Assembly: GCF_032118995.1 (NCBI RefSeq)
Contig: NC_092651.1
Coordinates: 12,983,285 to 13,047,284, forward strand
Source: Asterias amurensis
Lineage: Eukaryota; Echinodermata; Asteroidea; Forcipulatida; Asteriidae
Length of the DNA: 64,000 bases
Direction: 5' to 3'
Shown here in pieces: positions 1-64,000 of this stretch. A program made the position numbers and the translations under genes. The stretch's first letter is position 1. Every line of letters begins with the position of its first letter. The notes under the pieces were generated by a model, which ran no database searches, had not been told where the DNA came from, and saw only the letters and a list, made by a program, of their open reading frames with translations.

Positions 1-148
1 GTGTTTTTTTCTTTCATTATTATCTTGCAAGTTCGAAGACCGATTGAGCTCAAATTTTCACAGGTTTGTTATTTTATGCATATGTTGAGATACACCAACT
101 GTGGAGGCTAGTCTTTGACAATTACCAATTGTGTCCACTGCCTTTAAA
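1..148 (+). repeat. Palindromic TTAA MITE-like element, 3' half (cut by window edge)
   Basis: This is the right half of the commonest repeat family in the window. It shows the landmarks of that half in order: a T-rich run with ctttcattattatc, the cgattgagctcaaatttt block, the caggtttgttattttatgca block, the atgttgagatacacca block, and a terminus reading gtgtccactgcctttaaa. The full copy at 30616-31002 shows the same landmarks on the other strand. The left half lies outside the window. It is non-coding, and the family assignment rests on internal comparison only. Confidence 0.8.
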
Positions 149-2658
149 TCGAATGAAAACTTAATAAAACTGGCCGGGGAAAAAATGCTTTATAGGCTTA
201 GCTACTCGAGCGATTTTTAGATAAAAACCAAAAATGTATTTAACAAAAATCACAAAATGCGCAATTCTCATTTCAATTGGAAATCTAGTGCCCTAAACAA
301 CATTATTTGGAGGTGTTCAAATGATTAAACTAAAGTTATAATGAACATGGTCAATTTGAATTCAGTATTTCCAAGACTGGTCGATCATAGAAACACCAGC
401 ATGACAAAAACATAGCCGTTACTGTTCACATTATCTGCTTTTTAAAAAAGCTTTGAATGAATGCACTCTTCCACATAAAACGAAGCTACATCTTCAAGTT
501 GCAGACCGAAGCCGCCTAGACATAGCTCTTTATTTCTAGAGTTTTATCGATTGATTCAATGTAGTATTTTCAAGGCACTGGCAACAGCTCAAGATGAAAT
601 CTTCGATTAATCTGTCTGTAAAGTGGAGTTAACAAAATAAATGACTTCAAATTCAGTCTGAAATTGTTTTTTCGTCTTCTTAAGTTTGCTTACCTTTTGC
701 AGTTAAGCAATGCTTGAATAAATGTCAGGAGTATTTATTTAAAGATGTTTGGACAAATATTCGATCTTATTGCAAGTTTACTCAGGTAGATTCAATTATC
801 TACAGATGGGTTTAAAATAAACATCAATGGGGTGATTGAGAAGAGTAAGATTGTCCTAACATTAGTTAAATGAATCAATCAATTAGTAAAACCATCTAAA
901 TGTTTAACATCCTGATTAATTGTGTGACGTTTGTCATAAATTCCAAAGTAAGAAACTCTGTATAGGAACTTTCCCATGCGCGTTTGAGACAATATAGATG
1001 AAAAATAGTAAATGTTTTATTGACCAATATTACCACTTGTGGACCCGATCGTAGTTCATGAAACTGAATGTCGTGGTTTAATAAACGAGACATAGGCATG
1101 TTTTCCTGAGTCTCATATTTAACTATTATATTGGGAGGAATATGAAATATTCGGTTTGTCCACATTCACAACAATTACAAATACTTTACACCTTTGTTTA
1201 AATATTTTGACATGATGAGTTTTGCTTTCACGTAATCCACAAAAATGTGCACATTCTCGGTTGCCACTGACCAAATAGTTTTGGTGTTGATTCGACATAA
1301 ATGATCAAAAACTTATTGAGTAAAAGCTATTTGTTCTCGTCTGCAATAACGTTATCTTTGATAAAAAAAGCGTAAATCTGGTGCTATTTACAAGGTGGGA
1401 GAAATAGGCGTGTAACAGTGAACATTGAACAAATTATGCATCGATTTCCACTTATTCGTCTCCAATCTTTTCACAAATCATTCAATTTAAACATTACAAT
1501 TTCCTCTCCAAAAAAACTAACGGTTTACCATCTCTTTAAATGTTTCTTTTGTTTTGGTCTGTTAATGTTTTTACTACTTTAGTTATATTTTGCCATGTCT
1601 AAACATTAATTAAATTCAGAGTATTAATAGTACATAATAAACACCCCAATTCTACGGGGAAGAAAGGACAATATTTATCTTAAAAACAGGACGGTCTTTA
1701 CCCGAAGCGCGGGGTAAGACTCTATGAAGATTTTAGCCAACGCAATAAGTCAGCCCCAAACCCTGCGTCTTGTTTTAAAACACTTCATTTCAATTATGGT
1801 TATTGCGTTTCTTATGAGAGTGAGCGTGGCGAAGCGTGATGCCCTGGAAACCGGTAAGTGTTAGTCACTCCCAACAACCTATTTTTTTTCCTCCCTTCGA
1901 GCATCACTGCCCTGGATCCCAATATGCTCTTGCAATGACTGTCTGTCACTCATTGATATTGGGGGGTAAGAGGACTACATCTGGTGTTCAATCATTATTT
2001 CTCAAGTTATCGTCCAAAGTTTAGACGTTCCATCATACTTTCTCGCAGAAGCAGATAGTTACCCTAAAACTACTGGCATTTTTTATTTCGGCTTCGAAAG
2101 CAGTTGTGACTCACCATTAATTATTGTACAAGAAAGGGCCCCGCTTCCCGTGATGAATAATGCACAGAGTATATATAGGGCGAATCAAATAAATCAATTT
2201 ATATTAATGTTATTACAGTTTCATGGTTTAGCCTCAGGCGATTGCTGTAGCAAAATTGTTTCCACATGCAGAACGACAGCACTTGGGAAAGTGTACAAAG
2301 CGTAAGAATTACAAAAGCTAAACATATTTATAAAAAAAAATAGTCGAGAACAGAATGGTAAAGAGGCAGCGGGGAAAGCACATGCCGAAAATGAGATTTT
2401 CCCTGGCGATAGGTCTTAGAGGAACGAACATAACGACCCAACTTCGAGTTAAACAATGATAGACCTCAGTAACCACAGAAAGCGAAAGTCAATAATATTT
2501 TCCGGTTAGTTTTCTATACGGCCTTTATGACATTCGCACTTGCGGGTCAGAACTGACCCAGATCAGGGTCCCGTGGGGTCTGACTCACTTATAGGTCAGT
2601 ACTCAGTATGACCCGGAATGTATGTCAAAATAAACCTCAAGTGGTTCAAAAGTTCAAA
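149..2658. other. Intergenic, no gene recognised
   Basis: AT-rich sequence with only short spurious open frames. I see no domain, RNA gene or clear transposon. Just before the tandem repeat, at about 2540-2610, there are several GGTCA/TGACC half-sites, including a gggtcag-aa-ctgaccc inverted repeat near 2544-2560. Confidence 0.5.
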
Positions 2659-2847
2659 GACCAGGAAATTGGTCAGCCTGACCAGGAAATTGGTCAGCCT
2701 GACTAGGAAATTGGTCAGCCTGACCAAGAATTTGGTCAGCCTGACCACGAAATTGGTCAGCCTGACCAGGAATTTGGTCAGCCTGACCAGGAAATTGGTC
2801 AGCCTGACCAGGAAATTGGTCAGGCTGACCAGGAAATTTGTCAGGCC
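2659..2847. repeat. 21-bp tandem repeat, 9 units, each with a TGGTCAG/CTGACCA palindrome
   Basis: Nine head-to-tail 21-bp units of gaccaggaaattggtcagcct type run without indels. Substitutions are few (for example g/a in aggaa and an extra t in aatttgg), and the last unit is the most diverged. Across each unit junction the sequence reads tggtcag-c-ctgacca, a 7+1+7 inverted repeat, so the array is a periodic series of palindromes. Since 21 is divisible by 3, the array stays open as RKLVSLT-type heptads inside a 117-codon frame. There is no homology or upstream gene structure to support a real protein. Confidence 0.9.
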
Positions 2848-5524
2848 TTACGGACCAGAAACTCGGCCCAGGAATTTGAGATCCGGAGTCTTAGGAGTGC
2901 ATCCTTATCACGTACCACATTCGTACAAGCAATTGTTTGTCAAAAATGGTCAGACCATTTTCCTCTTCTAAGCCTCATCATCTTAGATTTGAAAGGGGGG
3001 GTGAGGTGGCTTCGGCCATAAGTAATGGATGAGCAGTAATGCATAAAAACATATTCCCGTAGGTGTGTGATCATCATGGCCCACCGCATCTTGTAAGATA
3101 AGATTGGTTTTTCTCACACTTGTGTATCAGTCTCCCGTTAAAGGTGTACCACTCCTACCAAAGCGTGTATTTCACACCGATACTTGATTTTCTGTTTCAT
3201 TAATACTAACCATGAGACTACTTTTATGACAATCTAGAGTAAAGCAACCGATGGTTTAGCCAAGGATATTGAAAATCAATTTCTAGCGCGCTGGATGAAG
3301 CCAATAAGTTCAATCTGTGGTTTGAGTGAAGTACCAGTTACACAGTGATCTTTGTGACTTTCTAAAAGTGGAAAAAGAGAAAGGGGGGGGGAAACAGAGT
3401 CGTATGGTCGAGTTCAATTCAGGATATTTAACCATAACAGACCGGCCAGACCCGCGCTAATATCTTAAGTCAATACCTTTACGAAGGGAAGCAAGTTATC
3501 GCCTTACAAGTGCAATGTTTTCCAAGACATTTGATGCGAGGAGAACTTGTTTAGCATCGGTTGTGCTTCTGGGTTAATCATGTTAGTTTGTCTCCGTAGG
3601 GCTACAGACTCATTAGTCAGTACCATTAGCCAAGAGGCTCATCAGAAAATAAGGAGATAAAAAATTACTCTCAACTAAAACCGTTTAGATATCATTGGCT
3701 TTGATGTGTGGTGTATCAATATACGGATGACTCGGTAAGGTATCTCTTACGTATGATGGAGTAAATCTTCTTACGTGGTCGTCTCCCTCGAGCTGGCCAC
3801 GTTTCATACAGTGCTTTCATCTTCTCGGCAAATATTGGCGAGGTTGGCTAAATCGATGAAGATTGAGCCAATTATGTCCAATTTGAGCATGTAATAAATG
3901 CAGAGGGAAGGTGTCATAGGTATGCCAGAAGGGACTCATCTTGACACAGGGACGGACCTAACATTCTAATCCCCATAAGGTGTTTGATTATGGCGACTAT
4001 GCCTTTACTTAATAATACCATTAGGCTTGCATGATCGCATGCTTCACTTGATGCATGCTCAAAAAATATTCATTGTTATCAATACTATATTTTTATTACA
4101 ATGGTGAAAAACTTTTGAACTTTCCAACCATGCCATCACATTACAATTAAAACCCTGATGATGTACTTTTGATGAATATTTCATGCGACGTATAATATTA
4201 TACATTACAGAAAAAATGTTACGGCACTTGGACTTGGTGTTGTGTTGTGTTTTAACGCTACACATACTTTGTGGACCAGGAAACAAAAGAACTCGAAACA
4301 CGATGTGGACTTACGCACGTCCACACAGTGTTTTTAAAGTGTTGAAGAATGGGATTTCCCTGATTGTACATATCAAAGGACTGTTCGTATAGTGAGTGCA
4401 TAGAGCAAGGAACAGTGCAACACAGAGCTGTATGAACTCACAACATTTCTGGAAGGAAAAGCGCAAACTATACTCGATGCACTTCGCTTGAAGATGGTCA
4501 CACAACCAACACGATCCGTAAGAAATGTCAGTGCAGTACGCTACCTCAACGCTCTCTAAGAACAAAAATACGTGAGACGTTTGCTAATCTAGGCAAATCA
4601 ATGCTCATTGGTACCAACACCTTGTTGTGATTTATTTCTGATACTTTATCCAAATACGGCACCGAATTCAATCCAATACGAGCAGTGGCTGCGAAAACAC
4701 ACATGCCTTCCTCCATTAACATATATACACATTGAAAGCCATAGCACGCGCAACGGTCATAATGAAATAAACCAGCAAAAAGTGTGAATATTATTTCCCG
4801 ACTTGTCAGGTCACGCTAGAATAAAACCTTCACTAATAGCGGAAATAATTAAATTAAGTTGCTGGAATACAATCTTAAATTACGAATTCCAATGTAAGAC
4901 GTGCATAATTAATGCAAACTTCCAATAATGTCGGGAGTTGACCTTTATGTATTGTGCAGATATACGATACTTTGACAAAAGCAGCTCGTGGGTTTCAAAA
5001 CATACTCTCGAACGTAAAAAGCTTCCTTCTCAAAGGGTGAGAAATGCAATGTTAACTAATAAAGGTTAACCGGTTCAAAACGTTTCCACCGTCCATTAAG
5101 CTACAACACGTCCAATTTGATACTAGTCTCGTTCAATTAAATCTGGTATTGAATGTCCCTAGTATGAGCATCAGCCCGTCAAGCAGTCATTTTGGTTTAC
5201 CAATGTGGCGTCCATCCTGGTAATAAGATTATTCAAACTGTCTCGGTGAAGTCGATTCGAGTCCGTCGGAGCAAGAGGTTCATCAAGAATTCAACGCCAA
5301 CAATATTGTCATGTTCTCGTTTAAAGTTCACCGTTGCCGTAATTTTCTTTCTGTGTTTTATGTGCATACTATGGTCCGATAAGTACCGAAATTACTGAGG
5401 GGCGGGGGAAGATTGTTTTTTGGAGGAGGCGTATTTTCCCAATTTTCAATAATTCGTGACATAATCACGATCCACGGGATTGAAACGGGATGAAATAACG
5501 GGATGAAATAACATGTGCATACAG
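2848..5524. other. Intergenic, no gene recognised
   Basis: No protein domain, tRNA or complete transposon seen. Overlapping short frames near 4059-4565 on both strands show no family resemblance and are treated as chance. A palindromic gcatgatcgcatgc / gatgcatgc stretch occurs near 4028-4058. Confidence 0.45.
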
Positions 5525-5925
5525 ATTTAAAGGAACAGGTTGCCTTGAATCGGTCGAGATGGTCTTTGAAAAGCGTTTGTAACCGTTTGTTATAAAAAGC
5601 ATATGGGTAGAAAGATGTTGTAAATGTAGAATACAATGATCCATACAAACATGCCTCGAAATTGCACGGTTTTCCTTTTACCTCGTCGACTAACACGGTC
5701 TGCCATTTATGCAGTCAAAATTTTGACTCCAATAAATGGCCGACCGTGTTAGTTCGCACAGTATAAGGAAAACCACGCAATTTCGAGGCAAACTTGTGTG
5801 GATCACTGTATTCTACTTTTATAACATCTTTCCAACCATATGCATTTCATTAAAAAGAAGTTAAACACGCTTATTAAAGACCTACTCGTCCGATCCAAGG
5901 CAACGTGTTACTTTAACAAGGACAA
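5525..5925. repeat. About 400-bp foldback (palindromic) MITE-like element
   Basis: The left arm (from about 5527) carries ggaacaggttgccttgaatc, a block near agcatatgg, agatgttgtaaa, tagaatacaatgatcca, tgcctcgaaattgca, ggttttcctttta and actaacacggtc. The right arm repeats these in reverse complement and order, ending near ggcaacgtgttacttt at about 5920. The centre, around gtcaaaattttgac (about 5715-5729), is a perfect short palindrome. It has no transposase frame and is most simply a non-autonomous foldback element. Arm divergence suggests it is not recent. Confidence 0.85.
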
Positions 5926-8900
5926 TGCAATTATTTTAAAATTCAAAGGCCACTGCAATTAAATGTATTAAAACTCACTATCTTCCAACTTGGTTCCGGT
6001 TCCACAGGTAAACAACGGTACAAGTGACCCCAGTAGATGCATTATTAAAAACAAATTAGGTCACGATTCCCAATTCTGAGTTGAACCGCGGAACCGGAAC
6101 CAGGACCGGAACTACAACTGGAACGAGAACCGAAGCAGAAGTAACAGGCCCCTACTGGCCCCTCAAGATGGGTCTCAAGGCGTTCCTGTGCTTATAGTGA
6201 AAGGTCGACTTGTATTAAACCAGTTGCCGCTCCAGTGCTGTCTTCAAATGGGAAATTTAATATATAGGACAAACAGGACCGGACTAACATTTACCCTTGG
6301 AATGCCAAGCCGTACACGTTTTCAGTCAGTGAATTTTACACACTGGTCTACCATCCTACCGTCTATGGATATGTCATATTGTTGCGTATTAAATTGTATT
6401 ATCACATTATGGTCTTAACACGGTTCTTTCAGCCCGGTGTATGTTTCCATGCAAATTTAGGTCTTGTGGAATAACATCATCTATGGTGGTGACACAACAC
6501 AAAGTGAATTTCTTCAAGACTGTCCTTGTATTACAAAACGCCTCGTGAAAGTAGCTCTCGACGAAAAATACAAATTGGCAGTGTAGCCTGAGGGCATTGA
6601 ATACTAACAAATGTTTAGAGAAGGGCAAAAGTGTAATTTTCAAAAGAGAGTCAGTTTCCTTGAACATTGAACTGAATCAGGCAAACAAAATATAAACAAT
6701 TATTTACAGATGTCGGTTAGTACTAAAACCCCATCACATTTTTCAGCACAGTTTGAGTAACATGATGTGACACTCTCAGAATTTGAGGCATTTTTGAAAT
6801 GATATTTTGAAATGAGGACGGTTCATTCATCATGGCCATAACTCTTCTGAAGACATCCCACGGAAAACAAACTCAATGTTGTTCTGTAGCTCGTCCTGGA
6901 TACTCCTTGCGATCAATACTGAGAACCAACTTATTTTAGTGTTTAAAGGATGATTCTCTGTGAGAATCCATTAACGATGTTTTTTTACACGGGCTATTAA
7001 CACAAATTTTGCACACCCGATAGGAAAGTGCGCCCCCTAGCGGTACACAGTTATTAAAAGTAACAACTGAGTACTATCCGGTAATCATGTAATTACAATG
7101 ATAAACGACTCTGATATTGATGATATTCAATAAACACTGCAAATAATTCGTTAGCCTACAGCTATCAATGATCTCAGGGCTTTCAATCTAAACGAGTCGC
7201 GAGATGACATTGACAGTCCCTGACTTGAGACGCCAACGGGCCGGGTACAGCTGATATCGCATGACGACAGCTTGACAGCTATATACAACATAAGAAAACC
7301 ATAGCAGAATGAGTGACAGACAAATCTAGTTCGTCCACATCAAAGGTCGAGATAAAGGCTCAAGTTTCTGGTCAACTTGAGATCTACGAAGACCTGCGCC
7401 CCCGGGAGATATTCTTCTTCTTTTTATTATTCAAACGGAGGCCGATTGCAGCCAAGTTAACCAAAGCAGTGAGGACCAACAGCGACTAGTAGGCACGGTA
7501 TACTTTTGGTATTTGTCGACAACGTAGCCTAACTTAAGGTATCCAAACATATGTCTGCAATAACAAAACCGTAAAAATGTTGGCACAACCGGTCTTTAAA
7601 GAAAGAATTACCCTTGTTGCATATATAATTGTGTGCGTTCAGGTGTCTATAAGGCTTCATTCATGCTTGAAGTCTTGTGGGTGAAAATGACCTCTTTCTC
7701 ACAAACCTACTTCCAAATGGGTCGTTTCTAAACAATGTTTTAAAAGCAACAGTATATTTTCAGGACAGTTTATAAATTAGAGTAATTACCAAAAGCGGAG
7801 GTGACGACACAATTATTTAAACAATATTTAATTGAAATAAAAAGTTTCCGTCTCTTTTGGGTCAGGGGATGGGGCGCCAAAAGGATCCCTTACACAATTA
7901 TTGATTTAAACAATCCTTGACTTTTCAAAACACATAAAGAGTGATTCCCCGTTCTCCATATCTCTAGAAGAAAAGAAACGCCCAAGTAATCCAAGTATTC
8001 AAAACTGCTGACGGTGTGAAAGTGGAAATCATCCGTTACTAAGATAAAGACGCGTTTAAGAAAAATTGCTGTGTCGATGGATAAGCTATAGAACTGACGA
8101 CATAGCAAAATAAGCAGAGAAATCTGTTCTAGCCTCTGCTCGGGTTAATATTCAACACAATCAGTGGTGGCTGGTTGTCTTGAAGTGTCTGCTGGGTAAA
8201 TACAGCCCGGCATAGACTGAAACCCGAGACTGACAACCAGGAAATATCATTTTCAATCCCAAGTGTTATTATAATGTCAGTTGCATGTACGTATGGGTTA
8301 TTAGCAGAGACTTTAATGTACTAATGGATGTGTGTTTTGATAAGTTTCGCTCAGGCGTTTAAGGATGACTTTTATGGTATTATAATGTCAGGATATGAGG
8401 TCAGCTTTAGAGTTTTACGAGCAGCCACCTTAACACGAAACAACAATTGGCCATGTGTCCTTGGAAATATTCTTCATACAGAACTTTGAGCTACACGCAA
8501 GACTACCTTCACAAAATATAATTCCTTCCCTTATAATATTCCTTTGATAATTCCCCCTTCCCTAACAACAACAATATCCCCGTTTTCGCTGTTAGAGTAG
8601 GCTGTACTGGTACATCATTACATTGAACTCGGTATTTGAAAGGCTATCTCAAGAAACTGACTTGATACAATGTTTCGTAAGTCTTTATTACTGGTTCCAT
8701 CCGAAACATCTTTTATACAGTACATTTACATTATGAAAATGAATGAAATTAGTTTATTGAAAATCGATGCAATTTTATCATATTCAGCGACTCACAACAT
8801 GTGTATCATAAATGCTAATTTTTAGGGCACGCTAACTTGCTGATTGACACAAGGAATAATATAAATGACACAAACTGCGAGCGTTTGTTTTTACTGTAAA

Positions 8901-10552
8901 ACAACTTTGTGGAGTTTAAAATAGCCGGGGTCTAATGAACAGTTGAAAAAGACCAAGCAATGAATGTTCGCCCTACATCATACTTGCAAATCCTACAAAT
9001 TCCCTTAATGTTTAATCCAGCCATGTTAGATTGTAATGTCAGCCAATAAATACATGAGTTGGCAACTTTGCAATGTCTGAACATCCTTTATTTGGCACCA
9101 ACAAATAATGACGTTTATATTAACGCATACTTTGGCAAGGTGAAAATGACACAAACATGAATTGTAATTTTCGCGAGTATGAACTTGGTTACAGTTCCTT
9201 GCACTACGGTTAGACGTGTACACGTGCTTAAAAAAAATACATAGACGCTCACTTGGCAACGCTCGGTTTCTCCACACCACTGTGACCATGTCTCCAGATG
9301 AAAATGGCTCATGAACCTTCACTATTTAAAAAAGAAATTAAGACGATGGCTTTTAGGTTGAACCTTTCTGGTGTTTAACAATTAGTAACGACGGACGCAT
9401 CCTTATGTCTATATCATGTTGACTTTGTTTTACCGATGAACGAAAAACGGATTGATGGGCGATGTGCAGCTTCGTTTGTTTTCTGTAACTGTAGTAGACT
9501 TCGTCAAGGGACAACGCAATGTTGACAAATTGGAAAGAGCGTGATCGTCCAATTCTCAATCCAGGATTTTAATAATTGCTGTTTAACTCTTTCAGGGGTT
9601 GCTCTTGCTTTGGACAAAGACCCACATCCGCTTCCGTGATGTAAAATGAAAAATAGATAACTAGAAAAGTAAATGAACTGTGATATATAAGGACCAAGAA
9701 GTTCAAGATAATTGCAGTTTCGTCGTGGTTTAGTCCGGAGAACGTTTTGCTTTCATCCAGTGTCTGGCGTTGTTCGTATAGCACATTTTGCATTCGCAGA
9801 TCACTAAATGGATACCTTATCTCTTTATTAAGAATTATTTATCTCCACCCACGGCTTTAAACTCTACAAATGATCACTGCGGATATTAGTATTCGATACA
9901 TGCCCCTCACCCGACAGAAGTGACATTTTGAAAACGTGATCGATCACAGGACGAGAACAATTTAAGTTCGACAAATATTAGACAAAAAATAAAAACCGGA
10001 ACTTCGCACCATTGGACAACTTTGTCAATACAGCGTGTATACGATGGATCACCTGAGCACACATTTTCCCATTGCAATTTATGTGCTTCTAGTGACTGTT
10101 CACATGCAGTTTGCAGTGTTACATTATTGAATTGCCCTCCAATGCTAACTGGGCGAAACTCAATACAGAAAAGTTCATTTTACTGATTACTCATTAAACT
10201 GGCCCTAAGGTATATTTCTACTAGTAAGACCGCTATTCCTTAAGTACTGGAGAGGTTTGGATGTTGATTCACTCATCGATCTCGGCGAAATGAAACGCTA
10301 GTCGCTGTTTTGATTCCATCCATCATTGCCGATAAAAGAAACAGTCAACTTCGAGGGCTGGAATGGACGGATTTCATATCGCTCTCAACATGGAATGTTG
10401 CAATATTGTTAACACCTTTTACCGGCTACTTTCCTTTGGTGAGAGCTGTTTGCGTTGCTGGAGAGGGAAACACCCAAATATGCAACAGTGAACTTTTTGG
10501 TATCACTTCTTTACCTGGCTGTTGATGTTGATATACCAATCGAGATTTCAAC
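5926..10552. other. Intergenic sequence 5' of the GPCR gene
   Basis: No recognisable gene. One degraded repeat is described separately at 7495-7795. Minus-strand frames at 9026-9793 are short, overlapping and without domains. I cannot identify a promoter or 5' untranslated exon for the GPCR here. Confidence 0.45.
7495..7795 (-). repeat. Degraded copy of a palindromic MITE-like family
   Basis: It contains, in order, gtatacttttggta, a caataacaaaaccgt-like block, agaaagaattacccttgttg, ttgtgtgcgttcag, ctctttctcacaa, aacaatgtttt and a terminal gagtaattacc. These match the reverse-strand landmarks of the copies at 23150-23467 and 30616-31002, but with many differences. An old fossil copy. Confidence 0.55.
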
Positions 10553-11566
10553 ATGGCGTTTAACATTCCCTGTGAGAACGATTTCATAGAAAACTACACA
10601 GACCCAACTGCAGCAGACAGAAATTTGTACACTAAAGGGACGGCAACGATTGTCGGTATCTTGATGCCGTGAATCCTCATGTTTGGTGTCGTCAATAACC
10701 TGTTCTTCTCGGTGGTTGTGTTCCGCGTGAAGCGTATGAGGACTGTCACTAACCACTACTTGGTCCAGCTTGCTGTGACGGATATCTTGTATATTCTGTT
10801 TGCTGCAGGGGAGAGGATACTACGGTTCACCATGTCCCCCATCGTCTCCGACAAGGGATCGGAAGGGCTTATATTCGGCTGCATTATCATTCCGTTTTTC
10901 AGGTCTTTGGGTTATTTCGCCTCGCTCTTCTTTATCACCTTAGTGACACTAGAGATGTTCTTGGCTATCTGCAAGCCAATAAAACACATGGTGCTCAATA
11001 GCAGAGGGTTGACACTGAAGCTAACGCGTGGTGTATGGGGATCAGCCAGTTTCTTTGCAGGCTTATTGATTACTTCGTACTGTATTCTCGAGCACTACTG
11101 CGTCATTTGGCCGGCAGCCGAGACATACCAGCATCTTCCAACCATTGCAGCGAGTTGCGAGCCTGTCAGTCAGTGGGCAAACGAAGCCCACAACATCATT
11201 CAGTCGGCACCCTTTTACATTGGACTCGTTGTTAATATCACACTTTACCTTTGCATCATGAGGTCCCTAACGAAGAAGACAATTGCACCACAGGAACGTC
11301 GACCCCAGGTCCACGCCCGTGCCCGCACTCGAGTGGCACGAATGCTTGCCATCAACTGCCTTGTTTCGTTCGGTCTTTTAGCACCCTTTGAAATATTTTC
11401 ACTGGTTACGGCATTCAAGACGCAGTATGGCCTTGATTACAGAACCATTCAGCTCATCCTGCAGATACTGAGAGCTCTTGGGTACCTCAACTCTGCCATC
11501 AACCCACTCGTGTTTTATGCCGTACACCCTAGCTATAGAAGAGCCTTCTTCGAGACGTTGGCATAG
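10553..11566 (+). CDS. Single-exon rhodopsin-class GPCR gene with an in-frame stop in TM1 (possible pseudogene)
   Basis: A seven-transmembrane receptor of the class A type, peptide-receptor-like; ligand unknown. The natural start is ATG 10553 (N-terminus MAFNIPCENDF, with an N-glycosylation sequon NYT). Codon 40 (10670-10672) is TGA in mid TM1. The same frame then stays open for 295 codons to TAG at 11564, and an ATG at 10679 follows the stop immediately but would give a receptor lacking half of TM1. Family features seen: LAVTD with Asp2.50 in TM2, paired Cys at the TM3 start (FGC) and in the second extracellular loop (ASC), LEMFLAICKP after TM3, LLAPF in TM6 and NPLVFY in TM7. The DRY, CWxP and NPxxY positions are therefore changed to EMF, LLAP and NPxxF. 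The tail after TM7 is very short (PSYRRAFFETLA), with no palmitoylation Cys. Single-exon class A receptors are common in echinoderm expansions. It may be a recent pseudogene, a null allele or a sequence error. Confidence 0.85.
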
Positions 11567-13265
11567 TGTCTTCAGAAAGGACGCTCTAGTAGGAAGAATG
11601 CAATCGAGAACGACCCCAGTTTGACATGAGACAACGTATTTCACACCAACAAGATGCCACTTGGAGTTTTGCATGATGCGGCCGTTTCCGTCAAGGAAGT
11701 GTCACAAAGTTCGTTGGGAAGGGACGAACGAGGTAGAATTGGGGCGATAATGTGTGTAAGATGATAACTGCATGGACATTTCGGCTCACCCTCTCCCACT
11801 CTCAGTGGACGTTTGTTTTGTAATTAAAACAGTTCTGTTATCCTGAGTTGATAAACGGTCTGACACATTACGCAAACTTTGAATAGGTCTTGGTTATTTT
11901 TGGAACCATTTGAAGTCCCCCGGGGCAGCACTGTATAGCTGTCTAGTCAAAACCATAACTCACTCGAAACATTACACTTCACATCCGTTCAAGAGATCAA
12001 CATCGAAAATACATATATTCACATGATACTGTTGTTTTTTGTATAATGTGTGTAAATCACAGGTCGTACTGCGGCTACATTACATGTGTGATTTAATTTT
12101 ACCTGTCCCCGGAGGGTTTAGAGACTAATTGAGCATTTAGGATTTTCGATGTTATATAATTAAATTTTGTAATTATTAAAATGGCTCATAATATAATATA
12201 ACATAATATAATATAATATAATATATTATAATATACATAGCGACACTGTAGAATAAAGTCATGCTTCAAAAGAACCAGCAACAAAACTATAATGTTAGGG
12301 TCAAAAGTCTCCAACAGCAGTTTTCGATGTGTTTTTTTTTGTTGGCTTGTACATAAAACTTTCACTTTTGAAATTAGTATGACGATCTGCAATTTTTTTT
12401 TTCTGTTTCTTTATAGAATGTATATGTTTTTAATGAGTGGGTTGTATACAAATTTAATTTCGACTATCAGTTTCTTTTAACCCACCTACAATTTCGGACA
12501 AACAAAACTTTAATTTTCTTGAATCCAGACTTGCCCCTTTAGTTGGGCGCCATTTATGATCACACTCAATTGCAGATTTTTAATCTGAAAGATAAGTTTG
12601 TATTGACTCTGAAATGATGGCATCTTTGATAATATTGTGAGTAGATCCAATCTTTAGACCGTGCCATACAGCACAATAAAAACAAAACAGTCGTTTTTAA
12701 ACTTGACCGATTTCAGATCCATTCACACGTGAGCCGACCCTTCGCGGAAATTGTTTGAGTGGTTGTAATGTTATGGTTTCTGAAAACTAGAGGATGGTTG
12801 GAACGAACGATTTAATAACATGTGCAAGTGTAATATATTTAAGTGCGTTCGTTGTTTTCAAAAGGGTTAACCACTCTGTGGATTGTAATATTTTACTGAA
12901 GTATGGGATCCTATTCATCCAGTACTATCAGACCATCATTCCTGCGGCCTCATTGCTATTTCCTGCGTTCTTATGAGATTATAACTCCGGAAAATTGACC
13001 CGGAAATTTAATCCAATTATTGCCATCATTCCCTTTAAGCAGAAAATCTATGTAAAATTTACGTAAATGTAAAAGAAATAATTTAAAATATATGGTACAG
13101 CGAAGCTGTAAAAAATTGAGAGTTCAGTGCTTATTAGCTTTATCGTATACTACAATCACATTAAACTGTGAGGCAATGCAGCAATAAAAGCAAATCATTA
13201 ATGTCTATAGGTCCATTAAACTATGTTTTATTTCACTGTTTGATAAAGTTGTTTATATGTTACGT
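11567..13265. other. 3' flank of the GPCR gene, AT-rich
   Basis: No gene recognised. A short AT-rich microsatellite with a 5-bp taata-type period occupies about 12188-12234. No poly(A) signal could be assigned with confidence. Confidence 0.45.
12188..12234. repeat. AT-rich microsatellite, 5-bp period
   Basis: A near-perfect run of ataat/taata pentamers with one interruption (aacataat). Non-coding. Confidence 0.8.
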
Positions 13266-13678
13266 TTAAAGGCACTGGACACTATTGGTAATTACTCAAA
13301 CTAATTAATAGCATAAAAACTTACATGGTATCGAGCAATGGGGAACTATTGATAGCAAAACAAAGTTAACATTGTGTGAGAAATGGCTCCCTCCGAAGTA
13401 ACGTAGTTTTCGAGATAAAAGTAATTTCCACTAAAATAATTATTTGAATTTGATTTCGAGACCTCAGAAATTGATTTTGAGGTCCCGAAAACAAGCATCT
13501 GAAAGCACATATTATCTTCGTGTAACAAGGGTGTTTTTTCTTTCATTGTAAATATCTCGCAACTTCGACGACCAGTTGAGTTCAATTTTTCACAGGTTTG
13601 TTTTTGTGCATAATGTTGATATACCCAAAGTGAGAATACTGTTCTCCTACATTTACTAAAGGTGTGCAGTGTCTTTAA
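13266..13678 (+). repeat. Full-length palindromic TTAA MITE-like element
   Basis: Bounded by ttaaaggcactggacactat on the left and by a right end reading ggtgtgcagtgtctttaa. The left half has ggtaattactcaaa, agcataaaaacttac, tgagaaatggctccctc and gaagtaacgtagttttcga. The centre is an inverted repeat around atttgatttcgagacctcag / tgaggtcccgaaa. The right half has gtgttttttctttcatt, tcgcaacttcgacgacc and cacaggtttgttttt. TTAA at both ends suggests TTAA-targeting DNA transposons as the mobilising source, which is an inference. No coding capacity. Confidence 0.85.
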
Positions 13679-16600
13679 GGAAAATGGTTTACTATAAAAG
13701 ACAGCGGGTAGTCTCCACGCTGTCTTTGAGCAGTCAATAATTGTTTACTTCAGAGAAAAAAAATAATACACTCAATCCAAGTGTAAGCCAATTTGTCACG
13801 CAATGGACACTGACATGGAACCAGTGTTCAGGTTGGGTGCGGTGTGAGGTGAGGCCATGCGTTGTTGCATAACTGGCTTGAAACGAGGCTAAGGGTGTCA
13901 GTGGAAATCATGCATTCCAAAAAGGAAGACATATTTATGATACTTAAATGACTTTTAAGATATGCTTTGAATATTATATATAGCGATTAAACTAGGGCAT
14001 AATATTGCTTTTAATCGATGGAAAACGTGCAAAGAAAGTAAAAATGATTCGTCACCCGGGAGAAAAGGTTCTTTCTGTTCATGATCTTTGTTTGTCCCGT
14101 ACTTATTAAGTCTCACCATCGATAGAGGCCATTTCAATCAATTAGCTTTAATGTTAGTGTCACCAACAAGTTCGCAGCACGTTCGCCAACTTCTGCCACG
14201 AAAGTATGGCATGTGCGAAATGTGAAGCACCCGCCTCCCCCCCCCCCCCCCCGCCCAACGCCCGCCTCTATAGCTACATGAAAGTGTAATTTTGTTCTAA
14301 CATTTGCCATCAGGTTTTGATTTTGCTGCAGGCATATTACTCGAGTTATGCGATATGATGATAATAAGGCAAGACTTTTTCAATTTCCTTTCAGACTCAA
14401 GCAGGATTTGAAAGTAAAAAAGATGTGAAACCTCACCTTCGTGCACGTGACAACCACGGTTACCAATTTGAAATGAAGTTGAAGTGAAATTGCGTGCAGC
14501 AGCACCACGTGCTAGCTGCAACACTTGAACTACTGCTACAGTTTTACCTATTTTCACTTTGGGGACTTGGTACTTTTCTTATAGACCTTTATCACCCCCA
14601 TTAATATCAATATTACCAAACCGAGGCTGGAATAACAAAATAGTCTGGTTCCTATTTTCAACATGAGTATTGGTATTCATTATTTTTATCCGATACGAGG
14701 AACATGACCAAGATGGAGGAAGCATGATAAAGGCCTAAGGAGAGGACATCTCATCCCTTCAACGAAGTTTGGCCAAGCCATGTTGTGACATTATTATCAT
14801 TAAAACATCACAGAGGGTGCTCATAATTGTGTTATCATCCCGATGCTTGAAGGGGAAATGGTGGGTAAACCTTGCAAATCGGCAACATAAAAATGCTGAA
14901 GCTGATGACCAGGGCATCACTTATTAGTTAATGACTAATATATTGGTAAATTGAATATCGTTTGTATATCCACCCTGATATCAATGCAAACAAACTGTAA
15001 CACAGTACAATTTTCATTTCGTTTGGAAAACTCTGTTCAGCCTGCTCAGCATATATTTTATGGTATACAGTATCAAATAACTAGCTAGACTCACAAGATG
15101 AAAACAAGTATTTCCAAACAAAAGTGTAGTAAGATTTTGTTTAATGATTGATATATGCAGACCCCCATACACGAAGAGAAAATAACTTCCAGAAGAATTT
15201 AATATGTTTCTGATTCTGGGGCAAACAGCGCGTTTTCCCTTTTGACTCTGGGAAACAGCTATACCCTGCAGATGAGTGGTGTAATTGATATAGGCCTATT
15301 TAAGCCTGCGTGATTTAATACTTAAACTGGCCATTAAAACTGTTATTGTCAATGTGTGCAGGGAATCAGTCCTCCAACATAAAACAAATGTATACAACAT
15401 AATGGTACGCCTTTGCAAATACAAGTTAGTAAAATGTATCTGACAGTCAGCAATACGGGCGCGTATATCCACCCGTTGATTGGCTAATTTTAATGTCGCC
15501 AATGAGAGAGAGCGTATTTTGTTTCTCGCACTCTTTGATTGGCCATTGGTTCTAATCATTGCAATAAATTGAATGACTTCATATGAGGAGTACCATGCCA
15601 ATAATTAACCTTGATCCACAGTGTTTAATTGGTTAACCCACCATTAGTTGACCCCAATATTGAATGTGGTATTAACGAATCTATAACCTGTACACCTGTT
15701 CTGGGTCAATTTGTTTGTCTTCAAATGTAATTATGTTGTTGAATTTAAGATGATTCAATTGAGATGCAGCACGAGCAACCAAATTACGGAGATAATTTGG
15801 GATATACTGGGTAGATCGAGAGCCGGACACGATACAGTAATGACGTGAATTCAATTACAGGTCTGGGATCTTTTGTCCTGTCAAGAGCTACTAGTTTGCC
15901 CTATGTATCGGGCGATGATTTTGAAATACAATGACTGTTGGTGTCACCCACAAGCCACGCTGACTTCTGACGTGGAAAACAGAGCGCCAGCCTTTGAAAA
16001 TTGATATAATGTAGGCCCGCAAAATAATAAACGATATCAAGATTGGCGAGTCCAAGAAAGGGATACATGTACAGTGTAACAGAGAATTCCCAAATTGTAA
16101 CCTGGGGGTTGTTGACTTCTAACTTGAGGTATTTTGGATAACATATAGGCTCTGAAATAAATGGTCCCGCAAGACTCCCATTTGCGGAGCAGTTTGCAAT
16201 TATTTTTAAGATTGATGCTCGGACATTTAGAAAATGTGGTGTTTTTATTTGGAAGGAGATTACCAATTTGTAAAAAAAACAAGTCAAACAAGTTGATGAG
16301 TAGGATTTAAAGTAAGATTAAATGACAAGGTTTCAGTGAATAAAGCTGGAGCTGAATGTCATAGTCCATGGATCTCACTTAAACATTATACGAGTACAGC
16401 GCAGAACTCGGGGCACTTTAGTTCATTGCAAAGAATAGACATCCACCAACCTATAGAATTTCAGAACGTCCCAAACAAAATGGCATCCAAGACATGTAAT
16501 GTTACCCTCCAGTATTGCGGAGGTGGGTGTCATTTACAAACACACTCAAACTTATAACACTTGAAACATTGTATAGTTTCACGATTTTTTTATTTTGAAA

Positions 16601-17652
16601 TATCAAATTATAAACCACAAGGGAGGATGACTGGGTAAATTTATTTGATATACAAAGTATACGTTTTAGATATTTGTACAACTATTATATACATTGTAAC
16701 CTTGTACAGGCTTATTATTCAGAACACAATATGTTCCGTAAATGTGCAGAGAATCGTGTTTCTTGTCAAACACGGTGACGTCAAGCATACGTCTTAATTG
16801 CATTGATATGAAGGGAAACAACATTCGTTTACAATAAAATGCACCAACCGACAGAATACGAGTATGGTTTTCGCGGTGATCATTTATGAATGCAACTATG
16901 TGAAGCACTTTGGAGCTTTTAGCGTCTTCGAGAGACTGATTGCTTTCCTTAGACCATCTCAACTCCTAGGGCGCATTATTTAGCTAATCAATCACATCAA
17001 TACTTTGCTCTTCACAAGTGGGCACCAACATGTTACTCATCGACGTTGAGAAATAATTACAGCTAAGTGTCTTGCTCAAGGACATTTAAGTGCCGCGACC
17101 TGGATTCCACATTCAAATTAAAACATGAACGACGTTTGTTTAATCGAGATGTGTTTTATGAATGAGCCCTTGGATATTATGTTTGTCGTCGCTTTCTTTG
17201 ACACAATATGACAAATAAAATACATGCAAATTAAGAATGAAAAATATATGCAAAATCCCATTCTTGGTATTTGAAAATTATACCAATTTTTACAATTCCT
17301 TCGGTCTCCCCCTCCCCCTCAACAAAAATCATATTTTATCAACTCTTATTTCTCCTTATTGAAAATAACTATTATGATAAATATGTCCATATTATATACA
17401 GGCCGCTTGTGAAGAAGAGTTGTTGATTAACGAAACTCGTACAGTTTGTTGTTGATGTTTTTTGGGTTTTTTTTTGGTGGGGGGGGGGGTACTTAAGCAT
17501 ACGTTGCTTGCATAAATTAGTATTCCGGTCGCTGCGTATAATCAAAAGTTATCAGTAATTTATTAAGAAACAGTGTTAGAGCTTCAACATGGAAGCACAT
17601 TTTTTTGAAAAAGTATCCAGAGTTGTGTCACTTAAATTCAATGAAATATCGC
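13679..17652. other. Intergenic, no gene recognised
   Basis: Contains a poly-C run (about 14238-14252), a weak foldback at about 14580-14742 (gacctttatca against tgataaaggcc) and a cluster of CCAAT/ATTGG motifs at about 15475-15550. Minus-strand frames at 15296-15601 and 15901-16287 show no recognisable domain. A TGACGTCA octamer lies at 16776. Confidence 0.45.
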
Positions 17653-18050
17653 TTTAAAGGAAGACAATATGCTTAAAAAGTAACCACAATTAGCATAAAA
17701 CCTTATTTGGTAACGAGTAATGGAGAGAGGTGGAATAGTATAAAACAATGTGAGAAACGGCTCCCTCTATGAAGTAACCTAGTTTTCTAGAAAGAAGTAA
17801 CTTTCCACAAATTTGATTTCGAGACCTCCATTAGGTTTTGAGGCCTTGAAATCAAGCATCTGAAGGCACCCACTTCATGTGACGAGGATGTTTTTTCTTT
17901 CATTCATCATTCATCAAATCGCAACTTCGACGACCAATTGAGCTCAAATTTCCACAGGTTTACTATTTATGCACATGTTGAGATACACCAAGTTTTTGTA
18001 TTAATAATAATAAGACTGGTCTTTGACAGATACCAATAGTGTCCAGTGTT
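17653..18050 (+). repeat. Palindromic TTAA MITE-like element, diverged copy
   Basis: Same family and order as the 13266-13678 copy: attagcataaaaccttattt, ggtaacgagtaatgg, gagaaacggctccctct, gatttcgagacctcc / gaggccttgaaatcaagc, gatgttttttctttcattc, gcaacttcgacgacc, atgttgagatacaccaag, accaatagtgtccagtgt. The left terminus is eroded, and a small ttcatcattcatc expansion lies in the right half. Confidence 0.8.
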
Positions 18051-18748
18051 AGTAAAAGGGTTTCATCTCAGTATAACAATGGTATAAAATAACGACTCCC
18101 GACTCATAAAACAACACCGAAGACACCAATACTGTTCCTTAAAAGCTATTTCATATTTAGTTTAAAAGACAAAGTTTAGCATGGTAAATAAAATAAAATA
18201 AAGCTAAATACTCTGGTTGAATTTAACGAATTTGTTAACTATTTCGTCATTAGAAATTATGCCAATATACACCGCCAAATACTACACTCGTATAATCTCA
18301 TATTTAGCTTAATTTAGTAAAATGCATTGATAACGCAATTTAAAATATATTTTGCATTGCTGCTGCTTTAAATTTATACTGTGCTTTATAAAGTATATGT
18401 ATAATTCCATGAAACAGTCATTTTGTCTGTAGCAAAGTGTCACATCAAGCTTTCCAGATCCCTTGATCTTGTTATAAACAAATTGATTAAAACTGTTTAC
18501 AAACTGGAAGAGTGGGTCACCCCATCCCAAATTTCATTCAATTGCGATGGAACTGCAGGCCATAGGTTCCTGTATATAAGATAATGTTAATTTTTTAACT
18601 CAATTAACTGTACAGCTTTAGAGTTTGTAATGCTTTATATACATTTGGAAAGCTGGTTTTTTTTTTGTAAATGAAATTAATCAGTTTTTAAAAAAAGAAG
18701 GGGCAAGACCAATTCAACTTTGTGATGTAAATGTACTCAGTATTTCAG
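18051..18748. other. 3' flank of SLC6 gene A
   Basis: AT-rich sequence downstream (on the minus strand) of the gene A stop codon. It probably includes the 3' untranslated region, but I could not fix a cleavage site. Confidence 0.4.
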
Positions 18749-19015
18749 TGCTTCTACAAATTTGTCTCTACTTCTTTTCAAAGTTTCTTTTGGGTGTTCC
18801 AGTGCTTTAATAATTTGTTTCTGCTTCTTTTTTAACTTTCTTTTCGGTGTTCAAGTGCTTTTCCAATTTCGTATCCACTTCTTTTGAATTTCTTTTCGGT
18901 GTTCCAGACCTTCTAATAATTTGTTTCTGCTTCTTTTTAAACTTTCTTTTCGGCGTTCCAATGCTTCTACACATTCACATTCGTCTCTGCTTCTGTGTGC
19001 AGTTTCTTTATTTCT
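18749..19015. repeat. 53-bp minisatellite (5 units) overlapping the last codons of SLC6 gene A
   Basis: Five units start at about 18749, 18802, 18855, 18907 and 18961. On the plus strand each has the order gtgcttct-(a)aattt-gtctctgcttctttt-aactttcttttcggtgttcca. The rightmost unit, nearest the gene body, covers the final codons and the stop of gene A (18967-18969). The other four lie in the 3' flank. The unit is purine-rich on the coding strand (gaaaagaaa, aagaagcagaaac). Confidence 0.8.
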
Positions 19016-22000
19016 TCTAGTGTTATACCATGATCAGTTTCTGGAAGTATAGGGAAGCCTGCCTCTTTCCGGTGACGCTCAAGGGCTGGCCCCCATTCAT
19101 TTGTTGGGCACAGGGACTGACGAAGACGCTGTGGTTAAACATAGAAAATAGAACTAGGTTTTGCAAACTACGCACCAACAAAATGTGAAAAATAGTTTCA
19201 AGCCAAGGTTTATTGAAGGCTAAAATGACAACTACACTCACATAAGCAGGCATACTGGTGTAATAGATGTAGTCTATTTGGAAGAAATAAACAGAGAAAG
19301 GCAGAAAGCACATAGAACACAAATTGAGATGAATAATGAAGAAGGATACAGATGAGACTGACATAAAGAGGAGACACATATTTTCAAAACAGGAGAAGGT
19401 AAAGACAAAAGGTTCCTTGTCATTTCCTTATTGGGTGTTCAGACCATTTGATTTAATGATCTGAAGGCGCCTTTTCGACAGGTTCTCTCTACTCTGACAA
19501 ACTGTCTCTCTGATATTAGCTAGTGCCTCAATGCCCAGTAAAATCATGTCTTGAAACAAAGTGACTGCTTCTGTTAAACCAGTATGCCCGCTAAGGTGTC
19601 TTGTGTCGTCATTTAGCCTCCAAATAAGACTCAACTCATGAGACCATTTTTGCACACAAAAAATCTACCCTTTTTTTTTTAACAACACATACACTTCTCA
19701 ATAATAAAGATTTAATCCATGTACAGTTAATGCTCAAGGATGATTTTCCAATGGACAATTCCACAATTAAGTTGAAAACAAAATGTGCAACTTACCTCCA
19801 TGAACGTGCCCTCCACATGATTATATAGATAATAAATTGGGTAAATCAAGACAGGAGCCAGCGAAAACATTGACATTAACCATCCCAATATCTCAGCCCA
19901 TACCGGGTACACATACGTATTGTTGTATGTCATCGGTTGGTAACCAACAAAGGTGAAAATGATGATGAACTGAAAGACAATAATAAAAAACAATCAGTCA
20001 AATTTGTGAGATAAACTGGAAAGCAGGTGTGTGATGAGAGTAAGTCAAGTTTCATTTGAATTTGTACACATCATGAGGGTGAAATAACATTAACTAAAAA
20101 GGCTTTATTGCATAAATAGCATTATTGCCATTATATTTTCTTGGAAATGTGAGACACTTTACAGCTTAAATGATAGCCCAGCCACTAATGTCTACACTTA
20201 GCCCACATCACCACTTGAAAAAGGTAGTATTCTATACCAACACACGTACATGTATTAAGCTTTTTGCGTCTCATTTCCTAACCGTGACTGACTACAGAGG
20301 GTATTACTTAGCACAATAGCCAATCTGATCATGTGATATGATCTTTGTGCCTAGATTTCCTTGAGGACTTCTGGGGTTGAGAGTGGGATTTGAAACCAAT
20401 GACCTCTTGTTTAATGTGCCAGCGCTCTACCAACTGAGCTATCTAGCCCTGTTGGCGGCAGCCAGGAGATCACCCTGAAATAAAATAGTATCATCCCTTT
20501 AGGTGGTCCCCTGGCTGCCGCTTCCCAGTCCATATCCCAAATTTGGGTGTGATCCCTAGCTTCTGCCAATATAAAGCTAGATGGTAGAGTGCCGGCACAT
20601 TAAACTGGATGACATCGGTTCAAATCCCGCTCTAATAAATTTGTCTATGCTAAACCCCCCAAGTAATTTAAAATTTTCACAGTCAGTTATCCTTATATTT
20701 CATATCTTGGAACATAAATATTCATTAATCAAGTGAACAAGTTGCGTATGCTCAATGGTTTGGCCATACAAGGTGTTTCAAAAATATCATGTTCACGTGC
20801 CCTTTCAAGTGAGAATCATGAAAACATTACTCTAAAGTTAAATCAGTTTAACTTTTAGAGTTAGAGTTTATCTGGAATCCATAAGTGACTTACAGAAATA
20901 AAGGCAGGGGACAGTAACTTCCAGCATGCTTTCCAATAAAATCCAGGTCGGAAACCCACCATGACATTTATATCATCTAAAAAGCGATCAGCACCTGGGT
21001 GGGATGGAATAAGCAAAAAACATTAATGGAAAAGGAATGCAGAAATCATCTTGATGCAACTCAAGAGAAGGCGCTGTTCATACTTATTCAACAAATTTTA
21101 ATTTTTGTCAGAATATTTAACTCATTTAAAAAAACTACTTTAAGAGCATGTAATTAATACAAGGCCAGGTCACAATGACCCACTATATTACATAAGGAGT
21201 AGGCCTACACTATCAATGTAATAGCCTGGAAACATTATAAAATAATTAGTATTTGACTAGTGACTGCATTATTTTAATTATGCAGTTTAAAAGTAAACAA
21301 TGACTATTCTTTTCTTTTTCTAACCAGGACCCAGATTGCAAGCAAAAATACAAATCAGAGAAACAATTTCAACAATTACTTAAAATGGGAGAACAACATG
21401 TTTGCAATATTGTTAGGCATAAAATCATGTAAAACAAACAATAATATGCAGTTTTAATTGTTTTTCATTTGAAAAAATATCAGAAGTTCAAGGCAATCAT
21501 CAGTTGCAGTTTTATAAACGGTTTTAGATTCTTGCTAAAAATTTGAGAAAATCAATAAAGACATTGTTAGACTTTCTGTTAATCACGGTATCTGAATGAT
21601 AGGAAATCACGAATACAATTCACAATAAATATGAATGAATTAAATGAAAAAAAAACCACAATATCAGTGTAGATTCAGAGGCTGGATCTACATAATATGC
21701 ACATCAACATTAAATTTCATATTTACACACAATGCAATCAAATGTCAATTTCAAATATGAATATCACAAAAAAGTTTTATAGCAAAAGATTATGAGATTC
21801 AAATGAATTCAGTAATGGTAATGACATTATTGCCTAATACATCTCAATATATTCACACGTAAATGCACATCAAAGTAAATCCCTGTATATGAATGAACTA
21901 AATGAAAGCAAGAAAAACCTAAAGCCTTCGAAGAACATCATCAATAACATTCAGATTTTCACACAACGCAATGTCAACATCAACTTCACAAAAAAGTTTT

Positions 22001-25000
22001 GTAAAATTGGTTAAGAGATTCAAATCAATTCAGTCATATTCATACAGTGACATTTGCCAGATAAAAGAATTAAATTCAATATATTCACAAATAAATGCAC
22101 AACAATGTTAATCCCTGTGTATGAATTAACTAAACGAATGAAACAAAATCATAAAGCATTTGTGATCAACAATGATATTCAGATTTACACACAATTCAAT
22201 GTCAATATCGCAAACACACTTCACAAAAAGTTTGATAAAATCAGTGATGAGATGCAAATAAATTCAGTTATGTTCAGACAATGACACATGCCTGATATTG
22301 AAAACATTTCAATTGGATAATTGAATGAACAATACCAAAAGCAGAAATAAGAATCGAAACTCATGTTTAGATATAAATTAAAAGATGAGGTAAATTCAGT
22401 GTCAATTATAAGCCATGGTCATGAAATGTGTATAGACGCTACCAATTGGCAAACTTCACAGGTAAAACACACATTTTATGAAATATGGGGCAAAAAACAC
22501 ACATGAATAAATGGCATGTTTTCTGTTGTATTTTGTCTTTTGAATTGGATACTTACCATAAATGTACGCAACCACAATGCACTCTAGCATTGCAATTATC
22601 AGGACAGACAAGCCCGCCGAAAATGTATTCATAATCGTCAGAAGATATATCCCACCCTGTGTGCACAAAGCAAGAGAAATAGTTATTCTGTCTTAAAGCC
22701 ATTGGACCCTTTCGGTACAGAAAAAAAAAAAAAAGTTCACAGATTTACAAATAATTTACAGGGTTTACAGAAGGTAATGGTGAAAGACTTCTCTTGAAAT
22801 ATTAGTCCATGAAATGCTTTACTTTTTGAGAAAATGGTAGAACAATATAAATTCTCGTTAGCGAGAATTACGGATTTGTTATAAACACATGTCATGACAC
22901 GGCGAAACGCGCGAAAACAGGAGTGGGTTTTCCCGTTATTTTCTCCCGACTCCGATGACCGATTGAGCCTAAATTTCCACAGGATTGTTATTTTATATAT
23001 AAGTTGTGATACACGAAGTGTGGGACTTGGACAATGCTGTTTACCGAAAGTATATAATGGCTTTAATACAAAGCACTTTAAACAAGGTTTATCATCAGCA
23101 GAATCACTACTTCATCCCGTACTATTTTGCAAGCCCCCAAAACACATGAAGAAAGGGTATACTTTTGGTAATTGTCAAAGACCAGTATCCTCACATGGTG
23201 TGTCCCATCATAAATGCATAAAATAACAAACCTATAAAAATGCGGGCTCAATTTGTTATGGGAGTTGCAAGCAAATAATGAAAGAATAAAACACCCTTGT
23301 TGCTTAGAACTGTGTGCTTTCAGACACTTAAGAAAGGCTTCATGTCTCAAACATTGTTCAGATTCAAGATTTCAGGTGAAAAAATTAACCTTTTTCTAAA
23401 ACTACATTACTTTATATAGGGTGTCGTTTCTGACAAAGTTTTATAACTGCTCTCCAGTGCTCTAAAACCAAGTAAGTTTTTACGTCCATTAATTTTTGGA
23501 GCAAGCACCCAAAAAGGTACTCTCTTAGTGTAAAAGAGTTTTTTAAAAACTTGTTTTGTCTGCCATACCACTTTTGCAAAGAGTCATACACCGACAACTC
23601 ATTTCAGAGTGAAAGACGAGTACTTTCAACTCAATCAAGAGTAAAATTCGTTCCAGTTTCACTCAAAAAGAGTGACGCAGATTTACTTTTACTCACAAAA
23701 GAGCAAAACTGACACAACTCCGACGAGAGAGTGACATTTTCACTCTTTTACATTAAGAGAGTATACCCTCCTATTAACTGACAACACACCATCTTGGGCT
23801 GACTATAAATGAGCCATTGTATTTTTCTCTCTTTTTTGAGAGGAAGGGGGAGGTTTAATTTGCATTAAGTTTTCAGATTCAAGGTACTTACATGAGTAAC
23901 CATTGGTAATCCCAATAAGAACAGCAATACCGACATCGCTAAAGTAACAAGATATTTCTTCTTTCGGAAGATGGGGTTATATGTCTCCAACTCATCTACG
24001 ATTCCAGTGATCACAGTCTCGAACATACAAAACTAAAATAGAAAAATGTGAGCAATCATAAATTAAATGCCAGTTCTCAAAATCAGTATGTAATAAGGGA
24101 ATCAATGTGAGGTGAAGAGGTTTCAAACTAGTGGTTTAAACCCACCGAGGCCTGGTTCTTGATAATTTTACCGAGACGAAGTGTGGTTATATCATCCATT
24201 TAAACACCCCCAGGTGATGTCCTCTCAACCAATCAGAATGGAGTGACTGTCCAAGGTATTTATGAATGGTGCTTATAGGGCATGTCGTGACCGATAAGTC
24301 AAGTGCACCACACTCAAGATATGGACCCAATTTCATGGGTCTGCTTAACCGTAAGCAAAGAGTCAGCACTTACCGTAGCAGGAAATTCTGCCCTTACATC
24401 AATCAAATTTCCAAGTTAGCGGATAATTTTTGCTTGTGCACGTGCCTACTCCACATTACAACGGAGAACTTCTGTGCTAGCACAGTAAGCAGTGATTGGT
24501 GACCATAAGCGCATAATTTGGCGGTAAGCAAAGCCGTGAAATTTGGCCCAGGTGTCTCTGATCAGCAGAGTGTGGGTTCAAGTCCCAGGCTTGACATTTG
24601 TATACTTAAGCAGTACCTGTAACCATAGATGCTTCATCTATTGATGGGACTTAACCTGTAGGTCTGGTTTGTTTGTGAAATGCACACTTAAGAGCTCCGG
24701 GATGGATTTCACAAAGAGTTAAGACTAGTCTTATCTCGAGTTAGGAAGAGTTACTCATCCTAACTTAGGACTACCTATATGTTTTTTATATCTCCTAGGA
24801 CAAGTCCTAAGTTAGGATTAGTCCTTACTCTTTGTGAAATCGACCCCAGTTCACTTTAGAAAAGAGACCTGTCCAGGTGTTTCTGGCCAGGTTGGCAGCA
24901 GATTGTGCCATAGAAAGTTTTCTCTGTAGGCCGACATATTATGCACATGCGCATTGGACTATTCCCCTAAACCTGATCCCTATGTCACCTCTTCCTGATT

Positions 25001-28000
25001 AAAGAATCTTAAAATGTATGCCTTACCTCACTTCCAATCCCAAGCATAAGAATCATGGCGAAGAACAGCAGTGCCCAGATGGTTGAGAAAGGCATACGAG
25101 CAATAGCCTCAGGATAGGCAATAAATGCTAGTCCAGGACCTACAAGACAAATTTCATGCTCTCAAGTTAATATAACATAAACTGTACCAATAGACCCCTT
25201 ACATGATGCTTTTGTACACTCCTAAACAGCACCCTCACTGAAGTGAGAAGGACCTATGCTGGCCACGAGACTGCATGGTGAGAGGTGTGTACACATTTGT
25301 TTGACTTTGTGATGGAACCCTGTGCTAAGAGGTCTATTGTTGGTATTAAGGTAATATATCGACAAAAACATTGATTCAGGACCAAATTTAATAGCGCTGC
25401 TTAAGCTGAAGGTACTTTTGTTTGCAAGGCAGAACAATAGGCAGAATGTCAGTCACAAATGGGGCACGTGGAAATGTGGCGGTCGGTGAGCATCTGTGTG
25501 GGCTAAAGCTACTTTTTTTGCTATGAAATTGGACTGTGGTTTTGACACAGCATTATCTTTGTTGGTATTGAATTAGATTCCATTTATTCGACACAAAACC
25601 TATTATCAAGGAGTAAAGCAAATTAAAAACAAGCCTTAATGCATATAAAAAAGATAGAAAAAGCACAACTAAAAACATAGTCAGATCAATCAAGAAAATA
25701 AAGTGTGCAAACCATTTCCATCGTGTGTAATAATGCATTAAACAAGATAGAAAAAGCAATTGATAAACAATGAACAACAAATAAAGTGTGAATACAACTT
25801 ATAATTAAAAATGGAAATATTTCACAAATGTCATTTTTAAATTAGCAGAAGTTAGGAAACAAGTTGAAAACAATCATAAAAAAACACATTTACAATGACA
25901 GAATTGTGTACACACTCAGCATATAAAAAAGTAGTCTTATTTTCTAAACACTTTTTCTAGGAGATAGGTACCCAATCATGAATACAAATACAAAAAAATT
26001 GCTTTGAACTTGTTCAAAGCTTCAAGCATGGTTCAAACTTCCTGCGAATGCCAAGTGAATTTTGGCGTAAAATTTGTGACGTCAAATTTTGTATCAAATT
26101 TGCATTCGCATGAAATACGAACCAGGCTTTACTCCTCAACCATAGAGAAGAATGCGAGTCCTCATCAACCTGAAATGGTCTATCTTCCTCTTACCTGATG
26201 CTACAACCTTTTCAATGCTTACTCCAGCATCAGCTGCCATGAATCCAATCACGGAAAATATGACAAACCCAGCAAAGACACTCGTACCGCAATTGATGAA
26301 AGTCACAATTATCGCATCTCTGAAAATGAAAAAATAAACATTACTTATATACAAATCATCCCACCTTAACCAGCACTAGTTCCACAATGATAGAAAGATG
26401 TTTTCAAGACTTCAAGAACGAGTGATAGATTATAGATAAATGGTTTCCATGACTTCAAGAAAGAGCCTAGAATTACACAGAGGTCACAGCCTACATGTTG
26501 CCTTTGGTCTTGGCCTTGGTTCCCTTTCAACAGTTTCACATAGACTTAAAGACTCAAAGACAGTATACTGTCTTTGAGTCTTAAAGTCTGTCTTTGAGTC
26601 TTCAAGTCTATGTGAAACTTTTGATCTCATCATCAGGCTTTTTAGTTCAGGTTTGACACACAATGGATTGTCCAGGGGCGTAATTATTAGTCAACCGGTC
26701 GGCTCAACCAAAACAGGGCATTCCGATTCCAAAGTTGTTCCGGGTGTTAATAAACATCCGCTGTATTTTAGTTTGGAAAAGTTTGGCTGAAAAAAAGAGA
26801 GGACGGTTAAAGATCAAAACTCACCGATAAACATTATTGTGGAATTTGTTATAACTCGACAGTGTGTGTAGACTTCCAAAGGCAGTTCCAAGTGAGTAGA
26901 AGATCTGCACGGCAGCATCTTGCCAAACCTGTATCACAAAAAGAACGATATGTTTTTATTTAAAAAAATTCAACCTTGCTACAACTTTCTGTAAGCATAA
27001 CATTCGGTTTTTAATGCTTTATCATTTTCTCCCGATTCATCTTTTACTTACATTTAATTTCCCAAAGGTACAGATACCTCTTTTTCATGACAGTGTACTG
27101 TGATACAGGGGGGTTGATACCTGAGCTTACTGTCCACAAGGAACTTGGCTTTTGCAATGAGCTGTCGCAAAGTCATGTCTTCAAAATGCAGAATGTGACC
27201 AGAACTGACATTTAGGCCCTTATTGTTGTTTGTCATCTTCTGAATACAATAGTACCCAAACTAGCAATGTAGCAAGGTCACAAGGTGCTCATTGAGCACT
27301 GCTTTTGGTTTGCAGAGGTTTGCCCTACCTTTAATTTCTGTTGAGTCTTGATGCTACCCTGTTTTCAAATGTTGGCGTCACAGCCCTATTTTTGTTGTGA
27401 ATGTTTTGCAGGAGTTGAGCACATTTCAACTGCTGCCAAGTATTTGTTGCGAATTTGTGACGTGGTATTGGCATTTACAGAAAGTATGAACCTGGCTTAG
27501 TACCAAACTTTCCAGATACTTTCAAAAAGACAAAAAAACTACAAGAGAAACTCTGGCAGAGCTTCAAACAACCAACAAAATGCCAAGATAAGAACAGGAC
27601 TTTTGAATGCACTCATTACATGCCAAACTATAGGGCAGACTATGTCAACTGTGTCCATTTACAGAATACAGCTACCAGGAAATTATTTTCAGCCCAAGAA
27701 AACAAAACATTCATTTCATAATTCATTTTCCACATTTGTATTATTATAAAAATTAGACACTGACAGGCTACAAAGTCTAGTTAAGACAAGATTTAACAAA
27801 TTTATTGTAGTAAGTAACACCCACCGAAGTGTTCCTTTTGCATTGAGGTGTTGGTACCTCCAAATTGAAAATAATATTTGGCTCACGACACTGTGTTTTG
27901 TATAGGCCTACACAGATGGTGTACAACTGAGTCTTGTTTTTTTAGTAAACACAAAGTGTCACAAAAAAGAACAACCCAGTTTCTCACGGAAACAGGAACA

Positions 28001-31000
28001 AATATTCACAGAAATACTCACGGTTTGTTCCATAAAGTGTGGTCGTCAATATGCTGGGTATAAGTTTAATGAACAGAGTCATTTTATCAAACAAAATGAG
28101 AGAACATGTATCTAAATATTTTAGGTAGACTTCGTTCCGCTGTCAAAATGTCGTCTGCTCACCAGAAGTCTGTTCGCAAAAAGGTGCGACCGATTTACCA
28201 CATCTTAAAACTACTGCGCCGACATAAAAAATACTTATAAATACCAACTTCAAAACAAACCATAACTTGTAACTGAGCGGAATACTTTAAATAAAATTTT
28301 GATCAAGAAAAATTAAAAAAGGTTAAGTCAAAACCCCAATTGAAGTTTAAAAAGGGAATTAACTGGAACTACTTATCTTGTGGCAGAACACTAAAAGAAA
28401 AAAACGTTCGGCAGAAGGAAAGGCAGTTGTAGGTAGAGGGCGCTCTAACTAAAATAAACAAGTTTAGTACAGTGTGTAATTAATATTATAGTGGAATTAA
28501 TATTACGGATATTGTCAGCAATATTAACTAAGGAGGTATAAATAGGTAAGAGAGATTTAGTGGTAATACATGTAAATACTTGTGACTTGCCTTCGCACGT
28601 GCGAGTTTTTCCAGCTTAGGTTCGATGTAATAAATTATACCATCAATAGCGCCCTCCAGTGTAATACCTCGAATAAACAGAGCCAGCAAGACGACATACG
28701 GAAGAGTTGATGTGACGTATACCACCTTTTAGCAAGGGAGATAAAAGAAAAAATACAGTGTTAAAAGGTAAACAGCCAGGGTCCAACAATAACACACACA
28801 AATATTGTATATGCCTACTGAATTAATAATACTGCTATACTCTGACCTTGATGAAACACACCATTATTGTCAGTGGTGTCCAGTATAAAAAAAAAAGTGT
28901 CAAATATTAACCCTGGAATAAATCTTTCCAAATTTGTAGAAACATGTGGCGGTTCATTGATTGCTACAAATTATTGGAAGATTAGTTTACGGAGCTTTGA
29001 AGGTGTCATCTGTTGTACTGCTTTTCTATAGCCTCGAATGATGATAGATGTGTTGTTTTGTTTGTAAGTAGGTCTAATTTCACTTTTTCAACAGTTTTTT
29101 TTTGCTTAATTTTTTTCTTCTTCAATATTAAAAACAAGATTTTGTAGAAGAATGTAATATTTTACTTACCTTGCCGGATGTTTTGATTCCTTTGATGAGA
29201 CTGAAAAACACAGCTATCCAAGCCAAGAGTAGACACAAGGCTAACTCCCATTTGACTGGACCCATGATATGCATACCGTCTGACATGGTCAACACGTAAT
29301 TACTGCATTAGAGACAAAAAAATTAATAAATACAATTTTAACTAATGAACAGTATAAAAAGTATTCCTAGCTTTGGCAAACATAAGGCTCTTGCCCTTCA
29401 ATATGTTGCATGTTGGGCAACATATTGAAGGAAAGAGAGTTGAGCAAGTAAAAGTTTTTTCCATTTTATAGCACTGTTCCGAGATCCTCGTTTCTATCAC
29501 TATCCCCAATTATGTCTTCAAACCGACATAGGAAATTGTTTCGAAAAAAAAAGACAATGGTCCTAATGTATTTTAATTTGAAGAAAACAATGAAAAGTTC
29601 TGATTTTACTTGTTCCAGTGGGATACTTACTTAAAATACTCCTCACTGGGACGAACTGGATGGGTGATGTTCGTGAAAGATTCATTTTGTGAGGTTTCAC
29701 TGTAGAGTGTTTCATTCTGGGAGGTTCCATTCTGGAAGATGTATTCCAAGGTGCCATTTTCTCCCTTCTTTTGAATGGTACAGTTGCCAGTATTCCATTC
29801 GTTTCCGCATGTCTTCCATGGTAACTCACTCGTAAAGGACGCAAACAGGTAAAAGAACGCATACGCAATGATGACGTTGTAGTATAGAGTCACTAGTGCA
29901 CAGACAATCAGCATACCATAACCTAGCCCTGGGGAAACGAGGATTATAAAAGAAAAGTAAAAAAACAGAGATAAGTAGTTTTTTATGAAAAATACAAGAT
30001 ACAACTTGACTGACATAAACTGACAAAAGCAACCTTCGAACATTCTAAAACATTAATCAAGGATCGTCGAGAATGCCAATCTGTGTTCTCTCTCAATCAT
30101 TGAGGCGTGTTGCTCAAAATAATTGTACAAACCAACACACACACAAACTCACATTTTCTTTCATTTTTAAAGGTCTTGTTTTTAGAACCTTTGGGCAATA
30201 ATATTGGAGAAATTAAGACACTAATTTCATTTCATTTTGCGTTTCTCTGTAACGCTACATTTAGCGCCAAATAGAGGGACCATTTTACAAAGTAAATAGT
30301 CATCTAACCCACACGGCATGGGTAACATTTTAAACCACGACCGAAGTTCTTGGAAATTTGAAATGTGGTTATAGGTCTTAAATGAAATTCTGACACGTTG
30401 CTATAGGAACGGATATTGACGCAGTCTGGATCTATTATGTACGGAAACGAACGCATTATAGAGCATACACTGAACGGGTGCACGCGATATGACGGGGAAA
30501 ACAGTAGTGCCCGAAACTACAGCGGCTGTTGACCCCTTATGCCTTCCCTAACCACACCGCAAGACATACATGTAGTGTAGGACTATTTGACTGCATCGTG
30601 AGTCAAACACGCAGTTTAAAGGCAGTGGACACTACTGGTAATTGTCAAAGACTAGCCTTCACAGTTGGTGTATCTCAACATATGCATAAAATAACAAACC
30701 TGTGAACATTTGAGCTCAATCGGTCATCAAAGTTGCGAGATAATAATGAAAGAAAAAAACACCTTTGTCACACGAAGTTGTGTGCGTTTAGATGGTTGAT
30801 TTCGAGACCTCAAGTTCTAAACTTGAGGTCTCGAAATCAAATTCGTGGAAAATTACTTCTTTCTCGAAAACTATGGCACTTCAGAGGGAGCTGTTTCTCA
30901 CAATGTTTTATACCACCAACCTCTCCCCATTACTTGTCACCTAGAAAGGTTTTATGCTAATAATTATTTTGAGTAATTACCAATAGTGTCCACTGCCTTT

Positions 31001-34000
31001 AAACGACTGGTTTGTAAATGAGTCTGGCTGTTAAATGAGTCTGGTTCCGGTCGTGTCCGTTATAATGGGGGAATGGGATCACCTCAGAAAGCTCCATTCA
31101 CTACGTACACATAATATAATATTATTCATGCCGTTTTCTATAAAAAAAAATTGAGGTCAGGCAATTAAAAAAAAAAAAAAATCCCAGAAAATCAAGAAAT
31201 CGCTTATTTCTGCCTGCAGAACTCAAGCAGTTTCTCCTGTGCTCATTGTATTTTAATTTTGGGCTGAACAAAGAAAATCTGACTATAGTGAGTGAGCCTT
31301 GAACCTGCGACCTTCGGATTAAACGTGCTGGCGCTCTACCAACTGGCCTGAGTGTTGTCGGTCTCCTTGTTTGAAAATTGTTATCTTTGCTCGTGTGTTA
31401 TTTTATTTGTGACCTATGACAGCAAGGAGGTGGAGCGTTTACCTCAAAAACAACTTTCTTGTTAACAATTATTTGATGATTGCACCAGCTGTAGTCTCAT
31501 GATCATAAGCAAAGTTGCTCTATAGCATTGACCCATTTAAACACTTTTCTGCCAGAGCTCAACTCAACTCAACTTCTGTGGTCTAATGGAGAGTAGATCA
31601 GTCACCGACTCCCTAAGGCTCTTGTGAATCGACCTTGACTTTCTAATCCCGGTCTGTTCTAGTGGGTATAGAAGTTTCAAGTTTAAAGTCAAGATGGGTA
31701 AGAAAGAACGTCTACTACATCACAGTTATTTTTTTGTTTTAAGAAACATGGTAAAACCCAACCATCGTGCTTCATTTTTGTTAACGTTTATTAAAAAAAA
31801 AAACAGAACGAAGAATGTACACCAGTTTCTCAAAACGGAAAACCAACACAAAGATGAATACGTGAGACTTGTGACGTCATTCGACTCACTTTTCACTGTA
31901 TATACCCACGTTAATCTTTTACTTAAGATTTAAGAAGGATCTGTAATGTACCGCCTTTACAACCTCAGATTATGGGAGTTTCCAAGAATGTACACATATC
32001 CAAACATCCCACTACACCCAATGAGTAAAAGTAAACGAGGGACATTTGTATAGGCAATGGATTTAAAGTAATTAACAAAAAAAATGTGTTTTAAAGGTAT
32101 AAGTGAACTCAAAATATAAACAGCCTTTTTCTAATCCTGTCAAAATGTATATTATGTACTCTTACTTGTTCTCACTGAAGCTTGATCACTTTGCTTTCTC
32201 CTTGATACGTTTTAATTTGTGTTTGTTCAGAGGGACCATTTAAAACAACCTTTAGGCTTTTGATAGACCATCTTGTTTGGTTAGAAGTTTTGAAATCAGT
32301 GTTGGAGTGCAGGTATACATTCAAATCCAAAACTGTCTTTCTTTGGCGAGGCCAAATAAAAGTGAATTATCAAAACAAAAATAATCATACAGTTTGGCCC
32401 TATTAATTTCCCAGCAATATACCTTTGAAGAGAGGGCAAATCTTCCAGATGGTGAGACATCCTTGACTGGCAAACTGACCGAAGCTAAGCTCCATGAAGA
32501 ACATTGGAAGGCCTGCTACCAATACCATGATCAAGTACGGTATCAAAAATGCACCTGTGTCAGAAACCAAGCAATCAATCAATATTATATTTCAAATTAT
32601 ATCAAATATAAAATATATTATACCAATAATTAACAATTATAGATATGTCAATCTCTTAAAAACAACGTCGAACAGGTTGGAATCTGCAACTATACTATGG
32701 TTCAGATCCCACTTTGACAGATTTTGTTTTTGGAAATAGATCTAAGTGGTCCTGCGTGTACATTTCTTCACAGGTTTGTTATTTCATGTATAAATGGTTC
32801 ATCACAAAAGAACGTTGTCTATTTGAATCATTAGCTTTTGTATTTTTGTCTAAGAAAAGTCTATTAAATCCCGCTCTCTTGTTTCAATAAATGGCACACC
32901 ATTCAACCAACCTGCACTTTTCGGTGGACACCTGGGGCCAATTTCAAAGATCTGCTTAGCCCAAAAATTTGCTAAGCGTGAAATTTGTTCCTTGATAAAA
33001 ACGGGATTACATATTTCCATTTGTTGCATATTGCTTGTTACTGGTATTCAGCGCATGATTGCTTATCCTGAAAATCAAGTGGAAATTTGGTTGGTAATCC
33101 TGTTTTTATCGAGGAAGAAATTTCATGCTAAGTACATTTTTGTGCTTCGCAGCTCTTATCTATGGAAATCGGGCCATGAACACATACTTTGTCGGGGTCC
33201 CTAGCACTTTATATTTGGCTCATTCCAATTACAACAATCGATTAACAAAGGTGATACATGATTTTCGAATGATGTGTCCTCGAGCAAAAATTGACTATTA
33301 AACACAACAATAAGCTGCGGCCGTTAATTATTGACGCACGACAATGTCCGGGATAATTAGTTTAATTTCAATTAGTTATTCCATTTTCATCTATTGTGAC
33401 AGAAATCTAGATTAAGCCTTCCGGATTCTTAATAAGCTAATGCATCTACGGATAATGCACTCACACCTACGCATAAAATCTCATTGCACCGAACACGTAT
33501 TCGTGTATTGAGGGTCATTTTGGGGGTAAACTTTAATTGTTTGGTTGTTTTCAATGCAATGCTAATTTATAGGCAACATTAGATAAAAACAATACAATAA
33601 ACGTCACACATTGAAGTGTTCAATTGTCAACTGAATATAGTCTCTATACTTGCTGAGAGAACAGCAAATGTCAAGGAATTTTTACACTTAAGTCGAATAA
33701 CTTATGCCTCTGAAAAGAACTGGTGTGGTTGGACGTTTCGAACAGTATACGAACAGTATACTCTGCTCGTCTTCGCAGGAGAAGCTTTCTCCTGAAGACG
33801 AGCAGAGTATACTGTTTGAATTATGGAGACCAACACTCCATGAAAGGAGTATTAGCGTGGAAGCGTCGAGGCCGAGCAGTTAAGAGCACTGAATTCAAAC
33901 TATGGTGTTTCTGATCAGCAGAGTGTGGGTTCGAATCCCCAGTCCTTAAGCAAGACACTTAACCATTGCTTCGTCCTTCGGACGGGACATAAAGCCGTTG

Positions 34001-35706
34001 GTCCCATGTGTTGTGTAAAGTGTAAACGCAATGTAAAAGAACCCAGTGCACTTATCGCAAAGAGAAGGGGTTCGCCCGGTGTTCCTGGCTGGATTGGCAG
34101 CATATTGCGCCACAACACCTTGTAAACCATTACATGGTTGCTAAGGATTATGTCATAATCTCAAACTTCGTCCCACTCCTTGCAGTACACTGCAAAAATG
34201 TTGGTCAAATCATTTGTTGGGCAAAGTAACTTCAACAGTTATTGGTCGATAATTGCCCAACAAAACCAATAATTGGTGTTGGACAAACATTTTGTTTGCC
34301 AATTTTTTGTTTAAAAAGCGGAACAAAATTTGGCCAAGTGATGGGCAAATAATTCGTAATCTGAATTTATCATAACTGTTGGTTACACTTTTGCTTATTT
34401 ATTGGAGCAACTTTTTGGGTAATTTTAGTTAATTATGATTGTTGGTTAAAATGATGCACATTAGTTGGTCAAAATCATCCGATCATGCGCACTACGATCA
34501 AAGAGTTGCCCAAAAGTTGGGCAAGGTATGAAATAACATAACGATATTTTCCAACATGGCGAGTGGAGGAATGGCTGTGACGAGCGGGGTTTTCCAGTAG
34601 ATGTAGATCAAATTTGAAGGTTAGTTTTGAACTAAATATGAAGTTGTGTTTTCTATTTAGTCGTACATAGTCGTGACAGTTGCAGAGGGAGCAACAAAGT
34701 GACACTACTGTTGAATTAGTTTCAGTTTTTAGTTTCAGTTTTATCATGCCATTATGTGCAACGCCGGTTGTGGCATGTATGCGTGTGCTTGCGCTGCAAC
34801 TGTCACGACTGTGTACAACAACTGAACAAGAAACAAACTATATTTAGTTGAAAACTAACCTTCCAAAGCATCTACAAACCACTGAGCACCCTCTCGATTT
34901 TGAGAGAGATGCCAAGGCCTTGGAAGGTCACACCTCACCACCGTTTGCCATCGTGGAAATGATATTTTCTACGCCTGGTTGTATGACGTGTCACAGAAGA
35001 AACTGTAAATCAAAGGGTTAAATACATTCACCATTTGTTGGATAACACCGAAAAGGGTTAAATCATTAATAAAATCATCGCCCAATAAGTGGGTTATTGA
35101 TAATGTATTAAATACCTAGAAAATGGGTAAACAAAAAATTACCCAACTGTTGGTTACCAAAATATACCCAACTATTGATGAGGAAATATTACCCAATTAT
35201 TTGGCAATCAGAGTGCCCAACTTTGATGGGTAATATTTTGCCCAAAAGTTGGAGGAGTTCACTATTCGCCCTTAATTGGGTAAAAAGTTGGGCATTTTTT
35301 TACCCAATTTGTTTACAGTGTAGTAATACCTGGCGCTTTGTATCCTTTGGCAAAAGGCGCGTTATAAATACGGTTATAATTATTATTATACATGGTTTGT
35401 GTACCCGCAAGTTTTCTTTAGTATTTATAGTTTCTTCCTGTGATATTATTGTTGCCTGGCATTGAATGTCTTACCGCCTCCATTTTCAAAGCAGAGGAAT
35501 GGGAAGCGCCAGATGTTGCCTAGTCCCACCGCGAAGCTGACACAAGACAGGACGAAGTCCAGTTTGCCAGACCAGTTGCCCCTGGTCTCATTCTCGTCAC
35601 CTTCTTCGACCACTTTGCTGGTCTGAAGACTGGAGTCGTCCCTTATTATATCTTTCCCCTCTTCCGGTCCCATCGGGGTCTCAAAGTCCTCACGGTTACC
35701 CGTCAT
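18967..35706 (-). CDS. SLC6 family Na+/Cl--dependent amino acid/neurotransmitter transporter, 'gene A' (glycine-transporter-like), 13 coding exons
   Basis: Plasma-membrane symporter of the SLC6 (LeuT-fold) family. Coding exons (minus): 35475-35706, 32423-32554, 29631-29928, 29170-29302, 28591-28725, 26825-26928, 26195-26319, 25027-25139, 23892-24032, 22557-22656, 20894-20994, 19796-19969 and 18967-19128. Phases join to 649 codons with no internal stop. All acceptors are AG and all donors GT except GC after 28591. TM1 has [12 protein letters not shown] (about residues 59-70) and TM2 FLIPY. A disulfide loop, [12 protein letters not shown] (Cys162/Cys171), lies in a long extracellular loop with six N-glycosylation sequons. 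TM6 has QIFYSLG and [10 protein letters not shown]7 INCGTS, TM8 [19 protein letters not shown]. The C-terminus has [10 protein letters not shown]. The Na+ and Cl- ligand positions look intact. The shape recalls invertebrate glycine/neutral amino acid transporters, but the substrate cannot be fixed. Start ATG 35706 lies just after a likely acceptor (ctactag), so a 5' untranslated exon is expected upstream. Confidence 0.93.
20380..20634. repeat. Foldback element with tRNA-like (Lys-type) arms, in gene A intron
   Basis: The left end is the reverse complement of a tRNA-like unit (gagtgggatttgaaacc ... gcgctctaccaactgagcta). The right end is a decayed tRNA-like unit in the forward sense (aaagctagatggtagagtgc ... 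ggttcaaatcccgctcta). Between them are smaller inverted segments, for example gcggcagccaggag against cccctggctgccgc. The same architecture, shortened, occurs at 46745-46860. It is not a functional tRNA gene. Confidence 0.75.
21600..22300. repeat. Degenerate about 230-bp tandem repeat, three copies, in gene A intron
   Basis: The segment caatatattcaca-gtaaatgcacatcaa-gtaaatccctgtatatgaatgaactaaatgaa at about 21846 recurs at about 22077, and partly at about 21610. Each is followed by attcagatttacacaca, caatgtcaa, cttcacaaaaagttt and gagattcaaat-aattcagt blocks. Copies are diverged, AT-rich and have no sustained frame. They lie in the intron between exons 22557-22656 and 20894-20994. Confidence 0.7.
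22693..23066 (+). repeat. Second palindromic TTAA MITE-like family, copy 1 (gene A intron)
   Basis: Starts ttaaagccattggacccttt and ends aatggctttaa. It contains a 20-bp near-palindrome aattctcgttagcgagaatt in the centre and a CpG-rich block gacacggcgaaacgcgcg. The right half shares cgattgagcctaaatttcc and cacaggattgttattttata with the first family. A near-identical copy lies inverted at 50527-50898. By eye they differ at roughly 15 positions plus the length of a poly-A run, so insertion looks recent. Confidence 0.88.
23150..23467 (-). repeat. Degraded palindromic MITE-like copy (gene A intron)
   Basis: Reverse-orientation landmarks seen: gtatacttttggtaattgtc, aaagaccagtatcctcac, aataacaaacctataaaaat, aaagaataaaacacccttgt, tgtgtgctttcag. 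Beyond about 23340 the match decays. Same group as the 7495-7795 remnant. Confidence 0.55.
24323..24550. repeat. Foldback MITE-like element (ggacccaatttcat ... gtgaaatttggccca)
   Basis: The terminal inverted repeats pair ggacccaatttcatgggtct and gtaagcaaag on the left with cggtaagcaaagccgtgaaa and tttggccca on the right. The element abuts a tRNA-like SINE remnant (24551 onward). A related element is at 32934-33178. Lies in the gene A intron between exons 25027-25139 and 23892-24032. Confidence 0.65.
24551..24925 (+). repeat. tRNA-derived SINE remnant split by a foldback insertion
   Basis: 24551-24590 reads tctctgatcagcagagtgtg and a B-box-like ggttcaagtccca, as in the SINE at 33855-34187. 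24849-24925 resembles that SINE's body (ccaggtgtttctggccagg, ttggcagcagattgtgcca). The interval 24699-24848 is a separate palindrome inserted in it. Confidence 0.6.
24699..24848. repeat. Palindromic element inserted in SINE remnant
   Basis: The left arm has gatttcacaaagagttaaga and the right arm ccttactctttgtgaaatcg. Inside, ttaggactacc / ggacaagtcctaagttagga blocks also pair, so nearly the whole 150 bp folds back on itself. Non-coding. Confidence 0.75.
26004..26135. repeat. Short foldback repeat (gcgaatgcc ... gcattcgc), gene A intron
   Basis: tcctgcgaatgccaagtgaa at about 26039 pairs with tttgcattcgcatgaaatac at about 26098. The centre holds a perfect TGACGTCA (26077-26084) inside aaatttgtgacgtcaaattt. 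The right flank reads acgaaccaggcttta. A related but decayed end (agtatgaacctggctta) occurs near 27485-27500. Confidence 0.5.
26532..26619. repeat. Hairpin with direct duplication, gene A intron
   Basis: agtttcacatagacttaaag and actcaaagacag on the left pair with ctgtctttgagtct and ttcaagtctatgtgaaact on the right. The gtctttgagtctt block is duplicated on the right arm. The loop centre is the palindrome gacagtatactgtc. Confidence 0.85.
29396..29432. repeat. Short perfect hairpin, gene A intron
   Basis: ccttcaatatgttgc pairs with gcaacatattgaagg across a loop of a few bases. Isolated; no terminator or RNA-gene context. Confidence 0.8.
30616..31002 (-). repeat. Full-length palindromic TTAA MITE-like element, well preserved
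   Basis: The best-preserved full copy in the window (387 bp), in the gene A intron between exons 32423-32554 and 29631-29928. Termini are ttaaaggcagtggacactac and a right end reading agtgtccactgcctttaa, a long terminal inverted repeat with TTAA at both ends. The centre is a perfect stem, gatttcgagacctcaagtt against aacttgaggtctcgaaatc, around a 3-nt loop. No frame for a transposase. Confidence 0.92.
31285..31352 (-). repeat. tRNA-like SINE head remnant
   Basis: Read on the minus strand it has an A-box-like ttggtagagcgccagcacg followed by tccgaaggtcgcaggttcaa, the layout of the tRNA-Lys-like arms at 20380-20634 and 46745-46860. The acceptor stem does not pair, so it is not a working tRNA. Confidence 0.55.
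32934..33178. repeat. Foldback MITE-like element (ggggccaatttc ... gaaatcgggcc)
   Basis: ggggccaatttcaaagatct, atttgctaagcgtgaaattt and tgataaaaacgggattac on the left pair with gtaatcctgtttttatcga, gaaatttcatgctaagt and tatggaaatcgggcc on the right. Non-coding; same group as 24323-24550. Lies in gene A intron 1. Confidence 0.7.
33752..33817. repeat. 66-bp near-perfect hairpin, gene A intron 1
   Basis: aacagtatactctgctcgtc and ttcgcaggagaa pair with ttctcctgaa and gacgagcagagtatactgtt. Arms are about 31 bp with one unpaired base and a 3-nt loop. It stands immediately 5' of a tRNA-derived SINE. Confidence 0.9.
33855..34187 (+). repeat. tRNA-Leu-like SINE, left part
   Basis: The head has the A-box-like ggccgagcagttaagagca and B-box-like gtgggttcgaatccccag, arranged as in tRNA-Leu with a variable arm. 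The body follows (cttcgtccttcggacgggac, aagccgttggtccca, gcatattgcgccaca). It stops at tgcagta, where the 34188-35320 element begins. Its 3' end resumes at 35321. Confidence 0.8.
34188..35320. mobile_element. 1.13-kb terminal-inverted-repeat element inserted in the SINE
   Basis: Starts cactgcaaaaatgttgg and ends acccaatttgtttacagtg, imperfect inverted termini (CACTG/CAGTG), flanked by TA on both sides. Both arms are built from many ttggg / cccaa-type words. An inner inverted pair (aaggttagttttgaacta, gtcgtgacagttgcag against ctgcaactgtcacgac, agttgaaaactaacctt) folds the middle. No transposase frame. Probably a non-autonomous DNA transposon; a TA target suggests but does not prove a Tc1/mariner-like mobiliser. 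Confidence 0.78.
35321..35395 (+). repeat. tRNA-Leu-like SINE, 3' part
   Basis: Resumes after the inserted element with acctggcgctttgtatcctt, an aaaggcgc near-inverted partner, and a taaatacggttataattattattat tail of ATT units. Together with 33855-34187 it makes one SINE. Confidence 0.75.
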
Positions 35707-36471
35707 GTTCTAGTAGGGAGGAGAGCAAAGCCCAGTTAATTGTTATTACCAGACGAAATTGTCAATTTATTTTGATAGGTCCACTCTGGGAAATGAGGTC
35801 CATGTTCTGAGGGTTGAAAGTCGTGTCTGACGGTATTACGTAGCTATTGGAGACATCCAACCTAAACCATCAACAACAAAAAACTTCAATCAAAATGTGC
35901 TTCCTTGTCATAAAGTGATTGAATTGAAAATAATAACGAAATAGTTCAAACAAAACCAGAACAACAACATTGAGTTTGCAAAGTTAACAACACAGGTGTT
36001 TGATTTTAACAATTAATGACACGCAAGGTTACACAGCTTAAATGCTATGCACAAATAATGGCAATTTTGTATTCCACATTTGGTAAGGTATTTGTAACTG
36101 ACAAAATAGGTAGATAAAGAAAAACTTAAAAAGTTATGATTCTAATGGGTGTCTATTATTCACGGAGAAAGAATCTTCGTTTCTTTTTTGAAGTATAGAG
36201 ACAAACAATCAATCATTGTTCACCCATTACATAAAACACATTTTCAAACCCATAGCTGGCCCTATAATTTCAAGATGTATCTTTCGTGCAGTTACTAAAC
36301 CACTGCTCATCCTTGATAATCAAACTTCTAGACTTACTTCCTGGCGTATTTCATGGTGACCAACTCTTTGGAAATCCCCAAAGGAGAGGATTATCTCAAA
36401 GTCATCCACACACGCATCCTCTAGAGACTCCAACTTCTTGTTTTGACGGAGTGCATACTGTAATTAACCCC

Positions 36472-36735
36472 TTAAAGGCACTGCACACTATTAATAATTA
36501 CTCAAAATAGTTGTCAGCAAAAAAACTAACATGGTAACGAGTAATGGAGAGCTGTTGATAGTATAAACTATTGTGATGAACGGCTCCCTCTGAGGTAACG
36601 TAGTTTTTGAGAGAGAAATGATTTATCAGTTAAATATTTAAATTGATTTCGATACCTCACGCGCGAGGTCTCGAAATCAAGTACATTAAAGCACATAACT
36701 TGTTCGGAGGGTGTTTTATTTTATTTTTTAGAAAC
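36472..36735 (+). repeat. Palindromic TTAA MITE-like element, truncated right half
   Basis: ttaaaggcactgcacactat start, then taataattactcaaaa, ggtaacgagtaatggagag, gaacggctccctctgaggta, and a central palindrome gatttcgatacctcacg / cgaggtctcgaaatc. The right half decays after ggagggtgttttatttta. Confidence 0.8.
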
Positions 36736-37111
36736 ATGTTTGAAGAAAAGTAATTATGTTTCCAGGTGACTTTAAGTTTAGACATTTCAACTTCATCTGT
36801 ATGGTATGATTCATCCATCGATCATATTATGTCGGGCAGGTCACGCTATGAGCCAGCATAACAAGTGTTTATTTATATCATAAATGAAACCATTTCAATT
36901 CTAAAACCAATCGAACAATAGTGTCAACAACAGTAACAACTTGCCATGTCTTGCATGAACGTTTAACAGCAACAGTGTATTGTACTGGTTACCCTGCCTC
37001 GAAAACAGCGGAGTCAACAGTGTACACCAAAAGATAAGAAATGCTTCTCAGAGTCAGTCCTATAGACCATGTGAACTTTGTTAACAATAAGTGTGACCTT
37101 GTACATTCTGT

Positions 37112-37202
37112 CAGTATTCTGGCAGGCACAACACTACACATGTCTATGGGAAAGTTGACATTTTGTGTCATAATTTCCACACAAATCAAAGAATTTGAAA
37201 GT
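37112..37202. repeat. Dispersed repeat, copy 1
   Basis: The sequence from cagtattctggcaggcac through gggaaagttgacatttt and cataatttccaca to tgaaagt recurs with moderate divergence at 40385-40477. Family unknown. Confidence 0.6.
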
Positions 37203-39233
37203 AAAAGCTGGACAAGTTTTTGGATGTGCCCCCTTTCATCATATCAACAGTTGATAAGAATTACACAGTGCAATCTCCATAAAATAATAGATTTTATGAT
37301 TTCTTCCATTAGGCTGTGTACAAATCCTGCCTGCAGGAAGTCCAGGCTTGGTGGCTCTTTTGTAAACATGTGATGTCACAGGTCACATCGTCTCGGTGAA
37401 TTGAATATTTTTTACATGGATTACAATTCCCTAAGAGCCTTGAACAAGTCAGATACTTTCAAATAAGCCCTACTCAAGGAGAGTAAAGTAAAGAGTACTT
37501 TCGATAGGGTGACGTACTTCTATTTGACTCTTATCTACAACACTGTATAACTATAGCTATTCTTATCAAAACAAATTCAATATTATCAATATGCACACCG
37601 ACGTGTGTTTACATTTCGTGTTGCGTCTATGCAGTGTTTGCAATAAACAATTGATATTAATAAAATCTATAATACTTACACATAGAAATGATGTTGTTTA
37701 AAATTTTTCAGTAGGTAAATTCGATCGTTGCTTTTACACATCCGCACGCAAAACAAAAGCACGTGGTGGTACCAACCACCATACCACAAATGTACACAAT
37801 AATATTCCTGCCCGTTTATGTAGGCTTATGTGTGCACAGGACTGAAGTGGCATCATGCGTCAATGAGAAAGAGGCCTTGACGTCACGGAACAGCTACTTA
37901 ATATTCGTGGGTGTGTGAAAGGAGTGTCCATTAGGTGCTGCCATTAGCCATTATATTTCCAGGGGGTTTAACACCTTCACAAAGGAGTCAGTAATGTGTT
38001 GCTGCGTGGTCAAAATGTATTGGAAATGTTCGATAGTGCGTGTGTTATCCTACAATTGATCGAGAATAGCATGTACATACTTTCTTACTTACATAGCTTA
38101 CTTGTTCGATTATTCCTTTAAGCCAAAGTTTGGATTTTCAGATACCTTTTGTGTGTACATAACATTTTTTTGTCTTGTCTGTTACGATCGCACATGTCAC
38201 TTTCTTCTTGATTGCACACTTAACATGCCCGTAGATACGCGTATATAAACCGGAAGACATGTCTTTTTAACGAATACGTGTCAATGACTTCAAATCAATC
38301 GATTGTTCTTGGTATAAATCCCCACAATAACAAAAACAATCATTATCAACGGGTACGATAGGGTCAAATGCCAAGTCTCTCCATAAAATTAACTTGACAT
38401 TTAATTTTTGGTGGTCCCTTTTCCAGAGAAAAGACTTACATCTGACCAATATTAGCTACTCCATGTTCTAACGTATAACACCCCCTCCCCAACCCAACAT
38501 GGGAACACAACGCTACACTCCCTTGTTGTGCACGAGGACTCTTGGCAAGAGGTGCGTGTGAACGTCAGAGGGATATTTACAACATTGATGGTGACTGGTA
38601 CACATGTCCCTAAAATGTTGTGATGTGATAAAATGTCAACAACAAAAAAATGTTCATATAAGCCCAATGTTTGCGGGGTGTCACTTCGATCTGTGAAATC
38701 GGATCAACTTGGCATGGATTCCGACTGATCATGTGCCAAGAAAGCTATAAGAACCGACCCACACATGCCACGGATACCGACTGCATTCATACACGTCTAT
38801 AGGCACTTCGAATTGATGTGAACAGTGTTAACTTTTGAGCTTTTAATTTAACATTATTATTTGATGATTACATGTTGTAAAGATGGAACTGTTACCGGAA
38901 AGAGTTGTAAAGTTATCGATCTTATACTTCCGGGCTCAAGGCACATGCCTGCTGAGGTATCATTGACATTCAGTTTGCAATAACACCAATGTATCTTATT
39001 TGTTGTGACAGATTTGTTCTTTGAAAACTTGTCTTGATAATGATTCTACTGCCGCAAAGTAGATTTGGGAATTCGGGAGATTAATTTTCTAAAAAGAAGT
39101 ACAAATGTGTCACCGTGTACAAAACTTTCCCTTTAATATGAATATTAAAGCAATTGTTATTATAAAAAAAAAACGTCGACATGCTGAGCAGCCGAGTTGA
39201 CCAACATAAAGTCCTTCAAATAAATGAAGTACG

Positions 39234-39591
39234 GTCACGAACATAGCCTTGCTCAAGGCAGTCGAATTATTCACTCCGAAAAAAGACCGCCGCTGTATAA
39301 AAACCCACCCGTATTCACTGTGCGTAAAACCCACCCGTATTCACTGTGCGTAACATCGCACGACACGATGCCCCCGTACACTATCCGCATGCGGAGGCCT
39401 CCGCATGCGGTTAGTGGTGTACGAGTGCGATGACTTGTGTGAACAGTATTCGTGCGATGTGACAGTGTGTATACGGGTTGGTCATTCGGTGTGATCGCAC
39501 ACACCATGCACAGGGTATACGGCGGGTGGGTTTACAGCTGCGTCTTTTCGGAGCGAATAATGCGACTGCCTTGAGCAAGGCTATCACGAAC
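39234..39591. repeat. About 360-bp foldback with a 26-bp perfect CpG-rich palindrome at its centre
   Basis: The left arm (tcacgaacatagccttgctc, aaggcagtcgaattattc, ctccgaaaaaagac, aaaacccaccc) pairs in order with the right arm (ggcgggtgggttt, gtcttttcggag, gaataatgcgactgcctt, gagcaaggctatcacgaa). The centre at 39385-39410 is a perfect 26-bp palindrome of two CCGCATGCGG blocks around aggcct. A 26-bp direct repeat (acccacccgtattcactg core) is present twice in the left arm. Confidence 0.85.
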
Positions 39592-40384
39592 AGGTCACGT
39601 CTTCTCCAGTTCCTGCTCGAGACTTGAGTCAAGTCTTTGCTCTATAATTATTCGCAAAGCTGTGTGGTGCAGCGGCATCCGAGTGTTATAACATCCCCTT
39701 GGAGTGAAGGACCCCGACACGGTTTAAGAAAAATCCGCAGCGTCAGGTTTTGGATAAGTGCCAAAGCAAGCGTCGTCTCGTTTAACAGATGTTTGCCAGC
39801 ATGGATCAAAACATTGTCTGTGTGTTGGTGTTGTCTGCGAAAGGTTGAACTTACGCCCTAAGTGTTCTTTGTGTGGCGTTTTGGTTTGAGTATGATCTGA
39901 TTTCGATAGATCTCCTCTGAGATGTTTTGTTTCTTCTTTATTTATTTGCATATTCTTGTATTCGTTGATTTATTTTTCGTATTTGTATGTTTGCTGTCCA
40001 TCACAAGTTGTCACAAATGTTTGCCTTTGGTAAACTTGACAGATTAAATGTTTTAATAGGTATTTTTGATTATTTGTTTACAATTTCAAAGGTTTACGTC
40101 AGGCAAGGTTCATTTGTGTATGGGTGTACATTGTGGATTGATCTAATAATCAATAATACTGTCATATTATAGTAAAGTAAACAGCACTGGGTTTAAGTAA
40201 ACACCATTGGGTTTAATAGGCTCAATTATATTATTATTTAGTTTATTATTTTGCAAATGCTCTCAAAATGTTCGAAGAGGGCTCGTTGAGTATGTTATAG
40301 TTTTTGCTCTAAAAAATCTGTGTGACATAATTTACTACAACACTAACATACTACTATAGACCGGCGCCCTGTCTTCATTCTTTG

Positions 40385-40477
40385 AGTATTCTGGCAGGCA
40401 AGATACTACACTGGTCATGTGGGAAAGTTAACATTTTATGGCATAATTTCCACATAAAACCAAAAGTTATGAAAGTG
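40385..40477. repeat. Dispersed repeat, copy 2
   Basis: Matches 37112-37202: agtattctggcaggcaaga, gtgggaaagttaacatttta, gcataatttccacat, atgaaagt. Confidence 0.6.
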
Positions 40478-40529
40478 GTGTCGCGTTCCACCCCTACCGT
40501 GATCCCTTCAGCAGCCCCCCCCCCCAAAA

Positions 40530-40562
<33 letters not shown>

Positions 40563-41627
40563 ACCACAACGAGGTGCGCACCCACAAGGATACATTTAAC
40601 ACATGATTACATGTAGGAGGGAATAGTTGGTTATTGCACTACTACACTGTAGTACTAGCTATGGTTAGTTCATACCTCCATGGTTCATGGAGCGGGAAGA
40701 ATTTGTAAATTTGGCTTGGCACAGACCAGACATTGTTTTAATGGCCACCAAGTATTCAATGAATGTCATACTATTTCAAGGAGAATCGGCAAGTATAATC
40801 GACTAGTCAATACTCACTTGTTATCCCGCGTTTTAACGTCCCTTGTCCAAAAGACCCTTGTTCTACAGGCAGCATCCAAAGCACATCAACACAACGTGCT
40901 CTGAGCTCCCTTTGGGATAACACCTCAAACACAGAGGGGGGCCTAACACGAATTCGCCCAACAAGAGGGCAATGTTCTGGTCAGCAATGTCGCCTTTTAA
41001 TCTGTCCCTCCCTGGGTGGATTGCTATCCTTTTCAGAAGAGACGAGGAAGACGTTTTTTACACCCCGTTATCACAAACTATAGGATATTAATATGATTCA
41101 ATAGATGAACGTGCTCTTGATTGTAAACAAACGCAGTAGTGTAACCATCCAGGCTTAATCCTGCATTCTACACACGTACACCACCGATGTCTAGTACACA
41201 TCCGTACACCAGACAACGTAGTGTGGGTACCAGGCATTTCAGTGAAAGTGTACACATTATCGCATTCCAGCGGGCCACGTTGCAGTGCACGCATGCGCAT
41301 ACTTCCATTTAGCACTTTCATTGATGGGTGTGCAATTGAGCATGAGTGGTAATTGAACGGACGTTGGCTCAGAGCCAAAACTCAGTCTATTTGCAGAGGG
41401 GAAAACACTGATGGTGCCCAATGGCAACACGGATGCTCCATGGGCATGTATGCATAAATAATATCAAAAGGACAAATCACGTTGAATTATGTAAATCACG
41501 TGGGTCTACGTTCAACATCCCCTTAAACAATCAACGAAAAATAAAGTATAAAAACATACCTAAAATTTAGACTGGAACATAATCAAAATTAGTAAAAATG
41601 TTAGATACATAAAAGCGTTACCGCGTT

Positions 41628-41715
41628 AACGTTTCTCAGGTAGTGTATTCCACATTTATTTGCAGATGCGTGGACATAACCGCTTCAGATTTTCGGCAAA
41701 AATCTAAACAACATA
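41628..41715. repeat. Dispersed repeat related to 43132-43220
   Basis: taacgtttctcaggtagtgt, ttcca, gacataaccgcttcagattt and tcggcaaaaatct recur near 43130-43210 as gtgtttctcagatggtgtg, gacataacggctccagattt and tcagcaatatct. Confidence 0.55.
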
Positions 41716-43131
41716 AAAAAACCTTGACACCCTATGAAATGATTTTTTTTTACAGGGTAGTTAAATTGTATATTATGTCTATTACCGTGGGATTAAAACA
41801 AGCACAATCGCTTTTAGAAGATTTAGCAATGGAAAATAACTCAACGAGAATATCAAATGTTGTTTCTTTGTCTAGCCTTTAGTAATAATGTTTAATTACA
41901 AAATGAACTACCGCCAGAAATATATACATAGTTACAAGCTGATATCTTTTAATAAACATGAACCCCTCATACAAAAAAGGTCAAGTATTATTTTTCAACG
42001 CACGCATTAGATAAACATTATGCTTCACTTAACTACAATGGGACACGAAACAATTACCAGCAATATTGTGCAAGTAAATTTAAAATATGAACTGATTGTT
42101 TTTGGCCCTAGTATTGGATTTGTAAGGTATACTTTTAAGAGCCTGTGTGACATCTCAATGTATATTTAAAGATTGTTAAATGTGTCATTAAAAATGGATA
42201 ATTTGATAGCTTGAATTAAAACATATTAAAATTTGAAGTTCAAATTAGTTTCAATCATCGTATAACTTGCACTGAAATAATTTGTTTGGAATTACTTGAA
42301 TATTAGCACATGATGCTAAGGAAAAGAACATGTAAATGCGTAGTTCCAACAAAACTAAATCTAAAAGTGGTTTACTTGGGTCTAATGCCATTGGATAAAC
42401 GTGAAACGGGTCAACTACAAATACTTAATTTATCGAACCTACTTCAGGGATATATTTATACGTATGTTATGCTATGTAGTGTAGTTTTTTTTTTATAAAT
42501 ACAATACAGCTCAAAATATTGATTACAAAATTATGGATTAAAGCTGACATAGTTTTGAAATATTATAAAAACACAAGTAGATGACCTATAGAAACTGGTT
42601 TGCCAAGTATTTTAGTTCCACCAACTGCATGCAAAATGTTGCCATTCTCTTTACTTAAATGAACATGATAACAAGCGCATTGGGCTAGACATAAACGTGC
42701 CCCTTTGTGACTTGGGACGAGATATTCATGAAAGTTGACACAAGACAATACTGTTAAATGGCACATATCAATATAAAAAGTTAAATTAAAAAACAATCGA
42801 GAAAGACATTTTTGCAGAAATTCAAAGATAAAAAAGTCATTTAAAATTCAAATTTAAAAATAACTTACCAGACCGGGGGGGGGGGGCCGCAGCTAAAATC
42901 AAATTAAAATACAAAGTGTAATAATTCCTCTTTGTACCAAATTTATGGTTCGCAACTTAATTGAAGGGAAAAATCGCATAATATGGATTACAGCTTCAAA
43001 TGAACATAACAAATTGGCAGAGAGAAGCACTGCATCTGTTGATAATGTATAACATCATTTCAGAAGGAATGTGGTTTCAGAGAGAGAGAGATTAAACAAT
43101 ATTTCAATCTGAGAAACGTTTCTTCATGAAG

Positions 43132-43604
43132 TGTTTCTCAGATGGTGTGTCCAACAGGTTATTCTTCTGGCGCGACATAACGGCTCCAGATTTTCAGCAA
43201 TATCTCCAAACGCGACTACGTTTTTTGAAGAGAAGGTACACGTTTGGTAATTACTCAAAACAAACATCAACTGACTGACTTGGTAACGAGCATTGGAGAG
43301 CAGCTGCTGTTGATGGTATAAAACATTGTGAGAAACGGCTCCCTCTGACGTAGCATAGATTTTGAGAAAGAGGTATTCTCATAAAAATAATAAAAGACTT
43401 CATAACAAGAAGTATTTTATTCCTATCTTAAAGTACACAAATTCGTACAATAAGGGTGTTATTTTTCTCATAATTTTCTCGCAACTTCGATGGCCAAGTT
43501 AGAACAATTTTTTACAGGCTTGTTATTGTATGCTTATGTTCGGATACACAAAGTGAGAAGGCTGGTCAATGACAATTACCAAAGGTGTAGCTTCCCTTTA
43601 ACGA
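43132..43604 (+). repeat. Diverged palindromic MITE-like copy with its 5' extension
   Basis: 43132-43220 is the extension shared with 41628-41715. From about 43234 the common family order follows: gtttggtaattactcaaaac, ttggtaacgagcattggaga, gagaaacggctccctctgac, a decayed centre, aagggtgttatttttctca, cgcaacttcgatggcc, caggcttgttattgtatgc, caattaccaaaggtg and cccttta. Confidence 0.7.
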
Positions 43605-45304
43605 ATAATTATTTTACAAATTATATAATAAGGTATTAATTGCCTTTAAAGGTATTTGGAATGAGAAATAGCCTGGGGAAAAAACACCTTCAAATATTTC
43701 GTACGGGTTTTATGAAGATGTGAAACAGTATGCTTTCAGTGGAAGATTCCACATCTGCATTACGAGAAAGACTTCATCTGCCTGAGGAAAATATTTCTTA
43801 AATATGAGGCAGAAAAATGATAATAACATGTGCATTTACATATCAATTAGCATACCAATTAGCATACCACACCATTGAAGAATTGAGTTTTACAAATCAG
43901 ACTAACTAAATAAGTTAACAATTTCTGAATTTGCTTGCGTTAATATTTAGTAGTCTACCAATTAAGAAGTGTACATAACATTTCTAGTTTTGTTATTTGT
44001 TTTTATTAAATGCAACCTTAAAGAAGTATAAAGAGGTGCCAGCATGTGGGAAAAACCATTAAAAAATAGCTTATGGTTAGAATAATTAAAACTCGGAAAT
44101 GGCGTGTCTATGGTGATTTCAATGAAATACAAATCAAATAACCAACAACATAGTAAAACAATTTGGCTTCATAATATGATTACAAATTGCAAAAATAGAA
44201 TTAAAATGGTTTTCAATTGATAGATTTGGCAAATTTATCTTGTGCTAACTCAAACCAACCAATTTGAGGAATGAATGTCTTACGATAGTTGCAAAATATA
44301 CTATGACCATTGGGCACGTGGTTGCTGGGCGCTTTTTCGGTCAAAATGCATCAAAACCTAATTGGTGGCTTTTATCGCAAGTTTAGTTAATAGCTCTAGA
44401 GAAGAAGAAAAAAAACAAGGAAATCACGCCCTCTTGTGTCAATAGGGAAACACATTTGCATAGCAAACCTATATAGAGAGCTGCTTGCAACTCATAAAAA
44501 CCCACACCGCATGCACAACATTCTTAATAATATTAACCAACTTTTAAAATGATATTTACAGTTTATACATTATTGCAATACTATACAGTAAAAATTAACT
44601 GCGCAAAAATTGGCAAGTAGAGTAGTACGCTATTTAAAAATGCACACCAGATTATAAACAATGGCGTGTCATGTTTTGTTATAAAGTTAAATTTGCGCTG
44701 CATCTACGATATGGTGATTATGAATTAAAGTCTATGATTTTTTTTAACCTATTTTGCAATAATATTACAATATTGACTCAGCTACATGGAGACTGCTAGT
44801 TGCCCTTGTTGGGATTCTCACCACCGACCTTTGGATTTACAGTTTTTACTTACATGCAAAAAAAACTTTTGACAATGATAGCCCCACCTCTTGTGACGTT
44901 TACAATCATTATTTACAAAAGTATTGCTTATGTCAGCAATTAAACTACGAATAATTTGGAAGGCGTCTAATCTCAAGAATAGAGTTTGATGACAATGTGG
45001 ACAGATATCATTTCAAAAACCGTATTGTCATGTTTTACACTAACAACCAACAAAAAGTGTTATGCCATGTTGTATTAAACTACTGGGACTTTTGATGTGG
45101 TCAGTATACAAATCCAAGTGCTGCCACTTTTCAGTAGTTATCCATGTTTGCTATCAAAACGGCTTCGTAGAGCAGCACACGAGTATAAAGTGAAGTTACA
45201 TTGCATTTGACTCATCCATTATGTTAAACTAAAAAACTAGTTTGAATAGGAGCTGGTACATTAGTTTAAACTGAAGAAAAATGTTCACGGTCTTTTTAAA
45301 CATC

Positions 45305-48300
45305 TCAAAGAGTTGTTTCGTGTGAGGACGTATTGATGAAGGGTAAATCTTCCTGTTCAGACAGACCGAGATCAGTCTCAGCACCTGTTGTGTAATCCAA
45401 TTGTGGTGATGGGTACACACGATTGGAACCCATAGTGTCCGTGGCTGAAACAGTGGCCGGGGAGGCTGGAGGGACCTGAGACCCCGCCAGAGGGGTCGGG
45501 TACGTCGAGGGTAGACCGGGGGACCCAACGGAGCTAGGAGCAGGCGAGATGTTCTTGGTGGAATCGGGACTAGCAGACCGAAGCTCGGAGTACCCGTTGT
45601 AGGCCGGTGGAGGTGGACTATGCGACGGGGGATGTGTGTACACCACAGCACCCTGTGGAGGTGGCACGTAGATTGTTGGGGACGTTGTGGTAGGGTTATA
45701 GTGGATATCACAGTTGAGCAGATGGGGGTTGGTGTCGGTGTTGGAGTAGCCTGCTTGCTGCCGGTGAACCTCGACGGCCGGACCCCACTCTGGGGAGGAT
45801 CTTACAGCCTTCCAAAATAACTGTCAACAAATGAGATAGAGAAAGTAATACAGATAAAATTACTCAATAATTATGTCAATTGCAAGTTTTGACATGATGT
45901 CACTCCCTGCTCATGCCTCACATTGTCTCTGAGAATCGATTCTAGATGGCTAGAGAAAAGTGAATAGTATTCTGACTTTTACGAAATTAAGATTGTAAAA
46001 TTTTTCATTTTTATGCCGATCAAGGCAGTATCTAAAAGGACATCTGAAAGGAACTGAAAATGGGAAAAGTAATACGACAAAGACAAATAGACATTGTTTT
46101 TTTATTTATCTCAATGAAGCATTCGCCACGTATTGTATATCAATAACGCTTGCAGGCTATACTCACATTCGTTAAGTAGGTATAGCTCCTCCGCTGTTTG
46201 ACCAATTGGTAGATGCCAACAATTATTGGTATGAGAAATAGAGGGACGATGCCAATAGCCAACATGATGTAACCCATCCAATATGGGTGACTGACTTGAT
46301 CCAAATATCTTATAGACACAATGAAGCTGTGACAGAAATACAACTGCAGAAAAGAAAACAGTTTGATATGTATTAGGTAACGTCATGATAGGACAGAGGT
46401 ATAAGTAATAGGAAAAGCATTGTAGGTCAGCGGTTCGGTTCAGAGCTGTATATGTAATTTGAAAACATTTACATGAAACCTGTGATAGAAGCTCTAAACG
46501 TTGTTATTCATGCCATGTACACGGTCAATATATTTGGTTTATAAGCATGACAATAAATAATATCAGGATGCACGACCGAGTGCCACTGAGCTTCGTGACC
46601 CAGTGTGCAATTGTTGTCATATTATAGTAGGATGATTTCAATATTATTATGAAACGAAATCCCGTTAAGTTTATTTTTATAAACCACATGGGAAACTGAC
46701 AGGGTAAATTTGTAAATGATTTTTGGGTTGAACAAAGAATTGACTAGAGTGGGATTCGAACCAACGACCTCCGGGGACACCGCCAATATAGGGCTAGATA
46801 GCTCAGTTGGTAGAGCGCCGGCACGTTAATCCGGAGGGCGTTGGTTCGAATCCCACTCTAAATCAAGTTTATTTTTAAATATTTCAATTTGTTCTACTCT
46901 TGAGAAAAAAATGGCTCTCGTAATTAGGAGAAGACAGATAGGTTTACCCGTTTGTAAAGCACTTTTGTGCAGACTCTAATGTGCGAGACTTGCACAGTCT
47001 ACCGAAGCCTACGCCTAATTTCACCAGTCAAAGAGGGCAAATGGTACTGTGTGATAAAGAATGGTACTTTTGTTTGCTCCTTATTCTTAAAATTGATTTG
47101 TGCTTTCATAATTTTTTGTCGTTTCTTATAAAAGCAGCTCTTTGAGTTTTGGCCTTTAAAGACAACAAGTACATCTTACCACCATGACCAGCGGGATGAT
47201 GACGGCCCAGAAAGGAAGGAAGATCACTTGCAACAACTTCGGGAAGAAATTAACCATTATCTGCATCTCTTGTGGAAGTCTCAAAATGTCCCATTTAGGA
47301 ATCGTACCTGAAAGCGAAAAAGTTGAATAATGTAACTGTCTCACCCTACAGCTTGCAATGAGTTTCGGAAGATCTTTTCTCTAATGAAGTTGCAAAAGTG
47401 TTGGTCTTCGGCAATTACCAAACGTGTCAAACACCTTTACAATAATATATTATGTTGGAAAACAGACAGATATTAGCTGATCTAGTCCCTGAGGTATCTT
47501 ACCATAAACCCAGATTGCAGCGAGCGGCAACAAAATGGCAACAAAAGGAGTAGCCCAAACTATCAGATGAGCGTCGATTGCCCCAACCACGGCGTAGCCA
47601 CTCTGCAAAACAAGCCAAAAGATGCAAACATCAACAGTCATTATTAGCTAGAAAAGGAACTAAGCTTTTATGTCATGGTTCTTTTCAATATTTACGAATT
47701 ATTGATCGACTGCAGGCTGCCGGTGCATTCTTAGCCTCCAGATTTCTAAAAATATAATCTTGAGTCAAAACAACAACTAAAATTCAAGTTCGGACTAAAA
47801 GTTTCAAGAGATAAACAATTCTATCCACTCCTCTTTGCCGCTTGGTTTTAGCAGCAAGTGATAACAAAAACTATCATTTCCATATTTCGGCTGGGTTTGT
47901 ACACTCAATTATTACTTTGTCCTCCCCGAAATGTTTAATAGAGAAAATACAGCATAATTTTAAAATGAAAAACTTTTACAACAAAATGAACATGTACCCT
48001 TTATTTATTTGTTTGAGTTTGTCTCACCTCTGTTACCATGGGGAGAGAAATCAAGAAGCTGAGCACGCAGATGATACCACTAGTTGGTAAGAGGAATATC
48101 CAGGAGTGGGGTAGATGAAACACATCAAGAAACGTCGTCAGTAAAGACTGCACCACAAACACCTGCGACATAAAATTGTACATTCAATATAACACGCATA
48201 TCAAAGTCTGCAATTATAATAAACACGGTGTCTGACGACATAGTAAGGGTTTGTGTGCAGAGTATGCCAGCCCCGGCTGACACTAAGGGTTGATTCAGTG

Positions 48301-51300
48301 CCCAAATTTTAACACTTAGAAAATAATATTTCCATGTGAAATGAAGTTTTATGCGAGGAGGAAAACAAATGGAATGAAAATCTGAAAATGCACCAGCTGA
48401 TTTCGGTTGCTACAACCAAAAGTAAAGACACACGAATTAAACCGAAATGTTCACCTTTGTTTTTTCATTTATACCACCAGTGCACACAACACAGGAATCT
48501 TGCCTATGCCTATTTTGTATAAAGGCTCTTCCAATCCGGTATATTACCTTAATTCTGTGCGAATCAATCTGCTAAGCAAAGTGTGAGGTCACAATATAAA
48601 TCACTATCAAACACTAACAACTCATCACTCTTTCATTATAAATCTTGGTGTTTTGTGAAATCAAAGATTAATGATTTCTCTCAACGATTGATCTTAAATG
48701 AAAACCAATTTGCCTGCTATGCAAAGTTACATTCTTGATTTGAATATATAGGCAATTACATACGGATGAGCTTATAGTTGTGATGAAGAGTGTGGCAAAG
48801 TAGACACATGACCAGGCAGTGGCAGTCGGTAGAGTTGAAAGGACTTGTGGCATGTTTACGATCAAGAACTCCACACCTGCAGAATAAAGCACATGGTCAA
48901 ATCAGCATATCATTCAAATTCAATATCGGCTCATAAAGTAGTAGGATTATTTAAACAAAAATAAACCGCAGCTTCTTCACAGCTTATGAATAAGTTCCAT
49001 CTTAAAAATATACCGCAGGACATCTTATGAAACGGAGTACAGTTTAAAACAATTATTGAAGCTTGTGAGTTGTGTGTTGCTTCAAAATCACCGCGACAAT
49101 GTTGCCAGTTTTGCTTGTGGTACATTTTCCCGGCTGTTGCCAATAACAGTTTCGCCGTAACAGATCTTGGTTACGACCTGGAAAATGAACACTTATTGGG
49201 ACCTGCTTGTAGGATAATCTAAACAGGAACACACCGTCTTATGGGAAGGCAATGTTATGCTAATTGTCCAGGCTCATGAGAACCCGCATTCAGATGGCAT
49301 TCATTTAATGTATTTTAGTGATTATTTCTTCTTTAAAAATGATCTTATTATAATTTGGGTTACATATTTCGTGGTTTGTGACGAAAAGATAAAACATAAT
49401 AGGGGTCTGGTATCTGTGAAAACAAATCGGTGTCGATGTTAATCATGACGTTTCGGCAAATATTTGTCTGTCTTCAAGAAAAGAGATGACAACAGAAGTA
49501 TTGTCATAACTGAAACATTTATTCATCTTCTGTAAAGTTATTTCTAATAAGTACCTGCTCCAGCAATGGATCCAACATCAAGATTCGCTACGCGGGAATG
49601 GCCACCAACTAAAGTAGCCACCGTCAGCACACGGACGATGTTGATGACAATCACTGCCAACACCACAAGGAAGGCATCACTGCATAGAGAAAAGTAAAAA
49701 CACATCAACAAATCAAGACATAACTTTCAGCAAGTGAGTAACATGCAAGTAGGTAACTTACATGTGGAAAATTGAATAAGACACAAATCATACAGATCCA
49801 GGGCACGAAATCCTCCATCTTCCAGCTTAAATTGCAATATACACGTTTATGTTTCATTGAACTGTTTTAACAATGTATCTCTATGTAAGTTAGTCAATAT
49901 ATAATGTCAATGTCAATGTTATATAGATATACATGTATTGTACTTTCTTGTGAAAAATTATTTTCTACTTTGTTTGTGCAGCGCCATGAGCGACATGCCT
50001 GACGGACCTGTGCGCTCTATAAGAGGCCACTATTATTATTTTTTATGTATAATTATACTTGAAAAAACCACTGAACTCACAGGCAGAAGTTGTTGTGGAA
50101 CTTGTTGTAGCTAGCAAGTGACGAGAAAATACCTGCTCCAAGAAATCCTATGCTGACTACACAGCCCATGGCATTCCTCCAGAACTGGGCGACAGTTTAA
50201 AAAAGAAATGATTGTGTTCAAGAAGGTTTGTTTAATATATTTATTTCTTGTTTTTGCTAAAGATTGTGGTAATGAATATAATTCAGGAAGGTCTGTGATT
50301 TTACAAGGCAAATCCCACCCCCCCCCCAAAAAAAAAGGCTCACAAAAGCTCCTAAATTACATGGTCATAGATTTGTATACTCCTGCGCTACTTTGAAAAA
50401 GGATTCGTTTGGTTTGGATATCGATAATTTGTCACTCCAAAACATTTGCATCTTGGGAACAACTTATTGCATCTTTATTAATGGCATGGCGTTAAAGAGC
50501 AAATGTTTATACAAAATAGGTAATATTTAAAGCCATTATACACATTCGGTAAACAGTATTGTCCAAGTCCCACACTTCGTGTTTCACAGCTTATATATAA
50601 AATAACAAACCTGTGGAAATTTAGGCTCAATCGGACATCGGATTCGGGAGAAAATAACGGGAAAACCCACTCCTGTTTTCGCGCGTTTCGCCGTGTCATG
50701 ACATGTGTTTATAACAAATCCGTAATTCTCGTTAACGAGAATTTATATTGTTTTACCGTTTTCTCAAAAAGTAAAGCATTTCATGGACTAATATTTCAAG
50801 AGAAGTTTTTCACCATTACCTTCTGTAAACCCTGTAAATTATTTGTAAATCTGTGAACTTTTTTTTTTTTCTGTACCGAAAGGGTCCAATGGCTTTAATT
50901 AAATTAAATAACGGAACATCTAAATTGACCGCTTATTTTCGGAAAAAGACTTACAAAACCGATATTTTACGAACATTTGAAACAGAAAATATTTAAACAC
51001 ACCTCTAATGACCCAACATGCCGCTTGTCAACAAAAAAATAAAATCGGAGGCCTTCATAGGCACCATCTAGGGTGGCTCCGCGTATGAGAAGAGCGAAAG
51101 TTAGGATGATAGTGATGGGCAAGAGAACCAAGGCAACCTGTAACAAAATGGTAATCAAGATAGTTTTATCATTCAGCAACAATTGGTGACATTGATCAAA
51201 AAGCAGTATTATACACATGTATACCGGTACCTCCACCAAAATACCACCAGAATTAACACTAGAAGAAAAAGTACAAAGCTGAAATATCGTCTATAGCGAG

Positions 51301-54258
51301 GAAATGGTTAAACAATATTTTTATAAAAGTCAATTCTTATTTTGATTGCACAATACATGAACGCACACTTGAAGTGCTTAAATAAGAAATAAAATAAACC
51401 AGTTGTTTTCACTGTATGGGGACCACTGCTGTCCTGTGTCGTGATATAGTTTACTGTTTCGCTGTAAAGTTATGTATTGCAATTTAAAAAAAACATGTTA
51501 GCTTCACTCTCAAAACAAAAAAATTCCCTTGAAGCTTTTCTGTTCACTTACCTTCCCGGTCAGCTTCGCTCCAAGACATGTCAAGAACAGAACCAATCCC
51601 CAAGTAGAAAGAAGACCGAACACTAAGTTTGGTTTCAACCCACCGATGTTTGTCAAGTCATTCTGTTCGTTAATAACAAGGTAACTGCAAAACAAAACCA
51701 CACAAATATTGAATATGGGAGTTTAACATTATCACACACGTTGTCATAGACCAGTCTTTCAACTTGGTGTATCTCAACATATGCATAAAATAACAAACCT
51801 GCGAAAATTTGAATTCATTTGGTTGTCGAAGTTGCAAAAAAAAATAAAAAATTCGGAGGTCGACGTTACTTCAGAGGGAGCCGTTTCTCACAATGTTTTA
51901 TGCCATCAACCACTCTACATTGATACCAAGCAAATTGTTTAGCTAAGAGTTTTGAGAAATTATCAATAGTATCCAGTATTTAAAGCAGGATTTCCATTAA
52001 GTACATTTAGTTATTGAGCCATACAGGCATGTCGACAGCAGAAATAGAGGGCGTCCACAGCAGACTGACAACGACCCCGTATATAATGATGACGTCACAT
52101 TTTGAATGTACCTCCCTCTATAAAGTGATGTAACTGGGTACTACATTTTCTGACAGTTGACAGTTGAGCAGAGACGCAATGGTAAACACACTGCAACTTT
52201 ATCAGTACTAAGATCTAACTGGGATCAGCATTCTCCGGATTCCGATTCCGACGAGATGAAGAAAAACAAATGTTAACGATTGATTGATTCCGTACAGGGT
52301 CCCTTAAAGAAGATTAGTTTACCTGGCAAACTCGTTCGCAGGGCTGATCTGCGCATCAACGTAAAAACCAGACTGGTAGGAAAACCCTTGGTTCTGCAAG
52401 GAAACATTCTGTTGAACGACCCCTGGCGATGTCATCGCGCTGGAACCATCATAACAGTGAACAGTATTCCAATCATTGGAACAGCTTACCCACGGCAGAG
52501 TCTCTGACGAGACGGTGTAGAAACCATACAGAAGATAAAAGGATGACAGCACGGTGGAAAGTGCGTTATGGAGAACGAGGTAGAGGGTTGCTACCAAGCC
52601 AAGTCCTGGTTATCATAAAGGAGAACAAAAATATACAAACGTCATTGGATTGAGTAAATGCAACAACTGTATCATTTATTTATTTCATTAAAAGAGAAAA
52701 TAAACTATGGTGTTGTGGAAGTGAAAACCATAAAATTACAATCATTGAATTTTCAGTAACTACATCATAAATTATAGATATTGTTTTATTTAAAACCAAA
52801 CTTTGCAGCCAAAAGGCTGAATTGCGTTTAAGTAACAATCTTAACTTATATACTCGAACATCAAAGAGTAAGAGCACATAATAAAATTTACAATAAGAGG
52901 TTATAAAAATATAGAATAATAAATCACTGTATTCTGAAAAGGTTCCTCAAAATTAAAAGTGGTAGTGTCTGTATACAGTTGTATATGACTTTTCATGGAT
53001 TATGTGCACTTTGTGTGAACCCTTTGTGCTTGTCTTGATTAAGAACCGAGTGTTTGGGGAAACTTCCACACACCTTTGAACAACGGCGCAAAGTTCCAAA
53101 CCGAGATGAACCCGGAACTGGAGAACTGACCAAGTGCCATTTCTAACATGAAATATGGAAACATCAGCAGGATTGACAGAATGCAGACCACGGCCAGGAA
53201 GATGCCTAAAAAAACAGATTACAGAAAGATTAATGACTGCTGTTTTTTACCCTCTCATTTTTCACAGCTGGCTTTAATAGTAGTTCAATTAATTTGCGAA
53301 GTTGCTGGGTAGAGTCAAGTTGAGGGTCTGTGTTAGGTTTTATTGGGTTAAGGTCCATCATACGATAAGACTGGAACAGCTTCGTGTCCGTCCAAAGCAC
53401 AAACACCAGATTGTCTAGTTATTGTCATGACTAGTTATTATTACTAGCTGTTCCGACAGCAGTACCACTGTATGTTACAGAGGAGCTGGGAAAGCTGCAG
53501 CTACTATACGGAATGATTCCGACAATAATTATCAATATAATGCAACGATCTTAACCCAAACGAGCATCTACTCCCTGCTACAGGAGATTTCAATGTCATG
53601 TTGTTTGTGAATGAAGTGAGTTCACTTATATGCTGCATCAATTTTGAGCATAGAAGCAAGTCTCCAGTAAAGAGACAATGGTGCTATCATTATTCCTGTG
53701 ATATATATAAAAAATAAGGCTAATATGTCTTAATAAACAGAACGTTCAAAATCAATTACCCCCTCCGTTGGAATACACCAGGTAGGGCAATACCGAAAAC
53801 GTGCTATGGGCGTTACAAACGGCAATACATGCGAAGATAAACTCAATCTTGTTCCACCAGTTTCCACGTTTGGGGTTCTCGTCTCGGCTCGAGATGGGGA
53901 AAGGGCGAGTGGGACGCGGCATGAAGGCATCCGGGGAAGGCCTGCTCGCGGGCACGGGGTTACCGGCTCCATTATCGGGGGCTGGTGTCACTGGTTCTGG
54001 ATCCTCGTAGACGAACCGGCTGCCGTCTGTGACGCCTCTGTTGTTCGGCTCAACTCCTTGAATCAAATTAAGAAACAGAAATAGTGACTAAAAAGTATTT
54101 TGAATTTGGTAACTGGACATCGAAGAGGTTGGAACAGTCTTTCTCGAATTGCAGACTTTTTAAATATTGAAATAATGTATACGAAGTATGTATGTAAATT
54201 ACATCATGTATAAGTATTTGAAAAGAGGCGAAGACGGTATACCTTTCGTTCCATTCAT
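45305..54258 (-). CDS. Divergent SLC6-like transporter, 'gene B', 14 coding exons, lacking the canonical ion-binding signature
   Basis: Coding exons (minus): 54243-54258, 53760-54056, 53074-53205, 52323-52605, 51552-51684, 51003-51137, 50081-50184, 49555-49679, 48764-48876, 48028-48162, 47503-47602, 47180-47307, 46167-46343 and 45305-45820. All boundaries are GT-AG and join to 797 codons without a stop. SLC6 ancestry is shown by [60 protein letters not shown] and PEWGPAVEVHR, and by exon lengths identical to gene A (132, 133, 135, 104, 125, 113, 100). TM1 reads CNAHSTFSVLPY where family members have AVGLGNxWRFPY. The TM2 Tyr, TM6 Gln and Ser, and TM7 Asn of the Na+/Cl- sites are also replaced. 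The 171-residue final exon is Pro/Ser/Thr-rich, with PPAY (about residues 697-700) and C-terminal ETTL, candidate WW- and PDZ-domain ligands. Substrate unknown; it may not be a coupled transporter. The frame is open upstream of ATG 54258 to the acceptor at 54293, so the true start could lie in an unseen exon. Confidence 0.9.
46745..46860. repeat. Foldback with tRNA-Lys-like arms (short form), gene B intron
   Basis: The left arm (46745-46774) and right arm (46831-46860) are 30-bp inverted repeats with a single mismatch, built from the T-arm end of a tRNA-like unit. The forward unit 46791-46860 has A-box tagctcagttggtagagc and B-box ggttcgaatcc and most resembles tRNA-Lys. The position equivalent to T33 is C and the acceptor stem does not pair, so it is not a tRNA gene. 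Confidence 0.8.
48391..48510. repeat. Dispersed repeat fragment, gene B intron
   Basis: agctgatttcggttgct, aaccaaaagtaa, a decayed middle and gttttttcatttataccac resemble the segment at 54487-54660 (aggtgatttcggttgcttgc, aaccaaaattaag). Ancient. Confidence 0.4.
49960..50045 (+). repeat. Retroposon 3' tail (ATT repeat), gene B intron
   Basis: tgtttgtgcagcgccatgag, ggacctgtgcgctctataag and ccactattattatt form a SINE/LINE-like 3' end with an ATT-type tail, similar in layout to 35321-35395 but a different sequence. No reverse-transcriptase frame nearby. Confidence 0.5.
50527..50898 (-). repeat. Second palindromic TTAA MITE-like family, copy 2 (inverted, gene B intron)
   Basis: Reverse complement of the 22693-23066 copy nearly end to end, including the CpG-rich gaaacgcgcgaaaacaggag block and a central 20-bp palindrome, here perfect (aattctcgttaacgagaatt). 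Ends read ttaaagccatt and aatggctttaa. It lies in the intron between exons 51003-51137 and 50081-50184, which does not correspond to the intron holding copy 1. Confidence 0.88.
51722..51984 (-). repeat. Palindromic TTAA MITE-like element, shortened copy (gene B intron)
   Basis: Reverse landmarks seen: catagaccagtctttcaac, ttggtgtatctcaacatatg, aaataacaaacctgcgaaaa. There is then an internal deletion of the centre, and gttacttcagagggagccg, tttctcacaatgttttatgc, a decayed right end and agtatccagtatttaaa. Confidence 0.75.
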
Positions 54259-54293
54259 TGTGCCTCCGAATTTTGATCTATTCCCAACGTAAC

Positions 54294-57200
54294 CTGTTTC
54301 GATAAAGAGAATAAAGTTATTGAACAGAGTAAATTGATAACCTCACACGGGCCAATCACATTTTATCAAATAATACACATTGTAAAGGTATATCACAAAC
54401 GGAATTTGTTTTCTTTTTCTGGGCAACATTTCCATCATAATGCAAGTCATATTCTAGAAAGCTGTCTCTGAAAACCTATAAACGCAACAGGTGATTTCGG
54501 TTGCTTGCAAACCAAAATTAAGTAACAGTGTGTTTTACAAGATGAAAATTGTTCCAGTTTTTCACTGTGTTTTCCCCTGACTCACACAACGGATTCAGCC
54601 GAAATTTGTATAGGTTTGTTATTTCATATGGTTGATCACACACAACATGTCAGCGACTATTTTGTCAGCCCTACATTGCCACTCCGGTCCTGTACAACAC
54701 ATTTACCATTATCAAAAGTGCTCTAAAAAAAACATTCAAGGGCGTATGGTGCTACGTTACAAGTTCAATTTAAAACACTTCTGTTTTGCGTGAGTATACA
54801 ACGACCAACTTTTCAAACAACTTAATGGTATACCCGTTTAAAATATTTCCAAATGTCATTCACACGAAGTAGGGGCCTGTGTATTGTATACACATGGAGA
54901 ATCTAGTAAAATTCATCCAAAAGTAATAATAATAGCCATGTATCTTGAGCCTATGATATTTATTTGATACAGAATCAATTAAACAATCCAGCGATAAATT
55001 AGACTGCACCCAGTCCGCTCTCTAACAAAATAAATTGAATAAAAGTAAAGTATAGAATTTCTACAGCAATTGCATACCGATGGGTCTTTACACACACCTG
55101 TCTCGCATAAGTAATTTAAGGATCACTCGATAAACATGAGATTTATTTCGTTGAATGAGATATAATAAATGTGTTTTATTCACTGGGCTCTGTTGATAAC
55201 AGCACCTGGTTTTGTACGCAACGTGATGTTATTTACATACCACTGAGCTAAGGCCAGGTCAACCATGGGTTACTAAACAGATTACTGCCAGTGCCAGCAT
55301 CATTTGCTCAAGTTTCTCTCGTTGGGGTTTTTGAAGTAGCTACAGGAAGATGACATGGGGTCGTCACTCCGCGTACGCCTCCTCCGAGTTTAGAAATGTC
55401 AATTGGTGATAGTGGACTTTTAAGGAAAGGTTTAATATACATTCAATGAGGAGGGCAGTTTGGAATCAATATAGGGGAATTGGGTCATCCAATGTACCAA
55501 CAACTCACAATCCTCGTAGTAAGGCCTGAAATCATGAATCTTCAGTTAGTCAATGCTGATTTCGAGACGAAATTGTTGTTCTGCACAATACATGTATATC
55601 AATATTAAATTTAGGTGTTTTTGGTGTGTTTTTTTTTTTTGGTTTTTTTTAAGGGGGGGGTAAAAACTGACAAATTAATCGATAACCACATTACTTAGCA
55701 GTGAAGGTTCTCCAAATGCTTCATAATTGAAAGCTGCTGCATCTTACCAAGTAAGTTTGTTTTGCCATTAATTTTAAGAGTGACTGATAACCAAACAGCT
55801 CAAAATTTCATCGTTATTCGACAATGAACACAATATTGCCTTATTCCACAACACCACATGATTCTCATTAGTTTGACATTGCATGGATGCACAACGCTGT
55901 CTATGCACTCTCAGGGGGCATCAGGTTTTTATTCCAATTCGGTCTCAATCCCCTGAGGTGATATTATGTCCTTCACTTCTAGACTAGAAGTTTTAAACCC
56001 AAGGAATTTATTTTTGAAATCTCAAATTCCAAGGTTCACAATCACAAGGGGCCCGGGTATGGGGTACAAGATCACATCAAGTTCTATTCAATCACTATGT
56101 AATGTTGAATAGACTATCACTGAGCACTCCAAGTTCCAACATCATGGGTGTGTGTGTTAGCCAAGGTGCCTGGTATTAGGGGATAGTTTCTCACGATACG
56201 GATACACTGAGGTCACTCAGTTCAAGAGTACAAGAAAAGGGGTCATCGACGACCAGGGTAAGCCAAGTCAACTTGAAATGCATGTGACTTGGCAGGGATG
56301 GAAGATTTACAAGGAAACTACACATGTGTTTATTTCCCTGTCTTTGATCAAAGATCAAGTATTAATCATATATTATTATTAAACCAATTAAACAGCTAAT
56401 GTTTCCCACTGAGAAGCTATCCCGCTTTGTTACCAAATCATACTCCATGATCTTTAGTTAGTACATAAATATTCTTCACAAGTTTGAGTGTATTATCCAA
56501 GGTCAAGGTATTTTCATAGAACAGGGACTTTGTATACACTCCTGAGCAAAGATTTATGAAGGTTCCAATTTATTATGTGTATAGCTGAAATATGACTTCA
56601 TTTGTTTACATGCGTCATTAAACCTCAAACACAGACCAAGGCCTTGCCTTCAAGTCACACGATAGACTACAGTAGTCCCACAATCACTGGAGTATACCTA
56701 CAACTAGACAGAGGTCAAATCTAAAGGCCAGAACAAATATTACGCTGAATGGTGTAAACAACATTATTGGTGTTGCGGAGCGGGGGGTTGGGCCGTAGAG
56801 TGGGAGTCGTTCTTGAAAACAGAAATGTTAACGTGGTGTAGGACGTAGACTGTTTTTTTTTTTCTACAAACTCAAACCTGATTTTACAGAGCCATCAATA
56901 CTTTTAGGGCTTGCATTTTCGTTTAGTACACGAGAAATATAAATTCCAATTTGTTTTATTTTCATAGTTTAAAATATTACGTATGCTAAAAGTACACATT
57001 TTCAGGACAATTTGAGACAATTTCTACCAATTGCGGTTCTTAATTACCTCTGCTCATGAAGAAAAAACCAGTTTCCATAATTTTGTCAGTCAAATCATTG
57101 CATTTAATGTACATTTAAAACAAGTTTCCGAAAAACTTACTGGTTAAAACAATGTGCCGAAAAGGCGTCACAGACAAATGCCGAAAAATGACGCTAGAAA

Positions 57201-60200
57201 GATGGTGCCGGCAATAGTGCCGAAATATTAAACGGCAAAATGAAACACATAGGCCATAACACATTCAAAGTACATACCAAAAATTAAACTAAGGATTTAC
57301 TAGGCATTTAATTAAAAAACAACATAAATATGATTTTAAGAATTGACAGACTACTTCATTGAATTTAGAAAAGTCCCTCTATGTCTGTGAAATTGACACA
57401 TCAAACGCGAGATATTAGCCATGCGTTTTGTGTGTGACTTTTAAAGATCAAACGAGCAAACGACACTTTTTGAAACAGTTTTAGAGAATGACATAGGTTG
57501 TTCACCCGAACATTTGAGTCTGAGATAAGCTTCAACTAGGCCTGAATGCATCAGCCATTCTGCTCGTGCATTTGAAAACACAAGGTTTTTCTTCTTTTAT
57601 TATGTTCTTGCAACTTCGATGATTGAGCCGAAATTGTCACAGGTTTGTTATTTAATGGGTTACAATAATTGACGGCACCCTTGACAAAGTATACCCTGCA
57701 TGTAATGCATTGGAGGCTGAACACATATTTGAACCATGGACCACCAATCAGCGTGCTGCTTTTAAGTTTGAGAGCGTTTACATGCGCAGAGTGGGACTGA
57801 TGCATGCGCAAGCCCTTGGCCCAAAATTAAAGACGATGTTCACCTATGACATTGTTTCCCACAACCTGCTGTTTCTACATGACCTCGCGTGTAATATTTC
57901 CCAAAATAATTTACATCACCATAGCTTTTCAACGGCGGTCCCTCCTTGAGAATGCTCACTGTATACAAAAGTATAGGTATTTTGATCGCATCGTGATGGA
58001 GAAAACACAACACACATTGCTGGCTAGGTTGAAAGACACGCAAAGTTTGAACTCCAAAGTGTGAACTCCAAGGTTTGTTGGAAGCAGTGGCAGTAAAAAA
58101 ATACTCCCAGGAAACCGGGGTTTGTGGTAACTCCCAATAATTGGCACCCTAGTGTTAAGCTACGTCCGCCCATCGTTTCACAGATTGAAGACTTCTAGAG
58201 TTGGCATTTATTTATACACCATAAACGGGAAAAAAAAAGGAAAGTTTTTGGGAGAAAATTCGACAAGTTCAATAACCTATATTTTCAGGTCATTTTTAAC
58301 ACGCTAGCCACCTTTCACCAAGATACGTTGACAATGTTTAGTTTAGCGTTGAACTACGGACAATAATCATACAGTAGTTAAAGTTTGTGATGATTTCGGA
58401 TATTTTCAGTCCTGCAATTAAAAAGAGACCTCGGCAGGTGTACGTCACAGCCTGAGAATCTAAATGCTTCATCGATGGCCCCCATGGTAGTTTCAAGTCT
58501 GATCGTAAATCCACACGAGGAATGCAGCGAATTCCAATGTGTCGGTCATGCGTAAGGCAATACCAGGGGGGCTGCACCTTTAGCCATATGATGCATCGCC
58601 AATATCTCATCTCATAATTAACGCGATACAACGCTCCTCATTATATTGCTGTAACAGCGTTAATAATTTATCTGTCAATGTTTCAATGGGAGACATGCTT
58701 TAATTGGACGCTGGTAATAACCCGAGGAGAGGGAAGGTTGCTGAAATGCAACGGCTAGAATGGTATCACTCTGTGCATTTTTTACATATGCAAACAACGA
58801 GTTGGTTAATTCATTAACAAAACAAAACATGCTACGCGTTTATTTACAAAAACGCAAAAGTACACAGGGAGTGTAAACACGCTGTATATACATGTACATG
58901 TTCCTGTGCATGTGTTAATATTCTGAATTCTGAGTAACTACATTCAAATTGAACGAAGAAAAAAAAATTCTAGCCAACAATTTAAGCGATTTGGGTGTAT
59001 ACAATTTGTTTATGAACGTGGACGAGGTTACTCAGGAGGAAATGTTCAAACGCCAACTTTGATTATTCAAGACGTGTACAGGTACAAAGTCACTTCATAC
59101 CGTACCTTGCAAAAGTTACGAAATGTTCAGGGTACGACGTGGTAAGGATACCAAGTGACTTGACAGTGACACCAGAAGTCCCTAGTTGCATTCAACCATG
59201 GAGGTAAAAACCAATGAGGAAGACTAACTTTCTTGACAGAGAGGGAGGATGAAGTTAGTTTCAATATTCCACACAGTTATTTTTTTATATTTTTTTAAGC
59301 AGATGACAAGTGAATTTGCCAATATTTAGCAATTGGTCATTAATCCATGGAGGAAGGAAGAGCAGAAATTTAGAACAATTTTATCCAACAGTCAAACATT
59401 GTCAGTTACTTTTTCAACACACCAATCCCCCATTATGGGCGGTGGTCACAACATAAAGCTGGTAACAACTGGTGTTTTGTTGTGTATTGTACCACGGAGG
59501 TAGAATGATTGTACATTACGACGTAATCATTGCAAATAAATGATTTCACCTTGCATTTTCAATCAATAGACTTTCATCCCATACCAGTACCAGTGCTCGC
59601 AGTGCAACCGTAAATAACAGCGCCCATACTCCCAAGTTTCGTTTGAATTTATGTGTCACTATATTAAGATCATAGAGCAAGGACCAATATGCAATCACAA
59701 AATCAAATGAACTTACCCAAAATGTGGAAGACTTTGACGTGAAGATGAAGTAAGCATTCACAAATCAGTTATTATTGGATAGGGAAAGTACACACTTCAC
59801 CAGTCCATCTACTGAGTAACAGTCCAAGCTGTTTGTGTACACACTATTCGACGACAGCTAGAGGTCCCTTCGCCTGACCTTGGTGAAATCTCCACTGGAG
59901 CGAAGAGGAATACAATGGTAGCGACTCTACGACCGTGCTATAAGCTATAACTCACCCTTTGTTGGGTGCCGTGCAGGCTTCAACGGTTCCAAAAACGCTC
60001 CAGAGGTACAAATATTATGGGTGCTACCCACGGGTTGGGTTCCTTGCACTTTGGTTCCAAAAAGTCTCTCACCATGGTTGGGGCGTCCCCAACCTTTCCC
60101 TCCCGCGGCTGTGATATCCGATTATAAATCTCTCCCTCATACAGACATAATTCCCTTATCAAATTTCATTTACAAAGGAATTTAAACCCTTTTGAGGCAA

Positions 60201-60797
60201 TGGCGTTAAAAGCAACCTGAAAGGTTCATCATCATCCCCATCTCAAAATTTGCTGAGCTTCAAAGTACAAGTTGTGCAATTCAAGTTTTTATTTTATACC
60301 GACGATGGTGAAAATGCAAAAAAAAAAATAGCAATGGGTACTACTGCATCTACGACGTTCGCGTATTGTAAAAGATGGTATAAGGATAAGATAACCAATT
60401 CCAACAAAGACAACAAACAAACTCAACATGCTGATAACTAAACGCAAACGCAATGTTTTGTTTTGATGAATTGGCACATGAAGGACTTGGTAAAGTCTAA
60501 AATGTCATTGCTCAGTTCAGGAAACTGAGACATGCTCTTTGACCTATATTATAATATATGAATACAGCTCGCGGAGAAAAAAAAGCATGGATACTTTTTA
60601 TGTAGCTGCATAGTGTACAGTGTACTCAGAATGAAGTACATGTACTGGACCATAGACTTACCGAGTGCTGCTAGTGCTGAGGCGGCGTTTATGTTTAAAC
60701 AGCACACCTTTGCTAGCTCAGCTTCAGCGAACAACACAACATAAAAATGCCACCGTAAACAACATGTTCCTTGAGATCAAATCTTCAAGGTATTGGA
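54294..60797. other. Intergenic, between head-to-head SLC6 gene B and the sulfotransferase gene
   Basis: No coding exon recognised. It should contain 5' untranslated exons and promoters of both genes. Features noticed are a repeat fragment at 54487-54660, a T/G-rich homopolymer stretch at about 55628-55662, a cluster of tgccgaaa words at about 57150-57240, and a decayed MITE end (tgcaacttcgatgattgagc, cacaggtttgttattta) at about 57608-57655. A plausible minus-strand donor (tttgg, then gtaagt) is at about 59715, but nothing proves an exon there. Confidence 0.45.
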
Positions 60798-63122
60798 ATG
60801 GCAGTAGCACGAATGCCAAGAGTAGAGTTTATCTCTAAACACTGTTCGTACTCGAACCTTTTCAAGGGTTTTATCTTGTTGGCTATTACGGTAGCGGGTA
60901 TGGTGGTGCTATACAATGGCGGATACGGTTCGTCATCGGGGGCTTATGAACTGGGTAAGTGCTAAGAAGAAATAATAACAAGTGCCTAGCATGGATGTAT
61001 TGTATATTAAGTAATACATGTAGTTATACATCTTTTGTTTCTGCTTGAGAAAAAATTCCACATCCTGCCACCACTGTTTTCATTTTGAAACAAATTATTC
61101 AAATGAGTTAAAAAAAAAGTGGTAGCAGGATATGGAAATATTTTTTCAGCTTATAGCGGAATAACTCTACAGTAAATTCAATAGGCCTACAGGAACAGCC
61201 CAACATGCCACAACTTCCTGATCGTGTTGTAATTGTTATCAAATTGAATAAGAAACAATGACTATTGATAATTATTTAAAAATGTAATTCAATAAATTCA
61301 TGACCTGATAGATCAACACAAATTCAACTATGTTTTTACACCTGTATTAATGTTTAAGTGGGTTCAAAGGTCATGTGTGATTAAAGGCTACGATTCATGT
61401 GATAACAGTTCAGTACGGATTATCTTCGTGTTGACTCATAGATGTACATTCGTCATTCAACGGAGGTGAACAATCCCACAAAACTACCAAGAAGCAGCAC
61501 AACATATCCGAAGAACGGACGCAGAAAAGGATCAACCATGCCGTACACAAGCTCAAGCAGGCGGGGACAGGTTCACGGGTCCGGAATTTGTTAGATGAAT
61601 CGAACGAAGACTGGTTGATGAATACAAGTGACACTGCTCAACATCGTCAGCAGAGTGTGAGTGTATACAAGATGGCCCCACCTGAAGCCCAAATTAGATC
61701 GTCATCATATCAGGCGAGTTACACACAATAAAACTTGTAGGGGGGAATATCATTTTGGATAGAATTCCGGTGGGGAAATCGAGATGTACATTTTTTGTTT
61801 TTCGATTTTTGGTCGTTTGAATTATTTAAAAATCAAGGCTTGCTGTATGTCTTCGTTTTCCACAATTAATGTTCAATTCTTTGTTCCTAGAATCGAATCA
61901 ATAAATGCACATAATCATTTTGTATTTTATTAAAAAATATTGGAGGGGATGCGTGGATGTTAATGTGATATACATGGACACTATCCCTAGAGAAGTTTAA
62001 TCTGTGACAGTTTGTGACTTGTTCCCCCTTTTGTTTTATTGTTCTTTTCAGGAACCAGAAGAAGAGCAGAGTATATCAGCGACAAGTGTTTTTAAGTCAC
62101 TTCAAACGTTTCCTTCCTCCATACTTCAAACACCCCGTCTTTATTTACCTGCGATGCAACATTATCAAGAACCACAAACACAAACAGTTCGACCAACAGT
62201 TCAAATGAACAGCACTCGCTCCCTTGTGGTCGACCATTTTGCCACAACATCTTGTAATAAATCCTGCCGTTGGTGGCGTGAGCAAACCAACCGACAACGT
62301 CGTGTCCAGGAGACTTGCTCCGACCTGAGAAACGTACAGTCGAGTCCGTCTGTAAACTTCAACCTGAACCCAGTATCTCTTCGCTCACTCTCCCACCTCT
62401 TAGTCCTTGATAAACAAAAGCTAATATACTGCTACATCCCAAAGGTTGGGTGCACCAACTGGAAGCGGATATTCCTCGTTGCCAAAGGGCTTTACCCCTC
62501 TGCCAAAGAGATCGAACAAAGAACGGCCCATACGCAAACGGATAAGCACATGCGTCTCTTAAGCTCATATCCCATCACCGAAGCAAAACGTATGCTGAAG
62601 GAATACCAAACATTCATGTTCGCACGGCATCCTTTTGAGCGAATCGTCTCGGCTTACATCGATAAGTTTGAAATGGACTACCCGAGCAGTACGAAGTTCA
62701 GGAGAGAGATAGGTCCCCAAATCATGAGATATGGTGACGCGGCGGATAGGAGCAACCCACGAAAGATGAAAGACGGGACTTTGTTTGTGACTTTTCAGCA
62801 GTTTGTCCGGTTCGTCAGTGACCCTAAGAATCGAGTTCTTGAACCGCACTGGGCGGAGATGTACAGCGAGTGTCAGCCTTGCATGATACAGTATGACATA
62901 TTAGGAAACTATAGTACACTGATCGAAGACGCAAATGTAATCATCGAATTGGCACGATTGAACCAAGAGTACCCTGCCTCCACCAACCCCACCGGGAGCT
63001 CAGAGAGGATGCTTCGTTATTTCTCGCAGTTGACTTCTGCCGAAATCCAGCAGCTTCGTAAACGATACGCCATCGATTTTAGTTTATTTGGATACAGTGT
63101 ACCCAACGGAATAAATGTCTGA
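60798..63122 (+). CDS. Golgi carbohydrate sulfotransferase (CHST8-14-like, Sulfotransfer_2 family), three exons
   Basis: A PAPS-dependent sulfotransferase expected to sulfate glycosaminoglycan or N-glycan sugars in the Golgi lumen. Exons: 60798-60954, 61442-61656 and 62052-63122. Phases fit (GT-AG throughout) and give 480 aa. ATG 60798 begins a type II membrane protein: a short basic cytoplasmic end (MAVARMPRVEF), one membrane helix at about residues 21-39, then a long stem of about 200 residues rich in Ser, Thr, Gln and basic residues. The catalytic domain has the 5'-phosphosulfate-binding loop IPKVGCTNWKR (about 253-263), the 3'-phosphate-binding motif RHPFERIVSAY (about 316-326) and the family's EPHW...CQPC...YDILGNYSTL segment (about 388-414). 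Acceptor sugar and position cannot be told from sequence. The stop at 63120 is followed by ordinary AT-rich sequence. Confidence 0.93.
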
Positions 63123-64000
63123 GGTTTGATGTACTACATGCAAGATATGTGTTCAAGTGCCATTTACGTTAGGTCGGAACAGACAAATGGGGAACAACAA
63201 AATGGGAAACAGACAAAACAAGAAACAAAACAAAATCATTTAATTTGAGTTATGTCTGGTACCTTGACGCAGCTTCATGTACCGTACATTGTCACATCAC
63301 ATCCAATGTTGAAACTTAATAATTTTGTCAAACTTTGACAGATGTGATTTTGTTGTGAAGGCACTGCCAAGCTTGCAACATCAAATGTCTCTCAAACGGA
63401 CATCGGCTCAGCGTCTATGATTATGCATTTAACTAATCAAGTAAATTGTGATTCAGTAACTAGACGACATCACTTATTCTATAGTCATTGTAAAATCAGC
63501 GGTTAGCTTGGTAGGGTTCGAACCCACAACCTTGTGGTTGCAAGGCCTGCAGTCTAACCACTTGTTTGGCGAGCCTGTCGGTGAGTTTAACATACATTTC
63601 AGGCTATTTAATATAATGTCTTTCTTCAGATACTCCCAATGCCAACCATTAGGAAGTAGGTTGTATGAAGAAAGTGTTCCTAAGTTGACAAACAATGAGC
63701 CTTTGTTTCTAAATTCACGGCACCGAACTATTTGAATTGAAATCCACTTGTTAGTTATCTTGTTTGTTAAACCAAAAGTTTGGTTATTTATCAATATTGC
63801 GTTAATGTATTTAAAGAAGTATTTATGTTTATTAACACATTTGTTTTCTGCTGAAGGACTGGTGATGACGTCATGATATAGAACTAATGTATTATCAGCA
63901 TGTGCATAAAGCTATATCTTTATTTGCATGCATGATAACACACTATACGTGTACAATCAAACTATATACAATCGGTATGTAGTTGCAATCAGTTAATATT
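63123..64000. other. 3' flank of the sulfotransferase gene
   Basis: Probably 3' untranslated region then intergenic. Apart from the SINE remnant at 63505-63566 and a TGACGTCA at 63866-63873, nothing recognised. Confidence 0.45.
63505..63566 (-). repeat. tRNA-derived SINE head remnant
   Basis: On the minus strand, agtggttagactgcaggcct, tgcaaccacaaggttgtg and B-box ggttcgaaccctacc follow the A-box to B-box layout of a tRNA, but no acceptor stem closes it. Confidence 0.55.

Follow-up and report, generated by a model that had tools for sequence, protein, structure and literature searches.

A predicted SLC6-family protein of Asterias amurensis in which nearly every Na+/Cl- binding residue is exchanged

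A 64,000-nucleotide stretch of the Asterias amurensis genome (contig NC_092651.1, positions 12,983,285 to 13,047,284; hereafter the window) carries a gene, termed gene B, whose predicted product has kept much of the SLC6 scaffold and has exchanged nearly every residue that binds Na+ or Cl-. A canonical SLC6 gene of the same window, gene A, was used for comparison. The gene B protein is very probably no classical Na+/Cl- symporter; its role is probably another one, perhaps that of a sensor or signalling protein and not of a pump. The reading as a whole, namely an SLC6-fold protein of common descent with gene A, long constrained, not a classical symporter and putatively engaged in sensing or docking, was given slightly less than an even chance of being right.

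The residues of the Na1 and chloride sites are taken to define the coupling of ions to transport in SLC6, a family of drug targets. Those lost from gene B were kept in the canonical proteins and, where shared, in nearly all of the best 80 of at least 581 bacterial relatives. A natural member that is intact, has no Na1 or chloride ligands and yet retains the Na2 hydroxyls and the inner gate would be a ready test of which parts of the transport cycle are separable; should gene B not transport, it would plainly exemplify the conversion of a transporter into a receptor or scaffold.

Gene structure, family membership and common descent

Gene B was located at 54258-45305 on the reverse strand (Table 1). 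Re-splicing reproduced the coordinates and the 14 exons of the original prediction, with a spliced length of 2394 bases and an open frame of 797 codons whose sole stop was terminal. All 13 introns were GT-AG, and no frameshift or broken splice site was found. The model was assembled manually, guided by homology and splice sites, and its weakest part is therefore exon 1, which has 16 coding bases; 35 bases before the ATG there is an acceptor-like CAG, and this exon may have a 5' extension further upstream. On the 3' side, the sole AATAAA/ATTAAA within 1500 bases past the stop was at 44007, about 1.3 kb away.

Table 1. Positions in the window of genes A and B, their exons and selected motifs
Feature	Positions	Strand	Description
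Gene A	18967..35706	(-)	canonical GlyT-like SLC6, comparison gene; 13 coding exons, 649 aa
B exon 1	54243..54258	(-)	start codon, MNGTK
B exon 2	53760..54056	(-)	N-terminal tail, RGNW motif, TM1 as far as NGGG
B TM1 signature, altered, CNAHSTFSVLPY	53782..53817	(-)	residues 86-97
B exon 3	53074..53205	(-)	TM2, IL1; Val111 at Tyr121 equivalent
B exon 4	52323..52605	(-)	TM3 and EL2, conserved LPWxSCxNxWNTxxC
B exon 5	51552..51684	(-)	TM4
B exon 6	51003..51137	(-)	TM5, EL3
B exon 7	50081..50184	(-)	TM6; Cys340, Ile344 at Gln332, Ser336 equivalents
B exon 8	49555..49679	(-)	TM7; Val376 at Asn368 equivalent; Arg383 inside TM7
B exon 9	48764..48876	(-)	EL4, first half of TM8; Ser444/Ser445 (Na2 hydroxyl positions) at 48772-48767
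B exon 10	48028..48162	(-)	remainder of TM8 (inner-gate Asp459), TM9
B exon 11	47503..47602	(-)	TM10 (Asp501)
B exon 12	47180..47307	(-)	IL5, TM11
B exon 13	46167..46343	(-)	TM12
B exon 14	45305..45820	(-)	EWGPA motif, then Pro/Ser/Thr-rich cytosolic tail, stop codon
PPAY, PPxY type	45599..45610	(-)	gene B residues 697-700
ETTL at C-terminus	45308..45319	(-)	class I PDZ-ligand pattern; gene B residues 794-797

The intron between exons 12 and 13 contained a tRNA-Asn(GTT)-like sequence (46745-46865; Rfam, 41.1 bits). Its 3' part was an inverted match (97%) to a 30-base arm 56 bases upstream, which suggests a tRNA-derived repeat. A near-identical reading of about 110 residues was present on opposite strands in introns of gene B (50524-50856 (+)) and gene A (22740-23111 (-)), and is probably an interspersed repeat.

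By descent, the predicted gene B protein is a member of the SLC6/SNF family. The match to the Pfam SNF profile (PF00209) scored 238.5 bits (cut-off 27; E 1.9e-70) and spanned residues 69-614 and profile positions 1-521 of 524. The best sequence matches in the PDB were GlyT1 (210 bits) and the proline transporter (PROT; 199), followed by a GlyT2-like chain named Transporter (197) and GlyT2 (192). The reference sequences of SERT, GAT1 and LeuT matched PDB chains exactly over their full length, and those of GlyT1, PROT and GlyT2 over the stretch used. Gene B was 25.0-29.5% identical to gene A, GlyT1, PROT, GlyT2, SERT and GAT1, and 16.5% to LeuT, whereas the six canonical proteins were 41.7-54.4% identical among themselves. 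In a tree of eight proteins with trimmed ends, in which all five inner branches were under 80, the gene B branch measured 3.63 changes per column, compared with 0.45-0.97 for gene A and the five solved eukaryotic proteins.

The RGNW motif and the WNT/Cys motif of EL2 are common to gene B and to SLC6A9, SLC6A7 and SLC6A5 (GlyT1, PROT and GlyT2). A C-terminal WGPA is shared with GlyT1, while GlyT2 has WGPF and PROT has WGPS. Nevertheless, identity to these three proteins was only 26.2-29.5% and, unlike them, gene B has neither the Na1 side-chain ligands, the Cl- ligands, the outer-gate Arg nor the TM1 signature. No SLC6 protein with the same loss was described in the titles and beginnings of abstracts of the papers listed, largely from open journals. 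The closest paper in topic, on deuterostome glycine transporters (PMC8699752), describes duplicated GlyT2-like genes in sea urchin and amphioxus, and its available part made no mention of ion-site loss; likewise, nothing on such a loss was found in the available part of a paper on monoamine-type SLC6 proteins (PMC10244343). A search for gene B orthologues in viral contigs gave four pattern matches and no relative.

Genes A and B lie on the same strand and have one gene structure, and their 12 common introns were all placed at the identical alignment column and in the identical phase. Therefore, the two genes share descent, and the exons of gene B are not random open frames. The proteins are 25.0% identical. 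Unlike gene B, gene A has a canonical TM1 and canonical ion ligands, and its short C-terminus has no tail like that of gene B. One intron of gene A was GC-AG (GC donor at 28590), an Asn replaced the acidic outer-gate residue in its TM10, and a 53/106-base tandem repeat with a Lys/Glu-rich reading (18746-18976) overlapped its stop codon and extended downstream.

The original prediction had suggested, as an example, that gene B might be a non-transporting partner or regulator of gene A. As a non-transporting subunit or a dominant-negative partner, gene B could control how SLC6 relatives, gene A included, are trafficked or how active they are. SLC6 proteins can oligomerise, genes A and B are same-strand neighbours with one gene structure, and gene B has retained EL2 and the C-terminal EWGPA. 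However, nothing was found beyond adjacency and a gene structure that speaks for common descent only; nothing specific ties the two proteins together, given their low identity and different tails, and this explanation was considered improbable.

Residues of the transport core

TM1 aligned gap-free within one exon, flanked by RGNW, and the gene B run was CNAHSTFSVLPY. Residue roles in SERT and LeuT, like the helix limits applied in the counts, follow the structural literature. The alignment bore out every replacement originally predicted (SERT numbering first): in TM1, A96>C86, V97>N87, N101>T91 and R104>V94; at positions named as chloride ligands, Y121>V111, Q332>C340, S336>I344 and N368>V376. 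Further changes were D98>A88, S372>N380, G94>A84, L434>T441, D437>S444, Y176>S165, F335>S343, G100>S90 and G338>F346.

Accordingly, the Na1 side-chain ligands (SERT Asn101, Ser336 and Asn368) were lost, being Thr91, Ile344 and Val376 in gene B, as were the Cl- ligands (SERT Tyr121, Gln332, Ser336 and Ser372), which were Val111, Cys340, Ile344 and Asn380. The outer-gate Arg104 was replaced by Val94, and its acidic TM10 partner, Asp501, was retained. Also kept were the inner gate R79/D452 (as R69/D459), S438 (as S445), E126, NGGG and the EL2 cysteines C190/C199. An alternative alignment of TM6 with an extra gap on each side, obtained by tblastn with GlyT1, placed a Ser of gene B opposite Ser336; it was set aside because exon 7 has 104 bases in both genes and MAFFT aligned it gap-free.

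At Na2, the side-chain pair of gene B was Ser444/Ser445, standing at LeuT Thr354 and Ser355, which serve LeuT as the Na2 hydroxyl ligands. The remaining Na2 ligands are backbone atoms, and the corresponding positions of gene B were altered (A84, N87 and T441). Gene A, like GlyT1, has Gly at the first hydroxyl position (LeuT Thr354). Since Ser444/Ser445 match the chemistry of the LeuT pair and the other ligands are backbone, Na2 is not clearly lost. Gene B is thus devoid of Na1 and chloride coordination and may still retain Na2. The claim that most Na+/Cl- ligands had disappeared held for the Na1 and Cl- sites, but not for the surviving hydroxyl pair of Na2.

The concentration of the loss was quantified on 126 invariant columns, defined on gene A, GlyT1, PROT, GlyT2, SERT and GAT1, of which gene B kept 69. 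From a list of 13 ion-ligand positions taken from the structural literature, seven were invariant in the six canonical proteins; gene B kept none of these seven, as against 69/119 of the other invariant columns (Fisher p = 0.003). When each canonical protein was judged by the other five, 7/7 or 7/8 ion ligands were kept. With a wider core list, partly compiled after the alignment was seen, gene B kept 0/15 invariant positions versus 69/111 elsewhere.

The regional breakdown, which covers 125 of the 126 columns, gave the following fractions kept: 3/3 before TM1, 1/7 in the TM1 core, 5/6 in the NGGG stretch, 5/8 in TM2, 4/4 in IL1, 2/5 in TM3, 11/11 in EL2, 2/2 in TM4, 10/15 in IL2/TM5, 1/2 in EL3, 5/12 in TM6, 4/5 in IL3, 1/9 in TM7, 2/8 in EL4, 3/9 in TM8, 1/3 in TM9-10, 6/8 in IL5/TM11 and 2/8 from TM12 onwards. 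These counts indicated that the loss was heaviest in the transport core, yet marked in EL4 and TM12 too.

Bacterial LeuT relatives provided a further yardstick. The sample consisted of the best 80 of at least 581 relatives in genome contigs, found with two patterns around TM1, and the TM1 counts are biased because of both this selection and the search patterns. Within these limits, the TM1 residues Asn27 and Arg30 of LeuT were kept in 77/80 and 78/80 sequences, and Val23 in only 56/80, with Ile in 21. Among the same best 80, Tyr47 was kept in 77/79, Tyr108 in 77/78, Gln250 in 79/80, Asn286 in 77/80 and Thr254 in 71/80, with Ser in six more; the inner gate was less strict (Arg5 56/79, Asp369 58/77). 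Thirty-five columns were near-universal, that is, identical across seven references as well as 90% or more of these best 80 of at least 581 relatives. Gene B kept 20 of them and lost 15, 13 of which fell in TM1, the start of TM2, TM3, TM6 and TM7; the lost columns were spread over seven exons (2, 3, 4, 6, 7, 8 and 9).

Constraint, decay and assembly

An artefact of assembly or annotation was considered, be it an overlooked canonical TM1 exon, frameshifts that compensate each other or a misassembly; in its favour, the analysis covered a single assembly. A missed exon had been named originally as a finding that would overturn the prediction. No exon is missing at TM1, because TM1 lies inside exon 2 between the conserved RGNW and NGGG. 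An AVGLGN-like (canonical TM1) reading was not found in the other frames of exon 2, and a tblastn search that used three canonical proteins as queries (E up to 1) detected no second canonical TM1 in the window, while recovering the TM1 exon of gene A at 2e-14 to 5e-18. Both results disfavour a frameshift or a missed exon and, with the near-universal losses scattered across seven exons, an artefact was regarded as extremely improbable.

Neutral decay was approached by simulating drift on the coding sequence of gene A; the model had no indels, so that frames survive more easily. Stops averaged 6.3 at 0.1 substitutions per site and numbered 23 at 0.7 (27% identity, comparable to gene B), with 0/200 runs stop-free in both cases; at each of the six distances simulated, none of the 200 runs was free of stops. 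Since drift brings stops at every distance, gene B probably evolved under constraint for most of the time in which it diverged. The description of the gene as intact and probably functional was borne out to this extent: it is intact, and neutral drift would have brought stops.

A gene silenced recently and in early decay is a separate matter. The very long branch of gene B and the residues lost outside the ion core would fit such a history. On the other hand, the 797 codons are free of stops and frameshifts, the splice sites of all 13 introns are whole, and a decaying gene would not be likely to leave EL2, IL1 and the motif before TM1 untouched; the simulation, too, speaks against long neutrality. 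Recent silencing was therefore judged very unlikely.

Possible functions of gene B

With the Na1 and chloride ligands, the outer-gate Arg and the lid lost, it is natural to infer that the mechanism has changed or that the protein does not transport, as originally proposed; the proposed partnership with gene A was the part left unsupported. To judge from its sequence, a protein that has a long cytosolic tail and acts in signalling or docking is more likely than a transporter.

The central site was compared by counting Ser/Thr/Asn/Gln in gene B and in gene A, GlyT1, GlyT2 and SERT. Gene B had more in TM8 (12 vs 4-6), TM3 (6 vs 2-3) and TM1 (5 vs 3-4), but fewer in TM7 (3 vs 5-7), TM5 (3 vs 4-5) and TM10 (1 vs 2-5). 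Because the shift runs in both directions, a rebuilt central site is something that we infer and do not observe. His89 lies in TM1 and His161 at the position of SERT Ile172; in TM7, Arg383 stands where gene A, GlyT1, GlyT2 and SERT are uncharged. The available part of PMC5809530 equates SERT Ile172 with LeuT Val104 and ties this position to substrate selectivity.

The tail encoded by exon 14 comprises 171 residues and is rich in Pro, Ser and Thr. It contains PPAY, YSEL, a C-terminal ETTL and, from residue 635 on, nine Ser/Thr-Pro sites; motifs as short as these can arise by chance.

In the mechanism proposed, the central cavity would have been refitted with polar residues from TM1 (N87, H89, S90 and T91), TM3 (H161, N162, S165 and T166) and TM8 (S444-S446). 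This cavity would bind a ligand without coupled transport, or the protein would stay in one state. Gene B would then be a membrane sensor or docking platform that acts through its cytosolic tail, by way of PPAY, YSEL, the Ser/Thr-Pro sites and ETTL. The comparison is with SNF-12 of Caenorhabditis elegans, an SLC6 protein in signalling whose C-terminus binds the STAT-like STA-2, as described in the available parts of PMC3309975, PMC7043892 and PMC8263066; those parts made no statement on whether SNF-12 lacks the ion ligands. SNF-12 resembles the candidate role of gene B as a signalling SLC6 protein with a C-terminal partner (PMC3309975), a partner that in gene B would be hypothetical. SLC38A9, a LeuT-fold transceptor, is a transporter fold serving as a sensor, but it belongs to another family than gene B and also transports (available part of PMC5444488). 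Spelled out in full, gene B would be an SLC6 pseudo-transporter, a receptor made from a transporter, with the ion-coupling core turned into a Ser/Thr/Asn/His-lined ligand pocket and with a signalling tail; this version is put forward tentatively, as a possibility on which we would not rely.

Several observations do not favour sensing or docking. The loss extends beyond the ion core (EL4, TM9-10 and TM12 onwards), the gain in polarity is not general, and a transporter coupled in some other way could likewise have the Na2 pair, the inner gate and a polar cavity. Such a protein would still transport without Na1, chloride and the outer Arg, as a Na2-only transporter, with protons (through His89 or His161) or by ion-independent exchange. 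Ser444/Ser445 reproduce the LeuT Na2 hydroxyls, the inner gate Arg69/Asp459 and Asp501 are retained, and His161 occupies the selectivity-linked position. Na+-independent relatives with the LeuT fold exist, ApcT and CaiT among them. Another, from a different family, is Drosophila CG1139 (available part of PMC5809530). Against continued transport, the hinge glycine and the entire TM1 signature are gone, and the lid residues Tyr176 and Phe335 are both Ser. To our knowledge, the loss at 15/35 near-universal columns exceeds any coupling switch within one family. Altered coupling was thus considered rather unlikely. Sensing or docking was ranked first, followed by a transporter with changed coupling, a partner protein, decay and artefact.

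Elsewhere in the window, a 297-codon open frame at 10673-11563 (+) matched the rhodopsin-family GPCRs (5.6e-16) and a 373-codon open frame at 62001-63119 (+) matched the start of a Sulfotransfer_2 domain (6e-08), the first 160 residues having been scanned in each case. Additionally, a 21-base tandem repeat of about nine copies, with 93% matches and open in two frames, was present at 2659-2844.
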